DNA of 64,000 nucleotides from Litorivivens lipolytica (GTDB taxonomy: Bacteria > Pseudomonadota > Gammaproteobacteria > Pseudomonadales > Spongiibacteraceae): assembly GCF_014191715.1 (NCBI RefSeq), contig NZ_JACHWY010000003.1, positions 62,001 to 126,000 on the forward strand, read 5' to 3'. The notes under the pieces were generated by a model. That model saw only the letters and a list, made by a program, of their open reading frames with translations. It had not been told where the DNA came from and did no database searches. Both the position numbers and the translations under genes were made by a program. Of the stretch, positions 1-64,000 are shown piece by piece; within the stretch, counting starts at the first letter, position 1, and the number at the start of each line of letters is the position of its first letter.

Positions 1-1
1 G

Positions 2-718
2 GCCGAGCAGGGTTATCAGGTGATCGCCGTTGCCCGGCGCGTGGAGCGACTACAAGCTTTACTGGATTCCCTGCCACAGCACGAAGCCGGGCATCAAATG
101 CAGGTGGCTGATCTGGCAAACCCGACGGATCTTCAGAGTCTGCTATCGCGCTTCGACCAGCAACACATTAACCTACTGATCAACAATGCCGGCGCCAGTA
201 TTCTGGAGCCCTTTCATGAATCGGAACTGAGCACTCAACAGAACCTGCTCAACCTGAATTGTGGTGCCACCGTCACCCTGGCCCACCGCTTTTTGCAGCA
301 GGCCGAAGCCGGTGACACCCTGATCAACGTAGCATCAATCGTCTCGTTTCTGCCCACTCCGGCCCAGCCCATGTACAGCGCCAGCAAGGCTTTTCTCGCC
401 GCCTTTTCTGAGTGTTTGTGGGAAGAACAACGCCACCGGGGTGTGTATGTGATGGGCCTTTGCCCCGGCATCACCCGCACCGAATTTATTGAGCAGGCCA
501 CACGCGGCGAAGCCAATGGTGACAACCTGCCAGCCAGCTTAGTACAAAGCCCTGAAGCGGTGGTAAAGGAAGCCCTAGTTGCGCTGAAAAAGCGGCGCCA
601 CGCCATTGTGGTAACCGGGCGCAGCAACCGCATGATGATGCAATTGCCCCGCCTGCTAAGTCGTCATCGATTGTTAAAGGTATTGGCAAAGCTCGGCGAC
701 CCGGAAGCCGCACTCTGA
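2..718 (+). CDS. SDR family oxidoreductase, 5' end outside the window
   Basis: The reading frame is open from base 2, so the gene starts upstream. The visible part has the second half of a classical short-chain dehydrogenase Rossmann fold: NNAGAS after the fourth strand, the catalytic Ser in NVASIVS, and the catalytic YSASK (Tyr and Lys). The missing N-terminus should carry the TGxxxGIG nucleotide-binding loop. The C-terminus (MMMQLPRLLSRHRLLKVLAKL) is hydrophobic and basic, as in SDRs that sit at membranes. The family reduces or oxidises carbonyl or hydroxyl groups with NAD(P)H; the substrate cannot be read. The next gene converges on it, 16 bases away. Confidence 0.85.
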   Translation, partial: AEQGYQVIAVARRVERLQALLDSLPQHEAGHQMQVADLANPTDLQSLLSRFDQQHINLLINNAGASILEPFHESELSTQQNLLNLNCGATVTLAHRFLQQAEAGDTLINVASIVSFLPTPAQPMYSASKAFLAAFSECLWEEQRHRGVYVMGLCPGITRTEFIEQATRGEANGDNLPASLVQSPEAVVKEALVALKKRRHAIVVTGRSNRMMMQLPRLLSRHRLLKVLAKLGDPEAAL

Positions 719-734
719 TAGTCACCTGACGCGG

Positions 735-1217
735 TTAGATCCGCCGGGCGTGCCAGAAAACCTCTCGCCAGTAGGGATTTGCCAAATCAGACAAGATCAC
801 GCCGCGCGACTTGGAAGCGTGCAGGAAGCGATTGTCGGCAACGTAGATACCCACATGCCGGGTTTTGCCCCCGGTTTTAAAGAACACCAAATCGCCGGGC
901 TGCAACTGGGCGACCGATATCTGCTGCCCGACCCGGGATTGAAATTGGGTCGTTCGCGGTAGCGTTACACCCAGACGATCGCGATAGGTAAGATAAACAA
1001 AGCCAGAGCAATCCACTCCCGCTTTGCTCAAGCCCCCGTGCAGGTACTCGGTGCCGCGCCATTCCCGATGTTGCTGATAGAGCGCCAATTCAACTTCGCT
1101 AACATCCGATGGTCCAACCGGCTCGCGCTCATAGGCGACCTGCGGCGGCGTTGAACCGCAAGCTGCCAATAAAAGCACCAAAACGAAAAGTGTGCTGCGC
1201 AAAGGCCACAGTGTCAC
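735..1217 (-). CDS. NlpC/P60 family peptidoglycan hydrolase lipoprotein
   Basis: A 160-residue envelope lipoprotein. A short signal peptide ends in the lipobox LAAC (Cys20). The NlpC/P60 domain follows, with Cys70 in DCSGF, His121 in RHVGIY and His133 in FLHAS as the cysteine-peptidase triad. The family cuts D-Glu-mDAP bonds in murein stem peptides. The frame stays open to an ATG at 1346, but the GTG at 1217 is preferred: GGAGG lies five bases before it and the signal peptide starts there. It is close to the size of E. coli Spr/MepS. Whether it acts in cell growth or recycling cannot be told. Confidence 0.85.
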   Translation of the reverse strand: MTLWPLRSTLFVLVLLLAACGSTPPQVAYEREPVGPSDVSEVELALYQQHREWRGTEYLHGGLSKAGVDCSGFVYLTYRDRLGVTLPRTTQFQSRVGQQISVAQLQPGDLVFFKTGGKTRHVGIYVADNRFLHASKSRGVILSDLANPYWREVFWHARRI

Positions 1218-1412
1218 CGGCCCCTCCAGATCGTACAAAACTGAACAATTCCCGACTTTTACCCGAACGCTAAAGAGATGCAATGGCGGATTTCCCTTAC
1301 AAATCTTTCGAGGCCCGCGATACCAAAAGCCTCCCCTTAGGTACATTCACGGCTATAACCAAGGCGTCGATGATCCTAAGGTGTGGTTTTCATTCAAGAA
1401 GAGCCATTGCGC

Positions 1413-2135
1413 GTGCGCTTACTTTTGATATCGCTGATTTTTTTTGGTTGCTCTCCTCTCTTCGCAAACGAGTCATTCATCCGCTTTCACAGCGCCAACG
1501 TTCAGGCACTGTACGGTGAGGGCTTTGAACCCGGGGATGACGACAAGCATATTTTTACCGGTGAGTATTTTCAGGCCAACCGTGTTGGCGATCTGTTCTT
1601 CTTTATCGACAGCAGCAAAGTCAGAGGGGGTGATTCGGGTTTTTACTCCGAGCTCTCACCCAGACTATCGCTACCGGGATTTGACTGGAACAACAGCAAG
1701 TACATCAAAAACGTTCTGCTGGCGCTCAATATCGAGAAACCGGAAGGGCTTACACCGCGCCGTCTGTACGGTTTTGGGGTAGACCTGAAACTACCCGGGT
1801 TTCAAGTTTTCAACACCCACCTCTATCAGCGCGACGACCCTACCTTGAAGGGCAATACCTTCCAGTTCACGCTGGTGTGGAAAGCAACATTCAGCGGCTT
1901 CGGTGCTTATTGGCTCGCGGAAGGTTTTGCCGATCTGGCCGGCGGCGAGGGCCCGGGCCGAGTCAGTCATCAGCTCGTTGTGCCGCGCCTGCTGCTGGAT
2001 GTCGGGCAATGGCTCAACATATCGCGCGGCCGGCTCTTTGCAGGCGTTGAATACAGCTACTGGCACAATAAGTTCGGTCTGGACGGCGTCACCGAATCCG
2101 TCCCCCAGCTGCAGCTAAAGTGGGTCATGTTCTAA
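1413..2135 (+). CDS. Tsx/OmpK-like outer membrane beta-barrel protein (DUF5020-like)
   Basis: About 240 residues with a hydrophobic signal peptide (VRLLLISLIFFG, cleavage probably after LFA) and alternating amphipathic strands. It ends in LQLKWVMF, a C-terminal Phe typical of outer-membrane barrels. Motifs such as GEYFQANRVGDLFFFID and AGVEYSYWHNKFG resemble the nucleoside-specific channel family (Tsx, OmpK). The start is uncertain: a GTG at 1383 gives an N-terminal extension before the signal peptide, so GTG 1413 is preferred. Its stop overlaps the stop of the convergent FMN reductase by three bases. Substrate unknown; nucleoside uptake is only a family-based guess. Confidence 0.75.
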   Translation: MRLLLISLIFFGCSPLFANESFIRFHSANVQALYGEGFEPGDDDKHIFTGEYFQANRVGDLFFFIDSSKVRGGDSGFYSELSPRLSLPGFDWNNSKYIKNVLLALNIEKPEGLTPRRLYGFGVDLKLPGFQVFNTHLYQRDDPTLKGNTFQFTLVWKATFSGFGAYWLAEGFADLAGGEGPGRVSHQLVVPRLLLDVGQWLNISRGRLFAGVEYSYWHNKFGLDGVTESVPQLQLKWVMF

Positions 2136-2671
2136 ACCACAGCCAATTCATCGAGATAGGCCAGCGTGTCTCGCAGCTGGTCGTTCAACTCACCCTCATG
2201 CAAACGCCCCGCGTCCGTATCGAAATTGTCGTAAAAATTCGGCACGGACAGTGAAGCCAGCACCTCACCGCTAAAAAAGTGCGCAGAGTTCACTGCGCTG
2301 CCCAGCACACTGCTCGCGCCGCCGGGGCCCGGAGAGGTCGCCAGCATGACCACGGGCTTGTTTTGGTAGACATCGCGATTGATGCGCGTCGCCCAGTCAA
2401 ACAGATTCTTATAGGCCACGGCGTAACCGCCGTTGTGCTCCGCGAAGGAAATCAGCAGCGCATCAAACTCCGCGATTTTGGCGAGAAAGTCGTGAGCCGC
2501 TTTTGGAATACCCTGTTCTGCCTCCAGATCCTCGCCATAAATCGGCAAAGGAAAATCGTTGATATCCAGCAGTTCAACCGCGTGCCCATCAAGCAGGGTC
2601 GCAGCGTAGGTCAGCAGCTGTCGGTTGATGGATTTGCGGCTGTTACTGGCGGGAATGGCAAGTATTTTCAT
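2132..2671 (-). CDS. NADPH-dependent FMN reductase family protein
   Basis: A 179-residue flavodoxin-like protein. IPASNSRKSINRQLL near the N-terminus binds the FMN phosphate, LLISFAEHNGGYAVAYKNLFDW matches the LxxPEYNGSxPGxLKNxxDW family motif, and SPGPGGASSVLG is the third loop. Relatives (ChrR/YieF, SsuE-type) reduce quinones, chromate or free FMN. The ATG at 2671 has GAGGAG eight bases upstream; the longer frame to 2740 would run through the promoter. It is transcribed away from the LysR gene at 2829, which probably controls it. In relatives this guards against quinone or electrophile stress; that role is inferred. Confidence 0.85.
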   Translation of the reverse strand: MKILAIPASNSRKSINRQLLTYAATLLDGHAVELLDINDFPLPIYGEDLEAEQGIPKAAHDFLAKIAEFDALLISFAEHNGGYAVAYKNLFDWATRINRDVYQNKPVVMLATSPGPGGASSVLGSAVNSAHFFSGEVLASLSVPNFYDNFDTDAGRLHEGELNDQLRDTLAYLDELAVV

Positions 2672-2797
2672 GTCTGTTCTCCTCGTATCGAAGAGCCTGC
2701 CTTTCTGAATGATGCGGGCTCGGGTTGCATTCAAAACCATGAGGAGAATTTATCAGCAGAACGATAAGCCTGAAAATAACCATAAGCAGCAACTTGC

Positions 2798-2813
2798 GTT
2801 CTATAAATAGAAC
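2798..2813. promoter_or_regulatory. Inverted repeat between the FMN reductase and LysR genes, probable operator
   Basis: GTTCTAT-AA-ATAGAAC is a perfect palindrome with 7-base arms, 15 bases before the LysR start. The decamer AGAACGATAA occurs at 2809-2818 across its right arm and again at 2758-2767, 51 bases apart. Two spaced half-sites in a divergent promoter is the usual layout for LysR-type control, so this is a candidate autoregulatory site. Confidence 0.55.
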
Positions 2814-2828
2814 GATAAAGATAAGGGC

Positions 2829-3728
2829 ATGATTGATCTCAACGACTACTTCTATTTTGTGTACGTGGTGGAACACCGGGGCTTCGCGCCGGCTGCACGG
2901 GCTCTGGACATCCCGAAATCCCGTCTCAGCCGTCATATCCAACAACTGGAAGAGCGCCTTGGCGCGCGCTTGCTGCAGCGCACCTCCCGTCGCTTTGCCA
3001 TCACCGACGTGGGGCAAACCTTTTTCCGTCACGCCCGCGCGATGGTGGATGAGATGGAAGCAGCCGAAGCGACGGTTAATCGTCAGACCACCACCTTAGC
3101 CGGACCGGTGAGAGTTTCCTGCTCGGTAGCCATGGCCCAGTGGGTGTTACAGGATATGTTCCTCGATTTTCTCAAACTGCACCCCAAGGTCTCACTCATC
3201 GAGCAGGTGACCAACCAGCATGTGGATCTGCTGGAATCCGGCATTGATCTGGCGATTCGGGCCCACACCGGCCCCTTGCCGGACTCTAATTTGATTCAGC
3301 GTCAGCTGATGCCAGCACCCTGGCACCTGTATGCCGGTTACCGTTACCTGCAGGAATTCGGCAGCCCCGAGTCACCCCAGTCACTGCATGAACACAGCGG
3401 CTTGAAGCTGGGCTGGAAGCCAGCCAGCGGGCAATGGCAGTTACGCAACACTCAAGGTGTGAAAGCCAGCATCCCCTTCCAGCCTCGACTCTGCAGCGAC
3501 GATATCGAAACCCTGAAACGGGCCGCGATAGACGGGCACGGTATTGTTGCCCTGCCCGCCTATCTGTGTCGGCCGGAAGTAGAGCGTGGCGAGCTGATAC
3601 GCCTGCTACCGGACTGGACAGCCGGTGATGCAGAAGTCTCCCTGCTGCTGCCCTCCCGTCGCGGACTGATGCCAGCCGTGTCAGCGCTGGCAGACTATCT
3701 GGTGGAGGCCTGCGCGATCTACCGATGA
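2829..3728 (+). CDS. LysR family transcriptional regulator
   Basis: A 299-residue LysR protein. The winged HTH is at about residues 3-62 (FAPAARALDIPKSRLSRHIQQLEERLGARLLQRTSRR), followed by a linker helix and a type-2 periplasmic-binding-like effector domain. It resembles the many proteobacterial LysR proteins that sit next to small flavin reductases or NAD(P)H-quinone oxidoreductases. It is divergent from the FMN reductase with 157 bases between the starts, which hold a palindrome and a repeated decamer. The inducer is unknown. The ATG start is clear, following a purine-rich AAAGATAAGGGC. Confidence 0.88.
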   Translation: MIDLNDYFYFVYVVEHRGFAPAARALDIPKSRLSRHIQQLEERLGARLLQRTSRRFAITDVGQTFFRHARAMVDEMEAAEATVNRQTTTLAGPVRVSCSVAMAQWVLQDMFLDFLKLHPKVSLIEQVTNQHVDLLESGIDLAIRAHTGPLPDSNLIQRQLMPAPWHLYAGYRYLQEFGSPESPQSLHEHSGLKLGWKPASGQWQLRNTQGVKASIPFQPRLCSDDIETLKRAAIDGHGIVALPAYLCRPEVERGELIRLLPDWTAGDAEVSLLLPSRRGLMPAVSALADYLVEACAIYR

Positions 3729-3816
3729 AATGCGGACTGTGCCCACTTTTTTACCTGTGCAAACGCGATGAAATTGCCGATGATTTACCGGCGCAAATAA
3801 CTCAAGAGGACATTAC

Positions 3817-3978
3817 ATGGCTGACTTCATACGTATCTTATTTTCCGTACTACTGCCGCCCCTCGGCGTTTTTCTGCAAGTAGGCCTTGGCAAGCACTTT
3901 TGGCTCAACATACTGCTGACACTGCTCGGCTATCTGCCCGGCATCATCCACGCGGTTTATATCATCGCCAAAAAATGA
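3817..3978 (+). CDS. Pmp3/YqaE family small membrane protein
   Basis: A 53-residue protein made almost wholly of two membrane helices (ILFSVLLPPLGVFLQVGLG and FWLNILLTLLGYLPGIIHAVYII). The LPPLGVFL motif and the LGYLPGIIHAVY end are diagnostic of the Pmp3/YqaE (UPF0057) family. Relatives affect membrane potential and salt or cold tolerance; the biochemical role is unsettled. AAGAGGA lies seven bases before the ATG. Its stop overlaps the start of the next gene (ATGA), so the two are probably translationally coupled. Confidence 0.9.
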   Translation: MADFIRILFSVLLPPLGVFLQVGLGKHFWLNILLTLLGYLPGIIHAVYIIAKK

Positions 3979-4802
3979 CGGCATCCAAGCAAGACCCGCT
4001 GCGCGGCGTCCGCCAGCTCGCCGTGCTGCTGGACGGCGCGTGGCAGGTACCCTTCACGCGCTGGCGTATTGGCCTGGACCCTCTGCTGGGTTTGATACCC
4101 GTGGTGGGCGATCTGCTGAGCGCCCTGCTATCACTAACGCTGGTATGGCAGGCGCGCAAACTTCAGGCACCTACCTCGCTACAGGCTAGAATGCTGTCGA
4201 ATATTGCGCTGGATTTTGCCCTCGGCAGCATCCCGGTCATTGGCGATCTCGCCGATGTCGCCTTGCACCGCAATTTGAGAAACCTTGCGCTGTTAGAGGA
4301 CTGGCTACACGCATCCCCTCACCCGGAGAGTAGTGCCGAAGCTGGCAGCCTTGAGCCAGAGCCGGTAAGCTGCCGGCAAAATTCAAGGACGCCCGTTATG
4401 CCCATTCTGCCCCAATCCAAGCTGCGCACCGCCGCCCTGCTGTTTGTTTTTCTCTGGTTCTTCGCCGGTGGGCTCGGGCACTTTTTCAGCCCGGATTTCT
4501 TTGCCAATATCATGCCGGACTACCTGCCCTGGCATTACCCGGCGGTGTATATCAGCGGCGTGTTTGAGCTGATAGGCGCACTGGCGCTGCTGTATCCGCC
4601 CCTGCGGCGTGCGGCCGGTATTGGTCTGTTCGTGCTGACGCTGGTGGTAACACCGGTTAACGTGCACATGTGGCTCAATCCACAGGATTTTCCCGATGTA
4701 TCGGAAGCCTTCCTCTCGATACGCTTGGTGATCCAGGTATTCCTGCTGTATTGCATCTGGTGGTCGACCCAAGCCGAAGCACCAAACACCCGGCCAGCCT
4801 GA
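3975..4802 (+). CDS. DUF4112 domain joined to a DoxX-like membrane domain
   Basis: One open frame of 275 residues that reads as two proteins. Residues 10-115 are a DUF4112 domain with the paired hydrophobic segments GLDPLLGLIPVVGD and FALGSIPVIGDLADV. After a low-complexity linker (about 116-141), residues 142-275 form a DoxX/MauE-like four-helix domain (FFAGGLGHFFSPDFFANIMP, then helices near 190, 215 and 245). No stop separates them. However, ATG 4398 (residue 142) has AAGGA eight bases upstream, so the DoxX half may also be made alone. The first start overlaps the Pmp3 stop. Function unknown; all parts are membrane proteins. Confidence 0.8.
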   Translation: MTASKQDPLRGVRQLAVLLDGAWQVPFTRWRIGLDPLLGLIPVVGDLLSALLSLTLVWQARKLQAPTSLQARMLSNIALDFALGSIPVIGDLADVALHRNLRNLALLEDWLHASPHPESSAEAGSLEPEPVSCRQNSRTPVMPILPQSKLRTAALLFVFLWFFAGGLGHFFSPDFFANIMPDYLPWHYPAVYISGVFELIGALALLYPPLRRAAGIGLFVLTLVVTPVNVHMWLNPQDFPDVSEAFLSIRLVIQVFLLYCIWWSTQAEAPNTRPA

Positions 4803-4871
4803 CAAACACAAAGACGCTGCCAAGCCGCACAGGATTTGCTATTGTTACTTAAGGATAGCTAGGGAGCAGGC

Positions 4872-4949
4872 ATGATCACGTCTGCACTGCTTAACAATAA
4901 CGATGAAAAGCCTATTTCTTCACAGGCACCGGTGGCGTTGTGGCTGTAA
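4872..4949 (+). CDS. Possible 25-residue upstream ORF (leader) before the FHA-EAL gene
   Basis: ATG 4872 follows AGGGAGCAGG and opens a frame of 25 codons whose stop lies ten bases inside the next gene, in another frame. The peptide (MITSALLNNNDEKPISS...) resembles nothing recognised. It may be a real leader that feeds ribosomes to the GTG start at 4940. It may instead be the true N-terminus of the FHA-EAL protein, separated from it by a frameshift, or chance. The ribosome-binding site here is better than the one at 4940. Confidence 0.35.
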   Translation: MITSALLNNNDEKPISSQAPVALWL

Positions 4950-6031
4950 GCGTTTATCTTGAACACTTTGAAGGCGAGAACCGGACTCCGCGGCGTATCG
5001 ACGTGACTGATTTTCCGGCACGCGTGGGCCGTCTGCCCGAATGTACTATCGTTCTTACAGACTCTCAGGCGTCACGCATTCACGCCGAACTCACGCTCAA
5101 TGACGAAGATGTGATTCTGACCGATCTCGGCAGCACGAACGGCACCTTCGTCAATCGCGAGCGCATTTCCGCTCCGACCATCATTTCCAACGGCGATGTG
5201 CTGCACTTCGCACAACAGGAATTTCTGGTTCGCACCAGCGAAAAAACCACATCCGCCAGTGAATTTTTTGGCGACCAGACCATGGTGGGCAGCAGCACGC
5301 TACCGACCAACTTCCCGACTCAGGCTCGCGAATTTGGCGAACTGCTCAGCAAGCGCCTTGTCTGTGGCTTCCGCCAGATTATTACCCGCAATAACGGCGA
5401 ATTTTACGGTTACGAGCTGCTCGGTCGAGGCACCCACCCAACCCTCGGCTCCAGCCCCTATGAAATGTTCAACCTCGCCAAATCGCTGGACATGGAAGTT
5501 GAACTGAGCGAACTGCTTCGTGAACGCAGTTTCGAGCAAGCGGAAGCCGCCGGCATCACCGCTCCGCTGTTCTTCAACTCACACCCAAAAGAAAATCACG
5601 AGCCCGACCGCCTGCTGGAAGGACTGTCTCGCCTGTCGAAAAAGCACGCCTCGCTGAATCTCGTATTTGAAGTGCACGAAGGTGCGGTGACCGACCTGAA
5701 AATGATGGCGGACATGAAGGTGGCGTTGCGGGAGATGAACATTCGGCTCGCCTACGACGATTTCGGTGCTGGTCAGGCGCGCCTGCTAGAGCTGGCAGAA
5801 GTACCACCGGATATTCTCAAATTCGATATCGGCCTGGTGGCCGGCATTGCCCCCGACACCCCTAAATACCGACTGCTGGCCTCCCTCAACAATCTGGTTC
5901 AGGAAATGGGGATTCCTACACTGGCTGAAGGTATCGAGACCGCCGAAGTCGCCGAATCCTGCCGCGAGATGGGCATTGATTATTTTCAGGGCTATTTCTT
6001 CGGCAGACCTGAGCCCATTCCCACCTCGTAA
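4940..6031 (+). CDS. FHA domain-EAL domain signalling protein
   Basis: 363 residues. An N-terminal forkhead-associated domain (about 1-95; VGRLPEC, SRIHAEL, TNGTFVN) binds phosphothreonine peptides. An EAL-type domain follows (about 130-360). The visible EAL signature includes E159 in YELLGR, Asn in LFFNSHP, FEVHE, D273-D274 in DDFGAG, K294, E330 in AEGIE and QGYFFGRP. The residues needed for c-di-GMP hydrolysis therefore look present, although this EAL branch (HDOD-less, YuxH-like) is often regulatory. GTG start with no strong Shine-Dalgarno sequence. Inferred role: joining Ser/Thr phosphorylation to c-di-GMP turnover. A kinase, FHA and phosphatase set lies at 60.8-63.9 kb. Confidence 0.85.
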   Translation: MAVSVYLEHFEGENRTPRRIDVTDFPARVGRLPECTIVLTDSQASRIHAELTLNDEDVILTDLGSTNGTFVNRERISAPTIISNGDVLHFAQQEFLVRTSEKTTSASEFFGDQTMVGSSTLPTNFPTQAREFGELLSKRLVCGFRQIITRNNGEFYGYELLGRGTHPTLGSSPYEMFNLAKSLDMEVELSELLRERSFEQAEAAGITAPLFFNSHPKENHEPDRLLEGLSRLSKKHASLNLVFEVHEGAVTDLKMMADMKVALREMNIRLAYDDFGAGQARLLELAEVPPDILKFDIGLVAGIAPDTPKYRLLASLNNLVQEMGIPTLAEGIETAEVAESCREMGIDYFQGYFFGRPEPIPTS

Positions 6032-6149
6032 AGTCAACCCTCAAACAGGGCGCGTACAGCGCGCTGATCTACCTTGTATGACATAGCGGTAATATCGATT
6101 CACCTGCGCCTTGCTATGCTCAGAATCACATGGGTTGGGAACGAGCGGC

Positions 6150-7892
6150 ATGGCGACAACAACTCCCAAGTGGCACGACGAATACGACTTTATTGTCATC
6201 GGCAGTGGTGCCGGCGGCATGAGTGGCGGCGTTGCTGCAGCCGCACTCGGCCTTAAAGCGCTAGTACTCGAAAAAACGGATCAGTTCGGGGGCACGACTG
6301 CCCTGTCTGGCGGCGTCATCTGGATACCCAACAACGCTTCAATGAAGGCCGGCGGCATCAATGATAGCGAAGCCGAGGCACTCGACTATCTTAAGCACGT
6401 CGTGGGTCCAGATGTTCCTGAGGAAAAACTGCGCGCGTATATCAGCGGCGGTGTTGAGATGCTCGATTTTTTTGATCAACACGCTGATCTAAGATTCGAC
6501 GCCGCGCTCAAGTATTCGGATTACTACCCCACGGTTCCGGGTGCAAAGCCCGGCGGCCGCTCTATGGAGCCGGAACCGATCAGTCGCCGTCGAATCGGCA
6601 AACATGCCGCAGAACAACGATTCCCCGATTTCCTCAAAAGCGGTGTCATGCGCTTCGCGATAACGGTCAAAGAAAGCCGAGAAGTCATGGATATGACATT
6701 CAAAGGCAAGATGCTGATGCTGCGGAATATCCTGCGCTACTACCTGGATATTCCTAGCCGCCTCAAAGGGCTACCCGACAATCGACAAACACTCGGCCGA
6801 GCCCTGGTGGTTCGACTTCGGCGCGCGTTGCTCAGCTGGCGCGTGCCTCTTTGGTTGAATACCGAAGTGCAGCAATTGCTCACTGAAGAGGGGCGCGTGG
6901 TCGGAGTGTCTGTTGTTCGCGACGGCAAACAGCAAGCACTGCGAGCGCGGCACGGCGTCTTATTCGCCAGTGGCGGCATGGGACAGAATGTCGCCTTGCG
7001 CCAGCAATTCGGGCAGCTGCCCACGGGAGAAACCTTCAGCAGCGACGCTCCCGGGAATGTCGGAGACGCCGTCAGACTGGGGCAGGCAGTCGGCGCCGAT
7101 TTGGCCTTTATGCAGTGTGCGTGGTGGACGCCCTCGGTGAAGTTCCCCGACGGTTCCGTTCTCGCCTTAATCTCGGGCAAGGCCATGCCCGGTTCTATAT
7201 TTATCGACAGTCGCGGCAAACGCTTCTGTAACGAGGCGGCGCCTTACGAAGACGTGATAAAGATGCTTTGGGACAACCACAGCAAGGGCAATGATTCAGT
7301 CCCATGCCACATGGTGTTCGATGCGAGAGCCCGCCGCGAGTACATGATGGGGCCCATACCGCCCGGAAAAATTCAGAAAGATAGCCGCTTGCCTCCAGAA
7401 TGGTTTGAGTCCGGCTTCCTGAGCAAGGCTGTGACACTGGATCAGCTTGCTGAACAGATTGGCGTACCGGCCCAGGTATTTAGTGAAAGCATTGTGCGAC
7501 ACAATGACTATGCGCTCCGCGGTGAAGACCCGGACTTCCAGCGCGGAGCGAGCGCTATCGATCGCTACTATGGCGATCAGTCAGTACAGCCGAACCCGAG
7601 TTTAGCCCCCATTGCAGAGCCACCATTTTACGCATTGAAAGTTTATCCCGGCGATCTAGGCACCAAAGGCGGCCTGAAAACCAACGAACATGCACAGGTT
7701 ATGGATGTTAAAGGCTCGCCAATCCCCGGACTCTACGCAACCGGCAACTGCTCCGGTGCGGTAATGGGGGATAGCTACCCCGGCGCCGGCTCCACCATTG
7801 GCCCGGCTATGACCTTTGCCTATCTAGCCGCTCGGCACGCAGCCCGTCGTCACACCGCAAATGCACCAGAGAGGGAGAGTACTCATGCCTGA
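6150..7892 (+). CDS. FAD-dependent 3-ketosteroid-delta1-dehydrogenase-like protein
   Basis: A 580-residue flavoprotein of the fumarate reductase/KstD family. The FAD-binding GSGAGG is at residues 18-23, EKTDQFGGTTALSGGVIWIPNN follows, and the C-terminal FAD motif GLYATGNCSGAVMGDSYPGAGSTIGPAM is intact. KstD enzymes introduce the C1-C2 double bond into 3-ketosteroids; relatives act on other 3-keto compounds, so the substrate is inferred. ATG 6150 is preferred over the upstream TTG/ATG at 6111-6130, which add residues before the first beta strand. It overlaps the Rieske oxygenase gene by eight bases, pairing KstD-like and KshA-like functions in one transcript. Confidence 0.85.
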   Translation: MATTTPKWHDEYDFIVIGSGAGGMSGGVAAAALGLKALVLEKTDQFGGTTALSGGVIWIPNNASMKAGGINDSEAEALDYLKHVVGPDVPEEKLRAYISGGVEMLDFFDQHADLRFDAALKYSDYYPTVPGAKPGGRSMEPEPISRRRIGKHAAEQRFPDFLKSGVMRFAITVKESREVMDMTFKGKMLMLRNILRYYLDIPSRLKGLPDNRQTLGRALVVRLRRALLSWRVPLWLNTEVQQLLTEEGRVVGVSVVRDGKQQALRARHGVLFASGGMGQNVALRQQFGQLPTGETFSSDAPGNVGDAVRLGQAVGADLAFMQCAWWTPSVKFPDGSVLALISGKAMPGSIFIDSRGKRFCNEAAPYEDVIKMLWDNHSKGNDSVPCHMVFDARARREYMMGPIPPGKIQKDSRLPPEWFESGFLSKAVTLDQLAEQIGVPAQVFSESIVRHNDYALRGEDPDFQRGASAIDRYYGDQSVQPNPSLAPIAEPPFYALKVYPGDLGTKGGLKTNEHAQVMDVKGSPIPGLYATGNCSGAVMGDSYPGAGSTIGPAMTFAYLAARHAARRHTANAPERESTHA

Positions 7893-8991
7893 AAGACGTT
7901 ACGCCTTTGAGGAGAACGGACGGTTTGCTCGCGGCTGGCACATTGTCGCGCTAAGTCAGGAGCTCGGCCCGGAACAAATAAAAGCACTGCACTATTTCAA
8001 CGAAGAGCTCGTTCTATTTCGCGGTAAAAACGGGCAAGTGGTCATTCTTGACGCCTATTGCCCACACCTCGGCGCTCATCTGGGTGGTACCGGCAGTCGG
8101 GTCGTTGGCGATACTATTCGCTGCCCGTTTCACGGCTGGCAATTTGATTGCAGCGGTTCCTGCACCGCCATCCCCTACGCCAACAAAATTCCCGAGCGAG
8201 CGAAAAATGCGCTTAAAAGCTGGTCCGTGACTGAAAAAAACGGCTTTATCGCGCTGTGGTATGACAGCGAGGGGGGCGCACCCAATTGGGAGCTCCCAGA
8301 CATCCCGGAGTGGAACTTGCCCGGCTGGGGTGACTGGCGCTTTAATCGCACGATCATCAAATCGCACGGCAGAGAAATTATCGAAAATATCGTTGATGCC
8401 GGCCATTTCCCTTCGGTACACGGCGGCTACCCCCTGCAGTTCGACAACCGCTTCACTCCTTATTCGGTCAGTCAGGAATCGCGCATACAATCCGATTTGG
8501 AACTGGATATGATTCAGCCCCGCGGCATTGATTTCGATATCAATGCTGCCAGACGGGAACGCGGGGTCGACGCTGAAAGCTGGGGCGTTGCCACCTATCA
8601 CGGCCCCAGCGTTATGTACTACTACACCACCTCAAAAAGTCCTGAACTGTCTTATGCAAGCTGGTGGCTGAATTACCACACGCCGATCAACGACGACGAA
8701 GTTGAGCTCACCTCAGGCGTCATCGTCGCCAGCCTAACCGACGACCCGCTTCCGCAAGATTTTGTTGATCAATACCCGCTATCTGCCATCGCGGCGTTCG
8801 GCTCAGATGTCGAAGTCTGGGAAACCAAAAAATATCGCAATGACCCGATTCTTTGCGATGGCGACGGTCCAATCAACAAACTCCGAAAATGGTATGACCG
8901 TTTCTATCGCCCGCGCGCTGAGGAAGCCTGGGACGAGCCTGAGCGCACCATCAGCAGCGTAAGACATAGCGAAACACCAGACGCAAGCTAG
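7885..8991 (+). CDS. Rieske [2Fe-2S] aromatic-ring/steroid oxygenase (KshA-like)
   Basis: A 368-residue oxygenase component. The Rieske cluster ligands are C59-x-H61 (CPHLGAHLGG) and C80-x2-H83 (CPFHGWQFD). The mononuclear iron ligands are in D171-x2-H174-x4-H179 (NIVDAGHFPSVHG), with a distal acidic ligand expected further on. Length and architecture fit 3-ketosteroid 9alpha-hydroxylase oxygenase (KshA) and related hydroxylases. These need a separate flavin/ferredoxin reductase, which is not next to it. GGGAGAG precedes ATG 7885. Together with the KstD-like protein it would open steroid ring B; that pathway assignment is inferred from the pairing. Confidence 0.85.
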   Translation: MPERRYAFEENGRFARGWHIVALSQELGPEQIKALHYFNEELVLFRGKNGQVVILDAYCPHLGAHLGGTGSRVVGDTIRCPFHGWQFDCSGSCTAIPYANKIPERAKNALKSWSVTEKNGFIALWYDSEGGAPNWELPDIPEWNLPGWGDWRFNRTIIKSHGREIIENIVDAGHFPSVHGGYPLQFDNRFTPYSVSQESRIQSDLELDMIQPRGIDFDINAARRERGVDAESWGVATYHGPSVMYYYTTSKSPELSYASWWLNYHTPINDDEVELTSGVIVASLTDDPLPQDFVDQYPLSAIAAFGSDVEVWETKKYRNDPILCDGDGPINKLRKWYDRFYRPRAEEAWDEPERTISSVRHSETPDAS

Positions 8992-9004
8992 GCACGGAAA
9001 TCCA

Positions 9005-9295
9005 TTAGCCGCAGTCGAGCCAATCCAGAGCCATATGAATACTCAAGCCCAGCCCCACCAGGCGGGTTTTGGGAAAGAAGCAGAGCGCGAAATAGAGCAG
9101 GATAAAGCCGGATTTGTGCAGCGGATGAAAACCGATACTGCAGCGCTCAGGGTCGTAGATAGGGTTTGCCAGCAGGTGATCCACATCTACCAGCATGGTG
9201 GCCAACATGATCAGTAAGGCGTGTTTCCAACGCTTACGAAAAAACAGCAGCGCCACCAACAGGGGAACTGCCGCGTGTAGAAAGAGATGAAACAC
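9005..9295 (-). CDS. DUF6122-like small integral membrane protein
   Basis: A 96-residue hydrophobic protein with three or four membrane helices (FHLFLHAAVPLLVALLFF, ALLIMLATMLVDVDHLL, FILLYFALCFFP, LVGLGLSIHMALDWLD). The motifs HAAVP, DVDHLLANPIYDPERCSIGFHPLH and HMALDWLDC carry conserved Asp and His residues and resemble DUF6122, a family distantly like the YdjM metal-dependent membrane hydrolases. No enzymatic function is established. It starts five bases past the stop of the hydrolase gene at 9300, so the two probably share a transcript. Confidence 0.75.
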   Translation of the reverse strand: MFHLFLHAAVPLLVALLFFRKRWKHALLIMLATMLVDVDHLLANPIYDPERCSIGFHPLHKSGFILLYFALCFFPKTRLVGLGLSIHMALDWLDCG

Positions 9296-9299
9296 CGAC

Positions 9300-10208
9300 T
9301 CAGTTGGCGATCGCGCTGCGAGCGTGATCGCTGATCAGCTCAACGAAACGCGACCACAGGGGCTGGGGCAAATCATGCCCCATACCCTCGATCAGTTCGA
9401 GGCGGGCACCGGGAATCAGCTCGGCAGTGTCGATACCCGCTTCCACCGGCACTAACGGATCGTCTTTGCCGTGGATAACCAACGTTGGCGCGATAATGGT
9501 TTGCAGCTCTCGTGCTCGACTGCCGCAATCAGCTATGGCCGCCAGTTGCCGCGCCGTGCCGCCGGGGCAGTAGCTGCGACGATAGGCAAAGCGCAAGCGC
9601 TCACGCAGCTCATTGTCTTCAGGCGGATAAGCCGGACTACCAATCAGCGCCCAGGTCTTTATCGCATTTTTCAGATAACTTTCTTCATTGTCAGCCGCTG
9701 GTGTCATCAGCGTGGCCAGAATCACTGGCCGAGGCTGCGGCAATTTGGGATTGCCGCTGGAAGACATAATCGAGGTCAGACTGCTGACGCGTTCTGGATA
9801 CAGCGCGGCTACCAATTGGGCGATCATGCCACCCATCGAGGCGCCGACAATATGCGCAGCATCGATGTCCAGAGCCTCCAACAGGTTGACCACATCGGCA
9901 GCCATATCGTGCAATCGATAGGGCACTTTCACCGGCAGGCGAAGCTTGCTCGCGGCCAACAACTTGATCGGACCGGGGGCGCGCTTACCGTCGAATTTCT
10001 GCGACAAACCCGCATCGCGATTGTCGAAGCGGATAACGCGATAACCCTCGGCAGCCAGGCGTTTGCAGAAGATTTCCGGCCAGGAAATCATCTGCATGCC
10101 CAGCCCCATGATCAGTAAGAGGGCAGGCTGTGAAGCATCACCAAATTCCTGCACATTGAGTTCGACACCACCGGCATCGATCAGGCGTTCTTCGGATTTT
10201 TTGCTCAC
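9300..10208 (-). CDS. Alpha/beta hydrolase
   Basis: 302 residues with a complete alpha/beta-hydrolase core: nucleophile Ser in GASMGG, acid Asp in HGKDDPLVP, and His in EGMGHDLP. The oxyanion region is LLIMGLGMQMISWP. The fold matches esterases of the EstB/TesA or aclacinomycin-methylesterase type (NRDAGLSQKFDG). The GTG start has AAGGAG six bases upstream. It lies downstream of the thiolase gene (21 bases) and may belong to the lipid or steroid breakdown operon. Substrate unknown. Confidence 0.85.
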   Translation of the reverse strand: MSKKSEERLIDAGGVELNVQEFGDASQPALLLIMGLGMQMISWPEIFCKRLAAEGYRVIRFDNRDAGLSQKFDGKRAPGPIKLLAASKLRLPVKVPYRLHDMAADVVNLLEALDIDAAHIVGASMGGMIAQLVAALYPERVSSLTSIMSSSGNPKLPQPRPVILATLMTPAADNEESYLKNAIKTWALIGSPAYPPEDNELRERLRFAYRRSYCPGGTARQLAAIADCGSRARELQTIIAPTLVIHGKDDPLVPVEAGIDTAELIPGARLELIEGMGHDLPQPLWSRFVELISDHARSAIAN

Positions 10209-10229
10209 AACCGCTCCTTAACTTACCGG

Positions 10230-11411
10230 TCAGACAACTTCAAACAGACCGGCTGCGCCCATGCCACCACCAACACACATGGTGACTACGACATACTTCA
10301 CGCCGCGACGCTTACCTTCGATCAAGGCGTGCATCACCATACGAGCGCCACTCATGCCATAGGGGTGGCCGATGGAAATAGCACCACCATTTACGTTCAG
10401 GTTTTCGTTGGGAATGCCCAGTTTGTCGCGACAGTAAACAACCTGCACTGCGAAGGCTTCGTTCAGTTCCCACAGGCCGATATCATCCATTTTCAGGCCG
10501 GTGCGCGCCAGCAGTTTGGGTATCGCGTAGATCGGCCCGATACCCATTTCGTCGGGCTCGCAACCCGCAACCGCCATACCGCGATAAATGCCCAGCGGCT
10601 CAACATTGCGTTGCTCGGCCAGCTTGCCGTCCATCATCACTACGGCGGCCGCACCATCAGACAGCTGACTGGCGTTACCGGCAGTAATAGAGCCACCTTC
10701 GCGCACCGGGTTCAGACCCTGCAGGCTTTCCAGCGTGGTCGACGGGCGGTTGCCTTCATCCTTGCTCAGAGTCACTTGCTCTTCACTGGTCTCACCGGTT
10801 TCTTTATTCATCACCAGTTTGTTGGCAGTCACTGGCACGATTTCATCGTCAAACTTGCCCGCTTCCTGAGCAGCGGCGGTGCGTTGCTGGCTTTGCAGAG
10901 CGTACTCGTCCTGCGCCTCACGGGAGACGTTATAGCGATTAGCGACGACCTCAGCAGTGTCCAGCATCGCCATGTAAATGTGCGGCGCATTGCCGATCGA
11001 CAAGGGGTCAACCATGCGATGAGCATTCATGTGCTCGTTCTGCACCAAGGAGATGGATTCACAACCACCTGCAACCAGCATTGGCGCGCCGTCCATCACA
11101 ATTTGCTTGGCACCGGTCGCGATGCTCATCAGGCCCGAAGAGCACTGACGATCAATCGTCATACCGGAAACGCTGGTTGGCAAACCTGAAGCCATGGCTA
11201 CGTGGCGGGCCAGGTTCATGCCCTGCGTACCCTGCTGCAGGGCGGCGCCGATAATACAGTCATCAATTTCAGCCGGATCAATACCGGCGCGCTCAACCGC
11301 GGCCTTCATTGCAAACGATGACAGCGAGGGCGCTTCAAGATTATTGAAAGCCCCTCGGTAGGCTTTGCCAATGGGAGTACGGGCGGCGGATACGATAACA
11401 GCGTCTTTCAT
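10230..11411 (-). CDS. Acetyl-CoA acyltransferase (thiolase)
   Basis: A 393-residue thiolase with all active-site landmarks: the acylated Cys in [10 protein letters not shown], His in [17 protein letters not shown], and the proton-transfer Cys in [16 protein letters not shown]. It performs the last beta-oxidation step, cleaving 3-ketoacyl-CoA with CoA; the length is standard for a degradative thiolase. GAAGGGAAC precedes ATG 11411. It stands downstream of the acyl-CoA dehydrogenase, MaoC and MFE-2-type dehydrogenase genes, which together make one beta-oxidation round. A 132-base gap with a strong hairpin separates it from the dehydrogenase gene. Confidence 0.93.
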
Positions 11412-11510
11412 GTTCCCTTCCTAAATCGATTGAATTGTGTAGGCGTGCCCCTCCCCTTGGGAAAAGGACGGAATAAAAGGCAGTACTGCTGTTGGGGGCA
11501 CTTCCATTCC

Positions 11511-11533
11511 GCCCCTCTCCCAAAGAGAGGGGC
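11511..11533. terminator. Intra-operon hairpin between dehydrogenase and thiolase genes
   Basis: GCCCCTCTC and GAGAGGGGC form a perfect 9-base-pair stem around a 5-base loop. Read on the minus strand it is followed by GGAATGG with no T run, so it does not look like a standard intrinsic terminator. It could be an RNA-processing or mRNA-stability element. A second C-rich/G-rich stretch (11445-11465) lies in the same gap. Confidence 0.45.
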
Positions 11534-11543
11534 CTGTGATTAA

Positions 11544-12461
11544 TTACTTCTGGGATTCAAGATAAGCCTGAGCCTTGAGCAAAAACTTTTCGCTTTGCTT
11601 CATACCGGCTTCAATGGTGGCCTGGCGGCTGGTGTCGTTAATGGCATCCCAGTTGGCCAGCACACCTTCCGGCGTCTGATCCGCGGGCGCCAGATACACA
11701 CCGTCGGTTTCAAAGACACGCGCGCTGGCGTAGCCACCGCCGCCGGCCGCGAGAATCATGCGGTTTGGAGCCTCTTCAGTTACCAGTGTCAGCGCACCGG
11801 CGGTTACCGCTTCCGGAACCAGCATATCCAGCACTTCCTGTGGCAACAAATCTTCAGTCATCCGGGTCGCCGCGGTCGGCGCCAGCGCGTTGCAGCGCAC
11901 ATTGTATTTAGCACCTTCCAGACCAAGGGTATTCATAAAGCCCACCACCGCCATTTTGGCAGCACCGTAGTTGGTTTGACCGAAGTTGCCGTACAGGCCA
12001 CTGGAAGAGGTGGTCATCACGATGCGGCCGTACTCTTGCTGCTTCATGATTTCCCAAACAGCCTTGGTGCAGTTCACAGAACCCATCAGGTGAACATCCA
12101 TCACCAATTGGAAGTCCGCCAGTTCCATTTTTGAGAAGGACTTGTCACGCAAAATACCGGCGTTGTTGATCAGAATATCAACGCGACCCCACTTATCCAT
12201 GGCCTGCTTAACCATGTCTTCGACTTCTGCCATAACGGCAACGTTGGCGCCGTGAGCAAAGGCTTCACCACCCTTGGACTCTATCTCCGCAACAACCGCC
12301 TTCGCCGCATCCGACGAAGCACCGCTACCGTCGCGGGCACCGCCCAGATCGTTGACCACCACTTTAGCACCGCGCGCGGCCAGTTCCAGCGCGTGAGATT
12401 TACCCAGACCGTTACCGGCACCGGTTACAATGGCGACTTTGCCATCAAAACGTACTGACAT
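11544..12461 (-). CDS. SDR dehydrogenase of MFE-2/HSD17B4 type (3R-hydroxyacyl-CoA dehydrogenase-like)
   Basis: A 305-residue classical SDR: TGAGNGLGKSHALELAARGAKVVVNDLGG (NAD-binding loop), NNAG, and catalytic YGAAK. The N-terminus closely follows the (3R)-hydroxyacyl-CoA dehydrogenase domain of peroxisomal multifunctional enzyme type 2. The C-terminal 50 residues (SEKFLLKAQAYLESQK) extend beyond a minimal SDR. It is expected to oxidise (3R)-hydroxyacyl-CoA to 3-ketoacyl-CoA, working with the MaoC hydratase just upstream. AAGGAGAAAATC precedes the ATG. Steroid side-chain CoA esters are a plausible substrate given the KstD/Rieske neighbours; this is inference. Confidence 0.88.
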   Translation of the reverse strand: MSVRFDGKVAIVTGAGNGLGKSHALELAARGAKVVVNDLGGARDGSGASSDAAKAVVAEIESKGGEAFAHGANVAVMAEVEDMVKQAMDKWGRVDILINNAGILRDKSFSKMELADFQLVMDVHLMGSVNCTKAVWEIMKQQEYGRIVMTTSSSGLYGNFGQTNYGAAKMAVVGFMNTLGLEGAKYNVRCNALAPTAATRMTEDLLPQEVLDMLVPEAVTAGALTLVTEEAPNRMILAAGGGGYASARVFETDGVYLAPADQTPEGVLANWDAINDTSRQATIEAGMKQSEKFLLKAQAYLESQK

Positions 12462-12500
12462 GATTTTCTCCTTAACTGAACTTTTTGGATGTCTGAAAAA

Positions 12501-12959
12501 CTACGCGACAATCTGAACCGTCAGCCACTCGGCAATCAAGGCGGGCTTGTCTTCACCTTCGATTTCCACAGTAACTTCAGACTTCAAGCGAAACTGTCCG
12601 GGACGGGTCTCATCAATCGACATAACTTTGGCGGCGGCACGCACTCGCTTGCCAACTCGTACCGGCGCCAGAAAGCGAACCTTGTCAAAACCGTAGTTAA
12701 TGCCCATCTGAAAGCCATCAATCACAAAACTGTATTGCTCGGCAAAATGTGACAGCAGTGAAAGGCTCAGAAAACCGTGAGCAATCGGACCACCGAAAGG
12801 TGTCTGCGCGGCGCGCTCGGGGTCAATATGAATAAACTGGTGGTCCAGCGTGCAGTCCGCAAACTGGTTAACGCGATCCTGCGTTACTGCCAGCCACTCC
12901 GAAGGCTCGGAGGTTTTGCCAATCATCGATTGCAGGTCTTCTTTCTTAACGGTTTGCAT
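12501..12959 (-). CDS. MaoC family (R)-specific enoyl-CoA hydratase
   Basis: 152 residues with a hot-dog fold. The hydratase motif DHQFIHIDPERAAQTPFGGPIAHGF carries the catalytic Asp and His. It hydrates trans-2-enoyl-CoA to (3R)-hydroxyacyl-CoA. ATG 12959 has AAGGAGAG six bases upstream; the longer frame to 13010 overlaps the acyl-CoA dehydrogenase stop region and lacks such a site. It lies between the dehydrogenase and the MFE-2-type SDR, giving an R-specific hydratase/dehydrogenase pair instead of the usual FadB. Confidence 0.9.
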   Translation of the reverse strand: MQTVKKEDLQSMIGKTSEPSEWLAVTQDRVNQFADCTLDHQFIHIDPERAAQTPFGGPIAHGFLSLSLLSHFAEQYSFVIDGFQMGINYGFDKVRFLAPVRVGKRVRAAAKVMSIDETRPGQFRLKSEVTVEIEGEDKPALIAEWLTVQIVA

Positions 12960-12984
12960 CGTATCTCTCCTTATTAATATCGAA

Positions 12985-14772
12985 TCAGAACCACGCGTCT
13001 TGCATTTCATAACAGGTGCCGTCGAGGTCGGTCAGAATTTTTGACCAAACCTCAATCAGCGGCAATTCATAGCGGAAGAAGTAGCGCATAGCCTGCAGTT
13101 TACCCTGATAAAAGTTCGCGTCTGCCTCCAATTTGGCCGCCGCAATCAAGCCCTGCTTCAGCCACAGCCAGGCAATGACCACGTGACCAAACAGATCCAG
13201 GTATTTCACTGAATTCGCCAGTGCCAGATCAATGGGTTTCTCCATCATCGCACCGAGCAGGCTTTCAGTGGTGCGCTGCAGGGTCGCCAGCGCAGCACTC
13301 AACTGCTCGGCCTCGGCCGCAAGCTCGCCGCCTTGGGCCGCATCGATGGTCTTCTGGATTTCCGCCAGACAGGCCTTGTAGCCTGCCAGATTTTTCATCG
13401 GCACTTTACGCGCCAACAGGTCCAGCGACTGGATGCCGGTGGTCCCTTCGTGAATCGGGTTGAGGCGGTTGTCGCGGTAGAACATTTCCACCGGGTGCTC
13501 GTTGATATAACCGTGACCGCCCAAAACCTGAATCGCCAGATCGTTGGCTTCCGGGCCGTATTCCGAGGGCCAGGTTTTGATCATGGGAGTGAGGAAGTCC
13601 AGCAGCAGGTGGGCCGCCTTGCGTTCCTCTTCAGTGGGAGCCGTTTTCTCATCATCTGCCAGTTGAGCACCGAGCAAACACAAGGCAAATGCACCTTCGG
13701 AGTAGGCCTTTTGCGCAAGAAGCATCCGTTTTACATCCGCGTGCTCAATGATATTCACCGGCGGTGAAAGTGGATCTTTCTGCGAAGGCACACGACCCTG
13801 AGGACGCTCGCGGGCATAGTGCAGGGAATACTGATAGCCGGTCAGCGCCGTAGCCGCGGCGCCAGTGCCCACCATAACCCGCGCTTCATTCATCATGTGG
13901 AACATGTAAGCGAGGCCTTTGTTTTCCTCGCCCACCAGATAGCCGACGGCGCCGTCTTTTTCACCGAAGCTGAGCGCGGTGGAAGTCTGACCGCGACCTC
14001 CCATTTTGTGGAACAGGCCAGAGAGTGCGACATCATTGCGATCGCCCAGCGACCCGTCTTCGTTAACCAGGAATTTGGGCACAATAAACAGGGAAATTCC
14101 CTTCACACCCTTGGGCGCTCCTTTTACCCGCGCCAACACCAGATGTACGATATTTTCGTTCAGGGAGTGGTCACCACCGGAAATAAAAATTTTGGAACCG
14201 GTAACACGGTAGCTGCCGTCTTCGGCTTTTACTGCCGAGGTTGTCAGGTCGGCCAAGCCCGAACCCGCACCGGGCTCGGTCATGGCCATGGTGCCCGCAA
14301 AGCGACCGGCCCGCATGGGTTTAACCCATTTTTCAATCTGCTCCGCCGAGCCGTGGGCTTCAATCAGGTTGCAATTCGCCGAGGTCAGCCACAGGTAGCC
14401 CGTGGTCGTGCTGCCGGCCGCCGACAGGTAGCTGTTGGCCACTGCCGCTACGACTAGGGGTAACTGCATCCCACCGAGCTCGTAGTCGGCAGTTGCCGAT
14501 ACAAAGCCGGCTTCTGTTGCCGCATCCACTGCTGTCTTGATTTCAGGAATCAGGTGAACCTCTTTGCCATCAAAAGTCGGCTGGTCGGTATCGACCTTCT
14601 GCCGGATCGGCACCAGATACTTCTCGGCTATCTGACGCGCGGTATTAATGGTCGCATTGAAGGTTTCACGACTATGATCCGCGTAGCGCTCGCGGGCGAT
14701 CATAGCTTCGGCATCAAACAGCTCGTAGAGCATGAATTCCAGGTCGCGTTCACAAAGAATTGGAGCAGCCAT
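12985..14772 (-). CDS. Acyl-CoA dehydrogenase, long FadE-like form
   Basis: A 595-residue flavoprotein. An N-terminal acyl-CoA dehydrogenase extension (about 1-35) precedes the alpha-helical N domain, the beta domain with MTEPGAGSGLADL, and the C domain with the catalytic Glu region HEGTTGIQSLDLLARK. A C-terminal extension ends SKILTDLDGTCYEMQDAWF. This layout matches the roughly 600-residue ACAD group (PF12806-type extension) used for medium or long acyl-CoAs. ATG 14772 starts the family-typical MAAPILCERDLEFMLYELF; the frame continues to 14838 without support. It is the first gene of the minus-strand beta-oxidation set. Confidence 0.92.
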   Translation of the reverse strand: MAAPILCERDLEFMLYELFDAEAMIARERYADHSRETFNATINTARQIAEKYLVPIRQKVDTDQPTFDGKEVHLIPEIKTAVDAATEAGFVSATADYELGGMQLPLVVAAVANSYLSAAGSTTTGYLWLTSANCNLIEAHGSAEQIEKWVKPMRAGRFAGTMAMTEPGAGSGLADLTTSAVKAEDGSYRVTGSKIFISGGDHSLNENIVHLVLARVKGAPKGVKGISLFIVPKFLVNEDGSLGDRNDVALSGLFHKMGGRGQTSTALSFGEKDGAVGYLVGEENKGLAYMFHMMNEARVMVGTGAAATALTGYQYSLHYARERPQGRVPSQKDPLSPPVNIIEHADVKRMLLAQKAYSEGAFALCLLGAQLADDEKTAPTEEERKAAHLLLDFLTPMIKTWPSEYGPEANDLAIQVLGGHGYINEHPVEMFYRDNRLNPIHEGTTGIQSLDLLARKVPMKNLAGYKACLAEIQKTIDAAQGGELAAEAEQLSAALATLQRTTESLLGAMMEKPIDLALANSVKYLDLFGHVVIAWLWLKQGLIAAAKLEADANFYQGKLQAMRYFFRYELPLIEVWSKILTDLDGTCYEMQDAWF

Positions 14773-14833
14773 ATCGATCTCGTGTCTTGCTGAATTTGCA
14801 GGTATTCTGGCGACGCGTACACGCGCAGGCCAT

Positions 14834-14846
14834 GACATGACATGTC
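14834..14846. promoter_or_regulatory. Short palindrome in the acyl-CoA dehydrogenase/hydrolase divergent promoter
   Basis: GACATG-A-CATGTC is a perfect 6-base-arm palindrome in the 117-base gap between the divergent acyl-CoA dehydrogenase and YdjM-like genes. It could be a repressor site for the beta-oxidation operon. A match of this length is only modest evidence. Confidence 0.3.
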
Positions 14847-14889
14847 CTGAATCTGAACTTTTTAACTTTCCACGTTGGTAACACGCGCT

Positions 14890-15897
14890 ATGGATCCGGT
14901 TTCACAAGGAGTTTTTGGCAGTCTTTGGGCACAGGCGGGTAGCCGCCGGGCACCATTGAAACAGACTGTCATCGCGGGCTGGTTGGCGGGCATGGCGCCC
15001 GATCTGGACGTATTGATCCGCTCCTCTGACGATGCGCTGCTGGCACTGGATTACCACCGTCACTTCACTCATTCCATCGCCTTTGCGCCCGTTGGCGGGC
15101 TAATCGTTGGCCTCGCCCTGTCGCCGCTGATGAAACGCACTATGGGCTTCGGTGCACTCTATCTAAGCTGCTTTCTCGGCTACCTCTCACACGGTCTGCT
15201 CGATTCCTTTACCTCCTATGGAACCTCGCTTTATCTACCCTTCAGCACCGAACGGGTGGCCTTTAACTGGATCAGTGTTATCGACCCGCTGTTTACCCTG
15301 CCCCTGCTCATACTGCTGGCCATCGCAATGCTTACCAAGCAGCGAAGCTGGTTATGGGGCGGCGCGCTGTGGGCCACGCTGTATCTGGGCGCCGCCGGCT
15401 GGCAGCATCAGCAGGCATTGGAGGCAACCAAGCAATGGGTTCACTCCCGCGGTCTGCAAGTTGAACGCATCGTCGCCAAGCCCTCTTTCGCTAATATCAT
15501 TTTATGGCGCGGCCTGATTGATACCGGCAGCCATTTTCAGACGCTCGCCATTCGGCTGGTGCCCGGTCAGGATCCCTCGATTACCCCCGGTGACAGAGTC
15601 ACGGCCTTGCGCCTGGAAACACAGGCGCCAGCCGGCAGCAGACTGCGCCGCGATCTGGAGCGGTTTGATCATTTTTCTGCGGGCTGGTTGTTCAGCTACC
15701 CTCCCGCAGCTGACAGCGATGACGTCTTTGTAGGCGACTTCCGCTACGCCATTGATCCAGCCAGTGCGCGCCCGTTGTGGGGAATTACCTACTCGCCGAC
15801 AAAGCCACAGTCCGGCGTCGACTTTGTGCGATTGAGACAAATCGATAAAAGTGCCCGCGAGCAATTCTGGAGCCGCCTGCTGGGCCAGACTCGGTAA
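14890..15897 (+). CDS. YdjM/DUF457-type metal-dependent membrane hydrolase
   Basis: 335 residues. Membrane helices occupy the first half, together with the conserved polar motifs DPVSQGVFG, GMAPDLDVL, YHRHFTHSI, GYLSHGLLDSFTSYGTSL and WISVIDPLFTLPLL. These Asp/His-rich motifs define the LexA-binding inner-membrane-associated hydrolase family (YdjM). A soluble C-terminal domain follows. Substrate unknown; some relatives are DNA-damage regulated, but no LexA box was seen here. ATG 14890 was chosen over TTG 14875; neither has a strong ribosome site. Confidence 0.82.
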   Translation: MDPVSQGVFGSLWAQAGSRRAPLKQTVIAGWLAGMAPDLDVLIRSSDDALLALDYHRHFTHSIAFAPVGGLIVGLALSPLMKRTMGFGALYLSCFLGYLSHGLLDSFTSYGTSLYLPFSTERVAFNWISVIDPLFTLPLLILLAIAMLTKQRSWLWGGALWATLYLGAAGWQHQQALEATKQWVHSRGLQVERIVAKPSFANIILWRGLIDTGSHFQTLAIRLVPGQDPSITPGDRVTALRLETQAPAGSRLRRDLERFDHFSAGWLFSYPPAADSDDVFVGDFRYAIDPASARPLWGITYSPTKPQSGVDFVRLRQIDKSAREQFWSRLLGQTR

Positions 15898-15901
15898 TTG
15901 C

Positions 15902-15920
15902 GAATAATTCTCATTAAAAA
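15902..15920 (+). promoter_or_regulatory. Fur-box-like site ahead of the imelysin operon
   Basis: GAATAATTCTCATTA, followed by AAAA, starts four bases after the upstream stop codon and 70 bases before the imelysin ATG. AATNATTCTCATT is the common core of gammaproteobacterial Fur boxes. The genes behind it (imelysin, di-haem protein, multicopper oxidase) fit iron-limitation control. Confidence 0.6.
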
Positions 15921-15971
15921 TACAATGACGCGCTATTTCGACACGCCTGCACACTGGGAGCCCGCCTGACC

Positions 15972-17201
15972 ATGCCTGTATTCCTGCGCTTTTTCGCCCT
16001 TGTTCTCTTATTCAGCGCCTCACTGGTGCGCGGCGAAAACCTGAATACCACCTATATCACGCTGGCGTCAGCGGTCTATGAAGACTCCCTGATCAGCGCC
16101 CGGGATCTGCAAAGCCACATCGACGCCCTGCTGGCACAGCCCTCGCCCAAGACCCTGAGCGCCGCTCGCGATGCCTGGCGCAAGGCGCGCGTGCCCTACC
16201 AGCAGAGCGAAACCTTCCGCTTTGCCAACCCGGAAATTGACGACTGGGAAGGCGCACTCAATGCCTGGCCTTTAGACGAGGGGCTGATTGATTACGTCAG
16301 CGACGACTACTTTCATGAAATGGGCAACCTGGGCGCGCAGCTGAATATCATTGCCAACCCCACGATCCAGCTTGCCGGGCAGGAAATCGACGCCAGAGAG
16401 ATCTCCCCCGAACTGATTCAGTCTTTTCACGAATTTGCCGGTAGTGAAGCCAATGTGGCGTCCGGTTACCACGCCATCGAATTTTTGCTTTGGGGGCAGG
16501 ATCTGAACGGCACCCAAGCCGGTGCGGGTGAGCGCCCCTATACCGACTTTGTCGTGGATGATAACTGCAGCAACGGTCATTGCGAGCGTCGCCGCCAGTA
16601 CCTGAAGGCCGTGACCACCTTGCTGGTCAGCGATCTTGAGGCCATGGTCGCTCGCTGGCAGGCCGGCGGTGATCTACACAAGAAATACAGCACGATGTCT
16701 GAGGAAGCAGTGGCCAACAGCATTGTGTTCAGTATCGGTTCCCTGTCACTGGGAGAACTGGCTGGCGAGCGCATGAAAGTGCCTCTGGAAGCCAATTCCA
16801 CCGAAGACGAGCACGACTGCTTCAGCGACAACACCCACTGGTCGCACTATTACAACGCCCTCGGCATGCAGAACCTGTTTACGGGACAGTATCAGCGTAT
16901 CAATGGCGACAGCGTCGGCGGCCCCTCGCTCGCAGACTTTGCGCGCAAGCGTGCACCGGAAGCTACCGAGCATCTGCGACGTGCCATGAATGTCAGCGTA
17001 GAAAAAACTCAGGCTCTGGTGAAGGCCGCCGAACACAAAATAAAACCTATGAAATTTGACCAGATGATTGCCGAAGGCAACCGCGAGGGTCGCGCACTAG
17101 TCATGAACGCGATTGACGCGCTGGTTGCACAGACCACCGCACTGGAAGATCTGGCCCGCACCCTGGGACTGGGCTCAGAGAACAGCGATGCCTCGCACTA
17201 A
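15972..17201 (+). CDS. Imelysin (peptidase M75/IrpA) family protein
   Basis: 409 residues, exported by a signal peptide (PVFLRFFALVLLFSASLVRG). The imelysin signature GxHxxE is present as GYHAIE at residues 165-170, followed by FLLWGQDL. These helical-bundle proteins (IrpA, the EfeO core, IcmP) bind metal and are tied to iron uptake; peptidase activity is disputed. A Fur-like box lies upstream. The gene overlaps the di-haem oxidoreductase gene by 14 bases. The same order (imelysin, di-haem protein, imelysin, DUF1513) is known from pseudomonads. Confidence 0.9.
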   Translation: MPVFLRFFALVLLFSASLVRGENLNTTYITLASAVYEDSLISARDLQSHIDALLAQPSPKTLSAARDAWRKARVPYQQSETFRFANPEIDDWEGALNAWPLDEGLIDYVSDDYFHEMGNLGAQLNIIANPTIQLAGQEIDAREISPELIQSFHEFAGSEANVASGYHAIEFLLWGQDLNGTQAGAGERPYTDFVVDDNCSNGHCERRRQYLKAVTTLLVSDLEAMVARWQAGGDLHKKYSTMSEEAVANSIVFSIGSLSLGELAGERMKVPLEANSTEDEHDCFSDNTHWSHYYNALGMQNLFTGQYQRINGDSVGGPSLADFARKRAPEATEHLRRAMNVSVEKTQALVKAAEHKIKPMKFDQMIAEGNREGRALVMNAIDALVAQTTALEDLARTLGLGSENSDASH

Positions 17202-18444
17202 GCCTCTTTTCGTTACGCTTCACCTGTTTGCTCTGACCGCCCTGCTATTGCAGGGCGCCTGCCAGTCGGTCGAACAACACTTGCCCGCCAATACCCTCGG
17301 CGGTGCACTCACCTCGTCAGCGCCGCCCCATCAAGTGTCGTCCACTTTCACTCCGGAGGAACGCCTGCAATACAGCCTCGGCGCCTCCTTCTTCAACAAA
17401 CCTTGGGTAACAGCACCTAGCACCACCCACGACCGCGACGGCCTCGGCCCCCTGTTTAACGCCCATAGCTGCAGCAGCTGCCACCCCCGCGCCGGGCGCG
17501 GGCTATTGCCGGGTGCCAGTACTGCCGAGCGCGGCGGTCTGCTGTTTCGTTTCGCGAATACCGGCGGCCCGTTTGGCGCACAGCTACAAACGCGGGCGCT
17601 GCCGGGCTTTATCGCAGAGGGACAGGTGGGCCTGTCCTACAAAGAGCAGACGCTCCGCCTAGCGGACGGGGAAACGATTGCGCTGAGAAAGCCGAACTAT
17701 CTTTCCGAACACCCGGGACTGTCTCCCAGGTTGGCGCCGCGACTGATCGGCATGGGCTTGATCGATGCGATACCGCAGAAAGCGCTCGCGGCTAATGCCG
17801 ATCCCGACGATCGCAATCGCGACGGCATCAGTGGTCGCTACGCCGGTCGCTTTGGCTGGAAGGGTGAACAGCCCACGCTGCGCGACCAGGTGGCCAAAGC
17901 CTTTGCCGAAGACTTGGGCATCACGAACACCCTGTTTTCTCACACCGCAGGCTGCGAGCAAAACCCGGCGCGCTGTGAAGCGATCAGCGGCGGCGATCCG
18001 GAACTGAGCGACGAGGGCCTGGAGCAAGTGGTGGGCTATCTCGCTCGACTGAATGTGCCTCCAGCTCGCCTAAGTGATGAGCACCGCGAAGGCTGGACGC
18101 TATTTCAAATCGCCGGCTGCGGGAGCTGTCATACTCCCTCATGGCAAACCGGGCAGCACGCCGAGCCCCAACTCAACGAACAGACCATTTACCCCTTCAG
18201 TGATTTTCTGTTGCACGATATGGGTGAAGCGCTGTCTGACCCTGCCAGCGCAGATGCCCGAGAGTGGCGCACGGCGTCGCTGTGGGCGCTGGGTGACGGC
18301 CCGTATCTGCACGACGGTCGTGCCCGCACTGTATTGGAAGCCATTTTCTGGCATGGCGGCGAAGCCCAACAGAGTGTGGATGCTGTAAGGCAATTCACCG
18401 GCACGCAGCGCGCCGCGCTGATAGAATTCTTACGCGCGCTCTAG
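17188..18444 (+). CDS. Di-haem oxidoreductase (DHOR/thiol oxidoreductase-like c-type cytochrome)
   Basis: 418 residues with an N-terminal signal (Cys25 may be lipidated, though the box LQGAC is atypical) and two c-type haem sites: CSSCH at residues 95-99 and CGSCH at 311-315. Around them are RDGLGPLFNAHSC and FSDFLLHDMGEALSD, typical of the DUF1111/di-haem oxidoreductase family that is related to MauG-type peroxidases. Periplasmic. Start chosen at ATG 17188, inside the end of the imelysin gene, because the signal peptide begins there. Within this operon it could pass electrons during iron oxidation or reduction; that is inference. Confidence 0.88.
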   Translation: MPRTKPLFVTLHLFALTALLLQGACQSVEQHLPANTLGGALTSSAPPHQVSSTFTPEERLQYSLGASFFNKPWVTAPSTTHDRDGLGPLFNAHSCSSCHPRAGRGLLPGASTAERGGLLFRFANTGGPFGAQLQTRALPGFIAEGQVGLSYKEQTLRLADGETIALRKPNYLSEHPGLSPRLAPRLIGMGLIDAIPQKALAANADPDDRNRDGISGRYAGRFGWKGEQPTLRDQVAKAFAEDLGITNTLFSHTAGCEQNPARCEAISGGDPELSDEGLEQVVGYLARLNVPPARLSDEHREGWTLFQIAGCGSCHTPSWQTGQHAEPQLNEQTIYPFSDFLLHDMGEALSDPASADAREWRTASLWALGDGPYLHDGRARTVLEAIFWHGGEAQQSVDAVRQFTGTQRAALIEFLRAL

Positions 18445-18486
18445 CAAATCGTTTTCAGGGGCAATCCATTGACTGGCAAAAACGCA

Positions 18487-19575
18487 ATGACACACACTTT
18501 TTCCCGAGTCAGCCTGAGTCTGGCCTTCTGTTTTCTCGCCGCCTGCGGTAAGGCGCCGGAGCAGCAATTGCTCGACGCCACCGGCAGCGAAGCCATCCTG
18601 CCCTTACATGAAAAGTTTCTGGCGGAGTCCCTGAGCCTGTCGCAAAACACCAGTGCCTTTTGCGCCCAAAACTCACGTTCGGCGGAAGATCTCGCCGCCC
18701 TGCGCGATCGCTGGGTAGCCGCCATGAACGGCTGGGAAGGCATTCAAAGCATTCAGTTTGGCCCGGTTACCGACGACAACCAGGCTTGGAAAGTACAGTT
18801 CTGGCCCGACCGCAAAAACCTGATTGCCCGCAAAACCGAACAGTTCGTCATCGGCGACGAAGCCATCACCCTGCCCGCCCTACAGGATTCCAGCGTGGTC
18901 ATTCAGGGCCTTTCGGCCATGGAATATCTGCTCTACGACAAACCCGCAGCCAAACTGATCGGCCCCGACGGGCAAGGATATTGCGACCACCTGAACGCCG
19001 CCGCCAGCAATCTGCAGCAGGTTGCGGATTTCCTGCATGAAGGCTGGCACCCGAGCGGTAAAAACTACCTCGGCACGTGGCAGTCACCCGGCCCGGACAA
19101 TCTGGATTACCCGGATGAAAACGCAGCCATCGGCGCCTTGATCGAAACCATTGTCTACGGCCTAGAGCGCATCAAGCGCGACAAGCTGCAGCGCCCCCTT
19201 GGCCTTGAAGGCGGACAAGCCAACACCTTTCTACTGGAGTGGTGGCGCAGCCAGCAATCTCGTGAAGCCATTCTGATCAACCTGCACAGCCTGCAACTAC
19301 TTTACAGCGCGGGAAATGGCGCCGGTTTGAACGAACTGCTGCAAGCGCGCGGCGCCACCGAACTCAGCGACACTGTGACCACCCAGTTTGATCGCGCCAT
19401 CAGTGCCATCGCCAGCCTTGAAGGCAGCCTCGAACAGAACCATGCCAAAGCCGCAAACGCCGAGTCTTTAGAAACGCTTTACGCAACACTCACTGATTTG
19501 CTGGCGGCCTTTAAACGCGAAATCCCGTCGACTTTAGGCATTACCCTGGGCTTTAACGCCAATGACGGCGACTGA
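18487..19575 (+). CDS. Second imelysin-like lipoprotein, altered GxHxxE motif
   Basis: 362 residues. The signal peptide MTHTFSRVSLSLAFCFLAAC ends in a clear lipobox, followed by an imelysin helical domain. The motif corresponding to GxHxxE reads GLSAME (in VVIQGLSAMEYLLYD), so the metal-binding His is Ser while Glu is kept. Such degenerate copies regularly follow the di-haem gene in this cluster type. A TTG at 18469 with AGGGG eight bases upstream is an alternative start that adds six residues before the signal. Its end overlaps the DUF1513 gene by 14 bases. Confidence 0.85.
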   Translation: MTHTFSRVSLSLAFCFLAACGKAPEQQLLDATGSEAILPLHEKFLAESLSLSQNTSAFCAQNSRSAEDLAALRDRWVAAMNGWEGIQSIQFGPVTDDNQAWKVQFWPDRKNLIARKTEQFVIGDEAITLPALQDSSVVIQGLSAMEYLLYDKPAAKLIGPDGQGYCDHLNAAASNLQQVADFLHEGWHPSGKNYLGTWQSPGPDNLDYPDENAAIGALIETIVYGLERIKRDKLQRPLGLEGGQANTFLLEWWRSQQSREAILINLHSLQLLYSAGNGAGLNELLQARGATELSDTVTTQFDRAISAIASLEGSLEQNHAKAANAESLETLYATLTDLLAAFKREIPSTLGITLGFNANDGD

Positions 19576-20650
19576 GTTTTCCCGCCGTCAGATTCTGGGC
19601 GGCTGCCTCGCCGGGCTTGCGCTGAGCCTGACCGGCACGGTCGCCGCAGGCAGCAAGCGCCGGATTTATTCGGCGGCCAGCGATCGTAATAATCGTCATT
19701 TTCTGTGCTGCTGGGCAGAGGGCGAATTGCAGTTCAAAGTAGCCAGCTCCGGTCGCGGCCACGATGTCCTTCTGAATGTGCACACCAATAGCGCGCTCTA
19801 TTTTGCGCGCCGCCCGGGTACCTGGCTGACGGTGCTCGATGCTCACAGCGGTGAACTTCAGGCGAGTGTCACCAGCCCGGCCGGCCGACATTTTTATGGC
19901 CACGGCACCTTGATTCAGCAAGGTGAGATTTTGCTGACCAGCGAAAATGATTTCGCTAATGGCGGTCAGGGTGTGATCGGTATCTACGATTGTCGCGATA
20001 ACTATCGGCGTATCGGAGAATTCGCCAGCGGCGGAATCGGCCCGCATCAGATCGCCACGATGCCGAATGGCCGAACTCTGGTTGTCGCCAATGGCGGCAT
20101 ACTGACGCTACCGGGATCAAACCGCGACAAATTGAATCTGGATTCCATGCAACCGAACCTGAGTTATATCGATAGTCGCACGGGGCAATTGCTCGGCCAG
20201 TATCAACCGCCGCACCCACAATTAAGTCTGCGCCACCTGGATGTAAACAACGCCGGTGAGGTGACCGTCGGCGCTCAGTTTGAGGGTGATACGGCACAAA
20301 CCCTGCCGCTGTTATTTCGTCATTGGGGCGAAGACACACTGCAGCCACTCAGCGCCAGTGACACGGTATGGCGAAGCCACAACCACTATATCGCCAGCGT
20401 TGCCAGTGCTGGCGATACGGTTATTGCCACCTCGCCCCGCGGCAACTGCATCAGCCGCTGGCGCAACGGCCAATTCGAAAAACTCGAACATTTGAATGAT
20501 GTCGCCGGCGTCGCTTTCGACCCGCAGCGCAATGCCTTTGTAACCAGTAACGGTCGCGGCCAGTTGGTACACGTAGATCAGCAAGGGCTCAGCTTGACTG
20601 GCCGCGTTGCCGATCTGCGCTGGGACAACCATATGGAATTGAGCACATGA
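19562..20650 (+). CDS. DUF1513 family Tat-exported protein
   Basis: 362 residues starting with a twin-arginine signal (FSRRQILGGCLAGLALSLTG). The body looks like a WD40/YVTN-type beta propeller: repeated strands with DAHSGEL, GHGTLIQQGEILLTSENDF and SGGIGPHQIATMPNGRTLVVANGG match the DUF1513 family. No activity is established, but it accompanies imelysin and di-haem proteins in iron-regulated loci. Tat export suggests folding with a cofactor before transport. Its TGA overlaps the ATG of the multicopper oxidase (ATGA). Confidence 0.87.
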   Translation: MTATEFSRRQILGGCLAGLALSLTGTVAAGSKRRIYSAASDRNNRHFLCCWAEGELQFKVASSGRGHDVLLNVHTNSALYFARRPGTWLTVLDAHSGELQASVTSPAGRHFYGHGTLIQQGEILLTSENDFANGGQGVIGIYDCRDNYRRIGEFASGGIGPHQIATMPNGRTLVVANGGILTLPGSNRDKLNLDSMQPNLSYIDSRTGQLLGQYQPPHPQLSLRHLDVNNAGEVTVGAQFEGDTAQTLPLLFRHWGEDTLQPLSASDTVWRSHNHYIASVASAGDTVIATSPRGNCISRWRNGQFEKLEHLNDVAGVAFDPQRNAFVTSNGRGQLVHVDQQGLSLTGRVADLRWDNHMELST

Positions 20651-22038
20651 AGCGACGCCGCTTTCTACAGCACTCACTGCAGGCCGCCGCAGCGGCCACT
20701 CTGGCGATGAGCCCGCAGCTCAGTTTGAGCCTGTCACGACGCCCGGACTACGACTACATTCTCACCGCTGAAGAAAAGCCCCTGTCTATTCTGCCGAATA
20801 CTACCAGTCCGGCACTCGCCTTTAATGGTGAATTTCCGGCGCCGGTAATTCGCGCTCGCCAGGGCGAAAAGCTGCGCGTTCATTTCACCAACAAATTGTC
20901 CCAGGAAACCACCATCCACTGGCACGGCATCCGGCTCGACAACGCCATGGACGGAGTACCTTACCTCACTCAGTTACCGGTAAAACCCGGCGCCAGCTTT
21001 GACTACGAATTTGTCTGCCCCGACGCCGGCACCTTCTGGTACCACCCCCACATGCACAGTGTCGAGCAACTGGGTAAAGGCTTGGTGGGCGCCTTAATTG
21101 TGGAAGAGAAAAACAAACCGGCCTTTGACGCGGATGTCATTGTGGGTTTTAAAGACTGGCGCCTGAACAAAGACGGCAGTTTCAAAACTCTGTCAGAACC
21201 ACGCCACGCTGCGCGCGCCGGCACCCTTGGCAATGTCGCGACCGTTAACGGCGAATTGCTGCCAGAAATAGAAGTGCCCGCCAACGCAACCGTTCGCGTG
21301 CGCTTACTGAATATGGATAACAGTCGGCAGTTCGCTATCAGCCTCGGCGAGCATCTCGGGCAAGACAACGCCAGTATCATAGCGATCGACGCCATGCCGG
21401 TACCGAACAAAGCGCTCGATATTCATCAACTGGGCGTGGGTATGCGCCTCGACCTGGGCTTGCACACACCTGCCGACGCAGGTGTAGAAATTCCGATTTA
21501 CGATGTTAAAGGTCGCTTCTATCAAAAGGTCTGCAGCTTGCGCACCACCGCGCCGATTCGAAGCACGGCGCCGCCAGCCATCCCAACCTTGCCACCCAAC
21601 CCGGTTTCCGAGCCCGACGTGAGCAAGGCCGAAACTCACCGTTTTGTATTTGAGTGGGCCGGCGCCATGACACCGGTGTCAGCCAGCGGTCACACCCACC
21701 ACGAGTTCTGGACCATCAACCGCCGCGCCTGGGCTGGCATGCACAGCGCCAACCTGCCCGAACCACTGGCGGAACTTGAGCTGGGCAAGAGTTATATCTT
21801 CGAGTTGCACAACGCGACGCCGCACGGGCACCCGATTCACCTGCACGGGCTGATCTTCAAAGTGTTAAGTTCAGACAAGAAAAACATCACGCCGTTTTTT
21901 ACCGACACGATTCTGCTCGAAAAAAATGAACGCGCCACCATAGCGTTTGTCGCTGACAACCCCGGCGGCTGGATGTATCACTGCCATGTGATTGAGCATA
22001 TGAAAACCGGCTTGATGGGCTATATTCGAATTTCCTGA
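20647..22038 (+). CDS. Multicopper oxidase (Tat-exported, cupredoxin family)
   Basis: 463 residues with a Tat signal (KRRRFLQHSLQAAAAA) and three cupredoxin domains. All copper ligands are visible: HWHG at 91-94, WYHPHMH at 131-137, HPIHLHG at 395-401, and HCHVIEHMKTGLM at 445-457 with type-1 Cys446 and axial Met457. Family members oxidise Fe(II), Cu(I) or phenols with O2. Being last in a Fur-box operon with imelysins and a di-haem protein, ferroxidase activity is the most likely role. No Met-rich insert like that of CueO is obvious. Confidence 0.92.
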   Translation: MKRRRFLQHSLQAAAAATLAMSPQLSLSLSRRPDYDYILTAEEKPLSILPNTTSPALAFNGEFPAPVIRARQGEKLRVHFTNKLSQETTIHWHGIRLDNAMDGVPYLTQLPVKPGASFDYEFVCPDAGTFWYHPHMHSVEQLGKGLVGALIVEEKNKPAFDADVIVGFKDWRLNKDGSFKTLSEPRHAARAGTLGNVATVNGELLPEIEVPANATVRVRLLNMDNSRQFAISLGEHLGQDNASIIAIDAMPVPNKALDIHQLGVGMRLDLGLHTPADAGVEIPIYDVKGRFYQKVCSLRTTAPIRSTAPPAIPTLPPNPVSEPDVSKAETHRFVFEWAGAMTPVSASGHTHHEFWTINRRAWAGMHSANLPEPLAELELGKSYIFELHNATPHGHPIHLHGLIFKVLSSDKKNITPFFTDTILLEKNERATIAFVADNPGGWMYHCHVIEHMKTGLMGYIRIS

Positions 22039-22063
22039 CACCCGCAGAACGCGCGAATTGCGC

Positions 22064-22933
22064 TTATGAATAGGGGCGAATAATTCGATTGGCAAACTGC
22101 TCCATCATTCGCTTTTTGTCATCGAGACTGGAGCCTTTACCGAGCGCGTATTCAAAGGGCATATTCAGCCCGGAGCTCATACCGTGTTCGGCCAACCGCT
22201 GAAACATTGCAAGATCGGGTTCAGCCATTAAACCAATCAAGGTATCAAAGGGGCGATCGGCTCGACCGTAGTCGCTGCGCAATTGATTGAGCTCCGCAAG
22301 CACTTGCGGAACCTCCTCGGGCGTATTGCCAGCGCCAATCCAACCATCGCCATAACGCGCAGCCCGCCGCAGTGCCAACTTGTTAGCACCCCCGATATAG
22401 ATTGGAATGTCATTCTTGGGTGCTGGTGCCAGTCGGATGGGCGGGAAGTCGATGTAGTCACCGTGATACTCGACAAGTTCAGGCTTCCACAATACCCGCA
22501 GTGCTTCGAGACATTCATCCAGCCGCTTGCCGCGGGTTTTAAAATCAATGCCGTAAATATCAAACTCTTCCCGCATCCAGCCTGCGCCCGCACCCAGGAC
22601 AAAACGGCCGTCACTGAGAATATCCAGCGTGGCGCATGCCTTGGCGACTTCGATGGGATTACGCAGTGGCAAGACATACACGCCGCAGGTAAAGCGCAGT
22701 GTTGTGGTGGCCGCAGCCACAGCCCCAAACAGGGCCCATTGATCCGGGTATTCCGAGTCTTCGGTCTGGGGCGGGTAACCGCTGTCTGAATAGGGATAAC
22801 CCGCCTCCATCACGCCGGGGTAAAGCGCGTGGTCGCCACTCATCACGCCGTGAAAACCGACCTCTTCCGCAAAACGGGCAATCTCAATTAACTGATCGGT
22901 CTCGGCCCAGGTGATAGGTTGCCAGAATTTCAT
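22064..22933 (-). CDS. LLM class (luciferase-like) flavin oxidoreductase, TIGR03619-like
   Basis: A 289-residue TIM-barrel protein: EEVGFHGVMSGDHALYP, TLRFTCGVYVLPLRNPIEVAKACATLDILSDGRFVLGAGAGWMREEFDIYGIDFKTRGKRLDECLE is the signature stretch of bacterial luciferase-like monooxygenases. The subgroup is often called F420-dependent, but F420 use cannot be read from sequence and FMN is equally possible. CGGAGGCTGT precedes the ATG. It is the last gene of the five-gene minus-strand operon and converges on the multicopper oxidase. An oxygenation step on the unknown substrate of this operon is inferred. Confidence 0.88.
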   Translation of the reverse strand: MKFWQPITWAETDQLIEIARFAEEVGFHGVMSGDHALYPGVMEAGYPYSDSGYPPQTEDSEYPDQWALFGAVAAATTTLRFTCGVYVLPLRNPIEVAKACATLDILSDGRFVLGAGAGWMREEFDIYGIDFKTRGKRLDECLEALRVLWKPELVEYHGDYIDFPPIRLAPAPKNDIPIYIGGANKLALRRAARYGDGWIGAGNTPEEVPQVLAELNQLRSDYGRADRPFDTLIGLMAEPDLAMFQRLAEHGMSSGLNMPFEYALGKGSSLDDKKRMMEQFANRIIRPYS

Positions 22934-22952
22934 ACAGCCTCCGCAACAGTCT

Positions 22953-23963
22953 TTACTGTTGGCAATCGATGAGTACTTTAGCGGCAGTGCTGATATCTCC
23001 AGCCAGCGCCAAGGCCTCGGTAAATTTCGACAGAGGAAGGCAATGACTGATCAACGGAGAAACGTCGATGTCACCACGACTCAACATCGAAATGACGTCT
23101 GAAAACTCGTTGTCGTAAGCCATCGAGCCCGTGACCACCAGCTCACGCATCAGCAGATTGACGAGATCGAAGGAAACCGGCGCCTTATGCAAACCGAGCA
23201 CAACAACGCGCGCCCCGGTTTTAGCCAGTGAGGTAATTTGTTCGAACACCGGACCGGCGCCAGTGGTTTCCAGATAGAGATCGGTGTTCGGGACCGACAT
23301 TCCCATCAGATCAGTACGACCTTGGTGTTCCATCAATGCCGCTGCCAGATCGGTCTGCGCCTGAATCGTGGTCGCGCCCAGTTGGCGGGCAATCGACAGC
23401 CGGAACTCCGAAAGATCGACTGCAACAATGTCGGATACACCCAGGTAACGCAGGGCAACGATGGCGCTTAAGCCGATCGGCCCTGCGCCAAAAACAACCA
23501 CTCTGTCACCTTGTTTGGCCTGCCCTTTGTGACAGCCGTGAAGCGCAACCGAAAGCGGCTCGACCAGAGCAGCGTGCTCCGAAGGCAAGGTATCGGGCAC
23601 TTTCAACAGGGCGCGAGGATCTCGCGCTACGCCGCGCACCTGCAAAAATGGCGCAAAACCGCCTTCAGGACCGCCGTTGCCAATGGCATTGGCGTTCGCC
23701 ATCGGATTGATAACCACCCGATCACCCGCCGACAGCGAACCTACATTTTCCCCCAGCGCGGCCACCGTCCCCACCAGCTCGTGTCCGAGCGGCATGGGTT
23801 GAGTACCTCCCAAGCCCCCCATTCGGATATAACCAAGATCCGAACCGCAGATGCCGCACAGTGACACCTTGACCAGCACGTCGTCGTCACCGGGTTCAGG
23901 GATATCAACCTGATCAATCCGAACATCGTCAGGGCCATGTACATTAACCAGGGGCATTTTCAT
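22953..23963 (-). CDS. Zinc-type alcohol dehydrogenase (MDR family) lacking the structural zinc loop
   Basis: 336 residues. Catalytic zinc ligands are in CGICGSD (Cys) and GHELVG (His, Glu); the NAD-binding VVFGAGPIGLSAIVALRYLGV is intact. The four-cysteine structural-zinc lobe usual in this family is missing: the matching stretch INPMANANAIGNGGPEGGF has no Cys. The start is taken at the ATG 23963 with AAGGA about 11 bases upstream; the frame to 24014 overlaps the next gene's end. It stands four bases from the MBL-fold gene. Substrate unknown, probably a secondary alcohol made by or for the neighbouring enzymes. Confidence 0.85.
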   Translation of the reverse strand: MKMPLVNVHGPDDVRIDQVDIPEPGDDDVLVKVSLCGICGSDLGYIRMGGLGGTQPMPLGHELVGTVAALGENVGSLSAGDRVVINPMANANAIGNGGPEGGFAPFLQVRGVARDPRALLKVPDTLPSEHAALVEPLSVALHGCHKGQAKQGDRVVVFGAGPIGLSAIVALRYLGVSDIVAVDLSEFRLSIARQLGATTIQAQTDLAAALMEHQGRTDLMGMSVPNTDLYLETTGAGPVFEQITSLAKTGARVVVLGLHKAPVSFDLVNLLMRELVVTGSMAYDNEFSDVISMLSRGDIDVSPLISHCLPLSKFTEALALAGDISTAAKVLIDCQQ

Positions 23964-23967
23964 GGCA

Positions 23968-25242
23968 TCAGTTTTCCTTGTTGGCGGCTTCGGCTTTTTC
24001 TGAAAGCAGATCAATCTGATGGCGCAGCCAGGACGATAACCAGAAATTTTCAGATTGCTTTAGTAGCGCCTGATGGATGTCGCGCGCCAAGGCATAACTC
24101 GCGCTCGTCCCCGACCTGGCATTGTGAATCAAATCCAACAAATGCAGCGCCTGCTCATAATGGCCGCCGCGATATTTTTCCTGCGCCCGCGTCAGCAGAT
24201 TATCGACGCCCGCCAGCTCCACAATATCCGTATGCACACTGTTTGCCGGAACGCTGTAAAGCTCGGTGGTTGACTCGTGATGAAACCAACCCGCGTAGCT
24301 TTCCCAGATGGCACGAACACTCCAGCTCACCTTGCCGTAACCTTCTCCCACATGAAGCTCGGGAGGAATACGGATTTCCTGCATCAGTTGGTGGACTGTT
24401 TTACCGCTATTCATTCCCTTCACGGTTTCGTCGTGCACATGCAGAATAGCGCCATGCAAGGCCTTGAGTTCGTCTTGAATTATCGCGCTGCCGACAATCG
24501 GACCATGATGACCGTAAAGAATCATCTTGGGCTCCAGTTCTCGCACTACCTCGACAGCGCGAGCCACGACCAAAGCCTCCCGATAGCGATCGCCACGAAT
24601 CGTGACCAGATTGGGGAAATGCCCGAAGGGGCAACCGAATAAATTGCCGGTGAAACAGATTCGCTGCTTCGGCAACCAGACAATCACAGAGTCATTAGTT
24701 TCGGCGCCCGGCACCGCAATAATCTCGAACGCTATACCGCCCAGCTCAAAGCTATACCGCTCATCAACCAGCAGGTCTGGCACCGGGGTGTCCTGCGCCG
24801 GATACTCGGTATAGCCGTGCTCCTGATAATGCGCAAAGGCCTTCATAAACTTACTGGTAAACGCAAAGGCAGAACGGTTACCCCGAAACGGCCCCAGCCT
24901 TCCATCATAGGCTTGATGCTCCGGGTTATTCGCACCCGCGATAACCCTTAAACCAGGATTCTTCTCGCGGAAATAGGCCACGCCGCCTACATGATCCACA
25001 TGCCCCTGCGTCAAGATCAAGGTGTGTAAGGGCTGCTCTGAAAAACTCGCAAGATTGGCGTCGATAACCGGCGCCTCCATGCCCATACCGGCATTGAGTT
25101 GCACGATGCCTTCCGACGTTTCTATGCGATACACATTGGAGAAGGCTTCGCTCAGGCTTATAAAATCGTTTATTCGTTTTCCGCTATCAAAGCGCGACGG
25201 ATTCGGTTCAATGGGACGTTCTTTGTATATTGCCTGACGCAT
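23968..25242 (-). CDS. Metallo-beta-lactamase fold protein with alkylsulfatase-like dimerisation domain
   Basis: 424 residues. The MBL metal motif reads TQGHVDHVGG, so the first His of THxHxDH is Gln. Later ligands appear in the GHHGP region. The C-terminal part (GYGKVSWSVRAIWESYAGWFHHESTTELYSVP, split here only by description) matches the alkylsulfatase dimerisation domain of SdsA-type enzymes. Linear alkylsulfatases hydrolyse sulfate esters; the altered metal motif makes this reaction uncertain. The start overlaps the stop of the upstream sulfotransferase-like gene (TGATG). Confidence 0.8.
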   Translation of the reverse strand: MRQAIYKERPIEPNPSRFDSGKRINDFISLSEAFSNVYRIETSEGIVQLNAGMGMEAPVIDANLASFSEQPLHTLILTQGHVDHVGGVAYFREKNPGLRVIAGANNPEHQAYDGRLGPFRGNRSAFAFTSKFMKAFAHYQEHGYTEYPAQDTPVPDLLVDERYSFELGGIAFEIIAVPGAETNDSVIVWLPKQRICFTGNLFGCPFGHFPNLVTIRGDRYREALVVARAVEVVRELEPKMILYGHHGPIVGSAIIQDELKALHGAILHVHDETVKGMNSGKTVHQLMQEIRIPPELHVGEGYGKVSWSVRAIWESYAGWFHHESTTELYSVPANSVHTDIVELAGVDNLLTRAQEKYRGGHYEQALHLLDLIHNARSGTSASYALARDIHQALLKQSENFWLSSWLRHQIDLLSEKAEAANKEN

Positions 25243-26510
25243 CACTTGCGCTCCGCCTCAACTGGGAAAGCCTTAAAGTAAAATTCAAAACGCTCACGCA
25301 AGGCGTCGGGGTCAATACCAAACTGCCCTTGCAGGTCGTAGACCACCTGGCCGTGTTTGCCACGGGGATGGTTATCCATAAACGCCTTTAGCTGCTCGCG
25401 CGCCTCGGCCGTCATCGGCAAGTCAGCCTTGGTGTAGATTTTCTCGACCATGCCGATGTCGTCTGCCATAAAACGATGAAAGGGCACATCAATACTTTGC
25501 GCCTGCGGAAGGCAGTCGCGGTCGCGCACGCAGGCCTGCAAAAGGTGTTCAATGCGATCGATCCAGTAATCGGCCAGCTCAGCAAGACCAATTCTTGTAC
25601 GCGACATACGCTGCCCATAGGCAAGCATGGTGATGGCCGATTGAATAACCGCGACCGGATCGCGGTGGGTAACCGCTACGGTGGCATCGGGAAATACCTT
25701 GTTCAACACCGGCAATTGCTCCATGTGCTGAGGACATTTCAGCACCCAGCGGGTGTTCTCGCCGGAGAGATCACCATCCTGCCAAGTGAGAATCTTGAGC
25801 ACCGTCTTCATGTAGTCGTAGTGAGGGGTTTGATCGCTTTGGTAATAGTGGTCGCGCCAGCGCGGCTCATGGCAGAGCCACTCGAAGTTGTATGAGGCGA
25901 AATCCGGCCCCATCAATTCCAGCTCTTCGTGAATATGATCAGGCTCCATGGGGTGCATCGCGGCGAGGTGGGGCACGGTCTGCTGCATCGCCGCCCACTC
26001 GTCAGCGCAGCGCTGGTAGCGGGGATCGGTTCCATCGGGCAGCAAGGCCTCTCCAGGCGTCGGCACAGGTTCATAGGACTCCCACAGGGGTAGCGCCCGC
26101 AACCTGTGGTCCGCCGCCATCAGATTCAGCAGATGCGTTGTTCCCGAACGCGGCAAACCGGCAACAATAATCGGCTTGCTGATTTGCACCTGGTGAATTT
26201 CCGGGTGGCGTTTTAGCAGGTCCTGAATAAGCAGGCGGTTCTTGGCGAAGACCAGCAGCTTGTTGCGAAGATTGAACTTACCGAGGGAATTCAAGCTTGG
26301 GTTGCGGTTCCAGGCATCACAGAGAAGATCCAGCCGTTCGCGAAACTCGTCGTCGCCAAAATCATCCAGCCCCAACGCACTTTTGGCCTCACTCAGGATA
26401 TCGTCACCATCCAGAGTTACCGACAGGGTGTTGCCGAAATCGAGAATCGCACGCTGCTGCTCGGTGTATTGAGGTTGCGCCAGATCCTGAAGATAAATCC
26501 TGCTCATCAT
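25242..26510 (-). CDS. Sulfotransferase family protein
   Basis: 422 residues with the PAPS-binding 5'-phosphosulfate loop in VAGLPRSGTTHLLNLM and a 3'-phosphate-binding region around VAVTHRDPVAVIQSAITM. The middle (MEPDHIHEELELMG) is typical of the bacterial stand-alone sulfotransferase group, abundant in actinobacteria and in marine gammaproteobacteria near steroid and lipid genes. Whether it transfers sulfate is not established for that group. Translation is coupled on both sides (ATGA with the VOC gene, TGATG with the MBL gene). Confidence 0.85.
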   Translation of the reverse strand: MMSRIYLQDLAQPQYTEQQRAILDFGNTLSVTLDGDDILSEAKSALGLDDFGDDEFRERLDLLCDAWNRNPSLNSLGKFNLRNKLLVFAKNRLLIQDLLKRHPEIHQVQISKPIIVAGLPRSGTTHLLNLMAADHRLRALPLWESYEPVPTPGEALLPDGTDPRYQRCADEWAAMQQTVPHLAAMHPMEPDHIHEELELMGPDFASYNFEWLCHEPRWRDHYYQSDQTPHYDYMKTVLKILTWQDGDLSGENTRWVLKCPQHMEQLPVLNKVFPDATVAVTHRDPVAVIQSAITMLAYGQRMSRTRIGLAELADYWIDRIEHLLQACVRDRDCLPQAQSIDVPFHRFMADDIGMVEKIYTKADLPMTAEAREQLKAFMDNHPRGKHGQVVYDLQGQFGIDPDALRERFEFYFKAFPVEAERK

Positions 26511-26962
26511 TCGCTCGCCGTATTTTCGTAAAACTCGATAAGCAGAGGGTCGCCATCGCGCTCGAGATAGGCGGCGGCAATCGTATCGGCAAAGCGTTTG
26601 GTCCAGATGGCGCGGTAACCCAAGGCTTCGGCTTCGCTGACTTTGGCTTCGAGATTGGTCACGCGAAAGCGCAGGTGATGCAGCCCTTCCCTGCCTGCGT
26701 CCAGAAACTCTTTGTGGGGCGTCTCACCCTCCAGCCATTCGATCAGTTCGATTTCAATGTCGCCACTGCGGGCGAACGCCAGTCGCAGCGAACTGTTTTC
26801 CTGACGACCACGATAATTCCAGTCCATATCCGGCGCTTCCATTATGCTGAAGTCGCCAAACAGCGGCCGGTAGCGCTCCATGGCCTCTTCCAGATTGCTC
26901 ACAACAAAACCGACCTGATCGATTGGACCGAGATTAAGTGCTGCTTGCAGGGTCGCTGACAT
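26507..26962 (-). CDS. VOC (glyoxalase/dioxygenase) superfamily protein
   Basis: A 151-residue protein with two beta-alpha-beta-beta-beta modules: IDQVGFVVSNLEEAMERYRPLFGDF near the start, EIELIEWLEGETPHKEFLDAGREGLHHLRFRV in the middle. Possible metal ligands are the early position in the first strand, His in LHHLRF and Glu in LIEFYE. The family includes methylmalonyl-CoA epimerase, glyoxalase and extradiol dioxygenases; length fits the epimerase/glyoxalase group. It is the promoter-proximal gene of the operon, divergent from the SDR at 27076. Confidence 0.85.
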   Translation of the reverse strand: MSATLQAALNLGPIDQVGFVVSNLEEAMERYRPLFGDFSIMEAPDMDWNYRGRQENSSLRLAFARSGDIEIELIEWLEGETPHKEFLDAGREGLHHLRFRVTNLEAKVSEAEALGYRAIWTKRFADTIAAAYLERDGDPLLIEFYENTASE

Positions 26963-27030
26963 GAGAAACTCCCATCAAATATAACTTGCGGTCGCGGACA
27001 CGCGTTGACCAAAATGTAATTCACCCATAT

Positions 27031-27058
27031 TATTAATTCAAGCATATTAATTGATGCG
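27031..27058. promoter_or_regulatory. Tandem imperfect 14-base repeat in the VOC/SDR divergent promoter
   Basis: TATTAATTCAAGCA is followed directly by TATTAATTGATGCG; 11 of 14 bases agree. The pair lies in the 113-base gap between the divergent operons, 18 bases before the SDR start. It is a candidate binding site for the TetR protein encoded at 27822, though TetR sites are more often palindromic. Confidence 0.4.
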
Positions 27059-27075
27059 CGTTTTCGGAGGCGGCG

Positions 27076-27822
27076 ATGTTTAAGGGGATTTCGTTCGACT
27101 ACACGGGTGCCACGGTGCTGATTACCGGCGGCTCCAACGGCATCGGCCTCGCCTGTGCCAAAGCCTATCGCGACGCCGGAGCAGAGGTGATCCTTACCGG
27201 TCGTCGGCCCAAGGCTGAAGACTACGACCACGATCTAAGCGGCTTTATCTACACCCCCCTCGACGTATCCGACCGCAGCGCCCTGATCGATCTGGCAAAC
27301 AGCCTCGACACCCTCGATATTCTTATCAATAACGCCGGGGGGACTCAGGCGGATGAGTGGGAGCACGACGGCTTTGATCAGTCGCTGGCAATCAACTTGA
27401 ACAGCGCCTTTCATCTCAGCACCGCCTGCCGCCCACTGCTGGAAGCCAGCGAGTGGGAAGGCGGTGCCAGCATTATTGGCATCGCCTCCATGACCTCCTA
27501 CTTCGGCAGCGCGTGGACACCAGCCTACGGCCCGGCCAAGGCCGGGATCGTGCAATTGATGAAGACCTTTGGTCACAACTGGGGGCAGTACGGCATTCGC
27601 GCCAACGCTGTGGCCGCCGGCTTGACCCGCACCAATCTGGTGGCACCGGTAATCGAACATATGCCTGACATGGTGGATGAAACCCTGACACGACAGGGCA
27701 TCAAACGTCTAGGCGAAGCCGAAGACATTGCGGCCGCGGTTCTATTCCTGACCTCGCCTGCCGCAAGCTGGATTACGGGGCAAACGCTGCCCGTCGACGG
27801 CGGTTTTACCGTGGGCATGTAA
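27076..27822 (+). CDS. SDR family oxidoreductase
   Basis: A 248-residue classical SDR: TGGSNGIGLACAKAYRDAGAEVILTGRR, NNAGG, catalytic Ser in IASMTSY, YGPAK, and the C-terminal TGQTLPVDGGFTVGM typical of FabG-like enzymes. It is preceded by GGAGGCG before the ATG. The arginine after the second strand (TGRR) suggests NADP preference. Divergent from the LLM/sulfotransferase-like operon and co-transcribed with the TetR gene (TAATG overlap), so it probably belongs to the same pathway. Confidence 0.9.
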   Translation: MFKGISFDYTGATVLITGGSNGIGLACAKAYRDAGAEVILTGRRPKAEDYDHDLSGFIYTPLDVSDRSALIDLANSLDTLDILINNAGGTQADEWEHDGFDQSLAINLNSAFHLSTACRPLLEASEWEGGASIIGIASMTSYFGSAWTPAYGPAKAGIVQLMKTFGHNWGQYGIRANAVAAGLTRTNLVAPVIEHMPDMVDETLTRQGIKRLGEAEDIAAAVLFLTSPAASWITGQTLPVDGGFTVGM

Positions 27823-28490
27823 TGGCGATGACCGCAGCCAATAAACACCAGCAGAACTCCCAAGCCACGCGCGACCGACTTATAGAGGCGGCGGAACAAC
27901 TATTCGGCTCAAGGAGCATCGACGCCGTTTCGATAAGTGAAATTACCGCAGCGGCCGGTCAGAAAAACCGCAATGCCTTGCAATATCACTTCAAAAATCG
28001 CAGCGGCTTATTGCAGGCGATCGTCGAAAAACATGCGCACCACGTTGCAATCTTGCGGGAAGACTACTTTCAGCGCGCCGAAGCCGGCGAGTGGCGCGCA
28101 GCCGAGGCCGCCGCGCGCTGCTTGATCATGCCCCTCGTTGACTACGTCAGAGACACCCCAAAAGCCGTCAACTTTGTGAAAATCGTCTCGCAGCTGTCGG
28201 CCCTGAATAAGATCCAGGGAAACAGCGAGAACGCCTTGGGCATCCAGTTTCCGGCAATACCAAGACTCCGCGAACTGCTCGTCGAGGCGATGACCCATCT
28301 GAGCCGAGCGGAGCAGGAACAGCGCATCTTTCTGGCGGTGAATATCACCTTCCACGGCATTGCCGATATTTATCGTGCCTCGGCCCAGGACAAATCTAAC
28401 AAGCGCAAACGACCCGATGCCGCTATGTTTGAACAGTTGGTTTGCGCACTGGAATCCTTTCTTGCAGCGCCAGCCATTAAAACCCAATAA
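27822..28490 (+). CDS. TetR/AcrR family regulator
   Basis: 222 residues. The HTH is at about residues 12-60 (RDRLIEAAEQLFGSRSIDAVSISEITAAAGQKNRNALQYHFKNRSGLLQAIVEKH, described here only in outline). The ligand-binding domain is larger than minimal and holds the AARCLIMPLVDYVRDTPKAVNFVKIVSQL stretch seen in TetR regulators of acyl-CoA or steroid genes. TAATG overlap with the SDR gene shows coupling. It most likely represses the divergent 22-27 kb operon, releasing it on binding a pathway intermediate. Confidence 0.87.
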   Translation: MAMTAANKHQQNSQATRDRLIEAAEQLFGSRSIDAVSISEITAAAGQKNRNALQYHFKNRSGLLQAIVEKHAHHVAILREDYFQRAEAGEWRAAEAAARCLIMPLVDYVRDTPKAVNFVKIVSQLSALNKIQGNSENALGIQFPAIPRLRELLVEAMTHLSRAEQEQRIFLAVNITFHGIADIYRASAQDKSNKRKRPDAAMFEQLVCALESFLAAPAIKTQ

Positions 28491-28523
28491 GGTGGCCTGG
28501 CCGCTATATCCAGAGCAATAAAA

Positions 28524-28551
28524 AACCCGGCTGCGACTTCGCAACCGGGTT
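28524..28551 (-). terminator. Intrinsic terminator of the WS/DGAT gene
   Basis: AACCCGG and CCGGGTT pair around an inner stem (TGCGA/TCGCA). On the minus strand the stem is followed by a run of T (TTTTTTATTG), giving a good rho-independent terminator 25 bases past the WS/DGAT stop. The plus-strand side lacks a T run. Confidence 0.8.
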
Positions 28552-28575
28552 CTAATGAAACACCTTTCGCAAGAC

Positions 28576-30375
28576 TTAATGCAGGGCGTTATCCTTTCGC
28601 TTGTCATCGCTCTCGGCGAAGATCGACGACACCGCCTGCCCACTGCCTTTTACCTTCTGAACGGGCGCTTTCGGCGCCGGTTTGGTTTTGGGGCGCTCGG
28701 CCGTTTTAGCCACAGCGGCAGCCTTGGCTTCGGTCGCCGCAACGTACGCATTGTCCAGCTCAGAGGGGCTGGCCTGCTTGCGTTTGCTGGCAGAGCTTTT
28801 CACGGCCTTGGCCTTGCGCGGCGGTGCCTTCGGCGCGGGTTTGGCGACCTTCTTGTTTTCGGTCGCAGCGCCTTTGGCACTGGCGGCCACTCGCTTTTTC
28901 GGTGCCGGCTTGGCCTGCACCAGCGGCTTCACATTACTGGGTTTGGCCGCTTCGCCTGCAGCCAGTTTGCTGGCCGCCTCTTTCATCTCTTCGAAAGTTT
29001 CGTAGAGGAAGCCGACGTATACCGATGGATCGTTCATGGTGTCGCGATCCGCCAGCACCGACAGAGTCAGCAGACCACTGGAGCTGAAAGCCAGATTGAA
29101 CATACCCATGCCCGGCGTCAGTAGGCCCATGCCGTAGTAGCGAACCATCTTCGCGCCCGCGGAATACAGAGGGAAGGGAGGCCCAGCCACGTTGGAGACC
29201 ACACCTGAAATATTGGCCGGTACGTGCTTGCACAACTGATTGTCGATATACATGTTGATGAGCGGCTTGGTCAGCGCCGGCGAAAACATGCCGGTCACTT
29301 TCAGCACATCAACCAGCGGCGAGGCTTCACCGTAGGATTTCGCTTCGTCCGCGCTTTTCATTACGGCCTTGATGCGCTCGATCGGGTCCTTGATGTTGGT
29401 ATGAACATCCAGAAAAACCGAACCGATCTGATTGTTATCGTCGGTGACACCGCGGCGAGTGCGCATGTTCAGGGGAACGGAAACCGCCAGACTCTCTTCC
29501 GGCAGCTCACCAATGCTTTCCAGATAACCCCGCATGCCACCGGCGACAATGGCCAGCACGACGTCGTTGATCTTACAGCCCACGGCATTTTTGATCGCCT
29601 TGATCTCGTCCAGCGGAAATTCGGCCGCATCAAACGCCCGGTAAGGCCCCACCGGCGTATTAAAGCGGGTTTTCGGGGAGTTGATGGACGGCACCGGGAT
29701 TTCCTTGCGGGCAACACCGAGGGCAAATTTGCCGATATCCTTGGCCAGACCAACCGCGCCTTTCGCCATGGAGAAGGTGTTCTTAACCTGATTGACCGCC
29801 GTTGCCGCAGCCAGGTAACCCGCGCTAGGCGGCGTGTCGACCATGATCGTGGTTCGACTGGTGTCCGGTTTCGGGTCGGGCTCGAGATCGTGAATGGCTG
29901 ACATAAAGGAGGCGCCACCGGCACCATCCACCAGCGAGTGGTGCATCTTGGTGTAGATGGCGAACGCGCCTTTGGGAACGTCGACAATATTATCAAGCCC
30001 TTCAATGATATAGGCCTCCCACAGGGGGCGTGTCATATCCAGCGGGCGGGCGTGCAGGCGCGACACCAGAATGCAGAGCTGACGCCAGTCACCGGGCTTG
30101 GGCAGGGCGATATGGCGAATATGGAATTCCACATCGAAGTTCGCATCCTGAACCCAGTAGGGTCGATCCAGATTGCCCGGCGTTTTCACCAGCCGCGAAC
30201 GAAAGATCGGCTGCTTCATCAGGCGCTGTTCAAAGTTGGCAATCACCCCCTTGAAGCGAACCTTGCCCTCGGGCGCCGTAGACTGGTCGTAAATACCGAG
30301 ACCACCAATGTGCTGGGGAGTGAGTGGGTGTTCCAGGTTTACAAAGGCTGAATCTATAATGCCTAGCTGTTTCAT
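28576..30375 (-). CDS. Wax ester synthase/diacylglycerol acyltransferase with a basic histone-like tail
   Basis: 599 residues. The WS/DGAT domain occupies about 1-475, with the acyltransferase motif HHSLVDG at 145-151 intact and later conserved blocks SVPLNMRT, NISGVVSNVAGPPFPLYSAGA and PGMGMFNLAF. From about residue 479 to the end, 121 residues form a low-complexity Lys/Ala/Pro tail (KPAPKKR, PKAPPRKAKAVK, KAPVQKVKG) like histone H1 or the PhaF phasin. Standard WS/DGAT enzymes are about 460-480 residues, so the tail is extra. The enzyme makes wax esters or triacylglycerol; the tail may bind DNA or lipid-body surfaces (inferred). Confidence 0.9.
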   Translation of the reverse strand: MKQLGIIDSAFVNLEHPLTPQHIGGLGIYDQSTAPEGKVRFKGVIANFEQRLMKQPIFRSRLVKTPGNLDRPYWVQDANFDVEFHIRHIALPKPGDWRQLCILVSRLHARPLDMTRPLWEAYIIEGLDNIVDVPKGAFAIYTKMHHSLVDGAGGASFMSAIHDLEPDPKPDTSRTTIMVDTPPSAGYLAAATAVNQVKNTFSMAKGAVGLAKDIGKFALGVARKEIPVPSINSPKTRFNTPVGPYRAFDAAEFPLDEIKAIKNAVGCKINDVVLAIVAGGMRGYLESIGELPEESLAVSVPLNMRTRRGVTDDNNQIGSVFLDVHTNIKDPIERIKAVMKSADEAKSYGEASPLVDVLKVTGMFSPALTKPLINMYIDNQLCKHVPANISGVVSNVAGPPFPLYSAGAKMVRYYGMGLLTPGMGMFNLAFSSSGLLTLSVLADRDTMNDPSVYVGFLYETFEEMKEAASKLAAGEAAKPSNVKPLVQAKPAPKKRVAASAKGAATENKKVAKPAPKAPPRKAKAVKSSASKRKQASPSELDNAYVAATEAKAAAVAKTAERPKTKPAPKAPVQKVKGSGQAVSSIFAESDDKRKDNALH

Positions 30376-30546
30376 CGTGTTACGGCCGTCCTATCCGATC
30401 TTAATCCCTTGAAATGCTGCAAGCGCGCGATTGTCATAATCGTGGCATACCGTGAGTATACGGCGGGAGTGTTACAGCAAACTGAGAGAACTATTCTACC
30501 GGATCGTTCGGCCAAGGTTTGTCAGAAATTGCCAAGACTTGCAAAA

Positions 30547-30564
30547 TATTGACTAACGTCAATA
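30547..30564. promoter_or_regulatory. Palindrome between two minus-strand lipid genes
   Basis: TATTGAC-TAAC-GTCAATA has perfect 7-base arms and sits 172 bases upstream of the WS/DGAT start, in a 252-base gap. It is a likely operator or part of the WS/DGAT promoter. A weaker hairpin (GCACCGCC/GGCGGTGC, 30590-30624) lies between it and the end of the upstream flavoprotein gene, without a T run. Confidence 0.45.
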
Positions 30565-30627
30565 CTTAATGGCGACGCGGGCTGGTGGCGCACCGCCACG
30601 ATGCCCGAGGCACCACGGCGGTGCGTT

Positions 30628-32343
30628 TTAGTCCTGTGTTCCAGTGATATGTTTGGCCGCTTGATAGGCGAAGGTCATGGCCGGGCCCAGCGTTGAGCCG
30701 GGGCCGGGATAGGTCGGAAGCACCGCCGCAGAACAGTTACCCACCGCGTAGAGCCCTTCGATAGGACTCCCGTCCTCACGCAGTACACGGGCATCCGGGT
30801 TGGTCGCCAAACCACCCTGGGTACCGAAGTCCCCAGCATCCAGCCGGATCGCATAGAACGGCGCTTCATCAATCGCACCGAGGCAGGGATTGGGCTCAAA
30901 GCGGGGATCACCGTAGTAACGGTCGTAGGCCGAATCGCCGCGCTGGAATTCCGGGTCCTTGCCGTCTTTGGCGTAGGCGTTCATATTCGCCACGGTCTTT
31001 TCCAGATTATCCGGATCAATGCCCAGCTGCTCAGCCAGCCCGCGCACGGTGTCAGACTTCCCGACCAGTTTGGTGTCGTACCACTCTTTGGGGATGGTCC
31101 AATCGGGTTTGAGCGAGGCCGTCATCAACGGGCCGACGATGTAGTCGCGACGAAAACGGGCGTCGAACACTTGATACATAGGTGAACAGGGCGTTTCATC
31201 CGTGTGCACCTTGTACAGGTCTTTCTGGAAAGCCATATAGTTCTGAGACTCATTGGCAAAGCGCTCGCCGCGCATATTGACGATGCATGAACCCGGATAG
31301 GACTTTTCCATTACGCTCAGGCGGGGAGCCGGCTCGCCGGGCACCGAAATGGTGGTACACCACCACGCGCCGTCCATCAGACGCGTTGCCGCGCCCAGAC
31401 GCAAACCTTCCTTGATCGCGTCGCCGGTGTTGGTAGCGACGCCGCCGCTCCAGTCGGTACTGGTGGGCGCCGGCAAATACTCTTCCCGCATGCTCTGGTT
31501 CTTTTCAAAACCACCAGCCGCCAGTACAACACCCTTGCGAGCCTGCACCCGCAGTGTCTTGCCATCGCGCTTGATGACCGCGCCGACCACCTTGCCGTCC
31601 TCGTCGATCAGCGACTCCATTGCAGTTTCAGTCCACAACGGCATGTCGCGTTCTTTCATCGAGTACCACAGTCGGGCGACGCCCGCCGCCCCAGTACAGA
31701 TCTTTCGGCTGCGCGGACGACCGCGCAACAGCCAGGGCAGATCCAGAAAATAGCTGGCCAGCAGTTTCATCGTCAGTTTGATCCAGCCCGGTCCCTGCAC
31801 CGTGAGCAAAGCCGCTTCCACCTGAGTGAAATAAATGCGGTTAAACAGTCGCATCATGTGGTGGGTCGGGCGCAGACGCTTTACATCCTCACCGAGCAGG
31901 GAGGAATCGAAGCGAGCGGGCTCCATGGAGCGATGCCCAGTACGCGAACCCTCTACGTTGGTGTAGTAGTCGGGGTAGTGCTCCAGCGACTCGTAGCGCA
32001 TATGGGTGCGCTCGTGCATAAAGTCGACCATCTTGGGGCCGTTGGTCAGATAGGCATCGACCATTTCTTCCGGCACGTCACCTTCGGGGGTGGTATTGAG
32101 CAGATACTTTTTGGCATCTTCGAAAGAATCCTGCGCACCCTCGGCTTTTGCATAGCGGTTGCAGGGAATCCAGACACCGCCACCGGAGCTGGCACTGGTA
32201 CCGCCGACGAGATCTGATTTCTCAATGACCAGCACGTCCCGGGTGCCCATTTCGTAGCAGCTGAGTGCCGCCGTCAGCGCACCGTTGCCGCTGCCGACAA
32301 CCAGTACGTCAACGCTGTGATCCCATTTCTGTTCAGTGCTCAT
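30628..32343 (-). CDS. Second KstD-like FAD-dependent dehydrogenase
   Basis: A 571-residue flavoprotein: VLVVGSGNGALTAALSCYEMG (FAD loop), EKSDLVGGTSASSGGGVWIPCN, and C-terminal GLYAVGNCSAAVLPTYPGPGSTLGPAMTFAY. It belongs to the same 3-ketosteroid-dehydrogenase/fumarate-reductase family as the gene at 6150, but differs clearly in sequence, so it is a paralogue and not a recent copy. The final active-site region keeps the YPGPGSTLGP loop. AAGGTAAGCGC precedes the ATG. It is the last gene of the minus-strand lipid operon that begins near 37 kb. The substrate, a steroid or other ketone, is not known. Confidence 0.85.
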   Translation of the reverse strand: MSTEQKWDHSVDVLVVGSGNGALTAALSCYEMGTRDVLVIEKSDLVGGTSASSGGGVWIPCNRYAKAEGAQDSFEDAKKYLLNTTPEGDVPEEMVDAYLTNGPKMVDFMHERTHMRYESLEHYPDYYTNVEGSRTGHRSMEPARFDSSLLGEDVKRLRPTHHMMRLFNRIYFTQVEAALLTVQGPGWIKLTMKLLASYFLDLPWLLRGRPRSRKICTGAAGVARLWYSMKERDMPLWTETAMESLIDEDGKVVGAVIKRDGKTLRVQARKGVVLAAGGFEKNQSMREEYLPAPTSTDWSGGVATNTGDAIKEGLRLGAATRLMDGAWWCTTISVPGEPAPRLSVMEKSYPGSCIVNMRGERFANESQNYMAFQKDLYKVHTDETPCSPMYQVFDARFRRDYIVGPLMTASLKPDWTIPKEWYDTKLVGKSDTVRGLAEQLGIDPDNLEKTVANMNAYAKDGKDPEFQRGDSAYDRYYGDPRFEPNPCLGAIDEAPFYAIRLDAGDFGTQGGLATNPDARVLREDGSPIEGLYAVGNCSAAVLPTYPGPGSTLGPAMTFAYQAAKHITGTQD

Positions 32344-32352
32344 GCGCTTACC

Positions 32353-33222
32353 TTATTCTGATGGTGTCGACGCCAGGAATTGCAAAACCTTCTGCTGGAA
32401 AACCTGCGGTGCCTCTCGGTGAACAAAGTGTCCTACGTCAGGAAGACTTACCAGTTCAAAGGGGCCACTGCAGGCCTTGGCGGTATCGACAAAAACCTCC
32501 GGGCCAATACTGCCGTCAGCCTCACCCACAAACCAGAGCGCGGGCACGGAGGTGGTTTTTGACAAAACATCATATACGTCACGGCTGGCACCCCGAATCA
32601 TCCGTCTGTAGTAGCCAAGGGCCGCACGCAGACCACCCGGCGCCGCAAGTGCAGCCTTGAGGGGAGCCAGCTGAAATTCGGATTCCGGCCAGTTGGGTGA
32701 CCAGCTGCGATACAGGCGATCAATAAAGTGAAAGTTGCGCTTGCTCACCAAACGCTCCGGCAACCATGGCAGCTGAAACGTCCACACATACCAGGAACGG
32801 CGCAGTTGCGCGAAGGAGTTCCGGGACGCCCCCATATGCGGTACCGCAATCACCACCAGCTGACGGACTTTCTCGGGTGCAAGATTGGCAGCAGCATAGG
32901 CGGTAAAACCACCCCAGTCGTGGCCGATCAAAACCGCCTCGTCTTCTCCCAAGGCCTGAATGAGACCGAGCACATCGGCCGCCAGCGTGGTCACCGCATA
33001 ATCCCCGTCGGCGGGAACAGCCGTGGGATAGTAACCGCGCATGAAAGGAGCAACCGCCCGAAAACCTGCCTTTGCCAGCACCGGCAACAGGCCATCAAAA
33101 CTGTGGGCGGTATCCGGAAAGCCGTGCAGGCAGATCACCAGCGGCCCCTCTCCGGCTTCTCTATAGGCCATATCCAGCAGCCCCACCCGGATGGTGGCGC
33201 TGGAAATCTCAATCGTCGACAT
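32353..33222 (-). CDS. Alpha/beta hydrolase, epoxide hydrolase/haloalkane dehalogenase type
   Basis: 289 residues. HGFPDTAHSFDGLLP (oxyanion region) and GHDWGG show an Asp nucleophile in place of Ser, the mark of epoxide hydrolases and dehalogenases. The acid is near EADGSIGPEVF and the His is in PDVGHFVHREAP. A cap domain (about 130-210) carries Tyr and Trp residues (YYRRMIRGASRDVY). Two bases separate it from the PhaC-like gene, so it is operonic. Substrate unknown. Confidence 0.87.
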   Translation of the reverse strand: MSTIEISSATIRVGLLDMAYREAGEGPLVICLHGFPDTAHSFDGLLPVLAKAGFRAVAPFMRGYYPTAVPADGDYAVTTLAADVLGLIQALGEDEAVLIGHDWGGFTAYAAANLAPEKVRQLVVIAVPHMGASRNSFAQLRRSWYVWTFQLPWLPERLVSKRNFHFIDRLYRSWSPNWPESEFQLAPLKAALAAPGGLRAALGYYRRMIRGASRDVYDVLSKTTSVPALWFVGEADGSIGPEVFVDTAKACSGPFELVSLPDVGHFVHREAPQVFQQKVLQFLASTPSE

Positions 33223-33224
33223 GC

Positions 33225-34490
33225 TTATTCTCTGTTCTGAATGTTCTTGACCTTGCGGGCCCGCTGTTTTTTCGGAGGAACCACTCTTTTAGTGCGGGAT
33301 TTTCCTTGAGCGGCAGCGGTTTTTTTACGGGGTCGACTGCGGTCGCGCTGGATCAGCCAGTCTGCGGCCTCACTCCACACCGCCTCCTGTGCGCGACTGC
33401 CGAGAATCACCCCCATGTGTCCGCCGGGCACCACATAAAAGGCTTTGTCAGTACTGGGGACGATATCCATGATGCGCTCGGCAATACTCGGCGGCACCAG
33501 CGAGTCAGTTTCACCGGCAAATACCAGCATGGAACAGCTGATGTGATTGAGGTGGGCGATCTTGTCGCCAATATCAATTTCGCCGGTGGCCAGTTTGTTA
33601 TCCACCGCGACCTTTACCGCCATGTCCTGCACCACGCCACCCGGATACAGCAGCATATTGTTGAGATAGTCAGACGTGGTGGAGTGAGATTCCACAAATT
33701 CCCTGTCCCACAAGCGCGTTACCAGATCCCAGTAGGTGGTGACGCTGCTAAGCGGATCGGTGAGCTTAAAGGCCAGCGTGGTCAGCCACGGCGGTGCCGA
33801 CAGCGCCGAGGGATTGAGCAAATGCAGGCGAAAATCCGTATAGCGCCGAATCAGCTGGGCCGGCACATTCAAAGCCTGCGCCACACCGGTGGCAAGACCA
33901 CCACCGCGAAGGTCAATCGGGCTGGCAACGGTGATCAGGTTTTTCACCTTCGGATCTTGAGTAATACCCATATAAAGCAGGCTGATCAGGCCGCCCATAC
34001 ACCAGCCCATCAGCGACACTTCTTCCGAACCGGAATGGCGCCGCACTTCCCCCAGCGCCTGCGTCATCATGTGCTCGGCATAGTCCTGCATACCGAGGTG
34101 GCCGTGCTGCTTCTTCGGCTTGCCCCAGTCAATCAGGTAGGTTTTAAAGCCCCGCGCCGCCATGTACTTGACCAGACTGCGCTGGGGCAGCAGATCAAAG
34201 GTTTCCGTGGTCACGCCCAGCGGCGGCACCAGTATCAGCGGTCGCCGATGCTGCTCGCGCACGATCGGCAGACTGTCACCGTTGCTGAGTTCGATCTCGT
34301 CTTCGTCGGGCAGTTCGTAGTAGCGCACCGCCATCGGGTCGCCGTCGTACACCAACTCAAACCAAGTGTGCCCGGACTTCACCAGATTGTTTCTGCGAAA
34401 TAACCAGTCAAAACCATTGCCGGCCGCCTGCGCCAGACGCTGGTTGGCCGCCAGCCCCTGATCCAGTACACGTTTAGCCAGTGGGTTCAC
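33225..34490 (-). CDS. PHA synthase-like (PhaC family) protein with a basic C-terminal tail
   Basis: 421 residues. The PhaC lipase-like box GWCMGG gives Cys164 as nucleophile, with Asp in FAGETDSLVPP and His in VPGGHMGVILGSRA. The PxxxWGxPK-like block YLIDWGKPKKQHG is present. The length resembles class III PhaC (about 355-390) more than class I/II, but no PhaE or PhaR partner is nearby. Residues 382-421 are a Lys/Arg-rich tail (RPRKKT, SRTKRVVPPKKQRARKVK). The GTG start overlaps the stop of the acyltransferase gene upstream (GTGA). Polymer synthesis is likely but not proven; such proteins may also act as acyl transferases on other lipids. Confidence 0.85.
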   Translation of the reverse strand: MNPLAKRVLDQGLAANQRLAQAAGNGFDWLFRRNNLVKSGHTWFELVYDGDPMAVRYYELPDEDEIELSNGDSLPIVREQHRRPLILVPPLGVTTETFDLLPQRSLVKYMAARGFKTYLIDWGKPKKQHGHLGMQDYAEHMMTQALGEVRRHSGSEEVSLMGWCMGGLISLLYMGITQDPKVKNLITVASPIDLRGGGLATGVAQALNVPAQLIRRYTDFRLHLLNPSALSAPPWLTTLAFKLTDPLSSVTTYWDLVTRLWDREFVESHSTTSDYLNNMLLYPGGVVQDMAVKVAVDNKLATGEIDIGDKIAHLNHISCSMLVFAGETDSLVPPSIAERIMDIVPSTDKAFYVVPGGHMGVILGSRAQEAVWSEAADWLIQRDRSRPRKKTAAAQGKSRTKRVVPPKKQRARKVKNIQNRE

Positions 34491-35860
34491 TTGGCCTCCT
34501 CCACTTTACGATTCTGCTCACTACTCCGGGCCTGCACGGCCACCTCCAATTGCTCCAAAGCCTGCCCCATATACACCGCAATACGTTGCAAGTGCGGCAG
34601 GGTATCGCGGGCTCCGGTGAGACCGATGTTAAAGCCTTCGTGACAAGGCACGCAGCTGACGGTTAAGGCAGAACCCGGCATCAACAGCGATAAATTGTGC
34701 AACGATTCCAGCTCGGCCCCACCGAGATAGCGCGGGCCGGTTGGGCCGGGCATGGTGATAAAACTCAGATTAAACATGGCAGGCATCCAGGGCTGGGCGC
34801 CACTGATCTGAGCCGCAATAAAAGGAGCACTGGCGGCCAGACTGTAGGCCATGCGCAACTCGGGCGCGACCGATTCCAGGTGCGCAATGGCTGCGGCATA
34901 GCTACGCTGCACCGACTGAAAACGTGTCAGCGGATCGGCTTCATCACTACCCAGAGCCACAAAAGCGAGATTGAAATCTGACAGATGCACCCGACTCTGA
35001 GGCACCGCCGCGATCAAGGGTTCATCCGGCAACGCGTTGTATTCCTTCAGGAAGCGGCGCAATGCGCTGCCACAAAGATAGAGCAGCACCACGTTGTCGT
35101 CGGACTCGCCCAGCGCCTCGCCAAGCTGGCGGATTCGTGCGCGCGAATAATGCTGCGTGGCAAAGCGGCGCTGCCGATTAACCGGACCATTAAGCGCCGT
35201 GCGCGGCGCCTTATACGGTACCGCCAATTCGCTCTTGCGGCGCAAACCCGCGCCCACCAGACGGCTGACCGCCTTACCCAAATTGCCGGCGGCGGCCAAT
35301 GGGCTGGGCCAGCTGCCCTGCTCACCGCCCATGACTTCGCTGTCGATGGCACAGGTCCAGGGCGCTTTGATCGTGTCGTCAGCATCGCTGGCGCTGAGAA
35401 ACGCCTGCAACACTTCGGCCCCGCCGGCGGCATCAACCAGCGCCCGGTGCACTTTGAAATAGAGGGCAAACCGGCCGTTTTCCAAGCCCTCGATCAGATA
35501 ACACTCCCAGGGCGGACGGCGCGAATCCAGCAGCTGACTGTGCAAGCGGGAGACGAGCACACCCAATTCGCGCTCACCGCCCGGCGAGGGCAAACCCAGC
35601 TGGCGAAAGTGATGATCCAGATCCACCTGCGCGCATTCCTGCCACTGGGGTTTGAGGCCAGAACGCCCTTTGAGGCGCCAATGCCACGGAGCGTTCAGCG
35701 CACTCTGCTGTCGGAAGGCGGCGGCAAGCTCAGCCACAAAGTGCCGATCGCCGCCTTTCGGTAGCGCGAACCGAAATAACATCCCAATGTGCATAGGGGT
35801 GTCGTCGGATTCCAGCGACAGCAGACTGTTGACCACAGCCGAAACATTTCCCCGACTCAT
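34487..35860 (-). CDS. WS/DGAT-family acyltransferase with a degenerate HHxxxDG motif
   Basis: 457 residues, similar in layout to the 28576 gene: MHIGMLFRF near the start, LVSRLHSQLLDSRRPPWECYLIEGL, and NLSFITMPGPTGPRYLGGAELESLHNLSLLMPG late. The motif that should be HHxxxDG reads HRALVDA (residues 138-144): the second His is Arg and Gly is Ala. The second His is thought to be the catalytic base, so activity is doubtful. It may be an accessory or regulatory subunit. It has no basic tail. Overlaps on both sides (ATGA and GTGA) place it in the middle of a coupled operon. Confidence 0.85.
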   Translation of the reverse strand: MSRGNVSAVVNSLLSLESDDTPMHIGMLFRFALPKGGDRHFVAELAAAFRQQSALNAPWHWRLKGRSGLKPQWQECAQVDLDHHFRQLGLPSPGGERELGVLVSRLHSQLLDSRRPPWECYLIEGLENGRFALYFKVHRALVDAAGGAEVLQAFLSASDADDTIKAPWTCAIDSEVMGGEQGSWPSPLAAAGNLGKAVSRLVGAGLRRKSELAVPYKAPRTALNGPVNRQRRFATQHYSRARIRQLGEALGESDDNVVLLYLCGSALRRFLKEYNALPDEPLIAAVPQSRVHLSDFNLAFVALGSDEADPLTRFQSVQRSYAAAIAHLESVAPELRMAYSLAASAPFIAAQISGAQPWMPAMFNLSFITMPGPTGPRYLGGAELESLHNLSLLMPGSALTVSCVPCHEGFNIGLTGARDTLPHLQRIAVYMGQALEQLEVAVQARSSEQNRKVEEAK

Positions 35861-37035
35861 GGCACCATCCCGAAACTGCGATCAATAAAGTTGTGCATAT
35901 CCTGCAGGTAGTGCACCTGCTCCAGATGCAGCAGATGGTTGCCGGGGAACCAGTGAATTCGGCCGCCCTGCCAGTGCTCATGGAGCAGACGCACAAAGCG
36001 CGGCGAGGTAAAACGATCGCCGGCACCACTGATGATAAACAGGCGGTCGTTGTCGATACGCGGCTGATAGGTCAGCGGGCTGTGCAGGGCCATGCAGTGC
36101 CGCAATTCGGCCATCGTCAGATCGCCCAACGCAAACATCATTTTCGACATCGGCGCTACCGGCTGCCATTGCAGCGCCATATCCACCGGCGCCACCACTG
36201 GCGAATTCGGGATAACAAAAGACAGACGATCATCCACACAGGCCAGCAGGGCTGACAGGTATCCGCCCAGCGATACGCCCGACACACCAATCTGCGGCAC
36301 ACCGCGTTCAAACAGGTAATTCAGCCACGATCGCGCGTCACTGATGGATTGCAGCATGGCCTCATTAGTGCCGGCCAGCCCGTTGGTGTAAAAGCCAATG
36401 CCGCTAACCGGGTGCGATGCGCCGGCACGCTGACCATGGTGGGGCAGCGTTATCAGAAGCACGTCGTAACCCTGATCGTAAATCTGGGTCAGGGAGAACC
36501 ACCAGTTGTTGATCCGATAACTGTCCACCGACTGACCGTGAATAAAAAGCAGGGTCGGTCGCGGTTTGTCACCATGCTCGAAGTGTAATGCGCGAGCAGT
36601 GCGATTGGCGTTGTGAGCCAGATAATCCTCATTTAAAGCCGGATTCAGCGGAGTGAAGGGCGACTGAAAACTGAGGTAGCGGCAATTCACACCTTTGGGC
36701 GCGAAACGGCGATGGCGTGACAACAGCGAGGGCGCCTCCTCTACCACGTTAACCGGAGGGGGCGCGACAAAGGTCTCTTCGATATTGGCGGCATCGGCAA
36801 AGCGGGCATAAAAGCGCAGCTTTTCAGCCTCGCGCTCCAACTTGCCACTGCCAAGCAGCATCGGCGCCAGCGCCGAGCAGACCATGGCCCCGAGACCGGT
36901 ACGAGCCACCCGGTCCATGGCCGCTGTTGCGGCAATACTCAACAGGCGTTGCCGACTGATATCGGTCTGATCCGATTGCCGATCAGCCTCGGCCTGCAGC
37001 TGATCCCACCAGGTATGTGCTTGATTAACGGCCAC
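35857..37035 (-). CDS. Alpha/beta hydrolase, ABHD18-like
   Basis: 392 residues. After a helical N-terminal domain (about 1-95), an alpha/beta-hydrolase core shows LLFIHGQSVDSYRINNWW, LITLPHHGQRAG, the nucleophile Ser in GVSGVSLGGYLSALLA, Asp near IISGAGDRFTSP and His in PGNHLLHLEQVH. The pattern resembles the ABHD18/DUF2048 family. It is the first gene of the ATGA-linked chain (hydrolase, acyltransferase, PhaC-like protein). A lipase or acyl-transfer role on storage lipids is a reasonable guess. Confidence 0.82.
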   Translation of the reverse strand: MAVNQAHTWWDQLQAEADRQSDQTDISRQRLLSIAATAAMDRVARTGLGAMVCSALAPMLLGSGKLEREAEKLRFYARFADAANIEETFVAPPPVNVVEEAPSLLSRHRRFAPKGVNCRYLSFQSPFTPLNPALNEDYLAHNANRTARALHFEHGDKPRPTLLFIHGQSVDSYRINNWWFSLTQIYDQGYDVLLITLPHHGQRAGASHPVSGIGFYTNGLAGTNEAMLQSISDARSWLNYLFERGVPQIGVSGVSLGGYLSALLACVDDRLSFVIPNSPVVAPVDMALQWQPVAPMSKMMFALGDLTMAELRHCMALHSPLTYQPRIDNDRLFIISGAGDRFTSPRFVRLLHEHWQGGRIHWFPGNHLLHLEQVHYLQDMHNFIDRSFGMVP

Positions 37036-37154
37036 CGATTACCTCGCGCTGTAATGTGTTATTTGAACACACTCTAGCATGACTCACGGCCCGATTGAGC
37101 AGGAGAATGTGCCGCCAGCGCCCTCTGGTCATATTTTAGAGAAGCGGGAGTAAG

Positions 37155-38546
37155 CTACTGAGGCGATGAGGTTTTTTGCTCATTTACCCGCCTTGCAAGC
37201 AAGTGGTCGGCAAAAAACTGTCCGCGCAAGGCGGCGATCAGCGCATACACTCCCATCAACTTGCGCATCACATAGAGAAACTCTTTCGGCGGCAAGGCAA
37301 AGTATTTACTGATGGATGCCGCCAGCGCTCGCTTGGCAATGCGTTTGGGCAGCTGGCTCTGCTGCCAGTCGTATTGACCGTCGGTCAGCGCTGACTCCGG
37401 AATACTGTCCGAGCGGGGGCGCAGCGGTTCGAGAATATCGATCCCGATTTCGGCAAAGTTTTCCAGCACGCTTTCCGGGAAGTGGGGCTTCATAAAACCG
37501 AGCTTGATCGAGGCATCGAGAAAATCGACTTTGTCGCTGCGATAGGCCGCGTGAATCATGCGCTGAAAATCCGCAACAAACGCATCCGGCAAGGGTCGGA
37601 TCGCGCCGAAGTCAAGCAGCACCAGCTGAGCCTGCTCGCCGTTCAGCCGCACCCGGTAGTTGCCGAAGTTAGGGTCGGTCTGCATCCGCTGCCAATCGTA
37701 GAGCTCGATCAGAAACAGTTCGAGAATCGCCTCACCCAGTTCATTGCGCGTACCCTGAGGCAGCGCCGCAACATCGGGATGCTTGATCGACACGCCCTCT
37801 TCCCAGGACATGCACAACACCCGTTGCGAGCAGTAATCACCGTAGACCGCCGGCACAATAAAGCGCGAATCGCCGTCCAGATGACCGCGGGCAAACTCCA
37901 GCTCCGCGCGCTCGTTGGTGTAATCCACTTCCCGGCGCAGCAAGTTGCGAATATCACTGAACCATTCATCCACGCTGCGGGTGGATTCAAGAACGCGCGA
38001 AACTTTGAACAAACGGATCAGATCATTGAAATCCGCATCGATGGTTTGATCCACCCCCGGATACTGGATTTTAAGGCAGACCGACTCACCCGTACTGAGG
38101 AGCGTCGCCCGATGCACCTGCCCCAGCGAAGCCGCTGCCACCGCCTCGGTTTCGATATCCAAATCCGCCAGCCGGGCTTCGCCCAATTCTTTTTTCAGCT
38201 GCTTTTCTATGGCAGACCAGTGCATGGGCGGGGTGTTGTCTTCGAGGCGGTGCAAGGCAGTTACCACCTCTGGCGGCATCAGGTAGTCGCCATATGTCGC
38301 CATGATCTGACCAATTTTGACGATGCTGCCCTTGAGCTTGCCGAGCTCCTGCACAAAGGCGTCAATATTGGCTTGCCGGGCCGCCTGCTGCGACTCCTCA
38401 CTGGCACCCAACCGCGAACGGATCGCGCTACCCATGGCGCGGCGCCCATACTGCATACTGGCACGGGACAACTGCCAGCGCCGAGACAGGGCACTGGTTT
38501 TCAGGCGTTTTAATGTATCCGGGGGCGTTTTTGAATCGTCACTCAT
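37155..38546 (-). CDS. ABC1/UbiB family atypical protein kinase
   Basis: 463 residues with the ABC1/AarF/UbiB hallmarks: KxGQ motif in GSIVKIGQIMATYGDYL, Ala-rich loop VAAASLGQVHRA in place of the Gly-rich loop, catalytic LYDWQRMQTDPNFGNYRVR and the DFG-like LLDFGAIRPL. A C-terminal region (about 390-450) is short and lacks the two membrane helices of E. coli UbiB. Family members support ubiquinone synthesis or lipid export through ATPase activity. It is 119 bases upstream of the lipid operon on the same strand, and relatives often accompany WS/DGAT genes. Confidence 0.88.
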   Translation of the reverse strand: MSDDSKTPPDTLKRLKTSALSRRWQLSRASMQYGRRAMGSAIRSRLGASEESQQAARQANIDAFVQELGKLKGSIVKIGQIMATYGDYLMPPEVVTALHRLEDNTPPMHWSAIEKQLKKELGEARLADLDIETEAVAAASLGQVHRATLLSTGESVCLKIQYPGVDQTIDADFNDLIRLFKVSRVLESTRSVDEWFSDIRNLLRREVDYTNERAELEFARGHLDGDSRFIVPAVYGDYCSQRVLCMSWEEGVSIKHPDVAALPQGTRNELGEAILELFLIELYDWQRMQTDPNFGNYRVRLNGEQAQLVLLDFGAIRPLPDAFVADFQRMIHAAYRSDKVDFLDASIKLGFMKPHFPESVLENFAEIGIDILEPLRPRSDSIPESALTDGQYDWQQSQLPKRIAKRALAASISKYFALPPKEFLYVMRKLMGVYALIAALRGQFFADHLLARRVNEQKTSSPQ

Positions 38547-38606
38547 AAAGGCAGCTTACTGGTTCAGGGGGGGCGATTGTAAGCCTTAGAATGACGGAAA
38601 AGAAAA

Positions 38607-38628
38607 ATCCCCGCCCGCAGGCGGGGAT
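38607..38628 (-). terminator. Intrinsic terminator of the small secreted-protein gene
   Basis: ATCCCCGCC and GGCGGGGAT form a 9-base-pair stem around CGCA. On the minus strand it is followed by TTTTCTTTT, so it ends transcription from the 38643 gene. It sits 14 bases past that stop. Confidence 0.85.
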
Positions 38629-38642
38629 GGGGTAGGGAGCAA

Positions 38643-38987
38643 TTATTCCTCAGCTTCTTCGGTATCTGCGCTAGCGCTGCCACTGGCGCCGTCACGGTCA
38701 GCGGAGAAACGCGCATCACCACTGGCCTGACGATCGCGCTCACTGGCCGCCCGATCGGCTTCATTGATAGAACCGCGATCCGCATGGGGTTTGCGGTTGT
38801 CCAAGTCTTCCCGTTCTTCCATCATGGGATCGGTGTTGCCGCGATTCTGAGCGCCGTCGATAGAGCTATTGTCCACGCCGCCCGAGGTCGCACCAGAACC
38901 CGAACCGTTCAGGCCACCAACGGCCAAAGCCGGTGCAGCCACCAGAGACATTGCAAGAACCAGTGCTGCTGAATTCATCGTACGCAT
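38643..38987 (-). CDS. Small secreted acidic protein, unknown
   Basis: 114 residues. A signal peptide (MRTMNSAALVLAMSLVAAPALA) is followed by a Gly/Ser-rich stretch and a polar, acidic, probably disordered remainder (EEREDLDNRKPHADRG, ADTEEAEE). No known family was recognised. The start is firm: AAAGGAGG lies six bases before the ATG. It has its own terminator and stands alone between the UbiB gene and a 458-base gene-free stretch. It may be a small periplasmic stress or structural protein. Confidence 0.75.
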   Translation of the reverse strand: MRTMNSAALVLAMSLVAAPALAVGGLNGSGSGATSGGVDNSSIDGAQNRGNTDPMMEEREDLDNRKPHADRGSINEADRAASERDRQASGDARFSADRDGASGSASADTEEAEE

Positions 38988-39445
38988 GGAATCCTCCTTT
39001 CGCTGTATTCCGTGAATTCGGATACAGGTTTATCAGGGTATTCAGCTCGATGACTGCGAAAAACTACCAGCGCACTCAGGCGGCGTTATTTTTTACGTTT
39101 TACCCGGTAAAAACAGACAAAACCTGTTGGCTATCAGCAACAATTTCCAGCGCTAGCCAAGTGCAAACGTCGTCGCATAAGGGAATAAATTTTTTCAATT
39201 CGGCGCCCGCGATATTGCTTTATTTTTCGGGAAGGCTAATCTTTGCTTCATGAACGTCACACCGTCATTCATTTCTGTTTCGCCCTCTAGCACACAGGTT
39301 AACCCAGTTAGTGCCTTCCTCACTATGGGCGGTTAAGTCGCCGTTTACTTAACCGCCACAAACCCAATCCAACACTGACTGCTTCGCGCTATTCCGCGGA
39401 GTTTTTGTATTCGTTCGACGGCCATTCGTCGCATGAGGATTTCGT
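38988..39445. other. 458-base gene-free stretch with one large palindrome
   Basis: Between the divergent small secreted protein and Rnk genes. It is AT-richer than its flanks and has no ORF with a plausible start. It holds the promoters of both genes and the 11-base-arm palindrome at 39328-39357. No RNA gene could be recognised by eye. Confidence 0.6.
39328..39357. promoter_or_regulatory. Perfect 11-base-arm inverted repeat
   Basis: GGCGGTTAAGT and ACTTAACCGCC flank an 8-base loop (CGCCGTTT). No T run follows on either strand, which argues against a terminator. It lies 89-118 bases before the Rnk start, inside its likely leader or promoter. It could be an RNA hairpin or an operator. Confidence 0.5.
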
Positions 39446-39844
39446 ATGCCTATGGAAATGAACAACGGACTGATTGTGTCTGAATCTGATTACCGCAAAC
39501 TTGCCCATCTCGTAGAGGTGAGCCGCTCCACCGCGACCTATGATCTGGATGTGGAGCTGGCCAAGGCCGATATCTGCCCGGACGACTCGCTGCCGGAAAC
39601 CGTGGTTGCCCTCTACGACACCGTGGTCTTTCGAGATTTGAAAACCGATGCTCGCCGCACGGTTACCATTGTGATGCCCTGGGAATCCAGTGTAGCCCGG
39701 ATGCATATTTCGATTCTGTCACCGGTGGGTACAGCCCTGATCGGCGAGCCGCTGGGTGCCACGATCACCTGGCCGCTCTTGAATGGCCGGTCGGCGCAGT
39801 TGCAGGTGGTTGAGATCAAACGTCGCCATCATCCGGGAACTTGA
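39446..39844 (+). CDS. rnk: Rnk-type nucleoside diphosphate kinase regulator (GreA C-domain)
   Basis: A 132-residue protein with a short N-terminal coiled region (SESDYRKLAHLVEV... ELAKADIC) and the FKBP-like GreA/GreB C-terminal domain (VVALYDTVVFRDLKT, RTVTIVMPWE, ISILSPVGTALIGEPLGATITWPL). This matches Rnk, which binds RNA polymerase near the secondary channel without cleaving transcripts. GAGGA lies seven bases before ATG 39446; MPMEMNNGLIV is a normal Rnk start. It appears monocistronic, followed by the zinc-regulated genes. Confidence 0.88.
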   Translation: MPMEMNNGLIVSESDYRKLAHLVEVSRSTATYDLDVELAKADICPDDSLPETVVALYDTVVFRDLKTDARRTVTIVMPWESSVARMHISILSPVGTALIGEPLGATITWPLLNGRSAQLQVVEIKRRHHPGT

Positions 39845-39886
39845 GCGAGAACCGGGCTGAACACACGGTAATTTGCAGCAAGACCA

Positions 39887-39907
39887 AAATGTTATAATAT
39901 TGCATTT
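39887..39907 (+). promoter_or_regulatory. Zur-box-like palindrome with embedded -10 box
   Basis: The 21-base site starts AAATGTTATAAT and ends ATTGCATTT; outer arms AAATG/CATTT pair perfectly and 16 of 20 symmetric positions agree. It follows the gammaproteobacterial Zur consensus (AAATGTTATANTATAACATTT) in its left half. TATAAT at 39893-39898 lies inside it, so a bound repressor would block the promoter. Downstream is a zinc-receptor-like gene. Confidence 0.7.
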
Positions 39908-39929
39908 TTACCCAAGCCCGAGTTCCGTC

Positions 39930-40223
39930 GTGCCCGGATACCGCCCTTACAAGTCAACTCTGCTCGCGTTGCTGGTCAGCCTGTTGCTGATTGCCGGCAA
40001 TGCGGCAGCAGTGCACGTGCACCAGGACGGGCTTCCGCACTACAGCGATTGTGACAGCTGCCTGCAGATTCAAGCCCAGACCGGCGCGCTGAGCGGCGGG
40101 TCGGCTCAAACCTTGAATCCGGGCTATCAAATCTGGACACCTCAGTCGCCCGCTTCCGCCCTGCTACCCGCGATCAATGCCTTCGCCGCCCGCGCTCCAC
40201 CGGCAAACACTCTCTTAGCCTGA
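39930..40223 (+). CDS. Small exported His/Cys protein (DUF2946-like)
   Basis: 97 residues from GTG 39930. A signal peptide (TLLALLVSLLLIAGNAAA) is followed by VHVHQDGLPHYSDCDSCLQIQ, with His, Asp and a CxxC-type pair (CDSC), a pattern seen in small DUF2946-like proteins encoded next to metal receptors. The frame opens at 39873, but that would place the start inside the Zur-like box. No good ribosome site precedes the GTG. It lies 61 bases before the receptor gene in the same transcript. A periplasmic zinc-binding or sensing role is inferred. Confidence 0.65.
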   Translation: MPGYRPYKSTLLALLVSLLLIAGNAAAVHVHQDGLPHYSDCDSCLQIQAQTGALSGGSAQTLNPGYQIWTPQSPASALLPAINAFAARAPPANTLLA

Positions 40224-40284
40224 TTGTTAAATAACCGAATAAACCTCGGCGTCTGCGCCGTACCTGTAGTATTGAGAGTGACTT

Positions 40285-42381
40285 ATGAAAACCAAATCCC
40301 TTTGGGCAGCGTCCCTGATCGCCTCCAGCCTGCCAGTGTGGGCGGGCGACAAACATATTGAAGAAATCGTAGTTTCTGCCCCGCTGGGCAAAGCCGCCGC
40401 AGACACCGCCCTGCCCATCGGCGTCTTGAGTGGCGAGGCCCTGCGTCAGGAAGCCGCCGCCAGTCTCGGCGAAACCCTGAGCAATGAAATCGGTGTGCAC
40501 AGTGCCAGCTTTGGCAGTGGCGTGGGCAATCCGGTGATTCGCGGTCAGGGCGGTAATCGGGTACGGGTACTGCAGGACGGTATTGGCACGCTGGATGCCG
40601 CCGACGTCAGCCCCGACCACAGCTACGCCGCTGAACCTCTATTGGCCGAGCGCATTGAAATCATTCGTGGTCCAGCCACCCTGCTCTACGGAAATGGCGC
40701 CATCGGCGGCGTGATCAATGTTATCGACAAGCGCATTCCCGAATCTGTGCCAGCCACCCTAAACGGCGCCTTCGAGGTTCGCCACGCCACCGTCAATGAT
40801 CAGGACAGCAGTGTCTTTTCACTCGATGGCGGCGCAGGTCAGTTTGCCTGGCATATGGATGGCCTCTACCGCGAAAGCAACAATCTGGATATCCCCGGCG
40901 TAGCCATTGATCTGGATGCCCTGCGCGCGGCAGGCGAAGAAGAGCTACCGGAAGAAAATACGCGCGGCTACATCGGCAACAGTGACAAACGATCCGATGC
41001 CTGGACGGTTGGCGGTTCGTGGATTGGCGAGCGCGGTTTTGTCGGCCTGTCTTTCAACCGTGCAAATAACAATTACGGCTTGCCACCGGGTGCTCACGAA
41101 GAACATGAACACGATGCGGGTGCCGGCGCTGGAGCCGGAGCAGGTGCCGCGGAAGAAGAACACCACGAATCCAATATCCGTCTGGATATGGAGCAGGATC
41201 GCGTCGACCTGAAAGCTGGCCTCGAACTGGATGGCTTCTTTCAGCAGCTGGATTTGCGCCTGAGCCACAACGATTACCAGCACAAGGAGCTGGAAGAGTC
41301 TGACGAAGGCACCGAGGTCGGCACCGTGTTTGAAAACAAGGCCCATGAAGGCCGCTTGGTCATGCGCCACCAACCGCTCGGCAACTGGCGCGGCGCCATT
41401 GGCCTACAACTGGGTGATCGGGATTTCTCGGCAGTGGGTGAGGAGGCCTTTATTCCCCCGGCAGACATTACCCATCACGCCCTGTTTCTGGTTGAAGAGC
41501 TGAGCCTAGACCGCTGGACTTATGAATTCGGTCTGCGTGGCGAGCAACAGCGCATTGATATTGGTGACTGCAAAGACGAACGCGACACTCTGTCAGCCAG
41601 TGCATCGGCCCTTTGGAATTTCCGCGACGACAGCAATGCCATGTTCGCCCTGAACCGCTCCGAACGCGCACCCACAGTTGAGGAGCTCTACTCCAACAGC
41701 CAGAACTGCGCTCGGGCCAGCAACCTCAATGAGGCCGTTGAGCACGCCGCCACCGCGCGCATTGAAGTGGGCGATCCGGAACTGGACAAAGAGCTTTCCC
41801 ATAACTTTGAGCTTGGCCTGCGCAAAACCGCCGGCCCGGTGACTGCCGAGTTAAGCCTGTACTATAACGAAATTCAGAACTACACCTACCTGCAGGACAC
41901 CGGCGCCGAAGTGGACGAGGTTAAAGTCGCCAACTTCAGTCAGCGCAATGCCGCGTTTTCGGGTTACGAGTTCCAGATTGGGCTGCCACTGCCCCTGATC
42001 CATAAAAATTTGAGCGTCGAGGTTTTCAGCGACTATACCCGTGCGCGATTTACGGAAGGCGATGGTGATGTGCCGCGCATTCCGGCCCAGCGCTTCGGTA
42101 GCGCCCTGCACTACCACGCAGGCAACTGGTCAACTCACTTGCGTCTGACGCAGGTACGCGAGCAGGACCGCGTCGCCGATAACGAAAATGCGACCCCCGC
42201 TTATACGCTGCTGGAATTTGCCGGCGACTATCACTTGAGCCTCGGCAAGGGTGAGATGACCTTGTTTGTGAAAGCGCGCAATCTGCTGGATGAAGAGGTC
42301 CGGAATCACACCTCGCTGCTGAAAAACTTCGCGCCTGAGGCGGGCAGAAATATCGAGAGCGGCGTCAGATATACCTTTTAA
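40285..42381 (+). CDS. TonB-dependent receptor, ZnuD-like zinc receptor
   Basis: 698 residues. Signal peptide to about residue 20, then a TonB-box-like IEEIVVSA, a plug domain (LRQEAAASLGETLSNEIGVHSASFG, PVIRGQGGNRVRVLQDG, ERIEIIRGPATLLYGNGAIGGVINV) and a 22-strand barrel ending in GVRYTF. A loop at about 271-297 is His- and Glu-rich (HEEHEHD, a Gly-Ala repeat, EEEHHESN), as in ZnuD, where such a loop captures zinc. A Zur-like box precedes the small gene upstream. It should take up zinc or zinc-haem across the outer membrane when zinc is scarce. Confidence 0.88.
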   Translation: MKTKSLWAASLIASSLPVWAGDKHIEEIVVSAPLGKAAADTALPIGVLSGEALRQEAAASLGETLSNEIGVHSASFGSGVGNPVIRGQGGNRVRVLQDGIGTLDAADVSPDHSYAAEPLLAERIEIIRGPATLLYGNGAIGGVINVIDKRIPESVPATLNGAFEVRHATVNDQDSSVFSLDGGAGQFAWHMDGLYRESNNLDIPGVAIDLDALRAAGEEELPEENTRGYIGNSDKRSDAWTVGGSWIGERGFVGLSFNRANNNYGLPPGAHEEHEHDAGAGAGAGAGAAEEEHHESNIRLDMEQDRVDLKAGLELDGFFQQLDLRLSHNDYQHKELEESDEGTEVGTVFENKAHEGRLVMRHQPLGNWRGAIGLQLGDRDFSAVGEEAFIPPADITHHALFLVEELSLDRWTYEFGLRGEQQRIDIGDCKDERDTLSASASALWNFRDDSNAMFALNRSERAPTVEELYSNSQNCARASNLNEAVEHAATARIEVGDPELDKELSHNFELGLRKTAGPVTAELSLYYNEIQNYTYLQDTGAEVDEVKVANFSQRNAAFSGYEFQIGLPLPLIHKNLSVEVFSDYTRARFTEGDGDVPRIPAQRFGSALHYHAGNWSTHLRLTQVREQDRVADNENATPAYTLLEFAGDYHLSLGKGEMTLFVKARNLLDEEVRNHTSLLKNFAPEAGRNIESGVRYTF

Positions 42382-42387
42382 GCAAGC

Positions 42388-42486
42388 TCACGCAGAGCTC
42401 TGCAAATCCTGCTGGTCAGGCCGAATACGCTTGCGCATGGCCAGCAGATACTCAATCCGATTCCGACCGACCTCTTTCGCGCCCTG
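42388..42486 (-). pseudogene. 3' relic of a GGDEF (diguanylate cyclase) gene
   Basis: Minus-strand codons read QGAKEVGRNRIEYLL, then AMRKRIRPDQQDLQSSA and a TGA at 42388. AK-x-x-GRNR is the conserved C-terminal end of GGDEF domains (ALYxAKxxGRNRV). An in-frame TAA stands directly before the fragment and nothing GGDEF-like is upstream, so only the last 33 codons remain. It lies between the zinc receptor and the DUF4331 operon, marking an old deletion or insertion junction. Confidence 0.6.
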
Positions 42487-42551
42487 TTAAATTACAGTTT
42501 TCAGCGAATTCAACGACTTGCATACCCGCTCCAAATTTTTTGATGAAAACC

Positions 42552-42581
42552 TGATCGGATACAGCGCCTCAACCGTAAGCA
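42552..42581 (+). promoter_or_regulatory. Possible ECF (RpoE/ChrR-type) sigma promoter of the DUF4331 operon
   Basis: TGATCG, an 18-base spacer and TAAGCA lie 33 bases before the DUF4331 start. This matches, with two differences, the TGATCC-N18-TAAGA form seen upstream of the ECF sigma gene at 56542. A match of this quality may arise by chance about once per window, so position is the main support. Confidence 0.35.
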
Positions 42582-42613
42582 ACCTTTCACATGCCACCGG
42601 CACCGAGGGGATT

Positions 42614-44083
42614 ATGCAAACAAATATTAAGTTAACGGCCGCGCTGCTCAGCCTGGCCTTCGCTGCGGGCAACCCTGCCCACGCATCCAGTCACCGGGAA
42701 GCACCTTTTCTCACCCACTCACCAAAAGTCGACGGCACTGACTTCTATATGTTTCGCAGCTACGGCAGCGAAAGCGATTCCACAGTTACCTTTATCGCCA
42801 ACTATCTGCCGCTGCAGGACGCCTACGGCGGCCCCAATTATTTTGATCTCGACACTGAAGCCGTCTACGAGATTCATATCGACAATGACGGCGACGCGGT
42901 TGAGGACATTACCTTTCAGTTTGATTTTAACGACGTAATCAACGACCTGAAGGTACCCGCTGGCGGTGAAATGGTGTCGGTGCCACTGAAAAATATCGGC
43001 GCCATCGGCCCGCTGGCTAACGGCACCGACAATGTCACTTCACGCCAGACCTATACCGTCACGCGCATCAACGGCGTTCGCCGCTCCGGCAATTCCAGCT
43101 CGGTTACGAACAGCTCAGATGGTTCGGCAACCTTTATGAAGCCGCTGGACAATATCGGGAACAAGTCGATTTCCGACTACGCCGCCTACGCCGCAGATCA
43201 CGTTTACAGCATCACCATTCCCGGCTGCACCGATACCGGCAAAGTGTTTGTTGGTCAGCGTCGCGAGGGTTTTGCCGTTAACTTGGGTGAGATCTTCGAC
43301 CTCGTGAATACCAACCCGGTGGGTCCCCGCGACGGCGAAACCAATACCATCGCCAACAAGAATGTGACCTCGCTGGCACTGCAGCTTCCGATCAGTTGTG
43401 TCACTCAGGGAACCGAACCGGTGATCGGTGCCTGGACAACCGCCTCGCTGCGTCAGGCCCGAATTCTCAACCCATCGCCTACCGCAGATGCCTTCACCGG
43501 CGGTAACAATGGCAAGAAAGCTTCCGTACAGGGTGGCGCCTTTACGCAGGTATCGCGTCTCGGCATGCCGCTGGTCAATGAAGTAGTTATCGGCTTGAAA
43601 GACAAGGACCGTTTTAATGCGAGCCATCCATCCGCAGATGGCCAGTTCGCAACCTATGTCACCAACCCCGCGTTGCCGGAATTGCTGGAGATTTTGTTTG
43701 GGGTAACCGCGCCGAACAAATTCCCGCGCACCGATTTAGTGTCAGTATTTCTGACCGGTGTAACAGGATTGAATCAGCCTGCGTCTGTCACGGCTTCTGA
43801 AATGCTGCGTTTGAACACCAGCACTCCAGTAACCGCGACTGCCAGTCAGGACAGCCTTGGTGTATTGGCAGGCGACAACGCTGGTTTTCCGAACGGCCGT
43901 CGCCCCGGTGACGATGTGGTGGATATTGCACTGCGCGCCGCCATGGGTGTGCTGCTCGGCAACGACCCGGATGCTGGTGATAACACACTGCCTTACACCG
44001 ACGGCGCTATTGTCAGTGCAAGCGACTTCGACGAATCCTTCCCCTATCTGAAGACGCCGATAGCGGGTTCACCGGCTAACTAA
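42614..44083 (+). CDS. DUF4331 family exported protein
   Basis: 489 residues. Signal peptide MQTNIKLTAALLSLAFAAGNPAHA, then SSHREAPFLTHSPKVDGTDFYMFRSYGSE, the defining N-terminus of DUF4331, and later DIALRAAMGVLLGNDPDAGDNTLPYTDGA. It is secreted or surface-exposed; function unknown, though the family often occurs with ECF sigma/ChrR stress genes and TPR proteins. ATG 42614 has GAGGGG five bases upstream; the longer frame to 42518 runs through the promoter. Internal D-rich segments (DNDGDAVED) may bind calcium. First gene of a four-gene operon. Confidence 0.85.
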   Translation: MQTNIKLTAALLSLAFAAGNPAHASSHREAPFLTHSPKVDGTDFYMFRSYGSESDSTVTFIANYLPLQDAYGGPNYFDLDTEAVYEIHIDNDGDAVEDITFQFDFNDVINDLKVPAGGEMVSVPLKNIGAIGPLANGTDNVTSRQTYTVTRINGVRRSGNSSSVTNSSDGSATFMKPLDNIGNKSISDYAAYAADHVYSITIPGCTDTGKVFVGQRREGFAVNLGEIFDLVNTNPVGPRDGETNTIANKNVTSLALQLPISCVTQGTEPVIGAWTTASLRQARILNPSPTADAFTGGNNGKKASVQGGAFTQVSRLGMPLVNEVVIGLKDKDRFNASHPSADGQFATYVTNPALPELLEILFGVTAPNKFPRTDLVSVFLTGVTGLNQPASVTASEMLRLNTSTPVTATASQDSLGVLAGDNAGFPNGRRPGDDVVDIALRAAMGVLLGNDPDAGDNTLPYTDGAIVSASDFDESFPYLKTPIAGSPAN

Positions 44084-44093
44084 GGAGACGAAG

Positions 44094-44336
44094 ATGCAAC
44101 GCTCCACAGTGAAAATGTTCGGGCTAGCGGTAGTAGTAACCGCTCTGGTTGGCTGTAACGGGGACAGCGACGGTTTCGAGCTGCAGTTCGTGCCAACCGC
44201 CACGAACTTCTCAAGCTTTGTGAAAGACTTGTTCGGGAAAGATCCGACCACGGCAACGCCGACGGAGATTAATGACGTGGATTTCACCTTCCTCGACAAC
44301 ACCAACCCGAAGGCCTTTGACAGTCAACTGCAATGA
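44094..44336 (+). CDS. Small lipoprotein of the DUF4331 operon
   Basis: 80 residues. The signal peptide ends in lipobox LVGC (about Cys21), followed by NGDSDGFELQFVPTATNFSSFVKDLFGKDPTTATPTEINDVDF in an acidic, mostly unstructured remainder. No family recognised, but small lipoproteins with a TxPxEIND-like stretch accompany DUF4331 genes. AGGAGACGAAG precedes the ATG. Its TGA overlaps the TPR gene's ATG (ATGA). Probably a membrane anchor or partner of the DUF4331 protein. Confidence 0.7.
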   Translation: MQRSTVKMFGLAVVVTALVGCNGDSDGFELQFVPTATNFSSFVKDLFGKDPTTATPTEINDVDFTFLDNTNPKAFDSQLQ

Positions 44337-45397
44337 AGGCTGTTCTTCGTCTGGATACGGCTGGCGCCTTGGCGCTGGCCGTTTTTATTTGCGCGGCATT
44401 CGGAGCAGCCCCCGGTTCCGCGTTCGGCAATGTTGCACCAGAAGTTCGGCTACCCGAAGGCAGCGATATTGTCTGGCGGCGCACGCTTCACAACGCACCA
44501 CCAAATCGCGACCTGCTTACCAAGGTCAAACGCCTGATCGAACACTCACGAGAACAGGGTGACCTGCGCGCTCTGGGACAAGCAGAAGCGCTACTCGCCA
44601 AGCCAACTGAATCCACAACTGAAATTGCAGTACTGAAAGCCGTGATTGCCCAGCGCAAACACGCGTTCTCTGAAGCCACTGTGATGCTGAAACAGGTATT
44701 GGCACAAGCACCTCGGCACCCGCAGGCAAACTTCACCCTGCACAACGTGGCGCTGGTGCAAGGCAACTATGCGCTGGCGCTAAGCACCTGCAACCGACTT
44801 GGGGAAATCGGCTACCGCTTGATACAGGCAAGCTGTCACTACAATCTTATCGGTCTTGAAGGCCAGCCTGAAAAAGCGTTCACCGGATTACAGAGCATTT
44901 TGCAAAACCCGCCAGCCCACTCCGAACTCGAGTCGGCCTGGGCGATGGGAACACTGGCGGAACTTGCCGCCGCGATTAATCACCCGGAAACCGAGCGCTA
45001 TTATTCGGCAACACTCGCCCTTTCGCCAAAAGACCATTACAGCGCCGCGGGATTGGCTGACTGGCATCTGCGGCAAGGGGCACCTGACAAAGCGCTGACA
45101 GTACTCAGCGGAAGACCTTCTACTGACCGACTCGATTTGCTGCGCTTGATTGCCTTGCGTCAGAGCAAGCGCCCTGGGTCGGAGCCATTGCAGCGCGAGT
45201 TACAGCAACGCTTTGAACGTGCCAGCCAGCGCGACGAAACCCTCCACCTTTATGAACGCGCGCGCTTCCTGCTTGATGTGGAAAATAACCCACGAGCGGC
45301 ACTAGAACTCGCAGAGCGCAATTTTGCGATTCAGAAAGAACGCGCTGATCTTCAACTGTTGCAACGCGCGCGCAGAACACTGGAGCAAATGCCGTGA
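44333..45397 (+). CDS. TPR-repeat exported protein
   Basis: 354 residues with a hydrophobic N-terminal signal (LDTAGALALAVFICAAFGAAPGSAFG). The rest is helical and repeat-like: EALLAKPTESTTEIAVLKAVIAQRKHAFSEATVMLKQVLAQAPRHPQANFTLHNVALVQGNYALALSTC shows two or three tetratricopeptide units, and further units run to the end. It should act as a periplasmic protein-protein scaffold. It is linked by ATGA overlap upstream and GTGA overlap downstream, so all four genes of this operon are translationally coupled or nearly so. Confidence 0.8.
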   Translation: MKAVLRLDTAGALALAVFICAAFGAAPGSAFGNVAPEVRLPEGSDIVWRRTLHNAPPNRDLLTKVKRLIEHSREQGDLRALGQAEALLAKPTESTTEIAVLKAVIAQRKHAFSEATVMLKQVLAQAPRHPQANFTLHNVALVQGNYALALSTCNRLGEIGYRLIQASCHYNLIGLEGQPEKAFTGLQSILQNPPAHSELESAWAMGTLAELAAAINHPETERYYSATLALSPKDHYSAAGLADWHLRQGAPDKALTVLSGRPSTDRLDLLRLIALRQSKRPGSEPLQRELQQRFERASQRDETLHLYERARFLLDVENNPRAALELAERNFAIQKERADLQLLQRARRTLEQMP

Positions 45398-46020
45398 AGG
45401 GCCGCTGCGCGACTCTGACACTGCTGCTTAGTCTTGCCCTCAGCAGCTACGGCCACGAAGCCAGCACCGCCTACCTGTATTGGCAGGACAAGGCCTCACC
45501 CAATCTGCGACTGGACATTGCGCTAACGGATGTTGCCTTACATCTGCTACCCGATACCCCCGACGTATTAACCTGGGAAGCGCTACAGCGCCAGTCCACG
45601 ACGATAGCTCGGCAACTCAACGACGGGCTGCTTATCCGCCGGGGTCAAAGCCTCTGCACATTGCGCGCTGATCTCAAAGGGCTAAGCGATTATGAGGATG
45701 AAATGTTCACCAGCTGGCAAATCGATTGGCAGTGTCCGGAATCGTTAAACGCGCTTAAACCGCTAACAATCGAATACAAGCTGCTGTTCGCCAATGACAG
45801 TCTTCACCGGGCGGTGCTGACACACCCCCCAAAAATCACGGGGCAATCAGACATTATCCTGCTCAAACCCGAATCGCCCGAGATCACGCTGACGAGACCG
45901 CTTTGGCAGCACCAAGGCGTTTGGCTACTGGGCATAGCCACTGTGGGATTAGTCTTTTGGGTATGGACCCTTCGGCGCAAGCGGTTTTCTAACTGCCCCC
46001 CTTTAAGCTCGCACCGGTAA
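45394..46020 (+). CDS. HupE/UreJ-like periplasmic domain protein, membrane part reduced
   Basis: 208 residues. Signal peptide (ATLTLLLSLALSSYG), then HEASTAYLYWQDKASPNLRLDIALTDVALHLL... resembling the periplasmic N-terminal region of HupE/UreJ-type proteins that follow DUF4331/TPR genes. The usual six-helix HupE membrane domain is absent; only one helix (GVWLLGIATVGLVFWVWTL) and a basic tail RRKRF remain. The GTG start overlaps the TPR stop. The end overlaps the convergent hydrolase gene by 18 bases. A truncated or minimal form of the family is the best reading. Confidence 0.65.
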   Translation: MKGRCATLTLLLSLALSSYGHEASTAYLYWQDKASPNLRLDIALTDVALHLLPDTPDVLTWEALQRQSTTIARQLNDGLLIRRGQSLCTLRADLKGLSDYEDEMFTSWQIDWQCPESLNALKPLTIEYKLLFANDSLHRAVLTHPPKITGQSDIILLKPESPEITLTRPLWQHQGVWLLGIATVGLVFWVWTLRRKRFSNCPPLSSHR

Positions 46021-46938
46021 GTGATCCGCCAACCACGCCTGAAGATCGCCTATCACTTCGTCGCTGTTCGTTTCATGCAACAAATCATGCCAGGCTCCCG
46101 GATAGAGACGGTGAGTGAGATGCTTTAAGCCCGCCGTTGAGGTGAGTTCACTTACCAGACGCAAGACGCCTTTGCCTTCGTGCCCCACCGGGTCCTGATC
46201 ACCGGAAAATACATACACCGGCAAATCAGAGCGCAACTGCTTCAGGGAATCCGTTTTATAAAGCGTATTGAGAAAGCGAAACATATCGCGCCAATAGCCG
46301 TTCGCCACCTGCATGCCGCAGCGCGGGTCCCGATGATAGGCATCGACAAATTGCGTATTTCGAGTGACCCAGTCAAAGGGCGTCCGCGGATTCTTTATTC
46401 GACGATTGAACCCACCGAAGGTCAGCGCATACAGCAGGGCGCTGCGACCATTTTCGCCTTGCCTGAAGCATTCCAGTGCGGCAAGTCGACTGGCAATGGC
46501 GGTAAGCCAGCGCGGCTCAAAGGAACTGCCTTCCAGCAAGAGTGCATCCAGCTTTTGCGGATGCTGCTGAGCGAAGCGATGAGCAATAAACGAACCCATG
46601 CTGTGTCCTAGCAAAGCCAGTGGCAGATCTGGATAGCGCTCCCGAATCATCGTATTGATTCGGAGCATATCTGCGTGAATATTGTCCCAGTTCTGGGTTT
46701 CACTGAGATTACCCAACTCCGCCTCAGGCACGTTGGCACCATGGCAGCAGTGGTCGTGAGCAAAGACGCTGTAACCCGCGGCATTTAATTGCGGAGCAAT
46801 ATCGGCATAACAGCCCGAGTGCTCCGACATCCCGTGCACAATATGAATCACCGCTTTCGGCGATGAAATCGGCCACTGTCGATAAGCGATCTGCCGACCG
46901 GCATCCTCAAGAAATTCAATCTCAGTCATATTTTCCAT
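46003..46938 (-). CDS. Alpha/beta hydrolase, monoacylglycerol lipase/lysophospholipase-like
   Basis: 311 residues: HIVHGMSEHSGCYADIAPQLNAAGYSVFAHDHCCHG, nucleophile Ser in GHSMGSFIAHRF, Asp in FSGDQDPVGHEGKGV and His in LYPGAWHDLLHE. The HGMSEHSxRY region and GHSMGS box are those of monoacylglycerol lipase/PldB-type enzymes. The first ATG (46938) or a second one nine bases on could be used. It is transcribed toward the DUF4331 operon. Probably releases fatty acids from monoglycerides or lysolipids. Confidence 0.88.
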   Translation of the reverse strand: MENMTEIEFLEDAGRQIAYRQWPISSPKAVIHIVHGMSEHSGCYADIAPQLNAAGYSVFAHDHCCHGANVPEAELGNLSETQNWDNIHADMLRINTMIRERYPDLPLALLGHSMGSFIAHRFAQQHPQKLDALLLEGSSFEPRWLTAIASRLAALECFRQGENGRSALLYALTFGGFNRRIKNPRTPFDWVTRNTQFVDAYHRDPRCGMQVANGYWRDMFRFLNTLYKTDSLKQLRSDLPVYVFSGDQDPVGHEGKGVLRLVSELTSTAGLKHLTHRLYPGAWHDLLHETNSDEVIGDLQAWLADHLPVRA

Positions 46939-47012
46939 GGCGCTATTCTTATTCTAAACCGTGTGCGCGCAGTATAGCCTCCAAAGGCTATAACCAAGAA
47001 ATAGTACAGAGA

Positions 47013-48107
47013 TTATGCTGACAACAGCGCCGTGGTGCGCTCCGGACGCGACGGCAAGGCATGCCGGAAAATGCGATACACCACCTGCCCGAACTGGGAG
47101 AGCAGTGAACCGGTGTTGTAGTGCTGACCATATTTTTCGCAGATGGCCTTCACCTCCACCGACAATTCGCGGTAGCGTCTGGCCGGCACCGTCGGGAACA
47201 AGTGGTGCTCGATCTGGTGACTGAGATTCCCTGACAGAATGTGGAACAGTTTGCTACCTCGCAGATTAGACGATCCGCGCAACTGGCGCAGGTACCAATG
47301 CCCCTGGGTTTCATTATCCAATACGGAACGCGGAAACACTTCCGCTTTCGCAGTAAAGTGACCGCAAAAGATAATCATAAACGTCCACAGGTTGCGGATC
47401 AGGTTGGCCACTAGATTGCCGCTCAGCACGGTCAGAAAGAAGGGGCCGGCCAGCAGCGGGAAAAACAGGTAATCCTTGAGCAACTGGTATCGGATTTTTT
47501 TCTTCAAGGGCTGCCACTGAGCATTTAATTCGGCTTTTGATTTCCTGCCGCTAAATACTTTACCCAGCTCCAGATCCTGAATCGCAACGCCCCACTGAAA
47601 CAGTAGCGCCAATAACGCCGCCCACAAAGGCTGTAAGAGATAAAATGGGCGCCAGCGCTGCTCCGGAAACAGGCGCAGCAGGCCGTAGCCAATATCGTTA
47701 TCCATACCGCGGATATTGGTATAGGTGTGATGCTCATAGTTGTGGGTTTTCCGCCACATATCCGAGGTGCCGACGATATCCCACTCATAGGTTTTACCGT
47801 TAAGCGAAGGCTCGTTCATCCAGTCGTATTGACCGTGCATCACGTTGTGGCCAAGTTCCATGTTCTCAAGAATTTTGGACACACCCAACAGCAGGGTGCC
47901 CAGCACCCAGGCCGGAGGAAAGATTCCGACGAACAGCAGAGCGCGACCCAGTAACTCGGTATAGCGAACGGCTTTAACGACCCGGCGAATATAACGCGCA
48001 TCCGCCTCCCCGACATCGGCCAGAGTTCGCTGCTTCAAGGCATCCAGTTCTTCCCCTAAACGGGCAACTTCTTCAGAACTGAGCGCGCGGCTGAGTGAAG
48101 ATGTCAT
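47013..48107 (-). CDS. Membrane fatty acid (acyl-CoA) desaturase
   Basis: 364 residues with the three di-iron His boxes: HNVMH at 87-91, HNYEHH at 122-127 and, near residue 300, QIEHH in SHQIEHHLFP. Membrane segments lie around 55-80, 165-180 and 215-245. The third box with Gln and the overall length fit the linoleoyl-CoA/DesA3-like desaturase group. It inserts a cis double bond using electrons from the reductase encoded just upstream at 48135 (28 bases). The pair resembles mycobacterial DesA3 with Rv3230c and pseudomonad DesB with DesC. Confidence 0.9.
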   Translation of the reverse strand: MTSSLSRALSSEEVARLGEELDALKQRTLADVGEADARYIRRVVKAVRYTELLGRALLFVGIFPPAWVLGTLLLGVSKILENMELGHNVMHGQYDWMNEPSLNGKTYEWDIVGTSDMWRKTHNYEHHTYTNIRGMDNDIGYGLLRLFPEQRWRPFYLLQPLWAALLALLFQWGVAIQDLELGKVFSGRKSKAELNAQWQPLKKKIRYQLLKDYLFFPLLAGPFFLTVLSGNLVANLIRNLWTFMIIFCGHFTAKAEVFPRSVLDNETQGHWYLRQLRGSSNLRGSKLFHILSGNLSHQIEHHLFPTVPARRYRELSVEVKAICEKYGQHYNTGSLLSQFGQVVYRIFRHALPSRPERTTALLSA

Positions 48108-48134
48108 ATCTCGATTCTCTCGTGTTAATTCAGG

Positions 48135-49232
48135 TTAAAGATCTAGTTGCAGGTTACTGACGGGCTGACTCACACAGAGTCGCGTCGCAGGGCCATCATT
48201 GAGTTGCCCGGTGCTGATATCGCGGGTCTGACCTTCGGTAACCGTACAGGTACAGGTGTTGCAGATACCCATGCGGCAGCCCGACTCAACCGCAATACCC
48301 TGCGCTTCAAGGGCATCGAGCAATGTGTCCTGATTCGAAACCGTCAATACCTGACGGCTCTTGCGCAACGTGAGCGTGATGGATTCCACCACCGCGTTTT
48401 GTGGCGCCCTTGCTGGCGGCGAAAAGGATTCCACATGGCAGGTTGAAGCGCGCTCATTCATCAATTGGCGTGCGGTTTCGACAAACTCCGCGTTGCCACA
48501 AATAAAGGCTCGGGGCGCACTGCTGTCCGCCCCGAGCACCTGCTCCAGCTGCTCGGAATGAATACGGCCGGCCAGGGGCTGCCCCACAAAAGGCTCTTGC
48601 GTGGTCAGGCGGTGTACACGAAAGTTGGGATGCGCGTTCAGTAGCGCATTGAGCTCATCATCGAAACAAAACGCTGAAGGGCGGCGGCCCCAGTACAGCA
48701 GGGTCACAAGGCTGCTGACACCCTGCGCTAGGCGCGCTTTGATCAAACTGATCATCGGTGTAATGCCGCTGCCCGCCGCCAGAAAAACCAGATCTTCGGT
48801 CGCTGCCGGCTGAATCTCTTCCAGCGTCATCTCACCGAAGACGCCGCCGATTTCCAGTACCGTACCCGGCTGCGCATGACGGTAGAGCCAGTCGCTCATC
48901 ACACCGGCGGGATCGCGGCGCACAGTGATCGATACGCTTTCTTGCTTCGAATCGGCACAGGGCAAACCGGTAAAGCTGTAGCTCCGCGTTACCCGCCGGC
49001 CCGCAATGATCGCCGACAGGTTCATATGCTGGCCGGCACGGAAACCGGCGAAGTTGGCATTGGGCTTCAACGTCAGACTGATCGTATCGTCCGCTTCCTC
49101 GCAACGGCTGACAACGCGGGCAAAACAGCGCTCCCAGGCTGCAGTCGAGCCCAGCTGCTGCGCCCAGAAGTCGAACTGATCACGGCTGACAATCGCCCCT
49201 AGCCAGCGTTTTTCGGTATTGACTCCCAACAT
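48135..49232 (-). CDS. Ferredoxin reductase (FAD, NAD(P)H and 2Fe-2S domains) for the desaturase
   Basis: 365 residues in three modules: an FAD domain (RSYSFTG, about 80-90), a NAD(P)H domain (FLAAGSGITPMISLIKARL, about 150) and a C-terminal plant-type ferredoxin domain (ESGCRMGICNTCTCTV with a fourth Cys in ATRLCVSQPV). It passes electrons from NAD(P)H to the desaturase. ATG 49232 is chosen (GAGAGG upstream); the frame to 49286 runs across the palindromic operator. First gene of the operon controlled by the divergent FabR/DesT-like gene. Confidence 0.9.
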   Translation of the reverse strand: MLGVNTEKRWLGAIVSRDQFDFWAQQLGSTAAWERCFARVVSRCEEADDTISLTLKPNANFAGFRAGQHMNLSAIIAGRRVTRSYSFTGLPCADSKQESVSITVRRDPAGVMSDWLYRHAQPGTVLEIGGVFGEMTLEEIQPAATEDLVFLAAGSGITPMISLIKARLAQGVSSLVTLLYWGRRPSAFCFDDELNALLNAHPNFRVHRLTTQEPFVGQPLAGRIHSEQLEQVLGADSSAPRAFICGNAEFVETARQLMNERASTCHVESFSPPARAPQNAVVESITLTLRKSRQVLTVSNQDTLLDALEAQGIAVESGCRMGICNTCTCTVTEGQTRDISTGQLNDGPATRLCVSQPVSNLQLDL

Positions 49233-49267
49233 GACAAGTGCCTCTCGAGCATGGTTATTTTTTGCAC

Positions 49268-49320
49268 TATACACGTGTATATACATACGTCAATACAATT
49301 GTCTTTGCGATTGTCTATGC
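49268..49320. promoter_or_regulatory. Operator region of the desaturase operon and its TetR regulator
   Basis: TATACACGTGTATA (49268-49281) is a perfect 14-base palindrome. ATTGTCTTTGC (49298-49308) and ATTGTCTATGC (49310-49320) form a 12-base-period direct repeat. Both lie in the 174-base gap between the divergent reductase and TetR starts. The palindrome is the likely binding site of the FabR/DesT-like repressor. Confidence 0.55.
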
Positions 49321-49406
49321 ATCCACATATACACGGCACGGAGGCTGCGCTAGGCTAGACGAAACTAGAGGCACATCAGGCAGTTAAAGCCCGCCTCGGC
49401 AATGGG

Positions 49407-50063
49407 ATGAAAGGAATGAGTACCGCCGTCAAAACCGCCGTCGCAAAGCGGAAGAAAGCGATTACCGCGCAGGACTTGATGAATGCAGCTGTAGAGCTGC
49501 TGGATTCCCACCGCAGCGTTTCGTCATTGAGTTTGCGGGAAATCGCCCGCGCTGCTGGCATTGCGCCTAACTCCTTTTATCGACATTTTCGCGATGTGGA
49601 CGAACTGGCCGTGGCGCTGATCGACCAGGCCGGTCGCAGCTTGCGCGGAGTAATTCGCGAAGCGCGCCAACGCCTGTCGCCCGAACGCAGCGCCATTCGC
49701 ACCTCGGTTGAAGCGTTTATGGACCAGCTCGATGCGGAGCAGAAAACGCTGCACATTCTGCTGCGGGAAATGTCGATTGGATCAGTCGCCTTTCGCCAAG
49801 CGGTTGAGCGCGAGCTCCGTTACTTTGAAGATGAGCTGTGCGACGAACTGGTTCGTATGGCGGAACTCACCGGCCACGATACCTTTGAACCCGCGCTGGC
49901 CTCCAAGGCCATCACCCGACTGGTGTTTACCATGGGCGCCTCCGCCGCGGAACTGTCTCCGGAAGCGCGGGGCCCGATCATCGAAGAGACCGTCATCATG
50001 ATCAAAATGATTATGGAAGGCGCCCAATCGCTGGCGCGAAAGGATCAGACCAAAAAGTCCTAA
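49407..50063 (+). CDS. TetR family regulator, FabR/DesT-like
   Basis: 218 residues. After a basic N-terminal arm, the HTH SLSLREIARAAGIAPNSFYRHFRDVDELAVALIDQAG is nearly the FabR signature. FabR and DesT sense the ratio of unsaturated to saturated acyl thioesters and repress desaturase or fabA/fabB genes. Its position divergent from a reductase-desaturase pair matches desT-desCB of Pseudomonas. The start is ATG 49407 or the ATG nine bases on. Its stop overlaps the LysR stop at 50060 by four bases, convergent. Confidence 0.87.
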   Translation: MKGMSTAVKTAVAKRKKAITAQDLMNAAVELLDSHRSVSSLSLREIARAAGIAPNSFYRHFRDVDELAVALIDQAGRSLRGVIREARQRLSPERSAIRTSVEAFMDQLDAEQKTLHILLREMSIGSVAFRQAVERELRYFEDELCDELVRMAELTGHDTFEPALASKAITRLVFTMGASAAELSPEARGPIIEETVIMIKMIMEGAQSLARKDQTKKS

Positions 50064-50935
50064 GCCTTTTTCTGCGCCGCAAACCATTGCGTAAAGGCCT
50101 CACTCATAAAGCGAACAAAGCAGGTCAGCCGCGCATTCTGACGCATATCCGGATGGTGCAGAATCCAGATACCGGTATCGAAGTTTTTAGCCGGATTGGC
50201 ATGTCGCACCAAGCCTTCGGCGGCTTCACTGGGCAATAGCGCCAAGCCCAAACCCTGTCGCGCCAATGCCGCTGCAGCGCGCAAGGAACCGGCGCGGGCG
50301 CTCACACTAAAGCGGGGCAGCTGTTTGTCGAGCCACTGACAGGCCGGGACCTGCAGCAGCTTGCCTTCGGGGGCAATTACCGACGCAACGCTGCTGGCGG
50401 GTAGTGATTCCGGAAATTCGCCCAGCGACGGGATGCCGTAAAACCCCCAGTCCATTTGCCCAAGACGCTTGCCAATCAAATACTCGGGCGGCAAATTGGT
50501 GGCGCGCAGGGCGATATCCGCTTCGCGACGGGCCAGATCGAGATGCTCCTGATCGGCGCGTAATTCCACCGTAATCTGCGGGTACTGCCGACAGAATTCG
50601 GCGATCAGCCCCGGCACGATCCAGTCGAGAAAGGTATCCGGGCAAGTCAGGCGGATCGAACCTTCCAACAAGGTATCACGGCCCGCTACCTGCCGCTCTA
50701 CATCGTCCATCACATCGGCGACCTGGCGCACGCGCTCGTATAATTGCAGGCCGAGGTCGGTCAGCTGGTAGCGATTATCCAGTCGATCGAACAGGCGGGT
50801 CTGCAAGCGCTCTTCCAACTGATTAATGCGGCGAAACACCGTGGAGTGATTTACGCCCAGCGAGCGACTGGCGGCACTCAGTGAGCCACCCTCGGCGACC
50901 GCATGAAAGAAGCGCATATCGTCCCAGTCTTTCAC
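50060..50935 (-). CDS. LysR family regulator, YhaJ-like
   Basis: 291 residues. HTH at about 5-60 (FFHAVAEGGSLSAASRSLGVNHSTVFRRINQLEERLQTRLFDRL), then an effector domain. The GTG start overlaps the stop of the glutathionyl-hydroquinone reductase gene (GTGA), so both come from one transcript. In E. coli the quinone-responsive YhaJ neighbours yqjG (same enzyme) and yqjF (DoxX); here the same three functions lie together with two palindromes between the reductase and DoxX genes. Sensing of quinones or related electrophiles is inferred from this. Confidence 0.85.
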   Translation of the reverse strand: MKDWDDMRFFHAVAEGGSLSAASRSLGVNHSTVFRRINQLEERLQTRLFDRLDNRYQLTDLGLQLYERVRQVADVMDDVERQVAGRDTLLEGSIRLTCPDTFLDWIVPGLIAEFCRQYPQITVELRADQEHLDLARREADIALRATNLPPEYLIGKRLGQMDWGFYGIPSLGEFPESLPASSVASVIAPEGKLLQVPACQWLDKQLPRFSVSARAGSLRAAAALARQGLGLALLPSEAAEGLVRHANPAKNFDTGIWILHHPDMRQNARLTCFVRFMSEAFTQWFAAQKKA

Positions 50936-51912
50936 AGGCTTTTCCCCGCCGCGTTTACGCCGGCCATCAGTCCACGCGTATGCGACCGTTTGAAATCAAT
51001 GTCGGGGCCAACGGGGACAATGCCCGTCGGATTGATCGTGCCGTGGCTGCGGTAATAATGCTGTTTGATATGGTCGAAATTCACGGTCTTTTCCACCCCC
51101 GGCCACTGATACAGCTCGCGCACATACTCGGCAATTGCCGGGAAATCTTCCAGCCGCTGACGGTTACATTTGAAGTGGCCGTGGTAGACCGGATCAAAGC
51201 GAATCAGCGTGGTGAACAAGCGCCAATCTGCTTCGGTAATTCGATCGCCGACCAGAAAACGCTGATGCACAAGCTTGCGCTCTATCGTATCCAGCGCCTC
51301 AAACAGGCTGTTATAGGCTTCTTCATAGGCACTTTGGGTGGTTGCAAAACCCGCTTTGTAGACGCCGTTGTTGATACGGTGGTAGACAAACTCATTGATC
51401 TCATCAATCTCGGCGCGCAAGTCTTCGGGATAATAATCGTCATGATTGCCGGTGACCTCGTTAAAAGCCGAATTGAACTGACGAATAATCTCCGAGGATT
51501 CGTTGTTCACAATGCATTCCCGCTGAGCATCCCAAAGGACCGGCACAGTAACCCGCCCCGTGTAATCGGCTTTGTGGCGGGTATAAATCTGATGCATTAC
51601 GTCACTCTGATAGAGCGCATCACCCGTTGAACCGCTGCGGGCATCAAAGGTCCAGCCCTGTTCCAGCATCAGCGGACTTACCACGGATACATCGATCAGA
51701 TCTTGCAGGCCTTTTAACTCCCGGAAGATCAGCGCGCGGTGCGCCCAGGGGCAGGCCAGGGAGACGTACAGCTGATAGCGCCCCTTCTCAAGTGGGTGCT
51801 CACTGTCGCCAAGAGCACCGCGAAACTGGCTCTCTTCACGCACAAACTTGCCGCCGCTTTTGCTGGTGTCATACCACTTGTCTTGCCATTTGCCTTCTAC
51901 CAGTAAACCCAT
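50932..51912 (-). CDS. yqjG: Glutathionyl-hydroquinone reductase (Xi-class GST)
   Basis: 326 residues. The catalytic Cys is in LACPWAHRALI, matching the CPWA motif of YqjG/EcmB/Xi-class glutathione transferases; the N-terminal FxREESQFRG and the C-terminal DEINEFVYHRINNGVYKAGFA are also typical. The enzyme removes glutathione from glutathionylated hydroquinones. AAAGGAGCGGCAC precedes the ATG. It leads the operon with the LysR gene and is divergent from the DoxX gene at 52113. Confidence 0.92.
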   Translation of the reverse strand: MGLLVEGKWQDKWYDTSKSGGKFVREESQFRGALGDSEHPLEKGRYQLYVSLACPWAHRALIFRELKGLQDLIDVSVVSPLMLEQGWTFDARSGSTGDALYQSDVMHQIYTRHKADYTGRVTVPVLWDAQRECIVNNESSEIIRQFNSAFNEVTGNHDDYYPEDLRAEIDEINEFVYHRINNGVYKAGFATTQSAYEEAYNSLFEALDTIERKLVHQRFLVGDRITEADWRLFTTLIRFDPVYHGHFKCNRQRLEDFPAIAEYVRELYQWPGVEKTVNFDHIKQHYYRSHGTINPTGIVPVGPDIDFKRSHTRGLMAGVNAAGKSL

Positions 51913-52004
51913 GTGCCGCTCCTTTCGTGGTCAATACCGACAGCCATCTTTACGCAGGCAGCCGGAAAGGTGACCAGTGAAACATACCGCAGAGTCGCCC
52001 GCCT

Positions 52005-52044
52005 TTTGCATTTATGCAAATTGAATTAGCGATTATCGCTAATT
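52005..52044. promoter_or_regulatory. Two perfect palindromes between GHQR and DoxX genes
   Basis: Site 1 (52005-52020): TTTGCAT-TT-ATGCAAA. Site 2 (52024-52044): 10-base arms AATTAGCGAT and ATCGCTAATT around one central base, containing TTAGCGATTATCGCTAA with the T-N11-A spacing of LysR sites. They sit in the 200-base divergent promoter, 69 bases before the DoxX start, and are the best operator candidates for the LysR gene at 50060. Confidence 0.65.
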
Positions 52045-52112
52045 TTATTTCTTCTTCGCAAAGGCAAAAATGCACAGCGTTGTCACCCCAAACCCTATTT
52101 CGGAGAACGATT

Positions 52113-52532
52113 ATGCAAAGCATCAACCCATCTCACGCAGGCACCGCCCTGCTCCGCATTAGCCTCGGCGTTATCTATCTGGCACACAGTGTCTACCTGA
52201 AATTGTTTGTATTTACTCTGCCCGGCACCGTGGCTTTCTTTGAATCCCTTGGCCTGCCGCCCTTTATTGCCTACGCCACTTTTCTGGCTGAAGCGGTGGG
52301 TGGTTTCGCCCTGCTGATTGGCTTCCAGACCCGCGTTGTTGCACTGGCCCTGATTCCGGTCGCCCTCGGCGCCACCTGGGCCCACGCGGGTTTTGGCTGG
52401 GTGTTCAGCGCTCAGGGCGGTGGCTGGGAATACCCCTTGTTTCTCACCGTCGCCACTGCCGTGGTAGCGCTGCAGGGCGAAGGGGCCTTTGCGGTTGATC
52501 GCGAAGCTCAAGCCCGCATCGCTCACGCCTGA
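52113..52532 (+). CDS. DoxX family membrane protein (YqjF-like)
   Basis: 139 residues with four membrane helices: LLRISLGVIYLAHSVYLKLFVF, FIAYATFLAEAVGGFALLIGF, VVALALIPVALGATWAH, and YPLFLTVATAVVALQG. The G-x-x-LLIG and helix arrangement are those of DoxX/YqjF. ATG 52113 has CGGAGAACG upstream; the frame to 52014 covers the operators. DoxX proteins in quinone-stress clusters are thought to handle thiol or quinone redox at the membrane, without proven chemistry. Confidence 0.87.
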   Translation: MQSINPSHAGTALLRISLGVIYLAHSVYLKLFVFTLPGTVAFFESLGLPPFIAYATFLAEAVGGFALLIGFQTRVVALALIPVALGATWAHAGFGWVFSAQGGGWEYPLFLTVATAVVALQGEGAFAVDREAQARIAHA

Positions 52533-52616
52533 AACTGAGATCCCCCTTGCGTCGGCGGCTGTTTGGCCCCGGCGCTTTTTTATTTTAGGGATCACCCTTT
52601 ATCCTCACGTAGCCAC

Positions 52617-52702
52617 GTCATTGCGAACCCAGTGAAGCAATCCCGACCAGTGTGTCACCCACGCCCATGAGATTGCTTCGTCGCCGCGCTCCTCGCAATG
52701 AC
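52617..52702. repeat. Palindromic intergenic repeat, copy 1
   Basis: Ends GTCATTGCGA and TCGCAATGAC are perfect inverted repeats; inside, GTGAAGCAATC pairs with GATTGCTTC. The element should fold into a long hairpin. It resembles widespread small palindromic mobile repeats (REP/MITE-like) with the GTCATTGCGA end. A second copy starts 167 bases on. Confidence 0.75.
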
Positions 52703-52783
52703 GACCTTCCGAATCAGCTTTTGCTTGTCAGCACTCGCAGCTCTTTTACTTTAGGAACCACTTTTTTACGCCCATCTATCCAC

Positions 52784-52868
52784 GTCATTGCGAACGCAGT
52801 GAAGCAATCTCGACCAGTGCGTCCCCAACCCCATGAGATTGCTTCATCGCTACGCTCCTCGCAATGAC
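52784..52868. repeat. Palindromic intergenic repeat, copy 2
   Basis: Same ends and inner arms as copy 1, one base shorter and about 85-90% alike. Both copies are followed by GAATCAGCTTTTGCTTGTCAG (52711-52731 and 52877-52897), so the duplicated unit is about 167 bases and includes flanking DNA. This copy ends 59 bases before the AAA+ start and may affect its expression. Confidence 0.75.
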
Positions 52869-52927
52869 ACCCTAGCGAATCAGCTTTTGCTTGTCAGAAT
52901 CCGCAGCGCCGCTTATGTTTGTCGCCC

Positions 52928-54400
52928 ATGAATGACGCTCATGATCTGAATCTAATACTCGAAGCCCGCACACCGCTGGTGGTGCTGGAGACCTTTGAAG
53001 AAACCCGTGCGCTCCAATTGTTAACGCGAGTCGCCGTCAAACGCGCCTGTGCCTTGCACTGCTGGTCAGCGACCGAAGGCATCAACTACCTGGGCTTTGG
53101 TCACAAGATTGAGAGCGATGACGATCTCGCAGACCCGGAGCGGGCCTTGCGAGCGATCAAAAAACAAAATCAGCCGGCCATCATTGCTCTCTGCGATTTT
53201 CACCCCTACCTCACCAATCCGTTGATCGTGCGGCTGGTCAAAGACATTGCCTTGGGCGATGAAAAAACGCGCCCCACGCTGGTGCTGATCAGCCACAGTC
53301 TGAAGATGCCGCCGGAACTGACGCGGCTCAGCGCCTACTTTCGCATGCGCCTACCCACAGAAGCCCAACTGGAAGCGGTTATTCGCGAGGAAGCCCGCCT
53401 TTGGGCCGGCGAGAATGGCGGTCACCGGGTGCGTACAGACCAACAGACCTTGTCGCAGCTGATGAACAATCTGAAGGGCCTGAGTTTTGACGACAGTCGC
53501 CGCCTGATTCGTAGCGCCATTCGCGACGACGGTGCCATCGATGAAAGCGACCTGCCGGAAATCAACCGCGCCAAGTTCCAGCTGATGGATATGGAAGGCG
53601 TGCTGAGTTTTGAGTACAACACCGAAAAGTTTTCCAGTGTTGGCGGCCTGCACGGATTGAAGCACTGGCTTGAGCAACGCAAAGGCGCCTTCCTCAATGG
53701 CAGCAGCAAGGACACACCCAAGGGCGTCATGCTGCTCGGTGTGCAGGGCGGCGGCAAAAGTCTTGCGGCCAAGGCCATCGCCGGTGTCTGGGGCCTGCCC
53801 TTGCTGCGCCTGGATTTTGCGGCGCTCTATAACAAGTACATCGGGGAAACCGAAAAGAACCTGCGCGAAGCGCTGGAGCTCGCCGAATTAATGTCGCCCT
53901 GCGTGCTGTGGATCGATGAAATCGAAAAAGGCCTGGCGAACGGCGGCAGTGATGACGGTACCTCCCGCCGCATTCAGGGCACGCTGTTGACCTGGCTGTC
54001 GGAGCGCAGCAAGCCGGTTTTTGTCTGCTGCACCTCCAACGACATTAGCGGACTGCCGCCGGAGCTGGTGCGAAAGGGCCGTCTCGACGAGATCTTTTTT
54101 GTGGATCTGCCCGATGAAGCGGTGCGACGGGATATTTTTGAAATACATCTAACAAAACGCGACCAGAGTCCAGGCCTGTTTGACCTGCCGCTGCTGAGCG
54201 CGGCGAGCGCCGGGTTTTCCGGTGCCGAGATCGAGCAGGCCATTGTGTCTGGCCTCTATACCTGTGCCGCACAGGGCACAGACCTGACCACGGAAACCCT
54301 GCTGCACGCCATCGCCAATACGCGCCCCCTGTCTGTAGTGATGGGTGAAAAGATTCAGGCGCTGCGCGATTGGGCCAACGACCGCACCGTGATGGCCTGA
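52928..54400 (+). CDS. AAA+ ATPase, Ycf46-like
   Basis: 490 residues. A poorly conserved N-terminal half (RTPLVVLETFEETRALQLL) is followed by a AAA+ module: Walker A GVQGGGKS at 271-278, Walker B LWIDEIEK with Asp330-Glu331, and sensor/arginine region ELVRKGRLDEIFFVDLPDE. The layout matches the Ycf46 group of cyanobacteria and proteobacteria, linked to inorganic-carbon use in cyanobacteria but uncharacterised here. Start at ATG 52928; a TTG nine bases earlier is possible. 97 bases separate it from the hydrolase gene downstream. Confidence 0.87.
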   Translation: MNDAHDLNLILEARTPLVVLETFEETRALQLLTRVAVKRACALHCWSATEGINYLGFGHKIESDDDLADPERALRAIKKQNQPAIIALCDFHPYLTNPLIVRLVKDIALGDEKTRPTLVLISHSLKMPPELTRLSAYFRMRLPTEAQLEAVIREEARLWAGENGGHRVRTDQQTLSQLMNNLKGLSFDDSRRLIRSAIRDDGAIDESDLPEINRAKFQLMDMEGVLSFEYNTEKFSSVGGLHGLKHWLEQRKGAFLNGSSKDTPKGVMLLGVQGGGKSLAAKAIAGVWGLPLLRLDFAALYNKYIGETEKNLREALELAELMSPCVLWIDEIEKGLANGGSDDGTSRRIQGTLLTWLSERSKPVFVCCTSNDISGLPPELVRKGRLDEIFFVDLPDEAVRRDIFEIHLTKRDQSPGLFDLPLLSAASAGFSGAEIEQAIVSGLYTCAAQGTDLTTETLLHAIANTRPLSVVMGEKIQALRDWANDRTVMA

Positions 54401-54496
54401 CGGCCACTATTGCGGAAAGTACTGACCCTATTTGTCCTTGACCGCCGCTGCGGCCAATTCGACACTGAAGCGACTCGTCGACCAAGAGGAATCGCT

Positions 54497-55240
54497 GTGC
54501 AGCCTGTCCACCCGGAACCCCCTGAGCTCTGGCATTCGCTGTCCGAGGGCATGCGCGCCCTGATGGAAGTCAATCAGCTCCTCCTTTCACGCCCACTGCT
54601 GAAACGCATTCCGCGCGGTGACGGCCATCCGGTGATGACCTTGCCCGGTTTTGGCGGTGCCGATGGCAGCATGGCGCTCCTGCGCGGCTGGCTCAATCGC
54701 TGGGGCTACGATGCACGGCCATGGAATCTCGGCCGCAATTTTCCGAAATACCGCATGGACTCCCTTGACGCGGCCATGGTGTTTCGGGAAAAGATGGTAA
54801 TGCGCGCCGGTCGCGAGCTGGAAAAGGTTTTCAAGGAGACCGGCCAGAAAGTCAGCCTGATCGGCTGGAGCATGGGCGGCCTTTATGCCCATGAACTCGG
54901 TCAGAAACACCCGGAATGGGTGCGACAGGTTATCACTCTGGGCACCCCTCACGGGGATCCGCGCGGCACCGCGGCCTGGGATATTATGCGCCGCCTCTAC
55001 AACAGTGAGGTCCCGGAAGAAGTACAGGATGTCTCCGGCTGGCTTGGCACCAACATGGAAGCCGTGACTGTGCCGGTGACAGTGATCTTCAGCCCGACCG
55101 ACGGCATCGTCAGTCAGGAAGTCGCCACGCTACGCCATGCGGATGTAAATCATCTGGCGGTCAACTCGAGCCATTTGGGTTTTGCAATGAATCCGCGTGT
55201 GTACCGCTTGATTGGCCGGCAATTGGCGCGCAGCGTTTGA
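54497..55240 (+). CDS. Alpha/beta hydrolase, lipase-like
   Basis: 247 residues. VMTLPGFGGADGSMALLRGWLNRWGYDARPWNLGRNF, nucleophile Ser in GWSMGGLYAHELG, TLGTPHGDPRG after it, Asp in IFSPTDGIVS and His in NSSHLGFAMNP. It resembles esterase/lipase proteins related to PGAP1 or triacylglycerol lipases. GTG 54497 is preferred because AGAGGA lies six bases upstream; the frame to TTG 54410 has no such site. It is followed by a terminator. Confidence 0.85.
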   Translation: MQPVHPEPPELWHSLSEGMRALMEVNQLLLSRPLLKRIPRGDGHPVMTLPGFGGADGSMALLRGWLNRWGYDARPWNLGRNFPKYRMDSLDAAMVFREKMVMRAGRELEKVFKETGQKVSLIGWSMGGLYAHELGQKHPEWVRQVITLGTPHGDPRGTAAWDIMRRLYNSEVPEEVQDVSGWLGTNMEAVTVPVTVIFSPTDGIVSQEVATLRHADVNHLAVNSSHLGFAMNPRVYRLIGRQLARSV

Positions 55241-55255
55241 ATCACCAGAAAGCAA

Positions 55256-55277
55256 AAAGGGCCCAATAGGGCCCTTT
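55256..55277. terminator. Bidirectional terminator between convergent genes
   Basis: AAAGGGCCC-AATA-GGGCCCTTT is a perfect stem of nine base pairs. On the minus strand it is followed by TTTGC, on the plus strand by GGAAAACG. It ends transcription from the hydrolase gene (15 bases past its stop) and the anti-sigma gene (21 bases past). Confidence 0.8.
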
Positions 55278-55298
55278 GGAAAACGCGCAGTTCATCAC

Positions 55299-55973
55299 CT
55301 ACAAACGGGTGAAAGGCTTCAGCAGTGTCGGGATCAACGCCCGGAAGCGCAAGCCACCGTCCATACCCGCGAGGCAGATACAGGGCTCATCGGCGAAGGC
55401 CACCGGCTGGTGTTCCACGCTGCCATCCAGATCGGCAATATCTCCGACATTGAAGTCGCCTAACGCATCGCTATAGCCACCCTGCATGATCAGCGTCAGC
55501 TCGGAGGATTTGTGCGTATGCACCGGCATGCTTTTGCCTTCCGCGATACGCAGCATAAAGGAACGACCTTCACTCAAGGGCAGCTCAAGCTTTTCAATCC
55601 CCGGCGCCAGTTTCCGCCATCTCAACTGCTCGTAAGAGTCAGCCTGCAGCAGGTTCTTCAGGGCATTGGGCATGAAAATACCGCCTTTAACGGCAGACTG
55701 CTGAGCGGAAGGTGCCGGACGCGCAGGCGCTGCAGCCGGCTCGGGCTGGCTGTCCAACAATGCCAACATGGCGTCCCGGGCCGAAGCCGACACCGGCTGC
55801 AGCGGCAGACGCTCCAGCATATGACCACCCAATGCTTCGGCGCGCCGCAGCTCACTGCGACAGCTTGCACATACTTCCGTATGGCAAGTCACCACCAGCG
55901 CCATAGCGGCAGGCAGTGAGCCCGCAGCGTAAGCCGCCAGCGTATCCGCCTGTAGATGGTGTTCTACGTTCAT
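55299..55973 (-). CDS. chrR: ChrR-type cupin anti-sigma factor
   Basis: 224 residues. The zinc-binding anti-sigma domain has H31-x3-C35-x2-C38 (CHTEVCASC) after LAAYAAGSLPAAMALVV. After a Pro/Ala linker, a cupin domain (about 125-215) carries the metal motif PVHTHKSSELTLIMQGGYSD. ChrR holds its ECF sigma factor and releases it on singlet oxygen or related stress. It overlaps the sigma gene (ATGA), the usual coupling for the ECF/ChrR pair. Confidence 0.92.
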   Translation of the reverse strand: MNVEHHLQADTLAAYAAGSLPAAMALVVTCHTEVCASCRSELRRAEALGGHMLERLPLQPVSASARDAMLALLDSQPEPAAAPARPAPSAQQSAVKGGIFMPNALKNLLQADSYEQLRWRKLAPGIEKLELPLSEGRSFMLRIAEGKSMPVHTHKSSELTLIMQGGYSDALGDFNVGDIADLDGSVEHQPVAFADEPCICLAGMDGGLRFRALIPTLLKPFTRL

Positions 55974-56542
55974 CCTTCCTCTCCGTACTTCTTGCGCAGG
56001 GCCTGCAGGGCCAGACGCAAACTTGACTTAACACTTCCCAGCGGCATACCGGTTTCACCGGCAATTTCGCTGTGGCTCTTACCCTCGAAGTAAGCCTTGT
56101 AGACCACTTGGGCCTGATTCTGGGGCAAGGCTGCCAGGGCGTCCTGAATGCGATCGGCATCCAGTTCGCCGCTATCTTCCTCCGGATCTTCCGCCCCGAC
56201 GCCCGCTTCCAGATACTCATCTTCGAGCTCGTAGACCTTCGCCCTCTGCTTACGCAGACGATCGATCCATAGATTTCTTGCGACCCGAAACAGCCAGGTA
56301 CTAACCGCGGCCTTTTTGGGCTGGTACAGGTGCGCCTTGTTCCACAAGGCAAGCAGCGCCTCCTGAGTCAGGTCTTCCGCCATTCCGGCATCAACCCCCT
56401 GCCCCAGCAAATACGCATTTACCCGTGGAGAAAAGTAGTCAAACAGGGCCATAAAACTCTGTTTATCCCTACCTTCAGCGACCTTGGCCATGCACTCGAT
56501 CCAGTACTTGGGATCGATACTTTCGCCGAGGCTGTCTGTCAT
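55970..56542 (-). CDS. ECF sigma factor of the RpoE-ChrR type
   Basis: 190 residues. Region 2: GMAEDLTQEALLALWNKAHLYQPKKAAVSTWLFRVARNLWIDRLRKQR. Region 4: MPLGSVKSSLRLALQALRKKYG. These, and the ChrR partner, place it with ECF11-like sigma factors that respond to singlet oxygen and reactive electrophiles. AAGGAGTAGGA precedes the ATG. Its promoter at 56561-56590 has the consensus TGATCC-N18-TAAGA, so it is autoregulated. Targets outside this operon are not proven, but a similar element precedes the DUF4331 gene. Confidence 0.92.
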   Translation of the reverse strand: MTDSLGESIDPKYWIECMAKVAEGRDKQSFMALFDYFSPRVNAYLLGQGVDAGMAEDLTQEALLALWNKAHLYQPKKAAVSTWLFRVARNLWIDRLRKQRAKVYELEDEYLEAGVGAEDPEEDSGELDADRIQDALAALPQNQAQVVYKAYFEGKSHSEIAGETGMPLGSVKSSLRLALQALRKKYGEEG

Positions 56543-56560
56543 TCCTACTCCTTAGTGCCG

Positions 56561-56590
56561 CTCTTACGCGAGTCTGCGGCAAATGGATCA
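56561..56590 (-). promoter_or_regulatory. ECF sigma (RpoE-ChrR) autoregulatory promoter
   Basis: Read on the minus strand: TGATCC (56590-56585), an 18-base spacer and TAAGAG (56566-56561), ending 19 bases before the sigma gene's ATG. This agrees fully with the TGATCC-N18-TAAGA promoter described for Rhodobacter RpoE. Confidence 0.75.
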
Positions 56591-56713
56591 ACTTTTATTC
56601 AAGTCCAAGTAGAGCATATTTGACCGGCCAGCGACTACAGCACAAGCCACCGTAGTCGTTGCCATCGCCTGCCGCACAGCGATACCATAAAAGCCTGCTG
56701 TCAGGAGATCTTC

Positions 56714-57733
56714 ATGCCCCACCAAGCCCCCGCCCAGACCCGCCAATTTGCTGATCTTATTGGAAATACTCCGCTGATCTACCTGCGTGGGGTCTCTGAA
56801 ATGACCGGCTGCCACATTTACGGCAAAGCCGAGTTTCTGAATCCAGGCGGCAGTGTAAAAGATCGTACCGCGCTCGGCATTGTACGCGCCGCGGAAAGCA
56901 GCGGCGAGCTGCAGCCCGGGGGCACTATCGTCGAGGGCACCGCCGGCAACACCGGTATTGGCCTGACGCTGCTGGCCAACTCACTGGGCTACAAGTCGGT
57001 TGTCGTCATGCCCCAATCTCTGAGCAAGGAGAAAATCGAGCTACTGGACCTCTATGGCGCAGATCTGCGTCTGGTCAAGGCCACCAGCTACGACGACCCA
57101 AATCATTACATTCACACCGCCGAGCGTCTCGCCAAGGAGCTGTCCGCCAAAGATCCTAACGGCGTGGTGTGGGCGCGACAGTTTGATAATACCGCCAACC
57201 GCGACATCCACTATCAGACCACCGGCGCCGAAATCTGGGAGCAGACCAATGGCAAGGTCGACGGTTTTATCTGCGCCGTTGGCACCGGCGGCACCTTGGC
57301 CGGTACGGCAATGGCATTGCGAGAGCGCAACAGCGATATCAAGATTGGTATCGCCGACCCACAGGGTTCTGCCCTGTTCAACCACTACGTCAATGGCGAA
57401 CTGAAAGCCGAGGGGCGTTCCATCGCCGAGGGTATCGGCATCAGCTTCGTCACCGGCAACCTAGAAGGCATTGATATTGATATGCCTTTCCAGATCTCTG
57501 ACGCCGAGGCGCTGCCTCACATATTCGACATCCTGCGCCATGAGGGGCTATGCCTAGGCGGCTCATCGGCAGTCAACATCGCCGGCGCCGTGCGCATGGC
57601 TAAAGAGATGGGGCCGGGACATACTTTGGTCACCATCCTCTGCGATTACGGCGATCGTTATAAGAGCAAACTCTATAACCCGGTATACCTAGAGCAGGTC
57701 GATCTGCCAGTACCGAACTGGCTGCGGGTCTGA
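56714..57733 (+). CDS. cysK: Cysteine synthase A
   Basis: 339 residues, a PLP-dependent beta family enzyme. The PLP lysine is in NPGGSVKDRTAL, the phosphate-binding loop is GTAGNTGIGL, and the C-terminal part has LGGSSAVNIAGA and ILCDYGDRYKSKLYNP. It makes cysteine from O-acetylserine and sulfide. CAGGAGATCTTC precedes the ATG. It starts 171 bases from the ECF sigma gene, divergent from it. It is longer than E. coli CysK by about 15 residues. Confidence 0.9.
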   Translation: MPHQAPAQTRQFADLIGNTPLIYLRGVSEMTGCHIYGKAEFLNPGGSVKDRTALGIVRAAESSGELQPGGTIVEGTAGNTGIGLTLLANSLGYKSVVVMPQSLSKEKIELLDLYGADLRLVKATSYDDPNHYIHTAERLAKELSAKDPNGVVWARQFDNTANRDIHYQTTGAEIWEQTNGKVDGFICAVGTGGTLAGTAMALRERNSDIKIGIADPQGSALFNHYVNGELKAEGRSIAEGIGISFVTGNLEGIDIDMPFQISDAEALPHIFDILRHEGLCLGGSSAVNIAGAVRMAKEMGPGHTLVTILCDYGDRYKSKLYNPVYLEQVDLPVPNWLRV

Positions 57734-57777
57734 AGGCCCCAGTTCAACAAGAAAATACATAACAACGGGGAAACTTC

Positions 57778-58350
57778 ATGGACATGACCAGCATCATTAC
57801 TCTGGTAGTGGCAGCCTTTCTGCTGATGTACGCCGTTACCATTTACAACAATCTGGTGGCGCTCAAACATTCGGTGTCCAAACACTTCTCCAATATCGAT
57901 GTGCTGCTCAAACAGCGTCATGACGAGCTGCCCAAACTGGTAGAAACCTGCCGCCAGTACATGCAGTACGAACAGCAAACATTGGAAAACGTGATCGAAG
58001 CCCGCTCGATGGTGGCCAAGGCGCAGGCCCGGCGCGACGTTAAAGCTCTGGGCGAAGCGGAAACCTCTCTGCGCGCAGGGCTCGGCAACCTGTTTGCACT
58101 GGCCGAGAATTACCCGGAGCTGAAAGCCGATAAGTCCTTTCAACATCTTCAGCAGCGCATCTCGGCACTGGAAAACGGCATTGCCGATCGCCGCGAGTCC
58201 TATAACGAGGCTGCAAACAACAATAACGTGCGCATCGAGCAGTTCCCCGATGTACTCATCGCCCGTTTTATGAATTTCGAAGCTTTCGATTTGCTGGAAT
58301 TCAGCGAAGAAGAGTTAAAAGACGTTGATATGAAAGCGCTGTTTCGCTGA
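57778..58350 (+). CDS. LemA family protein
   Basis: 190 residues. One N-terminal helix (IITLVVAAFLLMYAVTIYNNLVALKHSV) anchors it; the rest is a coiled helical bundle (FSNIDVLLKQRHDELPKLVETCRQYMQYEQQTLENVIEARS and so on). LemA domain motifs are all present. The N-terminus faces the periplasm in relatives; function unknown. The DELPKLVE motif is diagnostic. It is followed 31 bases on by the GIDE/EF-hand gene, a known pairing. Confidence 0.9.
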   Translation: MDMTSIITLVVAAFLLMYAVTIYNNLVALKHSVSKHFSNIDVLLKQRHDELPKLVETCRQYMQYEQQTLENVIEARSMVAKAQARRDVKALGEAETSLRAGLGNLFALAENYPELKADKSFQHLQQRISALENGIADRRESYNEAANNNNVRIEQFPDVLIARFMNFEAFDLLEFSEEELKDVDMKALFR

Positions 58351-58381
58351 CAGCGCCGCTCACCGTATTCGATAGTTCACC

Positions 58382-59290
58382 ATGGATACATTCAGCGACT
58401 ACCTGTGGGTGGAGCTTTTCACCCTCGGCTTTGGCCTGTTTGCCTGGATAGGCAGCTTCAGCGCGCTCAAGAAGGCGCGCCTGATCGAAGATACTCCAAC
58501 CTCGAAGATTCGCTCGGCGCCGCAGGGCTACGTAGAGATTATCGGCCTGTGTGAAGTGCACCCGGAAAACGGACCGCTGCACGCCAAACTAACAGGCAAC
58601 CCCTGCGTCTGGTACCGCTATAAAATCGAGCGTTATGAATCCAGCGGCAAAAACAGTCGCTGGCGCACACTGGAAAGCCAGTCCAGCAAAACCCCTATCG
58701 TGCTCAACGATCAAACCGGACGCTGTTTTGTGCACCCGGATGGCGCCGATGTCTCGCCGCGACACACTCGTACCTGGCACGGCAATTCCCGCTACCCAAG
58801 CTCACCCAAGAATACCAGCAGCCTGTTTGGGCGCCGCTACCGTTACACCGAAAGCGTGATCGAGCCCGGCCAGATGCTCTATGCGCTGGGCCACTTTGAA
58901 ACCCTGCATCCACCTTCGATGGAGAGTCAGGCTAGGAGCAATACCAATGCGCTGATCACGGCGTGGAAACGCGACTACGACCAGCTTATTGAACGCTTCG
59001 ACACCAATACTGACGGTGAAATTGATTTGCAGGAATGGGAAGCGGTGCGAGAGGCAGCGCATCGGCAGGCACTGCAAGACGCCTCTGACAACTACGACAA
59101 TACGCCAGTCAATGTCATGAGCTATAGCCCGGTGAAGCGCCAGCCCTTTCTGATCTCAACGCGTGAGCCCAAGGCCTTGAGCCGTCGCTATCGCTGGCAA
59201 TTTATCGGCCTCGGTGTGGCCGCAATCGGCTGCACACTGACCTTTTTGTTCTTGTTGCCTGGCGCGTGGCAGGCCTGGCAGTGGTTGTAA
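58382..59290 (+). CDS. GIDE-domain membrane protein with an EF-hand insert
   Basis: 302 residues. One N-terminal helix (WVELFTLGFGLFAWIGSF), a GIDE-type domain (SAPQGYVEIIGLCEVHPENGPLHAKLTGNPCVWYRYKIERY, then IVLNDQTGRCFVHPDGADV) related to mitochondrial MUL1, and a C-terminal helix (FIGLGVAAIGCTLTFLFLLPG). Between them is a perfect EF-hand loop DTNTDGEIDLQE at residues 207-218. No RING finger is present, so ligase activity is not expected. It probably works with LemA in envelope control; calcium response is inferred from the loop. Confidence 0.8.
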   Translation: MDTFSDYLWVELFTLGFGLFAWIGSFSALKKARLIEDTPTSKIRSAPQGYVEIIGLCEVHPENGPLHAKLTGNPCVWYRYKIERYESSGKNSRWRTLESQSSKTPIVLNDQTGRCFVHPDGADVSPRHTRTWHGNSRYPSSPKNTSSLFGRRYRYTESVIEPGQMLYALGHFETLHPPSMESQARSNTNALITAWKRDYDQLIERFDTNTDGEIDLQEWEAVREAAHRQALQDASDNYDNTPVNVMSYSPVKRQPFLISTREPKALSRRYRWQFIGLGVAAIGCTLTFLFLLPGAWQAWQWL

Positions 59291-59343
59291 ACCCCGCCCC
59301 ATTTTAGTGATGCAGTCGGCGTAAACATTTTTCCACCCGTTGC

Positions 59344-59379
59344 TATAATCGTTTTTGTTAATAATTCACTAAATAACAA
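59344..59379 (+). promoter_or_regulatory. Promoter/operator of the TetR gene at 59405
   Basis: TATAAT lies at 59344-59349. Just downstream, TTGTTA (59355-59360) and TAACAA (59374-59379) form an inverted repeat over 25 bases, typical of a TetR autoregulatory site. Confidence 0.5.
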
Positions 59380-59404
59380 AAGCGACTGAGCGGTAACGCA
59401 GGCT

Positions 59405-59995
59405 ATGGGCAAAACAACTGACACACGCGAGCGCATTCTCGATACCGCCGAGCAGCTGTTTGCACGCTACGGCTACGCTGCCACGTCGATCACCGATATT
59501 GCCGACAAGGTGGGGATTCGCGGCCCCGGCGTCTACAAGCACTATCGCAACAAACTGCATATTTACGAGTGCGTGCTGGCACGCCTGTTTGACCCGCTGC
59601 ACGATGTGATTGAAAAGCTCAGTCACGGCGATACACCTGAGGATATGATGCGGCAGATTGAGGCGGTACTGAGTAACCACGCGGAACACCCGAACATGGC
59701 CAAACTCATTCAGCATGCCACACTTGCCAATGACGAAACCCTGAAAATTTTGGCCGACAAATGGTATCGACCTTTCTTCAGTTATATCTCACAACTGGCG
59801 GAAACGTCGGAAAAAAGCTGGATCAACATTCCCTCTGTCATGACCTTTCACTGCATGATTCTCGGCTATATCACTCTGGCACCGCTGCATGCGCGAATTT
59901 TTAATCTCGACCCCTTGTGTGAAGGCGAGGTGCAGAATCAGCTCGACTTTCAACAGAAGCTTTTGGACATGATTGGCAGCGAATCCGTTGCCTGA
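59405..59995 (+). CDS. TetR/AcrR family regulator
   Basis: 196 residues. HTH at about 8-55 (RERILDTAEQLFARYGYAATSITDIADKVGIRGPGVYKHYRNKLHIYECVL). The ligand domain includes NMAKLIQHATLANDETLKIL and SWINIPSVMTFHCMILGYITLAPLHARIF. Monocistronic, ended by a terminator at 60036. Regulators of this subgroup often control acyl-CoA or membrane-lipid genes, but no target is adjacent except possibly LemA/GIDE. Confidence 0.85.
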   Translation: MGKTTDTRERILDTAEQLFARYGYAATSITDIADKVGIRGPGVYKHYRNKLHIYECVLARLFDPLHDVIEKLSHGDTPEDMMRQIEAVLSNHAEHPNMAKLIQHATLANDETLKILADKWYRPFFSYISQLAETSEKSWINIPSVMTFHCMILGYITLAPLHARIFNLDPLCEGEVQNQLDFQQKLLDMIGSESVA

Positions 59996-60035
59996 ACTGC
60001 TCAGACTCACAAACCACTTTTCATAAAATAAAAAA

Positions 60036-60054
60036 AGCCCCGCGATGCGGGGCT
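60036..60054. terminator. Terminator between TetR and lipoprotein genes
   Basis: AGCCCCGC-GAT-GCGGGGCT is an 8-base-pair stem. A-rich sequence (AATAAAAAAA) precedes it on the plus strand and TGTGTTTTTG follows, so it can end transcription from both convergent genes. Confidence 0.85.
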
Positions 60055-60083
60055 GTGTTTTTGCGACTGATATCAGCTAACAA

Positions 60084-60635
60084 TTACTGATTTTCAATCA
60101 GGCGCTGGCGCAATGCGTTAGCCAGCTTACGCGCATCGTAAGCGTTGGCTTGATCCGGCATCGGATTTTTGCGCATCAAAACTTCCAGGCTGTACTTGTA
60201 CGACGAACGGCTCGTTGACGTCGACAAGCCAGAGCCCGGAGAAACAACGGTACCACCCGTCACGACGGTGTCGCAGTTACCCAGCATGTCGCAGTTGCGA
60301 TAGTAGGTCTGACTCTGCTGATACGTCGCACCAAAACCTGAGTCGGTTGTCGTAGTGCGCGTTTTCTTGTCTTCGTTGCGATCTACCGTTTCGAACCAGT
60401 CATAACCTTTGGCCATGGTCAGTTCGGCAGCACGCAGCAGCGCATAATCTTGCACGGTTTCTGAAGGCGTTGAACTGTTACCTTCAAAGGTAACGCGATA
60501 ACGGTTGTCACCCAGCGATGTTTCCGTGTAACCGTAGTCCCCTCGTCCTTCGGCTGGCTTGTACGGTGTATCCGATGCGCAAGCCACCAGCAAAGCCGAT
60601 GAGAGCACAATCAAACCTGTAAGCCACGTTTTCAC
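60084..60635 (-). CDS. CC0125/CC1285-like lipoprotein
   Basis: 183 residues from GTG 60635, which has AAGGAGG five bases upstream; a TTG start 15 bases earlier would overlap this ribosome site. Signal peptide ends in lipobox LVACA (Cys at about 19), followed by SDTPYKPAEGRGDYGYTETSLGDNRYRVTFEGNSSTP, the family pattern of CC0125/CC1285-type lipoproteins. Role unknown, probably outer-membrane or periplasmic. It is divergent from the kinase gene at 60854 with 218 bases between the starts. Confidence 0.82.
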   Translation of the reverse strand: MKTWLTGLIVLSSALLVACASDTPYKPAEGRGDYGYTETSLGDNRYRVTFEGNSSTPSETVQDYALLRAAELTMAKGYDWFETVDRNEDKKTRTTTTDSGFGATYQQSQTYYRNCDMLGNCDTVVTGGTVVSPGSGLSTSTSRSSYKYSLEVLMRKNPMPDQANAYDARKLANALRQRLIENQ

Positions 60636-60853
60636 AATAACCTCCTTCAAGCGAGTTGGTCGTTTGACCTTGTTGTACGACGCTGAACATTCAGCGGATG
60701 ACAGCAGTCTAACGGGAGCAGCTTAACAACAGCTTAATGTTCCAAAGCCGCGCTGTACCGCGCTTACAAGGGTGGTATAGTCATACCCAAAGCGCTTAAA
60801 TCAAACAAAAGCGCATTATTAACAACAAAAACACGCAACACGGGGAACGCGCA

Positions 60854-62224
60854 GTGGAATTTCCAATTATTCCCGGCTACACCATCAGTCGCCCCCTGGG
60901 CAAGGGCGGCATGGCCGTTGTTTACCTCGCCACACAGGACAGCAGCGGGCGCCAAGTGGCCCTTAAGTTGATGGCCAAGCATTTGCAAGCCGACCCCAGT
61001 TTCAGCGAACGTTTTTTACGCGAGGCTCGAATCTGCGCGGAACTGGAACACCCAAATATTATCGCCATCTACGATGTAGGCCAGCACGAGTCTTACCGCT
61101 ATATGGCCATGGAAGTGTTGAGCGGCGGCGATCTGAAAACCCGAATGAAAAAGGGCATACAGATTCGCGACGGCCTCGACATCGTGCGCGGGGTCGCGGC
61201 CGGTCTCGATTACGCTCACAAGAAGAATTTCATTCACCGGGATATCAAACCCGAAAACATTCTGTTTCGCGGAGACGGCAGTCCGGTGATCTGTGATTTC
61301 GGCATCGCCCGCGACACGGACTCCCAGACTCAAATGACCAAGACAGGCACCGTCATCGGGTCGCCTCATTACATGAGCCCAGAGCAGGCGGAAGCCGCCC
61401 AATTGGACAGCCGCTCAGATCTCTATAGCCTTGGCATCATTCTCTACGAGATGCTGACAGGTCGAGTACCTTTCAAAGGCGAATCGGCGATCTCCATTGG
61501 GATCAAACACATTACTGCGCCACCTCCGGCGCTGCCGCCACAGGTTGCCCACTTTCAAGCATTCATTGACAAGGCACTGGCAAAAGACCGCGACGAGAGA
61601 TTCCAGACCGGAGCTGAACTCATTGCTGAACTGGAAAAAGCGATTGAAGGCTTTAGCGAGGAAGTAGCCGCCACCGTCGTGCACAGCGGTAACGACGCAG
61701 ATCAACCGCTTCCCGCAACCGTCCATGATGACGGCAACGAAACACTGATCAGGCCCGGCGAAATGCGCAAGGCGAAAGCGAAACGTACCTTAGGCGCTTG
61801 GATTGCGGCCGGGGTCGCGGTCGTCGCCTTGCTGGCTGGCGGCGGCTGGCACTACCTGCAACAGAATCCGGGCGCCGCGAGCGCTCTGACCAGCTCACTC
61901 AGCAGCGCCGAGCAGCAACTCCTGAACAATGCCAACCTGGCTGCCAGCGAAGGCCGCTTCTACTCGCCGCCAGGGGACAACGCCCAGTTTTATCTGACGT
62001 CACTGATGGCCCGAAACCCACATTCGCCGGAAGCCAAGGCCGCAATCACGCAATTGTTCGAGACTTACCTGAATGAAGCCGAACAGGCCATCGCCAGCAG
62101 TGACCTTAAACGCGCGGACGCCTTTCTGAATCAGAGTTCGCAGATTACGTTTTATATTGAGAACCAGGATCTGATGGACAGGCTGCGAGCCTTGCGCGCC
62201 AGCGCCAACGCTGCGCGCTATTAA
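60854..62224 (+). CDS. PknB-type Ser/Thr protein kinase
   Basis: 456 residues. Kinase domain about 1-270: Gly loop GKGGMAVVY at 16-24, Lys38, HRDIKPEN with Asp130, DFGIARD with Asp148, SPHYMSPEQ (activation lip). A membrane helix at about 315-335 (AAGVAVVALLAGGGWHYL) separates it from a periplasmic helical C-terminus. The GTG start follows GGGGAACGC. Downstream, a PP2C phosphatase and an FHA protein are encoded on the other strand; the three make a complete phosphorylation module. FHA-EAL at 4.9 kb is a candidate reader. Confidence 0.92.
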   Translation: MEFPIIPGYTISRPLGKGGMAVVYLATQDSSGRQVALKLMAKHLQADPSFSERFLREARICAELEHPNIIAIYDVGQHESYRYMAMEVLSGGDLKTRMKKGIQIRDGLDIVRGVAAGLDYAHKKNFIHRDIKPENILFRGDGSPVICDFGIARDTDSQTQMTKTGTVIGSPHYMSPEQAEAAQLDSRSDLYSLGIILYEMLTGRVPFKGESAISIGIKHITAPPPALPPQVAHFQAFIDKALAKDRDERFQTGAELIAELEKAIEGFSEEVAATVVHSGNDADQPLPATVHDDGNETLIRPGEMRKAKAKRTLGAWIAAGVAVVALLAGGGWHYLQQNPGAASALTSSLSSAEQQLLNNANLAASEGRFYSPPGDNAQFYLTSLMARNPHSPEAKAAITQLFETYLNEAEQAIASSDLKRADAFLNQSSQITFYIENQDLMDRLRALRASANAARY

Positions 62225-62238
62225 ACGGCGAAAAGGAT

Positions 62239-63084
62239 TTAAGCTGAGGGAGACAGTCCGAACACCAGTTCGACATCACCAAACACCAGCTGGTCACCAT
62301 CGCTCAGGTGAGCTTCGGTGACACGCTGACCGTTGTGCTGCGTGCCATTGGACGAATCGCAATCGCGCAGCAACCAGCCCCCGTTTACACACTCGATTTC
62401 TGCATGCCTGGAAGACACCGCTCGCGTATTAAGCGTAATGTCACAGTCGGCCTCGCGACCGATGCTGGTCAAGCCGTCATTCAAGGTAAAACGTTGGCCT
62501 GCCACCAGCCCGCCACTCACCACAAGAGATGCCACCGGGCCACGCGTTTGCGGGGCTTCTTCTCGCAGACTGCGGTTAACGATAACCACCCCTTCACCAC
62601 GGCTTGAGAAGGTCGCAGGTGGCGCCTTGGCTGGCGCAGGCTTAGCCGCCACGCCTTTCACTGCGGCCCCCGCGTTTGCTTGCGCCACAGGCTTTCGCGC
62701 TGTCGGTTTCTGGGCACTCGGCTTCTGGGGCATAGATTTTTGAGCTATAGGTCTCTGGGAAAGCGACTTTTCGGAGATCGCCTTCTGCACGACTTCGTAA
62801 TCCATAGAGTCGAAACGGACCAGATCACCCGGCTTGAGCACCGTCACCGTGATGCGCTGGCCGTTAACAAAAGTCCCGTTGGCCGAACCCGTGTCCTGCA
62901 GGTAAAGCTTGTCTTCTTTGACCAAAAAGGTGGCGTGCTTGCGCGACACATGAGGCTCGGTCAGCACCAGATTGCACTGGCGCTCACGCCCCACGGTAAA
63001 TTCATTTGTCAGTGATATTACGTCGGCATCAGCCTGATGTGGCCGCAGTCCCCAGGCTGAAACAGCGCGAGCACCTTCGGTCAT
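62239..63084 (-). CDS. Protein with two FHA domains
   Basis: 281 residues. An N-terminal FHA domain (about 20-105: VGRERQCNLVLTEPHVSRKHATF, DTGSANGTFVNG), a Pro/Ala/Lys-rich linker with repeated QKPSAQKPTARKP units (about 108-160), and a second FHA domain (about 185-275: SIGREADCDITLNTRAVSSRHAEIE, DSSNGTQHNG). Both keep the Arg, Ser and Asn of phosphothreonine binding. It is ATGA-linked to the PP2C gene and ends 14 bases from the kinase stop (convergent). It should recognise targets of this kinase. Confidence 0.9.
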   Translation of the reverse strand: MTEGARAVSAWGLRPHQADADVISLTNEFTVGRERQCNLVLTEPHVSRKHATFLVKEDKLYLQDTGSANGTFVNGQRITVTVLKPGDLVRFDSMDYEVVQKAISEKSLSQRPIAQKSMPQKPSAQKPTARKPVAQANAGAAVKGVAAKPAPAKAPPATFSSRGEGVVIVNRSLREEAPQTRGPVASLVVSGGLVAGQRFTLNDGLTSIGREADCDITLNTRAVSSRHAEIECVNGGWLLRDCDSSNGTQHNGQRVTEAHLSDGDQLVFGDVELVFGLSPSA

Positions 63085-63923
63085 ACTGAGCCCTGAAAAA
63101 AATAATATAAGGCACCGAGCACCAACAGCCCGGCAACCAACAATAGAGACTGCCGCGACGCTGACTTACCGCCGGTGGCGACGTTTTCGGCCTGCTCTCG
63201 CTCACGACGTTCGGTTTCGGAAGGTGCCTGTACCAGCACCACCGTTACGTTGTCTGCGCCGTTGTTGGCGAGTGTTTTTGCGACCAGACTGTCGGCAATT
63301 TCATCGACGTCGTCGGATGCACGAAAGCTGGCAACAATATCGTCGTGTGGTACGTAGTCGTTAAGACCATCGCTGCACATAAGAAGGATCTGACCGGGCT
63401 CGAAACTGTCACGAATAGCATCAACCTGCAGCTTCTCGACATTATCCTGACCGAGTGCTTGCAGCACGATATTGCGCCCCGGGTGATTGGCCGCCTCCTC
63501 CTCGTTGATGTGCTGTTCTTCGAGCAGCCGCTGCACCAGAGAGTGATCGCGAGATATCTGCTCAAGGCCGCGCTCCTCGCTCCACAAGTAGCAGCGGGAA
63601 TCGCCGACCCAGGCGACTTCAAAACCGGAATCATCAGCTGTCAGCGCAACAACAGTGGATGCCATGCCGGGCCGACCATGACCTTTTTCCGGAGCGGCAA
63701 GAATGGCTTCGTGAGCCTTAACAATCGCAACTTCAAGATCGTGGCCCTGTGCCACCTGATCACGAATCACCTGACACGCAATCTCGCTCGCGATTTCACC
63801 GGCATCGTGACCGCCAACACCATCTGCAAGAATCCAGAGATTGTGTTCAGGCGCCGCGGCAAAGTTGTCCTCGTTATTACTGCGACGACAACCAACATCC
63901 GATCGGGCTGCGTATTTCAACAT
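63081..63923 (-). CDS. PP2C-type Ser/Thr phosphatase with C-terminal membrane helix
   Basis: 280 residues. PP2C metal motifs: RSDVGCRRSNNEDNFA, LWILADGVGGHDAGE, FEVAWVGDSRCYLWSEE, ILLMCSDGLNDYV and ADNVTVVLVQAP. A C-terminal helix (SLLLVAGLLVLGALYYFF) anchors it. This matches the Stp/PrpC phosphatases that reverse PknB-like kinases. The ATG follows AAGGC closely. Overlaps the FHA gene by ATGA. Only 77 bases of upstream sequence are in the window. Confidence 0.92.
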   Translation of the reverse strand: MLKYAARSDVGCRRSNNEDNFAAAPEHNLWILADGVGGHDAGEIASEIACQVIRDQVAQGHDLEVAIVKAHEAILAAPEKGHGRPGMASTVVALTADDSGFEVAWVGDSRCYLWSEERGLEQISRDHSLVQRLLEEQHINEEEAANHPGRNIVLQALGQDNVEKLQVDAIRDSFEPGQILLMCSDGLNDYVPHDDIVASFRASDDVDEIADSLVAKTLANNGADNVTVVLVQAPSETERREREQAENVATGGKSASRQSLLLVAGLLVLGALYYFFQGSV

Positions 63924-64000
63924 GCCTTGCGTTTACCTGTAGTTATTAATTTTACAACGCTGTAGCTCGGCCCCTGTCGCTCATAACACATAAGGCGCAC

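Follow-up and report, generated by a model that had tools for sequence, protein, structure and literature searches.

In natural-product synthesis of the CurM/Ols type, sulfonation creates a leaving group and elimination is driven by a sulfotransferase. Among the type III alkylsulfatases, SdsAP binds two zincs, one through His192, His194, Glu303 and Glu322 and the other through Asp196, His197, Glu322 and His367, and carries a C-terminal SCP2-like domain (PMC5426288), while inversion at carbon is described for Pisa1 (PMC3725421). Chlorothalonil dehalogenase (Chd) is described as a one-zinc MBL with the ligands Asp116, His117, Asn216 and His257, which displaces a leaving group at carbon; His114, two residues before Asp116, takes part in its proposed mechanism (PMC12784990). 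Here, we analysed a locus that combines an alkylsulfatase-like MBL with a sulfotransferase (SUL) in a 64,000-nucleotide stretch of Litorivivens lipolytica DNA (hereafter, the window). In agreement with a preliminary description of this DNA, five minus-strand genes face an SDR-TetR pair, and all seven open reading frames were recovered at the claimed positions and with the claimed families (profile search: Bac_luciferase, ADH_N/ADH_zinc_N, Lactamase_B plus Alkyl_sulf_dimr, Sulfotransfer_3, Glyoxalase_4, SDR and TetR_N):

22064..22933, minus strand: LLM-class flavin/F420 oxidoreductase (LLM), 289 aa, accessory (PF00296; TIGR03619)
22953..23963, minus strand: medium-chain zinc alcohol dehydrogenase (ADH) without structural-zinc loop, 336 aa from ATG, accessory (PF08240 + PF00107)
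23968..25245, minus strand: alkylsulfatase-like MBL, Asn51-Gln80-Asn201 metal-site variant, 425 aa from GTG (PF00753 + PF14863)
25242..26510, minus strand: PAPS-type sulfotransferase (SUL), Sulfotransfer_3, 422 aa, core partner of the MBL (PF13469)
26507..26962, minus strand: VOC / methylmalonyl-CoA-epimerase-like protein, 151 aa, first gene of the minus-strand run (PF13669)
26963..27075, no strand: divergent intergenic region with the AT-rich TATTATTAATTCAAnCATATTA element, also in locus L032
27076..27822, plus strand: short-chain dehydrogenase (SDR), 248 aa, divergent (PF13561)
27822..28490, plus strand: TetR-family regulator, 222 aa, likely local (PF00440); same divergent position in L032 and L035

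The two overlapping minus-strand junctions were likewise borne out, each of 4 nt (SUL/MBL, 25242-25245; VOC/SUL, 26507-26510), and base 27822 is common to the SDR stop and the TetR start. For the MBL, an ATG is present at 25242 besides the GTG start. For the ADH, ATG 23963 rather than the upstream TTG is the most likely start, so that MBL and ADH are spaced by 4 nt; its Pfam match was obtained on a reading longer by one codon.

The preliminary description had proposed an undescribed catabolic operon, to be checked by a genome-neighbourhood search. The whole seven-gene order was present in 3 of 55 core loci and is shared in full by L032 and L035, so the arrangement goes beyond chance; chance neighbours are ruled out by this recurrence together with the genome-wide co-occurrence of SUL and MBL. 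The low count equally rules out the seven-gene order as the conserved unit. What stood of the operon claim is a conserved, apparently undescribed group with an altered MBL motif, and no described pathway with this gene set was found in the literature searched; what selection maintains is the SUL-MBL pair, frequently accompanied by SDR or VOC, and ADH and LLM are accessory. SUL and MBL were adjacent in both orders among the core loci (17 SUL>MBL, 16 MBL>SUL), lying -1 to 92 nt apart on one strand in 33 of the 55, and are therefore probably co-transcribed. The pair was present in Pseudomonadota, Myxococcota and Actinomycetota; its carriers include HTCC2148, Pseudohalioglobus lutimaris and Pseudomaricurvus alkylphenolicus. 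Of 47 core loci, 27 had an SDR homologue within 6 kb, versus none of 34 loci with the usual Asp-His-Asp/Glu motif (DHD), and VOC, ADH and LLM were nearby in 16, 10 and 4 of the 47, respectively.

The coupling of SUL with a sulfatase-like gene, singled out early on as the key puzzle, proved to be just that: among 342 genomes of the order, all 21 with a core MBL carried a core SUL (Fisher 1.5e-31, a statistic that ignores kinship), which raises a direct chemical question. The core-MBL cut (E <= 1e-190) was chosen after a gap of 647 versus 507 bits had become visible. Because SUL and MBL were non-adjacent in 6 of the 21 genomes, hitch-hiking is insufficient as an explanation. The best SUL of genome G530 has an in-frame TGA, and a second copy is open. 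The remaining two SUL genomes, G467 and G048, carry lower-scoring Asn-Gln-Asn (NQN) MBLs and are the two that pass the SUL cut among eight genomes with this type as best MBL. In G037 and G046, a SUL piece lies beside the MBL at the locus end, and no SUL above the cut was found in G008, G017, G441 and G472, which also have the lower-scoring type. The SUL-MBL rule is weaker outside the core.

At the level of individual loci, SUL was adjacent in 35 of 57 NQN loci versus 1 of 34 DHD loci, and the other 22 NQN loci with both flanks had no adjacent SUL. In the sole DHD locus with SUL (L164), a divergent ADH intervenes, and the NQN MBL of the same genome lies elsewhere (L136). For this set, 17 of 150 loci were dropped as near-duplicates (over 97% identity), leaving 133, and adjacency was counted only where flanks exceeded 1.3 kb (1.4 kb in another count). 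A Mantel correlation over 41 linked pairs gave r 0.75 (reached in 0 of 999 permutations), a value confounded by shared descent, and a class-wide search (3/370) was uninformative. The window's genome holds eight sulfotransferases in all; ten neighbour proteins from four of the seven other sulfotransferase loci revealed no shared pathway.

The replacement of the first His of the MBL motif by Gln, as first described, is real (TQGHVDHVGG) and common to all 67 clade rows of the first alignment, which rules out a sequencing error or lone decay. In 74 of the 133 loci, Gln80 belongs to three linked changes, Asp51 to Asn, His80 to Gln and Asp/Glu201 to Asn, and the NQN MBLs form a single-origin clade; one locus (L165) has Gln80 alongside Asp51 and Gly201. 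The multiple alignment places residues 80 and 201 at the first His and the bridging Glu of the sulfatases' two-zinc set (His-His-Glu-Glu / Asp-His-Glu-His), and every one of the 67 rows has Gln80 and Asn201 at these two points; only this alignment matches Asn201 to the bridging Glu, the pairwise alignment setting it one residue off that of SdsA1. All 55 core rows keep His82, Asp84, His85, Glu182 and His246. All 67 clade rows have Arg217, equivalent to SdsA1 Arg312 in the pairwise alignment, and 62 of the 67 have Asn212; we take both residues to have a role in holding sulfate. By homology, the MBL appears to have lost two zinc ligands and to retain an Asp-His-Asn-His set (D84, H85, N201, H246) like that of one-zinc Chd, a match made by motif and not by superposed coordinates. 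An AlphaFold model (pLDDT 85.2), in line with the structure prediction suggested at the outset, matched Pisa1, SdsAP and SdsA1 by fold; the ligands were placed by alignment and motif.

SUL matched the Sulfotransfer_3 profile with 127.8 bits (cut-off 27), and its GLPR(S/T)GTT loop, R283 and S291 were kept in all 13 proteins chosen for alignment. Going by motif names, PR(S/T)GTT is presumably the 5'-phosphosulfate loop and R283/S291 the 3'-phosphate Arg/Ser. An APS kinase is present in the genome and would make PAPS-dependent transfer by SUL possible. LLM scored 215.6 bits against the TIGR03619 F420 family (cut-off 166.9), and F420 synthesis is encoded by an operon elsewhere in the genome (CofGH, CofC, CofD, CofE and NpdG, all over cut-off). 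The ADH indeed has no Cys-rich structural zinc loop; its sequence retains Cys and Gly-His-Glu, which we take to be the usual catalytic-zinc ligands. Allowing for up to three mismatches, the genome contains a single copy of the TATTATTAATTCAAnCATATTA element. As a TetR operator, the palindrome of the window was not significant (44 of 100 shuffles scored at least as well); of eight regions, only L033 and L137 had palindromes that beat all shuffles, so no TetR regulon can be drawn.

A steroid link rests mainly on the co-occurrence of KshA_C, found in 19 of the 21 core-MBL genomes. A KSTD-like+KshA pair lies within the window at 6150-8991, and these two observations make a catabolic role plausible. 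In L060, a KshA-type Rieske gene lies 17 nt before the MBL. Steroid genes seldom neighbour the pair: when loci were filtered for KshA/KSTD within 9 kb, the window alone passed, and the FAD proteins encoded near L048 and L075 matched PRK07121 and were rejected as KSTD. In Saccharopolyspora, a gene given as 'MBL fold' is reported as induced by cholesterol (PMC9782250).

The preliminary description held that the coupling of a sulfotransferase-like with a sulfatase-like gene would be futile unless the former had another reaction or the latter acted on a different ester. Futility is not forced, because cleavage by known relatives takes place at the C-O bond and can proceed with inversion at carbon. 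We tentatively favour a scheme, possible rather than probable, in which SUL sulfonates a steroid-like or polycyclic hydroxyl and a one-zinc MBL then breaks the C-O bond, either displacing or eliminating the sulfate. For this module, we infer the metal number, sulfate contacts, cleaved bond, step order, substrate class and regulation as follows. SUL would use PAPS to transfer a sulfonate onto a hydroxyl group carried by a polycyclic intermediate, steroid-like or otherwise. The MBL (Asn51-Gln80-Asn201), lacking two second-zinc ligands, would be a mononuclear zinc enzyme (Asp84, His85, Asn201, His246), with His82 as base and the sulfate held in part by Arg217. Cleavage could proceed by Pisa1-like attack of water on carbon with inversion, or by elimination of sulfate to give a C=C bond. 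SDR and ADH would afterwards oxidise the product, LLM with F420 would reduce or oxidise it, VOC might isomerise it, and TetR would repress the divergent unit. The sulfate may thus serve as a handle for degrading steroid-like compounds in these bacteria. Rather doubtful is the broader proposition that, in at least three phyla, ring hydroxyls are activated for catabolism by PAPS sulfonation and a co-evolved one-zinc NQN MBL displaces or eliminates the sulfate. If true, it would represent a new enzymatic route to invert or remove hydroxyls, with F420-dependent redox adjoining in the window's genome. Activation and displacement of hydroxyls by SUL-MBL would also mean a new reaction logic for steroid/terpenoid breakdown, and a possible role for a sulfotransferase-like gene in the cholesterol cluster of mycobacteria, which we presume to be kin.

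The same observations bear on other readings. The MBL could be a former sulfatase that hydrolyses another ester, lactone or thioester, while SUL acts elsewhere in the same pathway. The MBL fold hosts many activities, the bridging carboxylate and first His are gone, MBL-SDR pairs without SUL occur in 7 of 55 core loci, and a core SUL is often missing alongside NQN MBLs from outside the core; however, we consider this unlikely in view of the unbroken company that the core MBL keeps with one sulfotransferase clade and the retention of Arg217 and Asn212, with their presumed sulfate role. Alternatively, sulfation might be opposed or regulated: SUL would conjugate a hydroxylated intermediate that is toxic or acts as an inducer, so that it can be stored or exported, and the MBL would re-release it, or, in a variant, the MBL would desulfate imported sterol sulfates, both enzymes serving one metabolite pool at different times. 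Sterol sulfates occur in marine settings, the top fold matches of the MBL among the matches listed are sulfatases, and a formylglycine-type sulfatase downstream of the L061 operon would fit plain sulfate-ester handling. Yet the probable co-transcription of SUL and MBL argues against opposite timing, and the sulfatase zinc site is altered throughout the clade, which leaves this reading unlikely as well. That the MBL is a metal-poor, non-catalytic binding or regulatory protein, as its three polar metal-site substitutions and the PqsE chains among its fold matches might suggest, is very improbable, since the invariant His82, Asp84, His85, Glu182 and His246 are expected for a working metal site.

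The MBL defines a subfamily that is alkylsulfatase-like by domain annotation, yet has a different zinc site. Like SdsA1, SdsAP and Pisa1, it has an MBL plus a dimerisation domain (PF00753 and PF14863, both over cut-offs), Arg217, Glu182 and His246, and its predicted model resembles theirs with Z 29.6-30.3 over 379-381 residues (best chain each). In contrast to these enzymes, whose solved chains span 633-668 aa, it has 425 aa, ends after the dimerisation domain with no further Pfam match and hence no SCP2-like domain, and carries His-to-Gln and Glu-to-Asn changes at two zinc ligands. The next distinct enzyme by predicted fold among the matches listed was Chd (6uxu, Z 25.8), which was nevertheless absent from the MBL sequence matches at E <= 1e-5. 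Chd shares the Asp-His-Asn-His one-zinc ligand set but acts on an aromatic C-Cl substrate, and we know of no sulfotransferase partner for it. The CurM/Ols type differs from SUL-MBL in being biosynthetic and polyketide-borne and in having a thioesterase partner. The only two solved relatives of SUL found at E <= 0.001 were 2zq5, which we take to be Rv3529c, and 2z6v, both presumably mycobacterial. Rv3529c is tabulated with the oxidoreductase Rv3530c and the F420 oxidoreductase Rv3520c in a paper on cholesterol catabolic genes, where it is merely a conserved hypothetical (CHP), with no MBL partner seen in the portion of that paper drawn on here (PMC6429209). Compared with all of these systems, the MBL/SUL pair would represent a new variant, for which we offer the above mechanism as a proposal.

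ORF calling and a domain profile search bore out the positions and families that the preliminary description had assigned to seven genes in the window, which lies in a genome of 3.49 Mb in 9 contigs:

22064-26962, minus strand: five genes in the order VOC-SUL-MBL-ADH-LLM, with two junctions overlapping by 4 nt; SUL is a Sulfotransfer_3 sulfotransferase, MBL an alkylsulfatase-like metallo-beta-lactamase-fold protein and LLM a flavin/F420 oxidoreductase
27076-28490, plus strand: SDR and TetR, divergent from the five minus-strand genes

ADH, whose start is probably the ATG at 23963, indeed lacks the Cys-rich structural loop, and carries the residues usually given to the catalytic zinc. Nearby, imelysin (M75) and multicopper oxidase genes (15972-22038, plus strand) perhaps serve iron/copper uptake.

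Searching genome contigs with the window MBL yielded 81 relatives, with 80 loci kept. The core set of MBLs with Asn51, Gln80 and Asn201 (NQN; numbered on the window MBL from its GTG start) was defined by a score of at least 600 bits and, after further loci were added and near-copies removed, comprised 55 loci. The complete seven-gene order was found at three of these (the window, L032 from Spongiibacteraceae and L035 from HTCC2148). At 33/55 core loci, SUL and MBL lay on the same strand with no other family gene in between, separated by -1 to 92 nt as taken between homology hits, with either SUL (17) or MBL (16) first. Both flanks were available at 47 core loci: SUL was adjacent in 31 of these, and SDR, VOC, ADH and LLM were near in 27, 16, 10 and 4, respectively; the corresponding counts at 34 loci with the ordinary motif were 1 for SUL and 0, 1, 1 and 0 for the others. 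Over all loci with both flanks, SUL adjoined 35/57 NQN MBLs versus 1/34 DHD MBLs (Fisher 6e-9, kinship ignored); an earlier count on a smaller locus set gave 33/52 versus 0/30. SUL-MBL pairs also occur in Myxococcota (L061, L070, L071) and Actinomycetota (L050, L075). The Klebsiella pneumoniae label of a further locus, L053, is probably wrong, because G028, a genome in the window's order, has an identical MBL.

Near the Myxococcota pair of L061 lie two formylglycine-type sulfatases (CSPTR, CSPAR; L061:14290-15897 and 6083-7477), one of them directly after the SDR gene. Four Myxococcota-type loci (L057, L059, L063, L074) carry MBL-SDR pairs without SUL; common to the surroundings of their MBLs are a PLP Cys/Met enzyme, upstream acyl-CoA dehydrogenases and a 472-aa protein that gave no Pfam match at 1e-8.

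In a sample of 342 genomes of the window's order, core MBLs (E <= 1e-190, a cut chosen after a score gap was seen) were present in 21 and core SULs (E <= 1e-110) in 23, and all 21 core-MBL genomes carried a core SUL (Fisher 1.5e-31, kinship ignored). The two remaining SUL genomes, G467 and G048, encode NQN MBLs of 506 and 402 bits (loci L144 and L013). By coordinates, SUL and MBL lay together in 13 of the 21 core-MBL genomes and apart in six (G431, G435, G454, G530, G549, G662), adjacency being indeterminate at contig ends in two (G050, G462). In G530, the MBL contig starts just upstream of the VOC gene preceding MBL, and the best SUL has an in-frame TGA, a second SUL copy being open. Because co-occurrence extends to genomes in which the genes are not adjacent, the core pair behaves like a single functional unit, whether or not its genes are linked. 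Outside the core MBLs the rule is weaker: two of eight genomes with lower-scoring NQN MBLs were over the SUL cut, no SUL over the E <= 1e-110 cut was found in G008, G017, G441 and G472, and in G037 and G046 a SUL piece adjoins MBL at the locus end.

In an alignment of 13 selected proteins, the PAPS loop and Arg/Ser pair of SUL were intact; we take these to be PAPS motifs with roles as assigned. The window's genome has one APS kinase match and, as a separate observation, its 3.5 Mb hold eight Sulfotransfer_3 matches versus one MBL match at E <= 1e-20. PDB relatives of SUL at E <= 0.001 were 2zq5 and 2z6v only. Presumably, Rv3529c is also related to SUL; it is entered as CHP among cholesterol genes in a mycobacterial table (PMC6429209). 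The protein families are known and, as far as our searches go, the pairing of SUL with a remodelled MBL is new: no account of the pair was found among the matches listed from searches of mainly open-access literature (20 of 58 in one case), and the main text of a steroid-degrader survey holds no word beginning with 'sulf' (PMC4810484).

As to a steroid context, 67/342 genomes encode KshA_C proteins (E <= 1e-40), among them 19 of the 21 core-MBL genomes (kinship ignored). The window's genome has nine KshA_C matches. At 6150-8991 of the window, a KSTD-like flavoprotein gene overlaps a KshA-type Rieske oxygenase gene, and a second KSTD-like gene lies at 30628-32343; for both KSTD-like proteins the best model was 3-ketosteroid dehydrogenase, with a score under its cut-off. 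Pseudomaricurvus alkylphenolicus (L060) carries a KshA-type gene whose end lies 17 nt ahead of MBL. Counting against a steroid context, the FAD proteins found around L048 and L075 are better matched by PRK07121, and the window alone among 133 loci passes a KshA/KSTD filter within 9 kb, which L060 fails. Separately, a Saccharopolyspora hirsuta study lists among cholesterol-induced genes one VOC gene and one 'MBL fold' gene, which may or may not be related to those of the window (PMC9782250, table 2). The minus-strand run beside the seven genes (28576-37035; two WS/DGAT acyltransferases, a KSTD-like protein and alpha/beta hydrolases) possibly handles sterol esters or lipids.

F420 is made by the host, which carries a CofGH, CofC, CofD, CofE, NpdG run (L124:2769-8376; G000:C1:870000-882000), each above its NCBIfam cut-off; given this run, LLM can plausibly be F420-dependent. 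The relatives of this genome are marine gammaproteobacteria.

In a multiple alignment, Gln80 was accompanied by Asn201 in 67/67 rows and by Asn51 in 65 of 66 readable ones; the 41 His80 relatives had Asp201 (30) or Glu201 (11), and Asp51 in 40/40 readable rows. Across a deduplicated set of 133, the 51-80-201 triads were NQN in 74, DHD in 44, DHE in nine, DQG (L165) and CQN in one each, with gaps in four, and the Gln clade had a single origin with support 97 in a quick, midpoint-rooted tree. His82, Asp84, Glu182, Arg217 and His246 were kept in all 67 Gln80 rows, His85 in 65 and Asn212 in 62. In SdsAP, one zinc sits on Asp196, His197, Glu322 and His367, and the other, lost more easily, on His192, His194, Glu303 and Glu322 (PMC5426288). 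The multiple alignment sets position 80 on the first His and 201 on the bridging Glu of the alkylsulfatase ligands, so that NQN MBLs lack two of the four ligands of the second zinc site; pairwise alignment sets Asn201 one residue beyond the bridging Glu, so the equivalence rests on Asp-bearing intermediates. We infer that MBL would hold one zinc.

Pisa1, a known relative, is reported to act with inversion at carbon, the alcohol taking up 18O from water (PMC3725421). By analogy, SUL would sulfonate a secondary hydroxyl and MBL would displace the sulfate, giving a net inverted alcohol; alternatively, the sulfate might be eliminated to an alkene, which might be reducible by an F420 enzyme. Displacement or elimination by MBL would explain the joint need for both proteins, and under either the coupling of SUL and MBL would not be futile. 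We likewise infer the substrate and which bond is cleaved.

The AlphaFold model of MBL has a pLDDT of 85.2, with segments 203-207 and 212-219 (model numbers, one lower than window numbering) below 50; because the latter holds Arg217, that side of the pocket is unreliable. Pisa1 (Z 30.3, rmsd 3.1, 379 aligned), SdsAP (Z 29.8, rmsd 3.1, 379 aligned) and SdsA1 (Z 29.6, rmsd 3.1, 381 aligned) tied as best fold matches; next came YjcS, an alkylsulfatase homologue, and chlorothalonil dehalogenase (Z 25.8, rmsd 2.9, 273 aligned). The dehalogenase has a mononuclear catalytic zinc on Asp116, His117, Asn216 and His257 (PMC12784990), ligands of the same residue types as those kept in the NQN clade.
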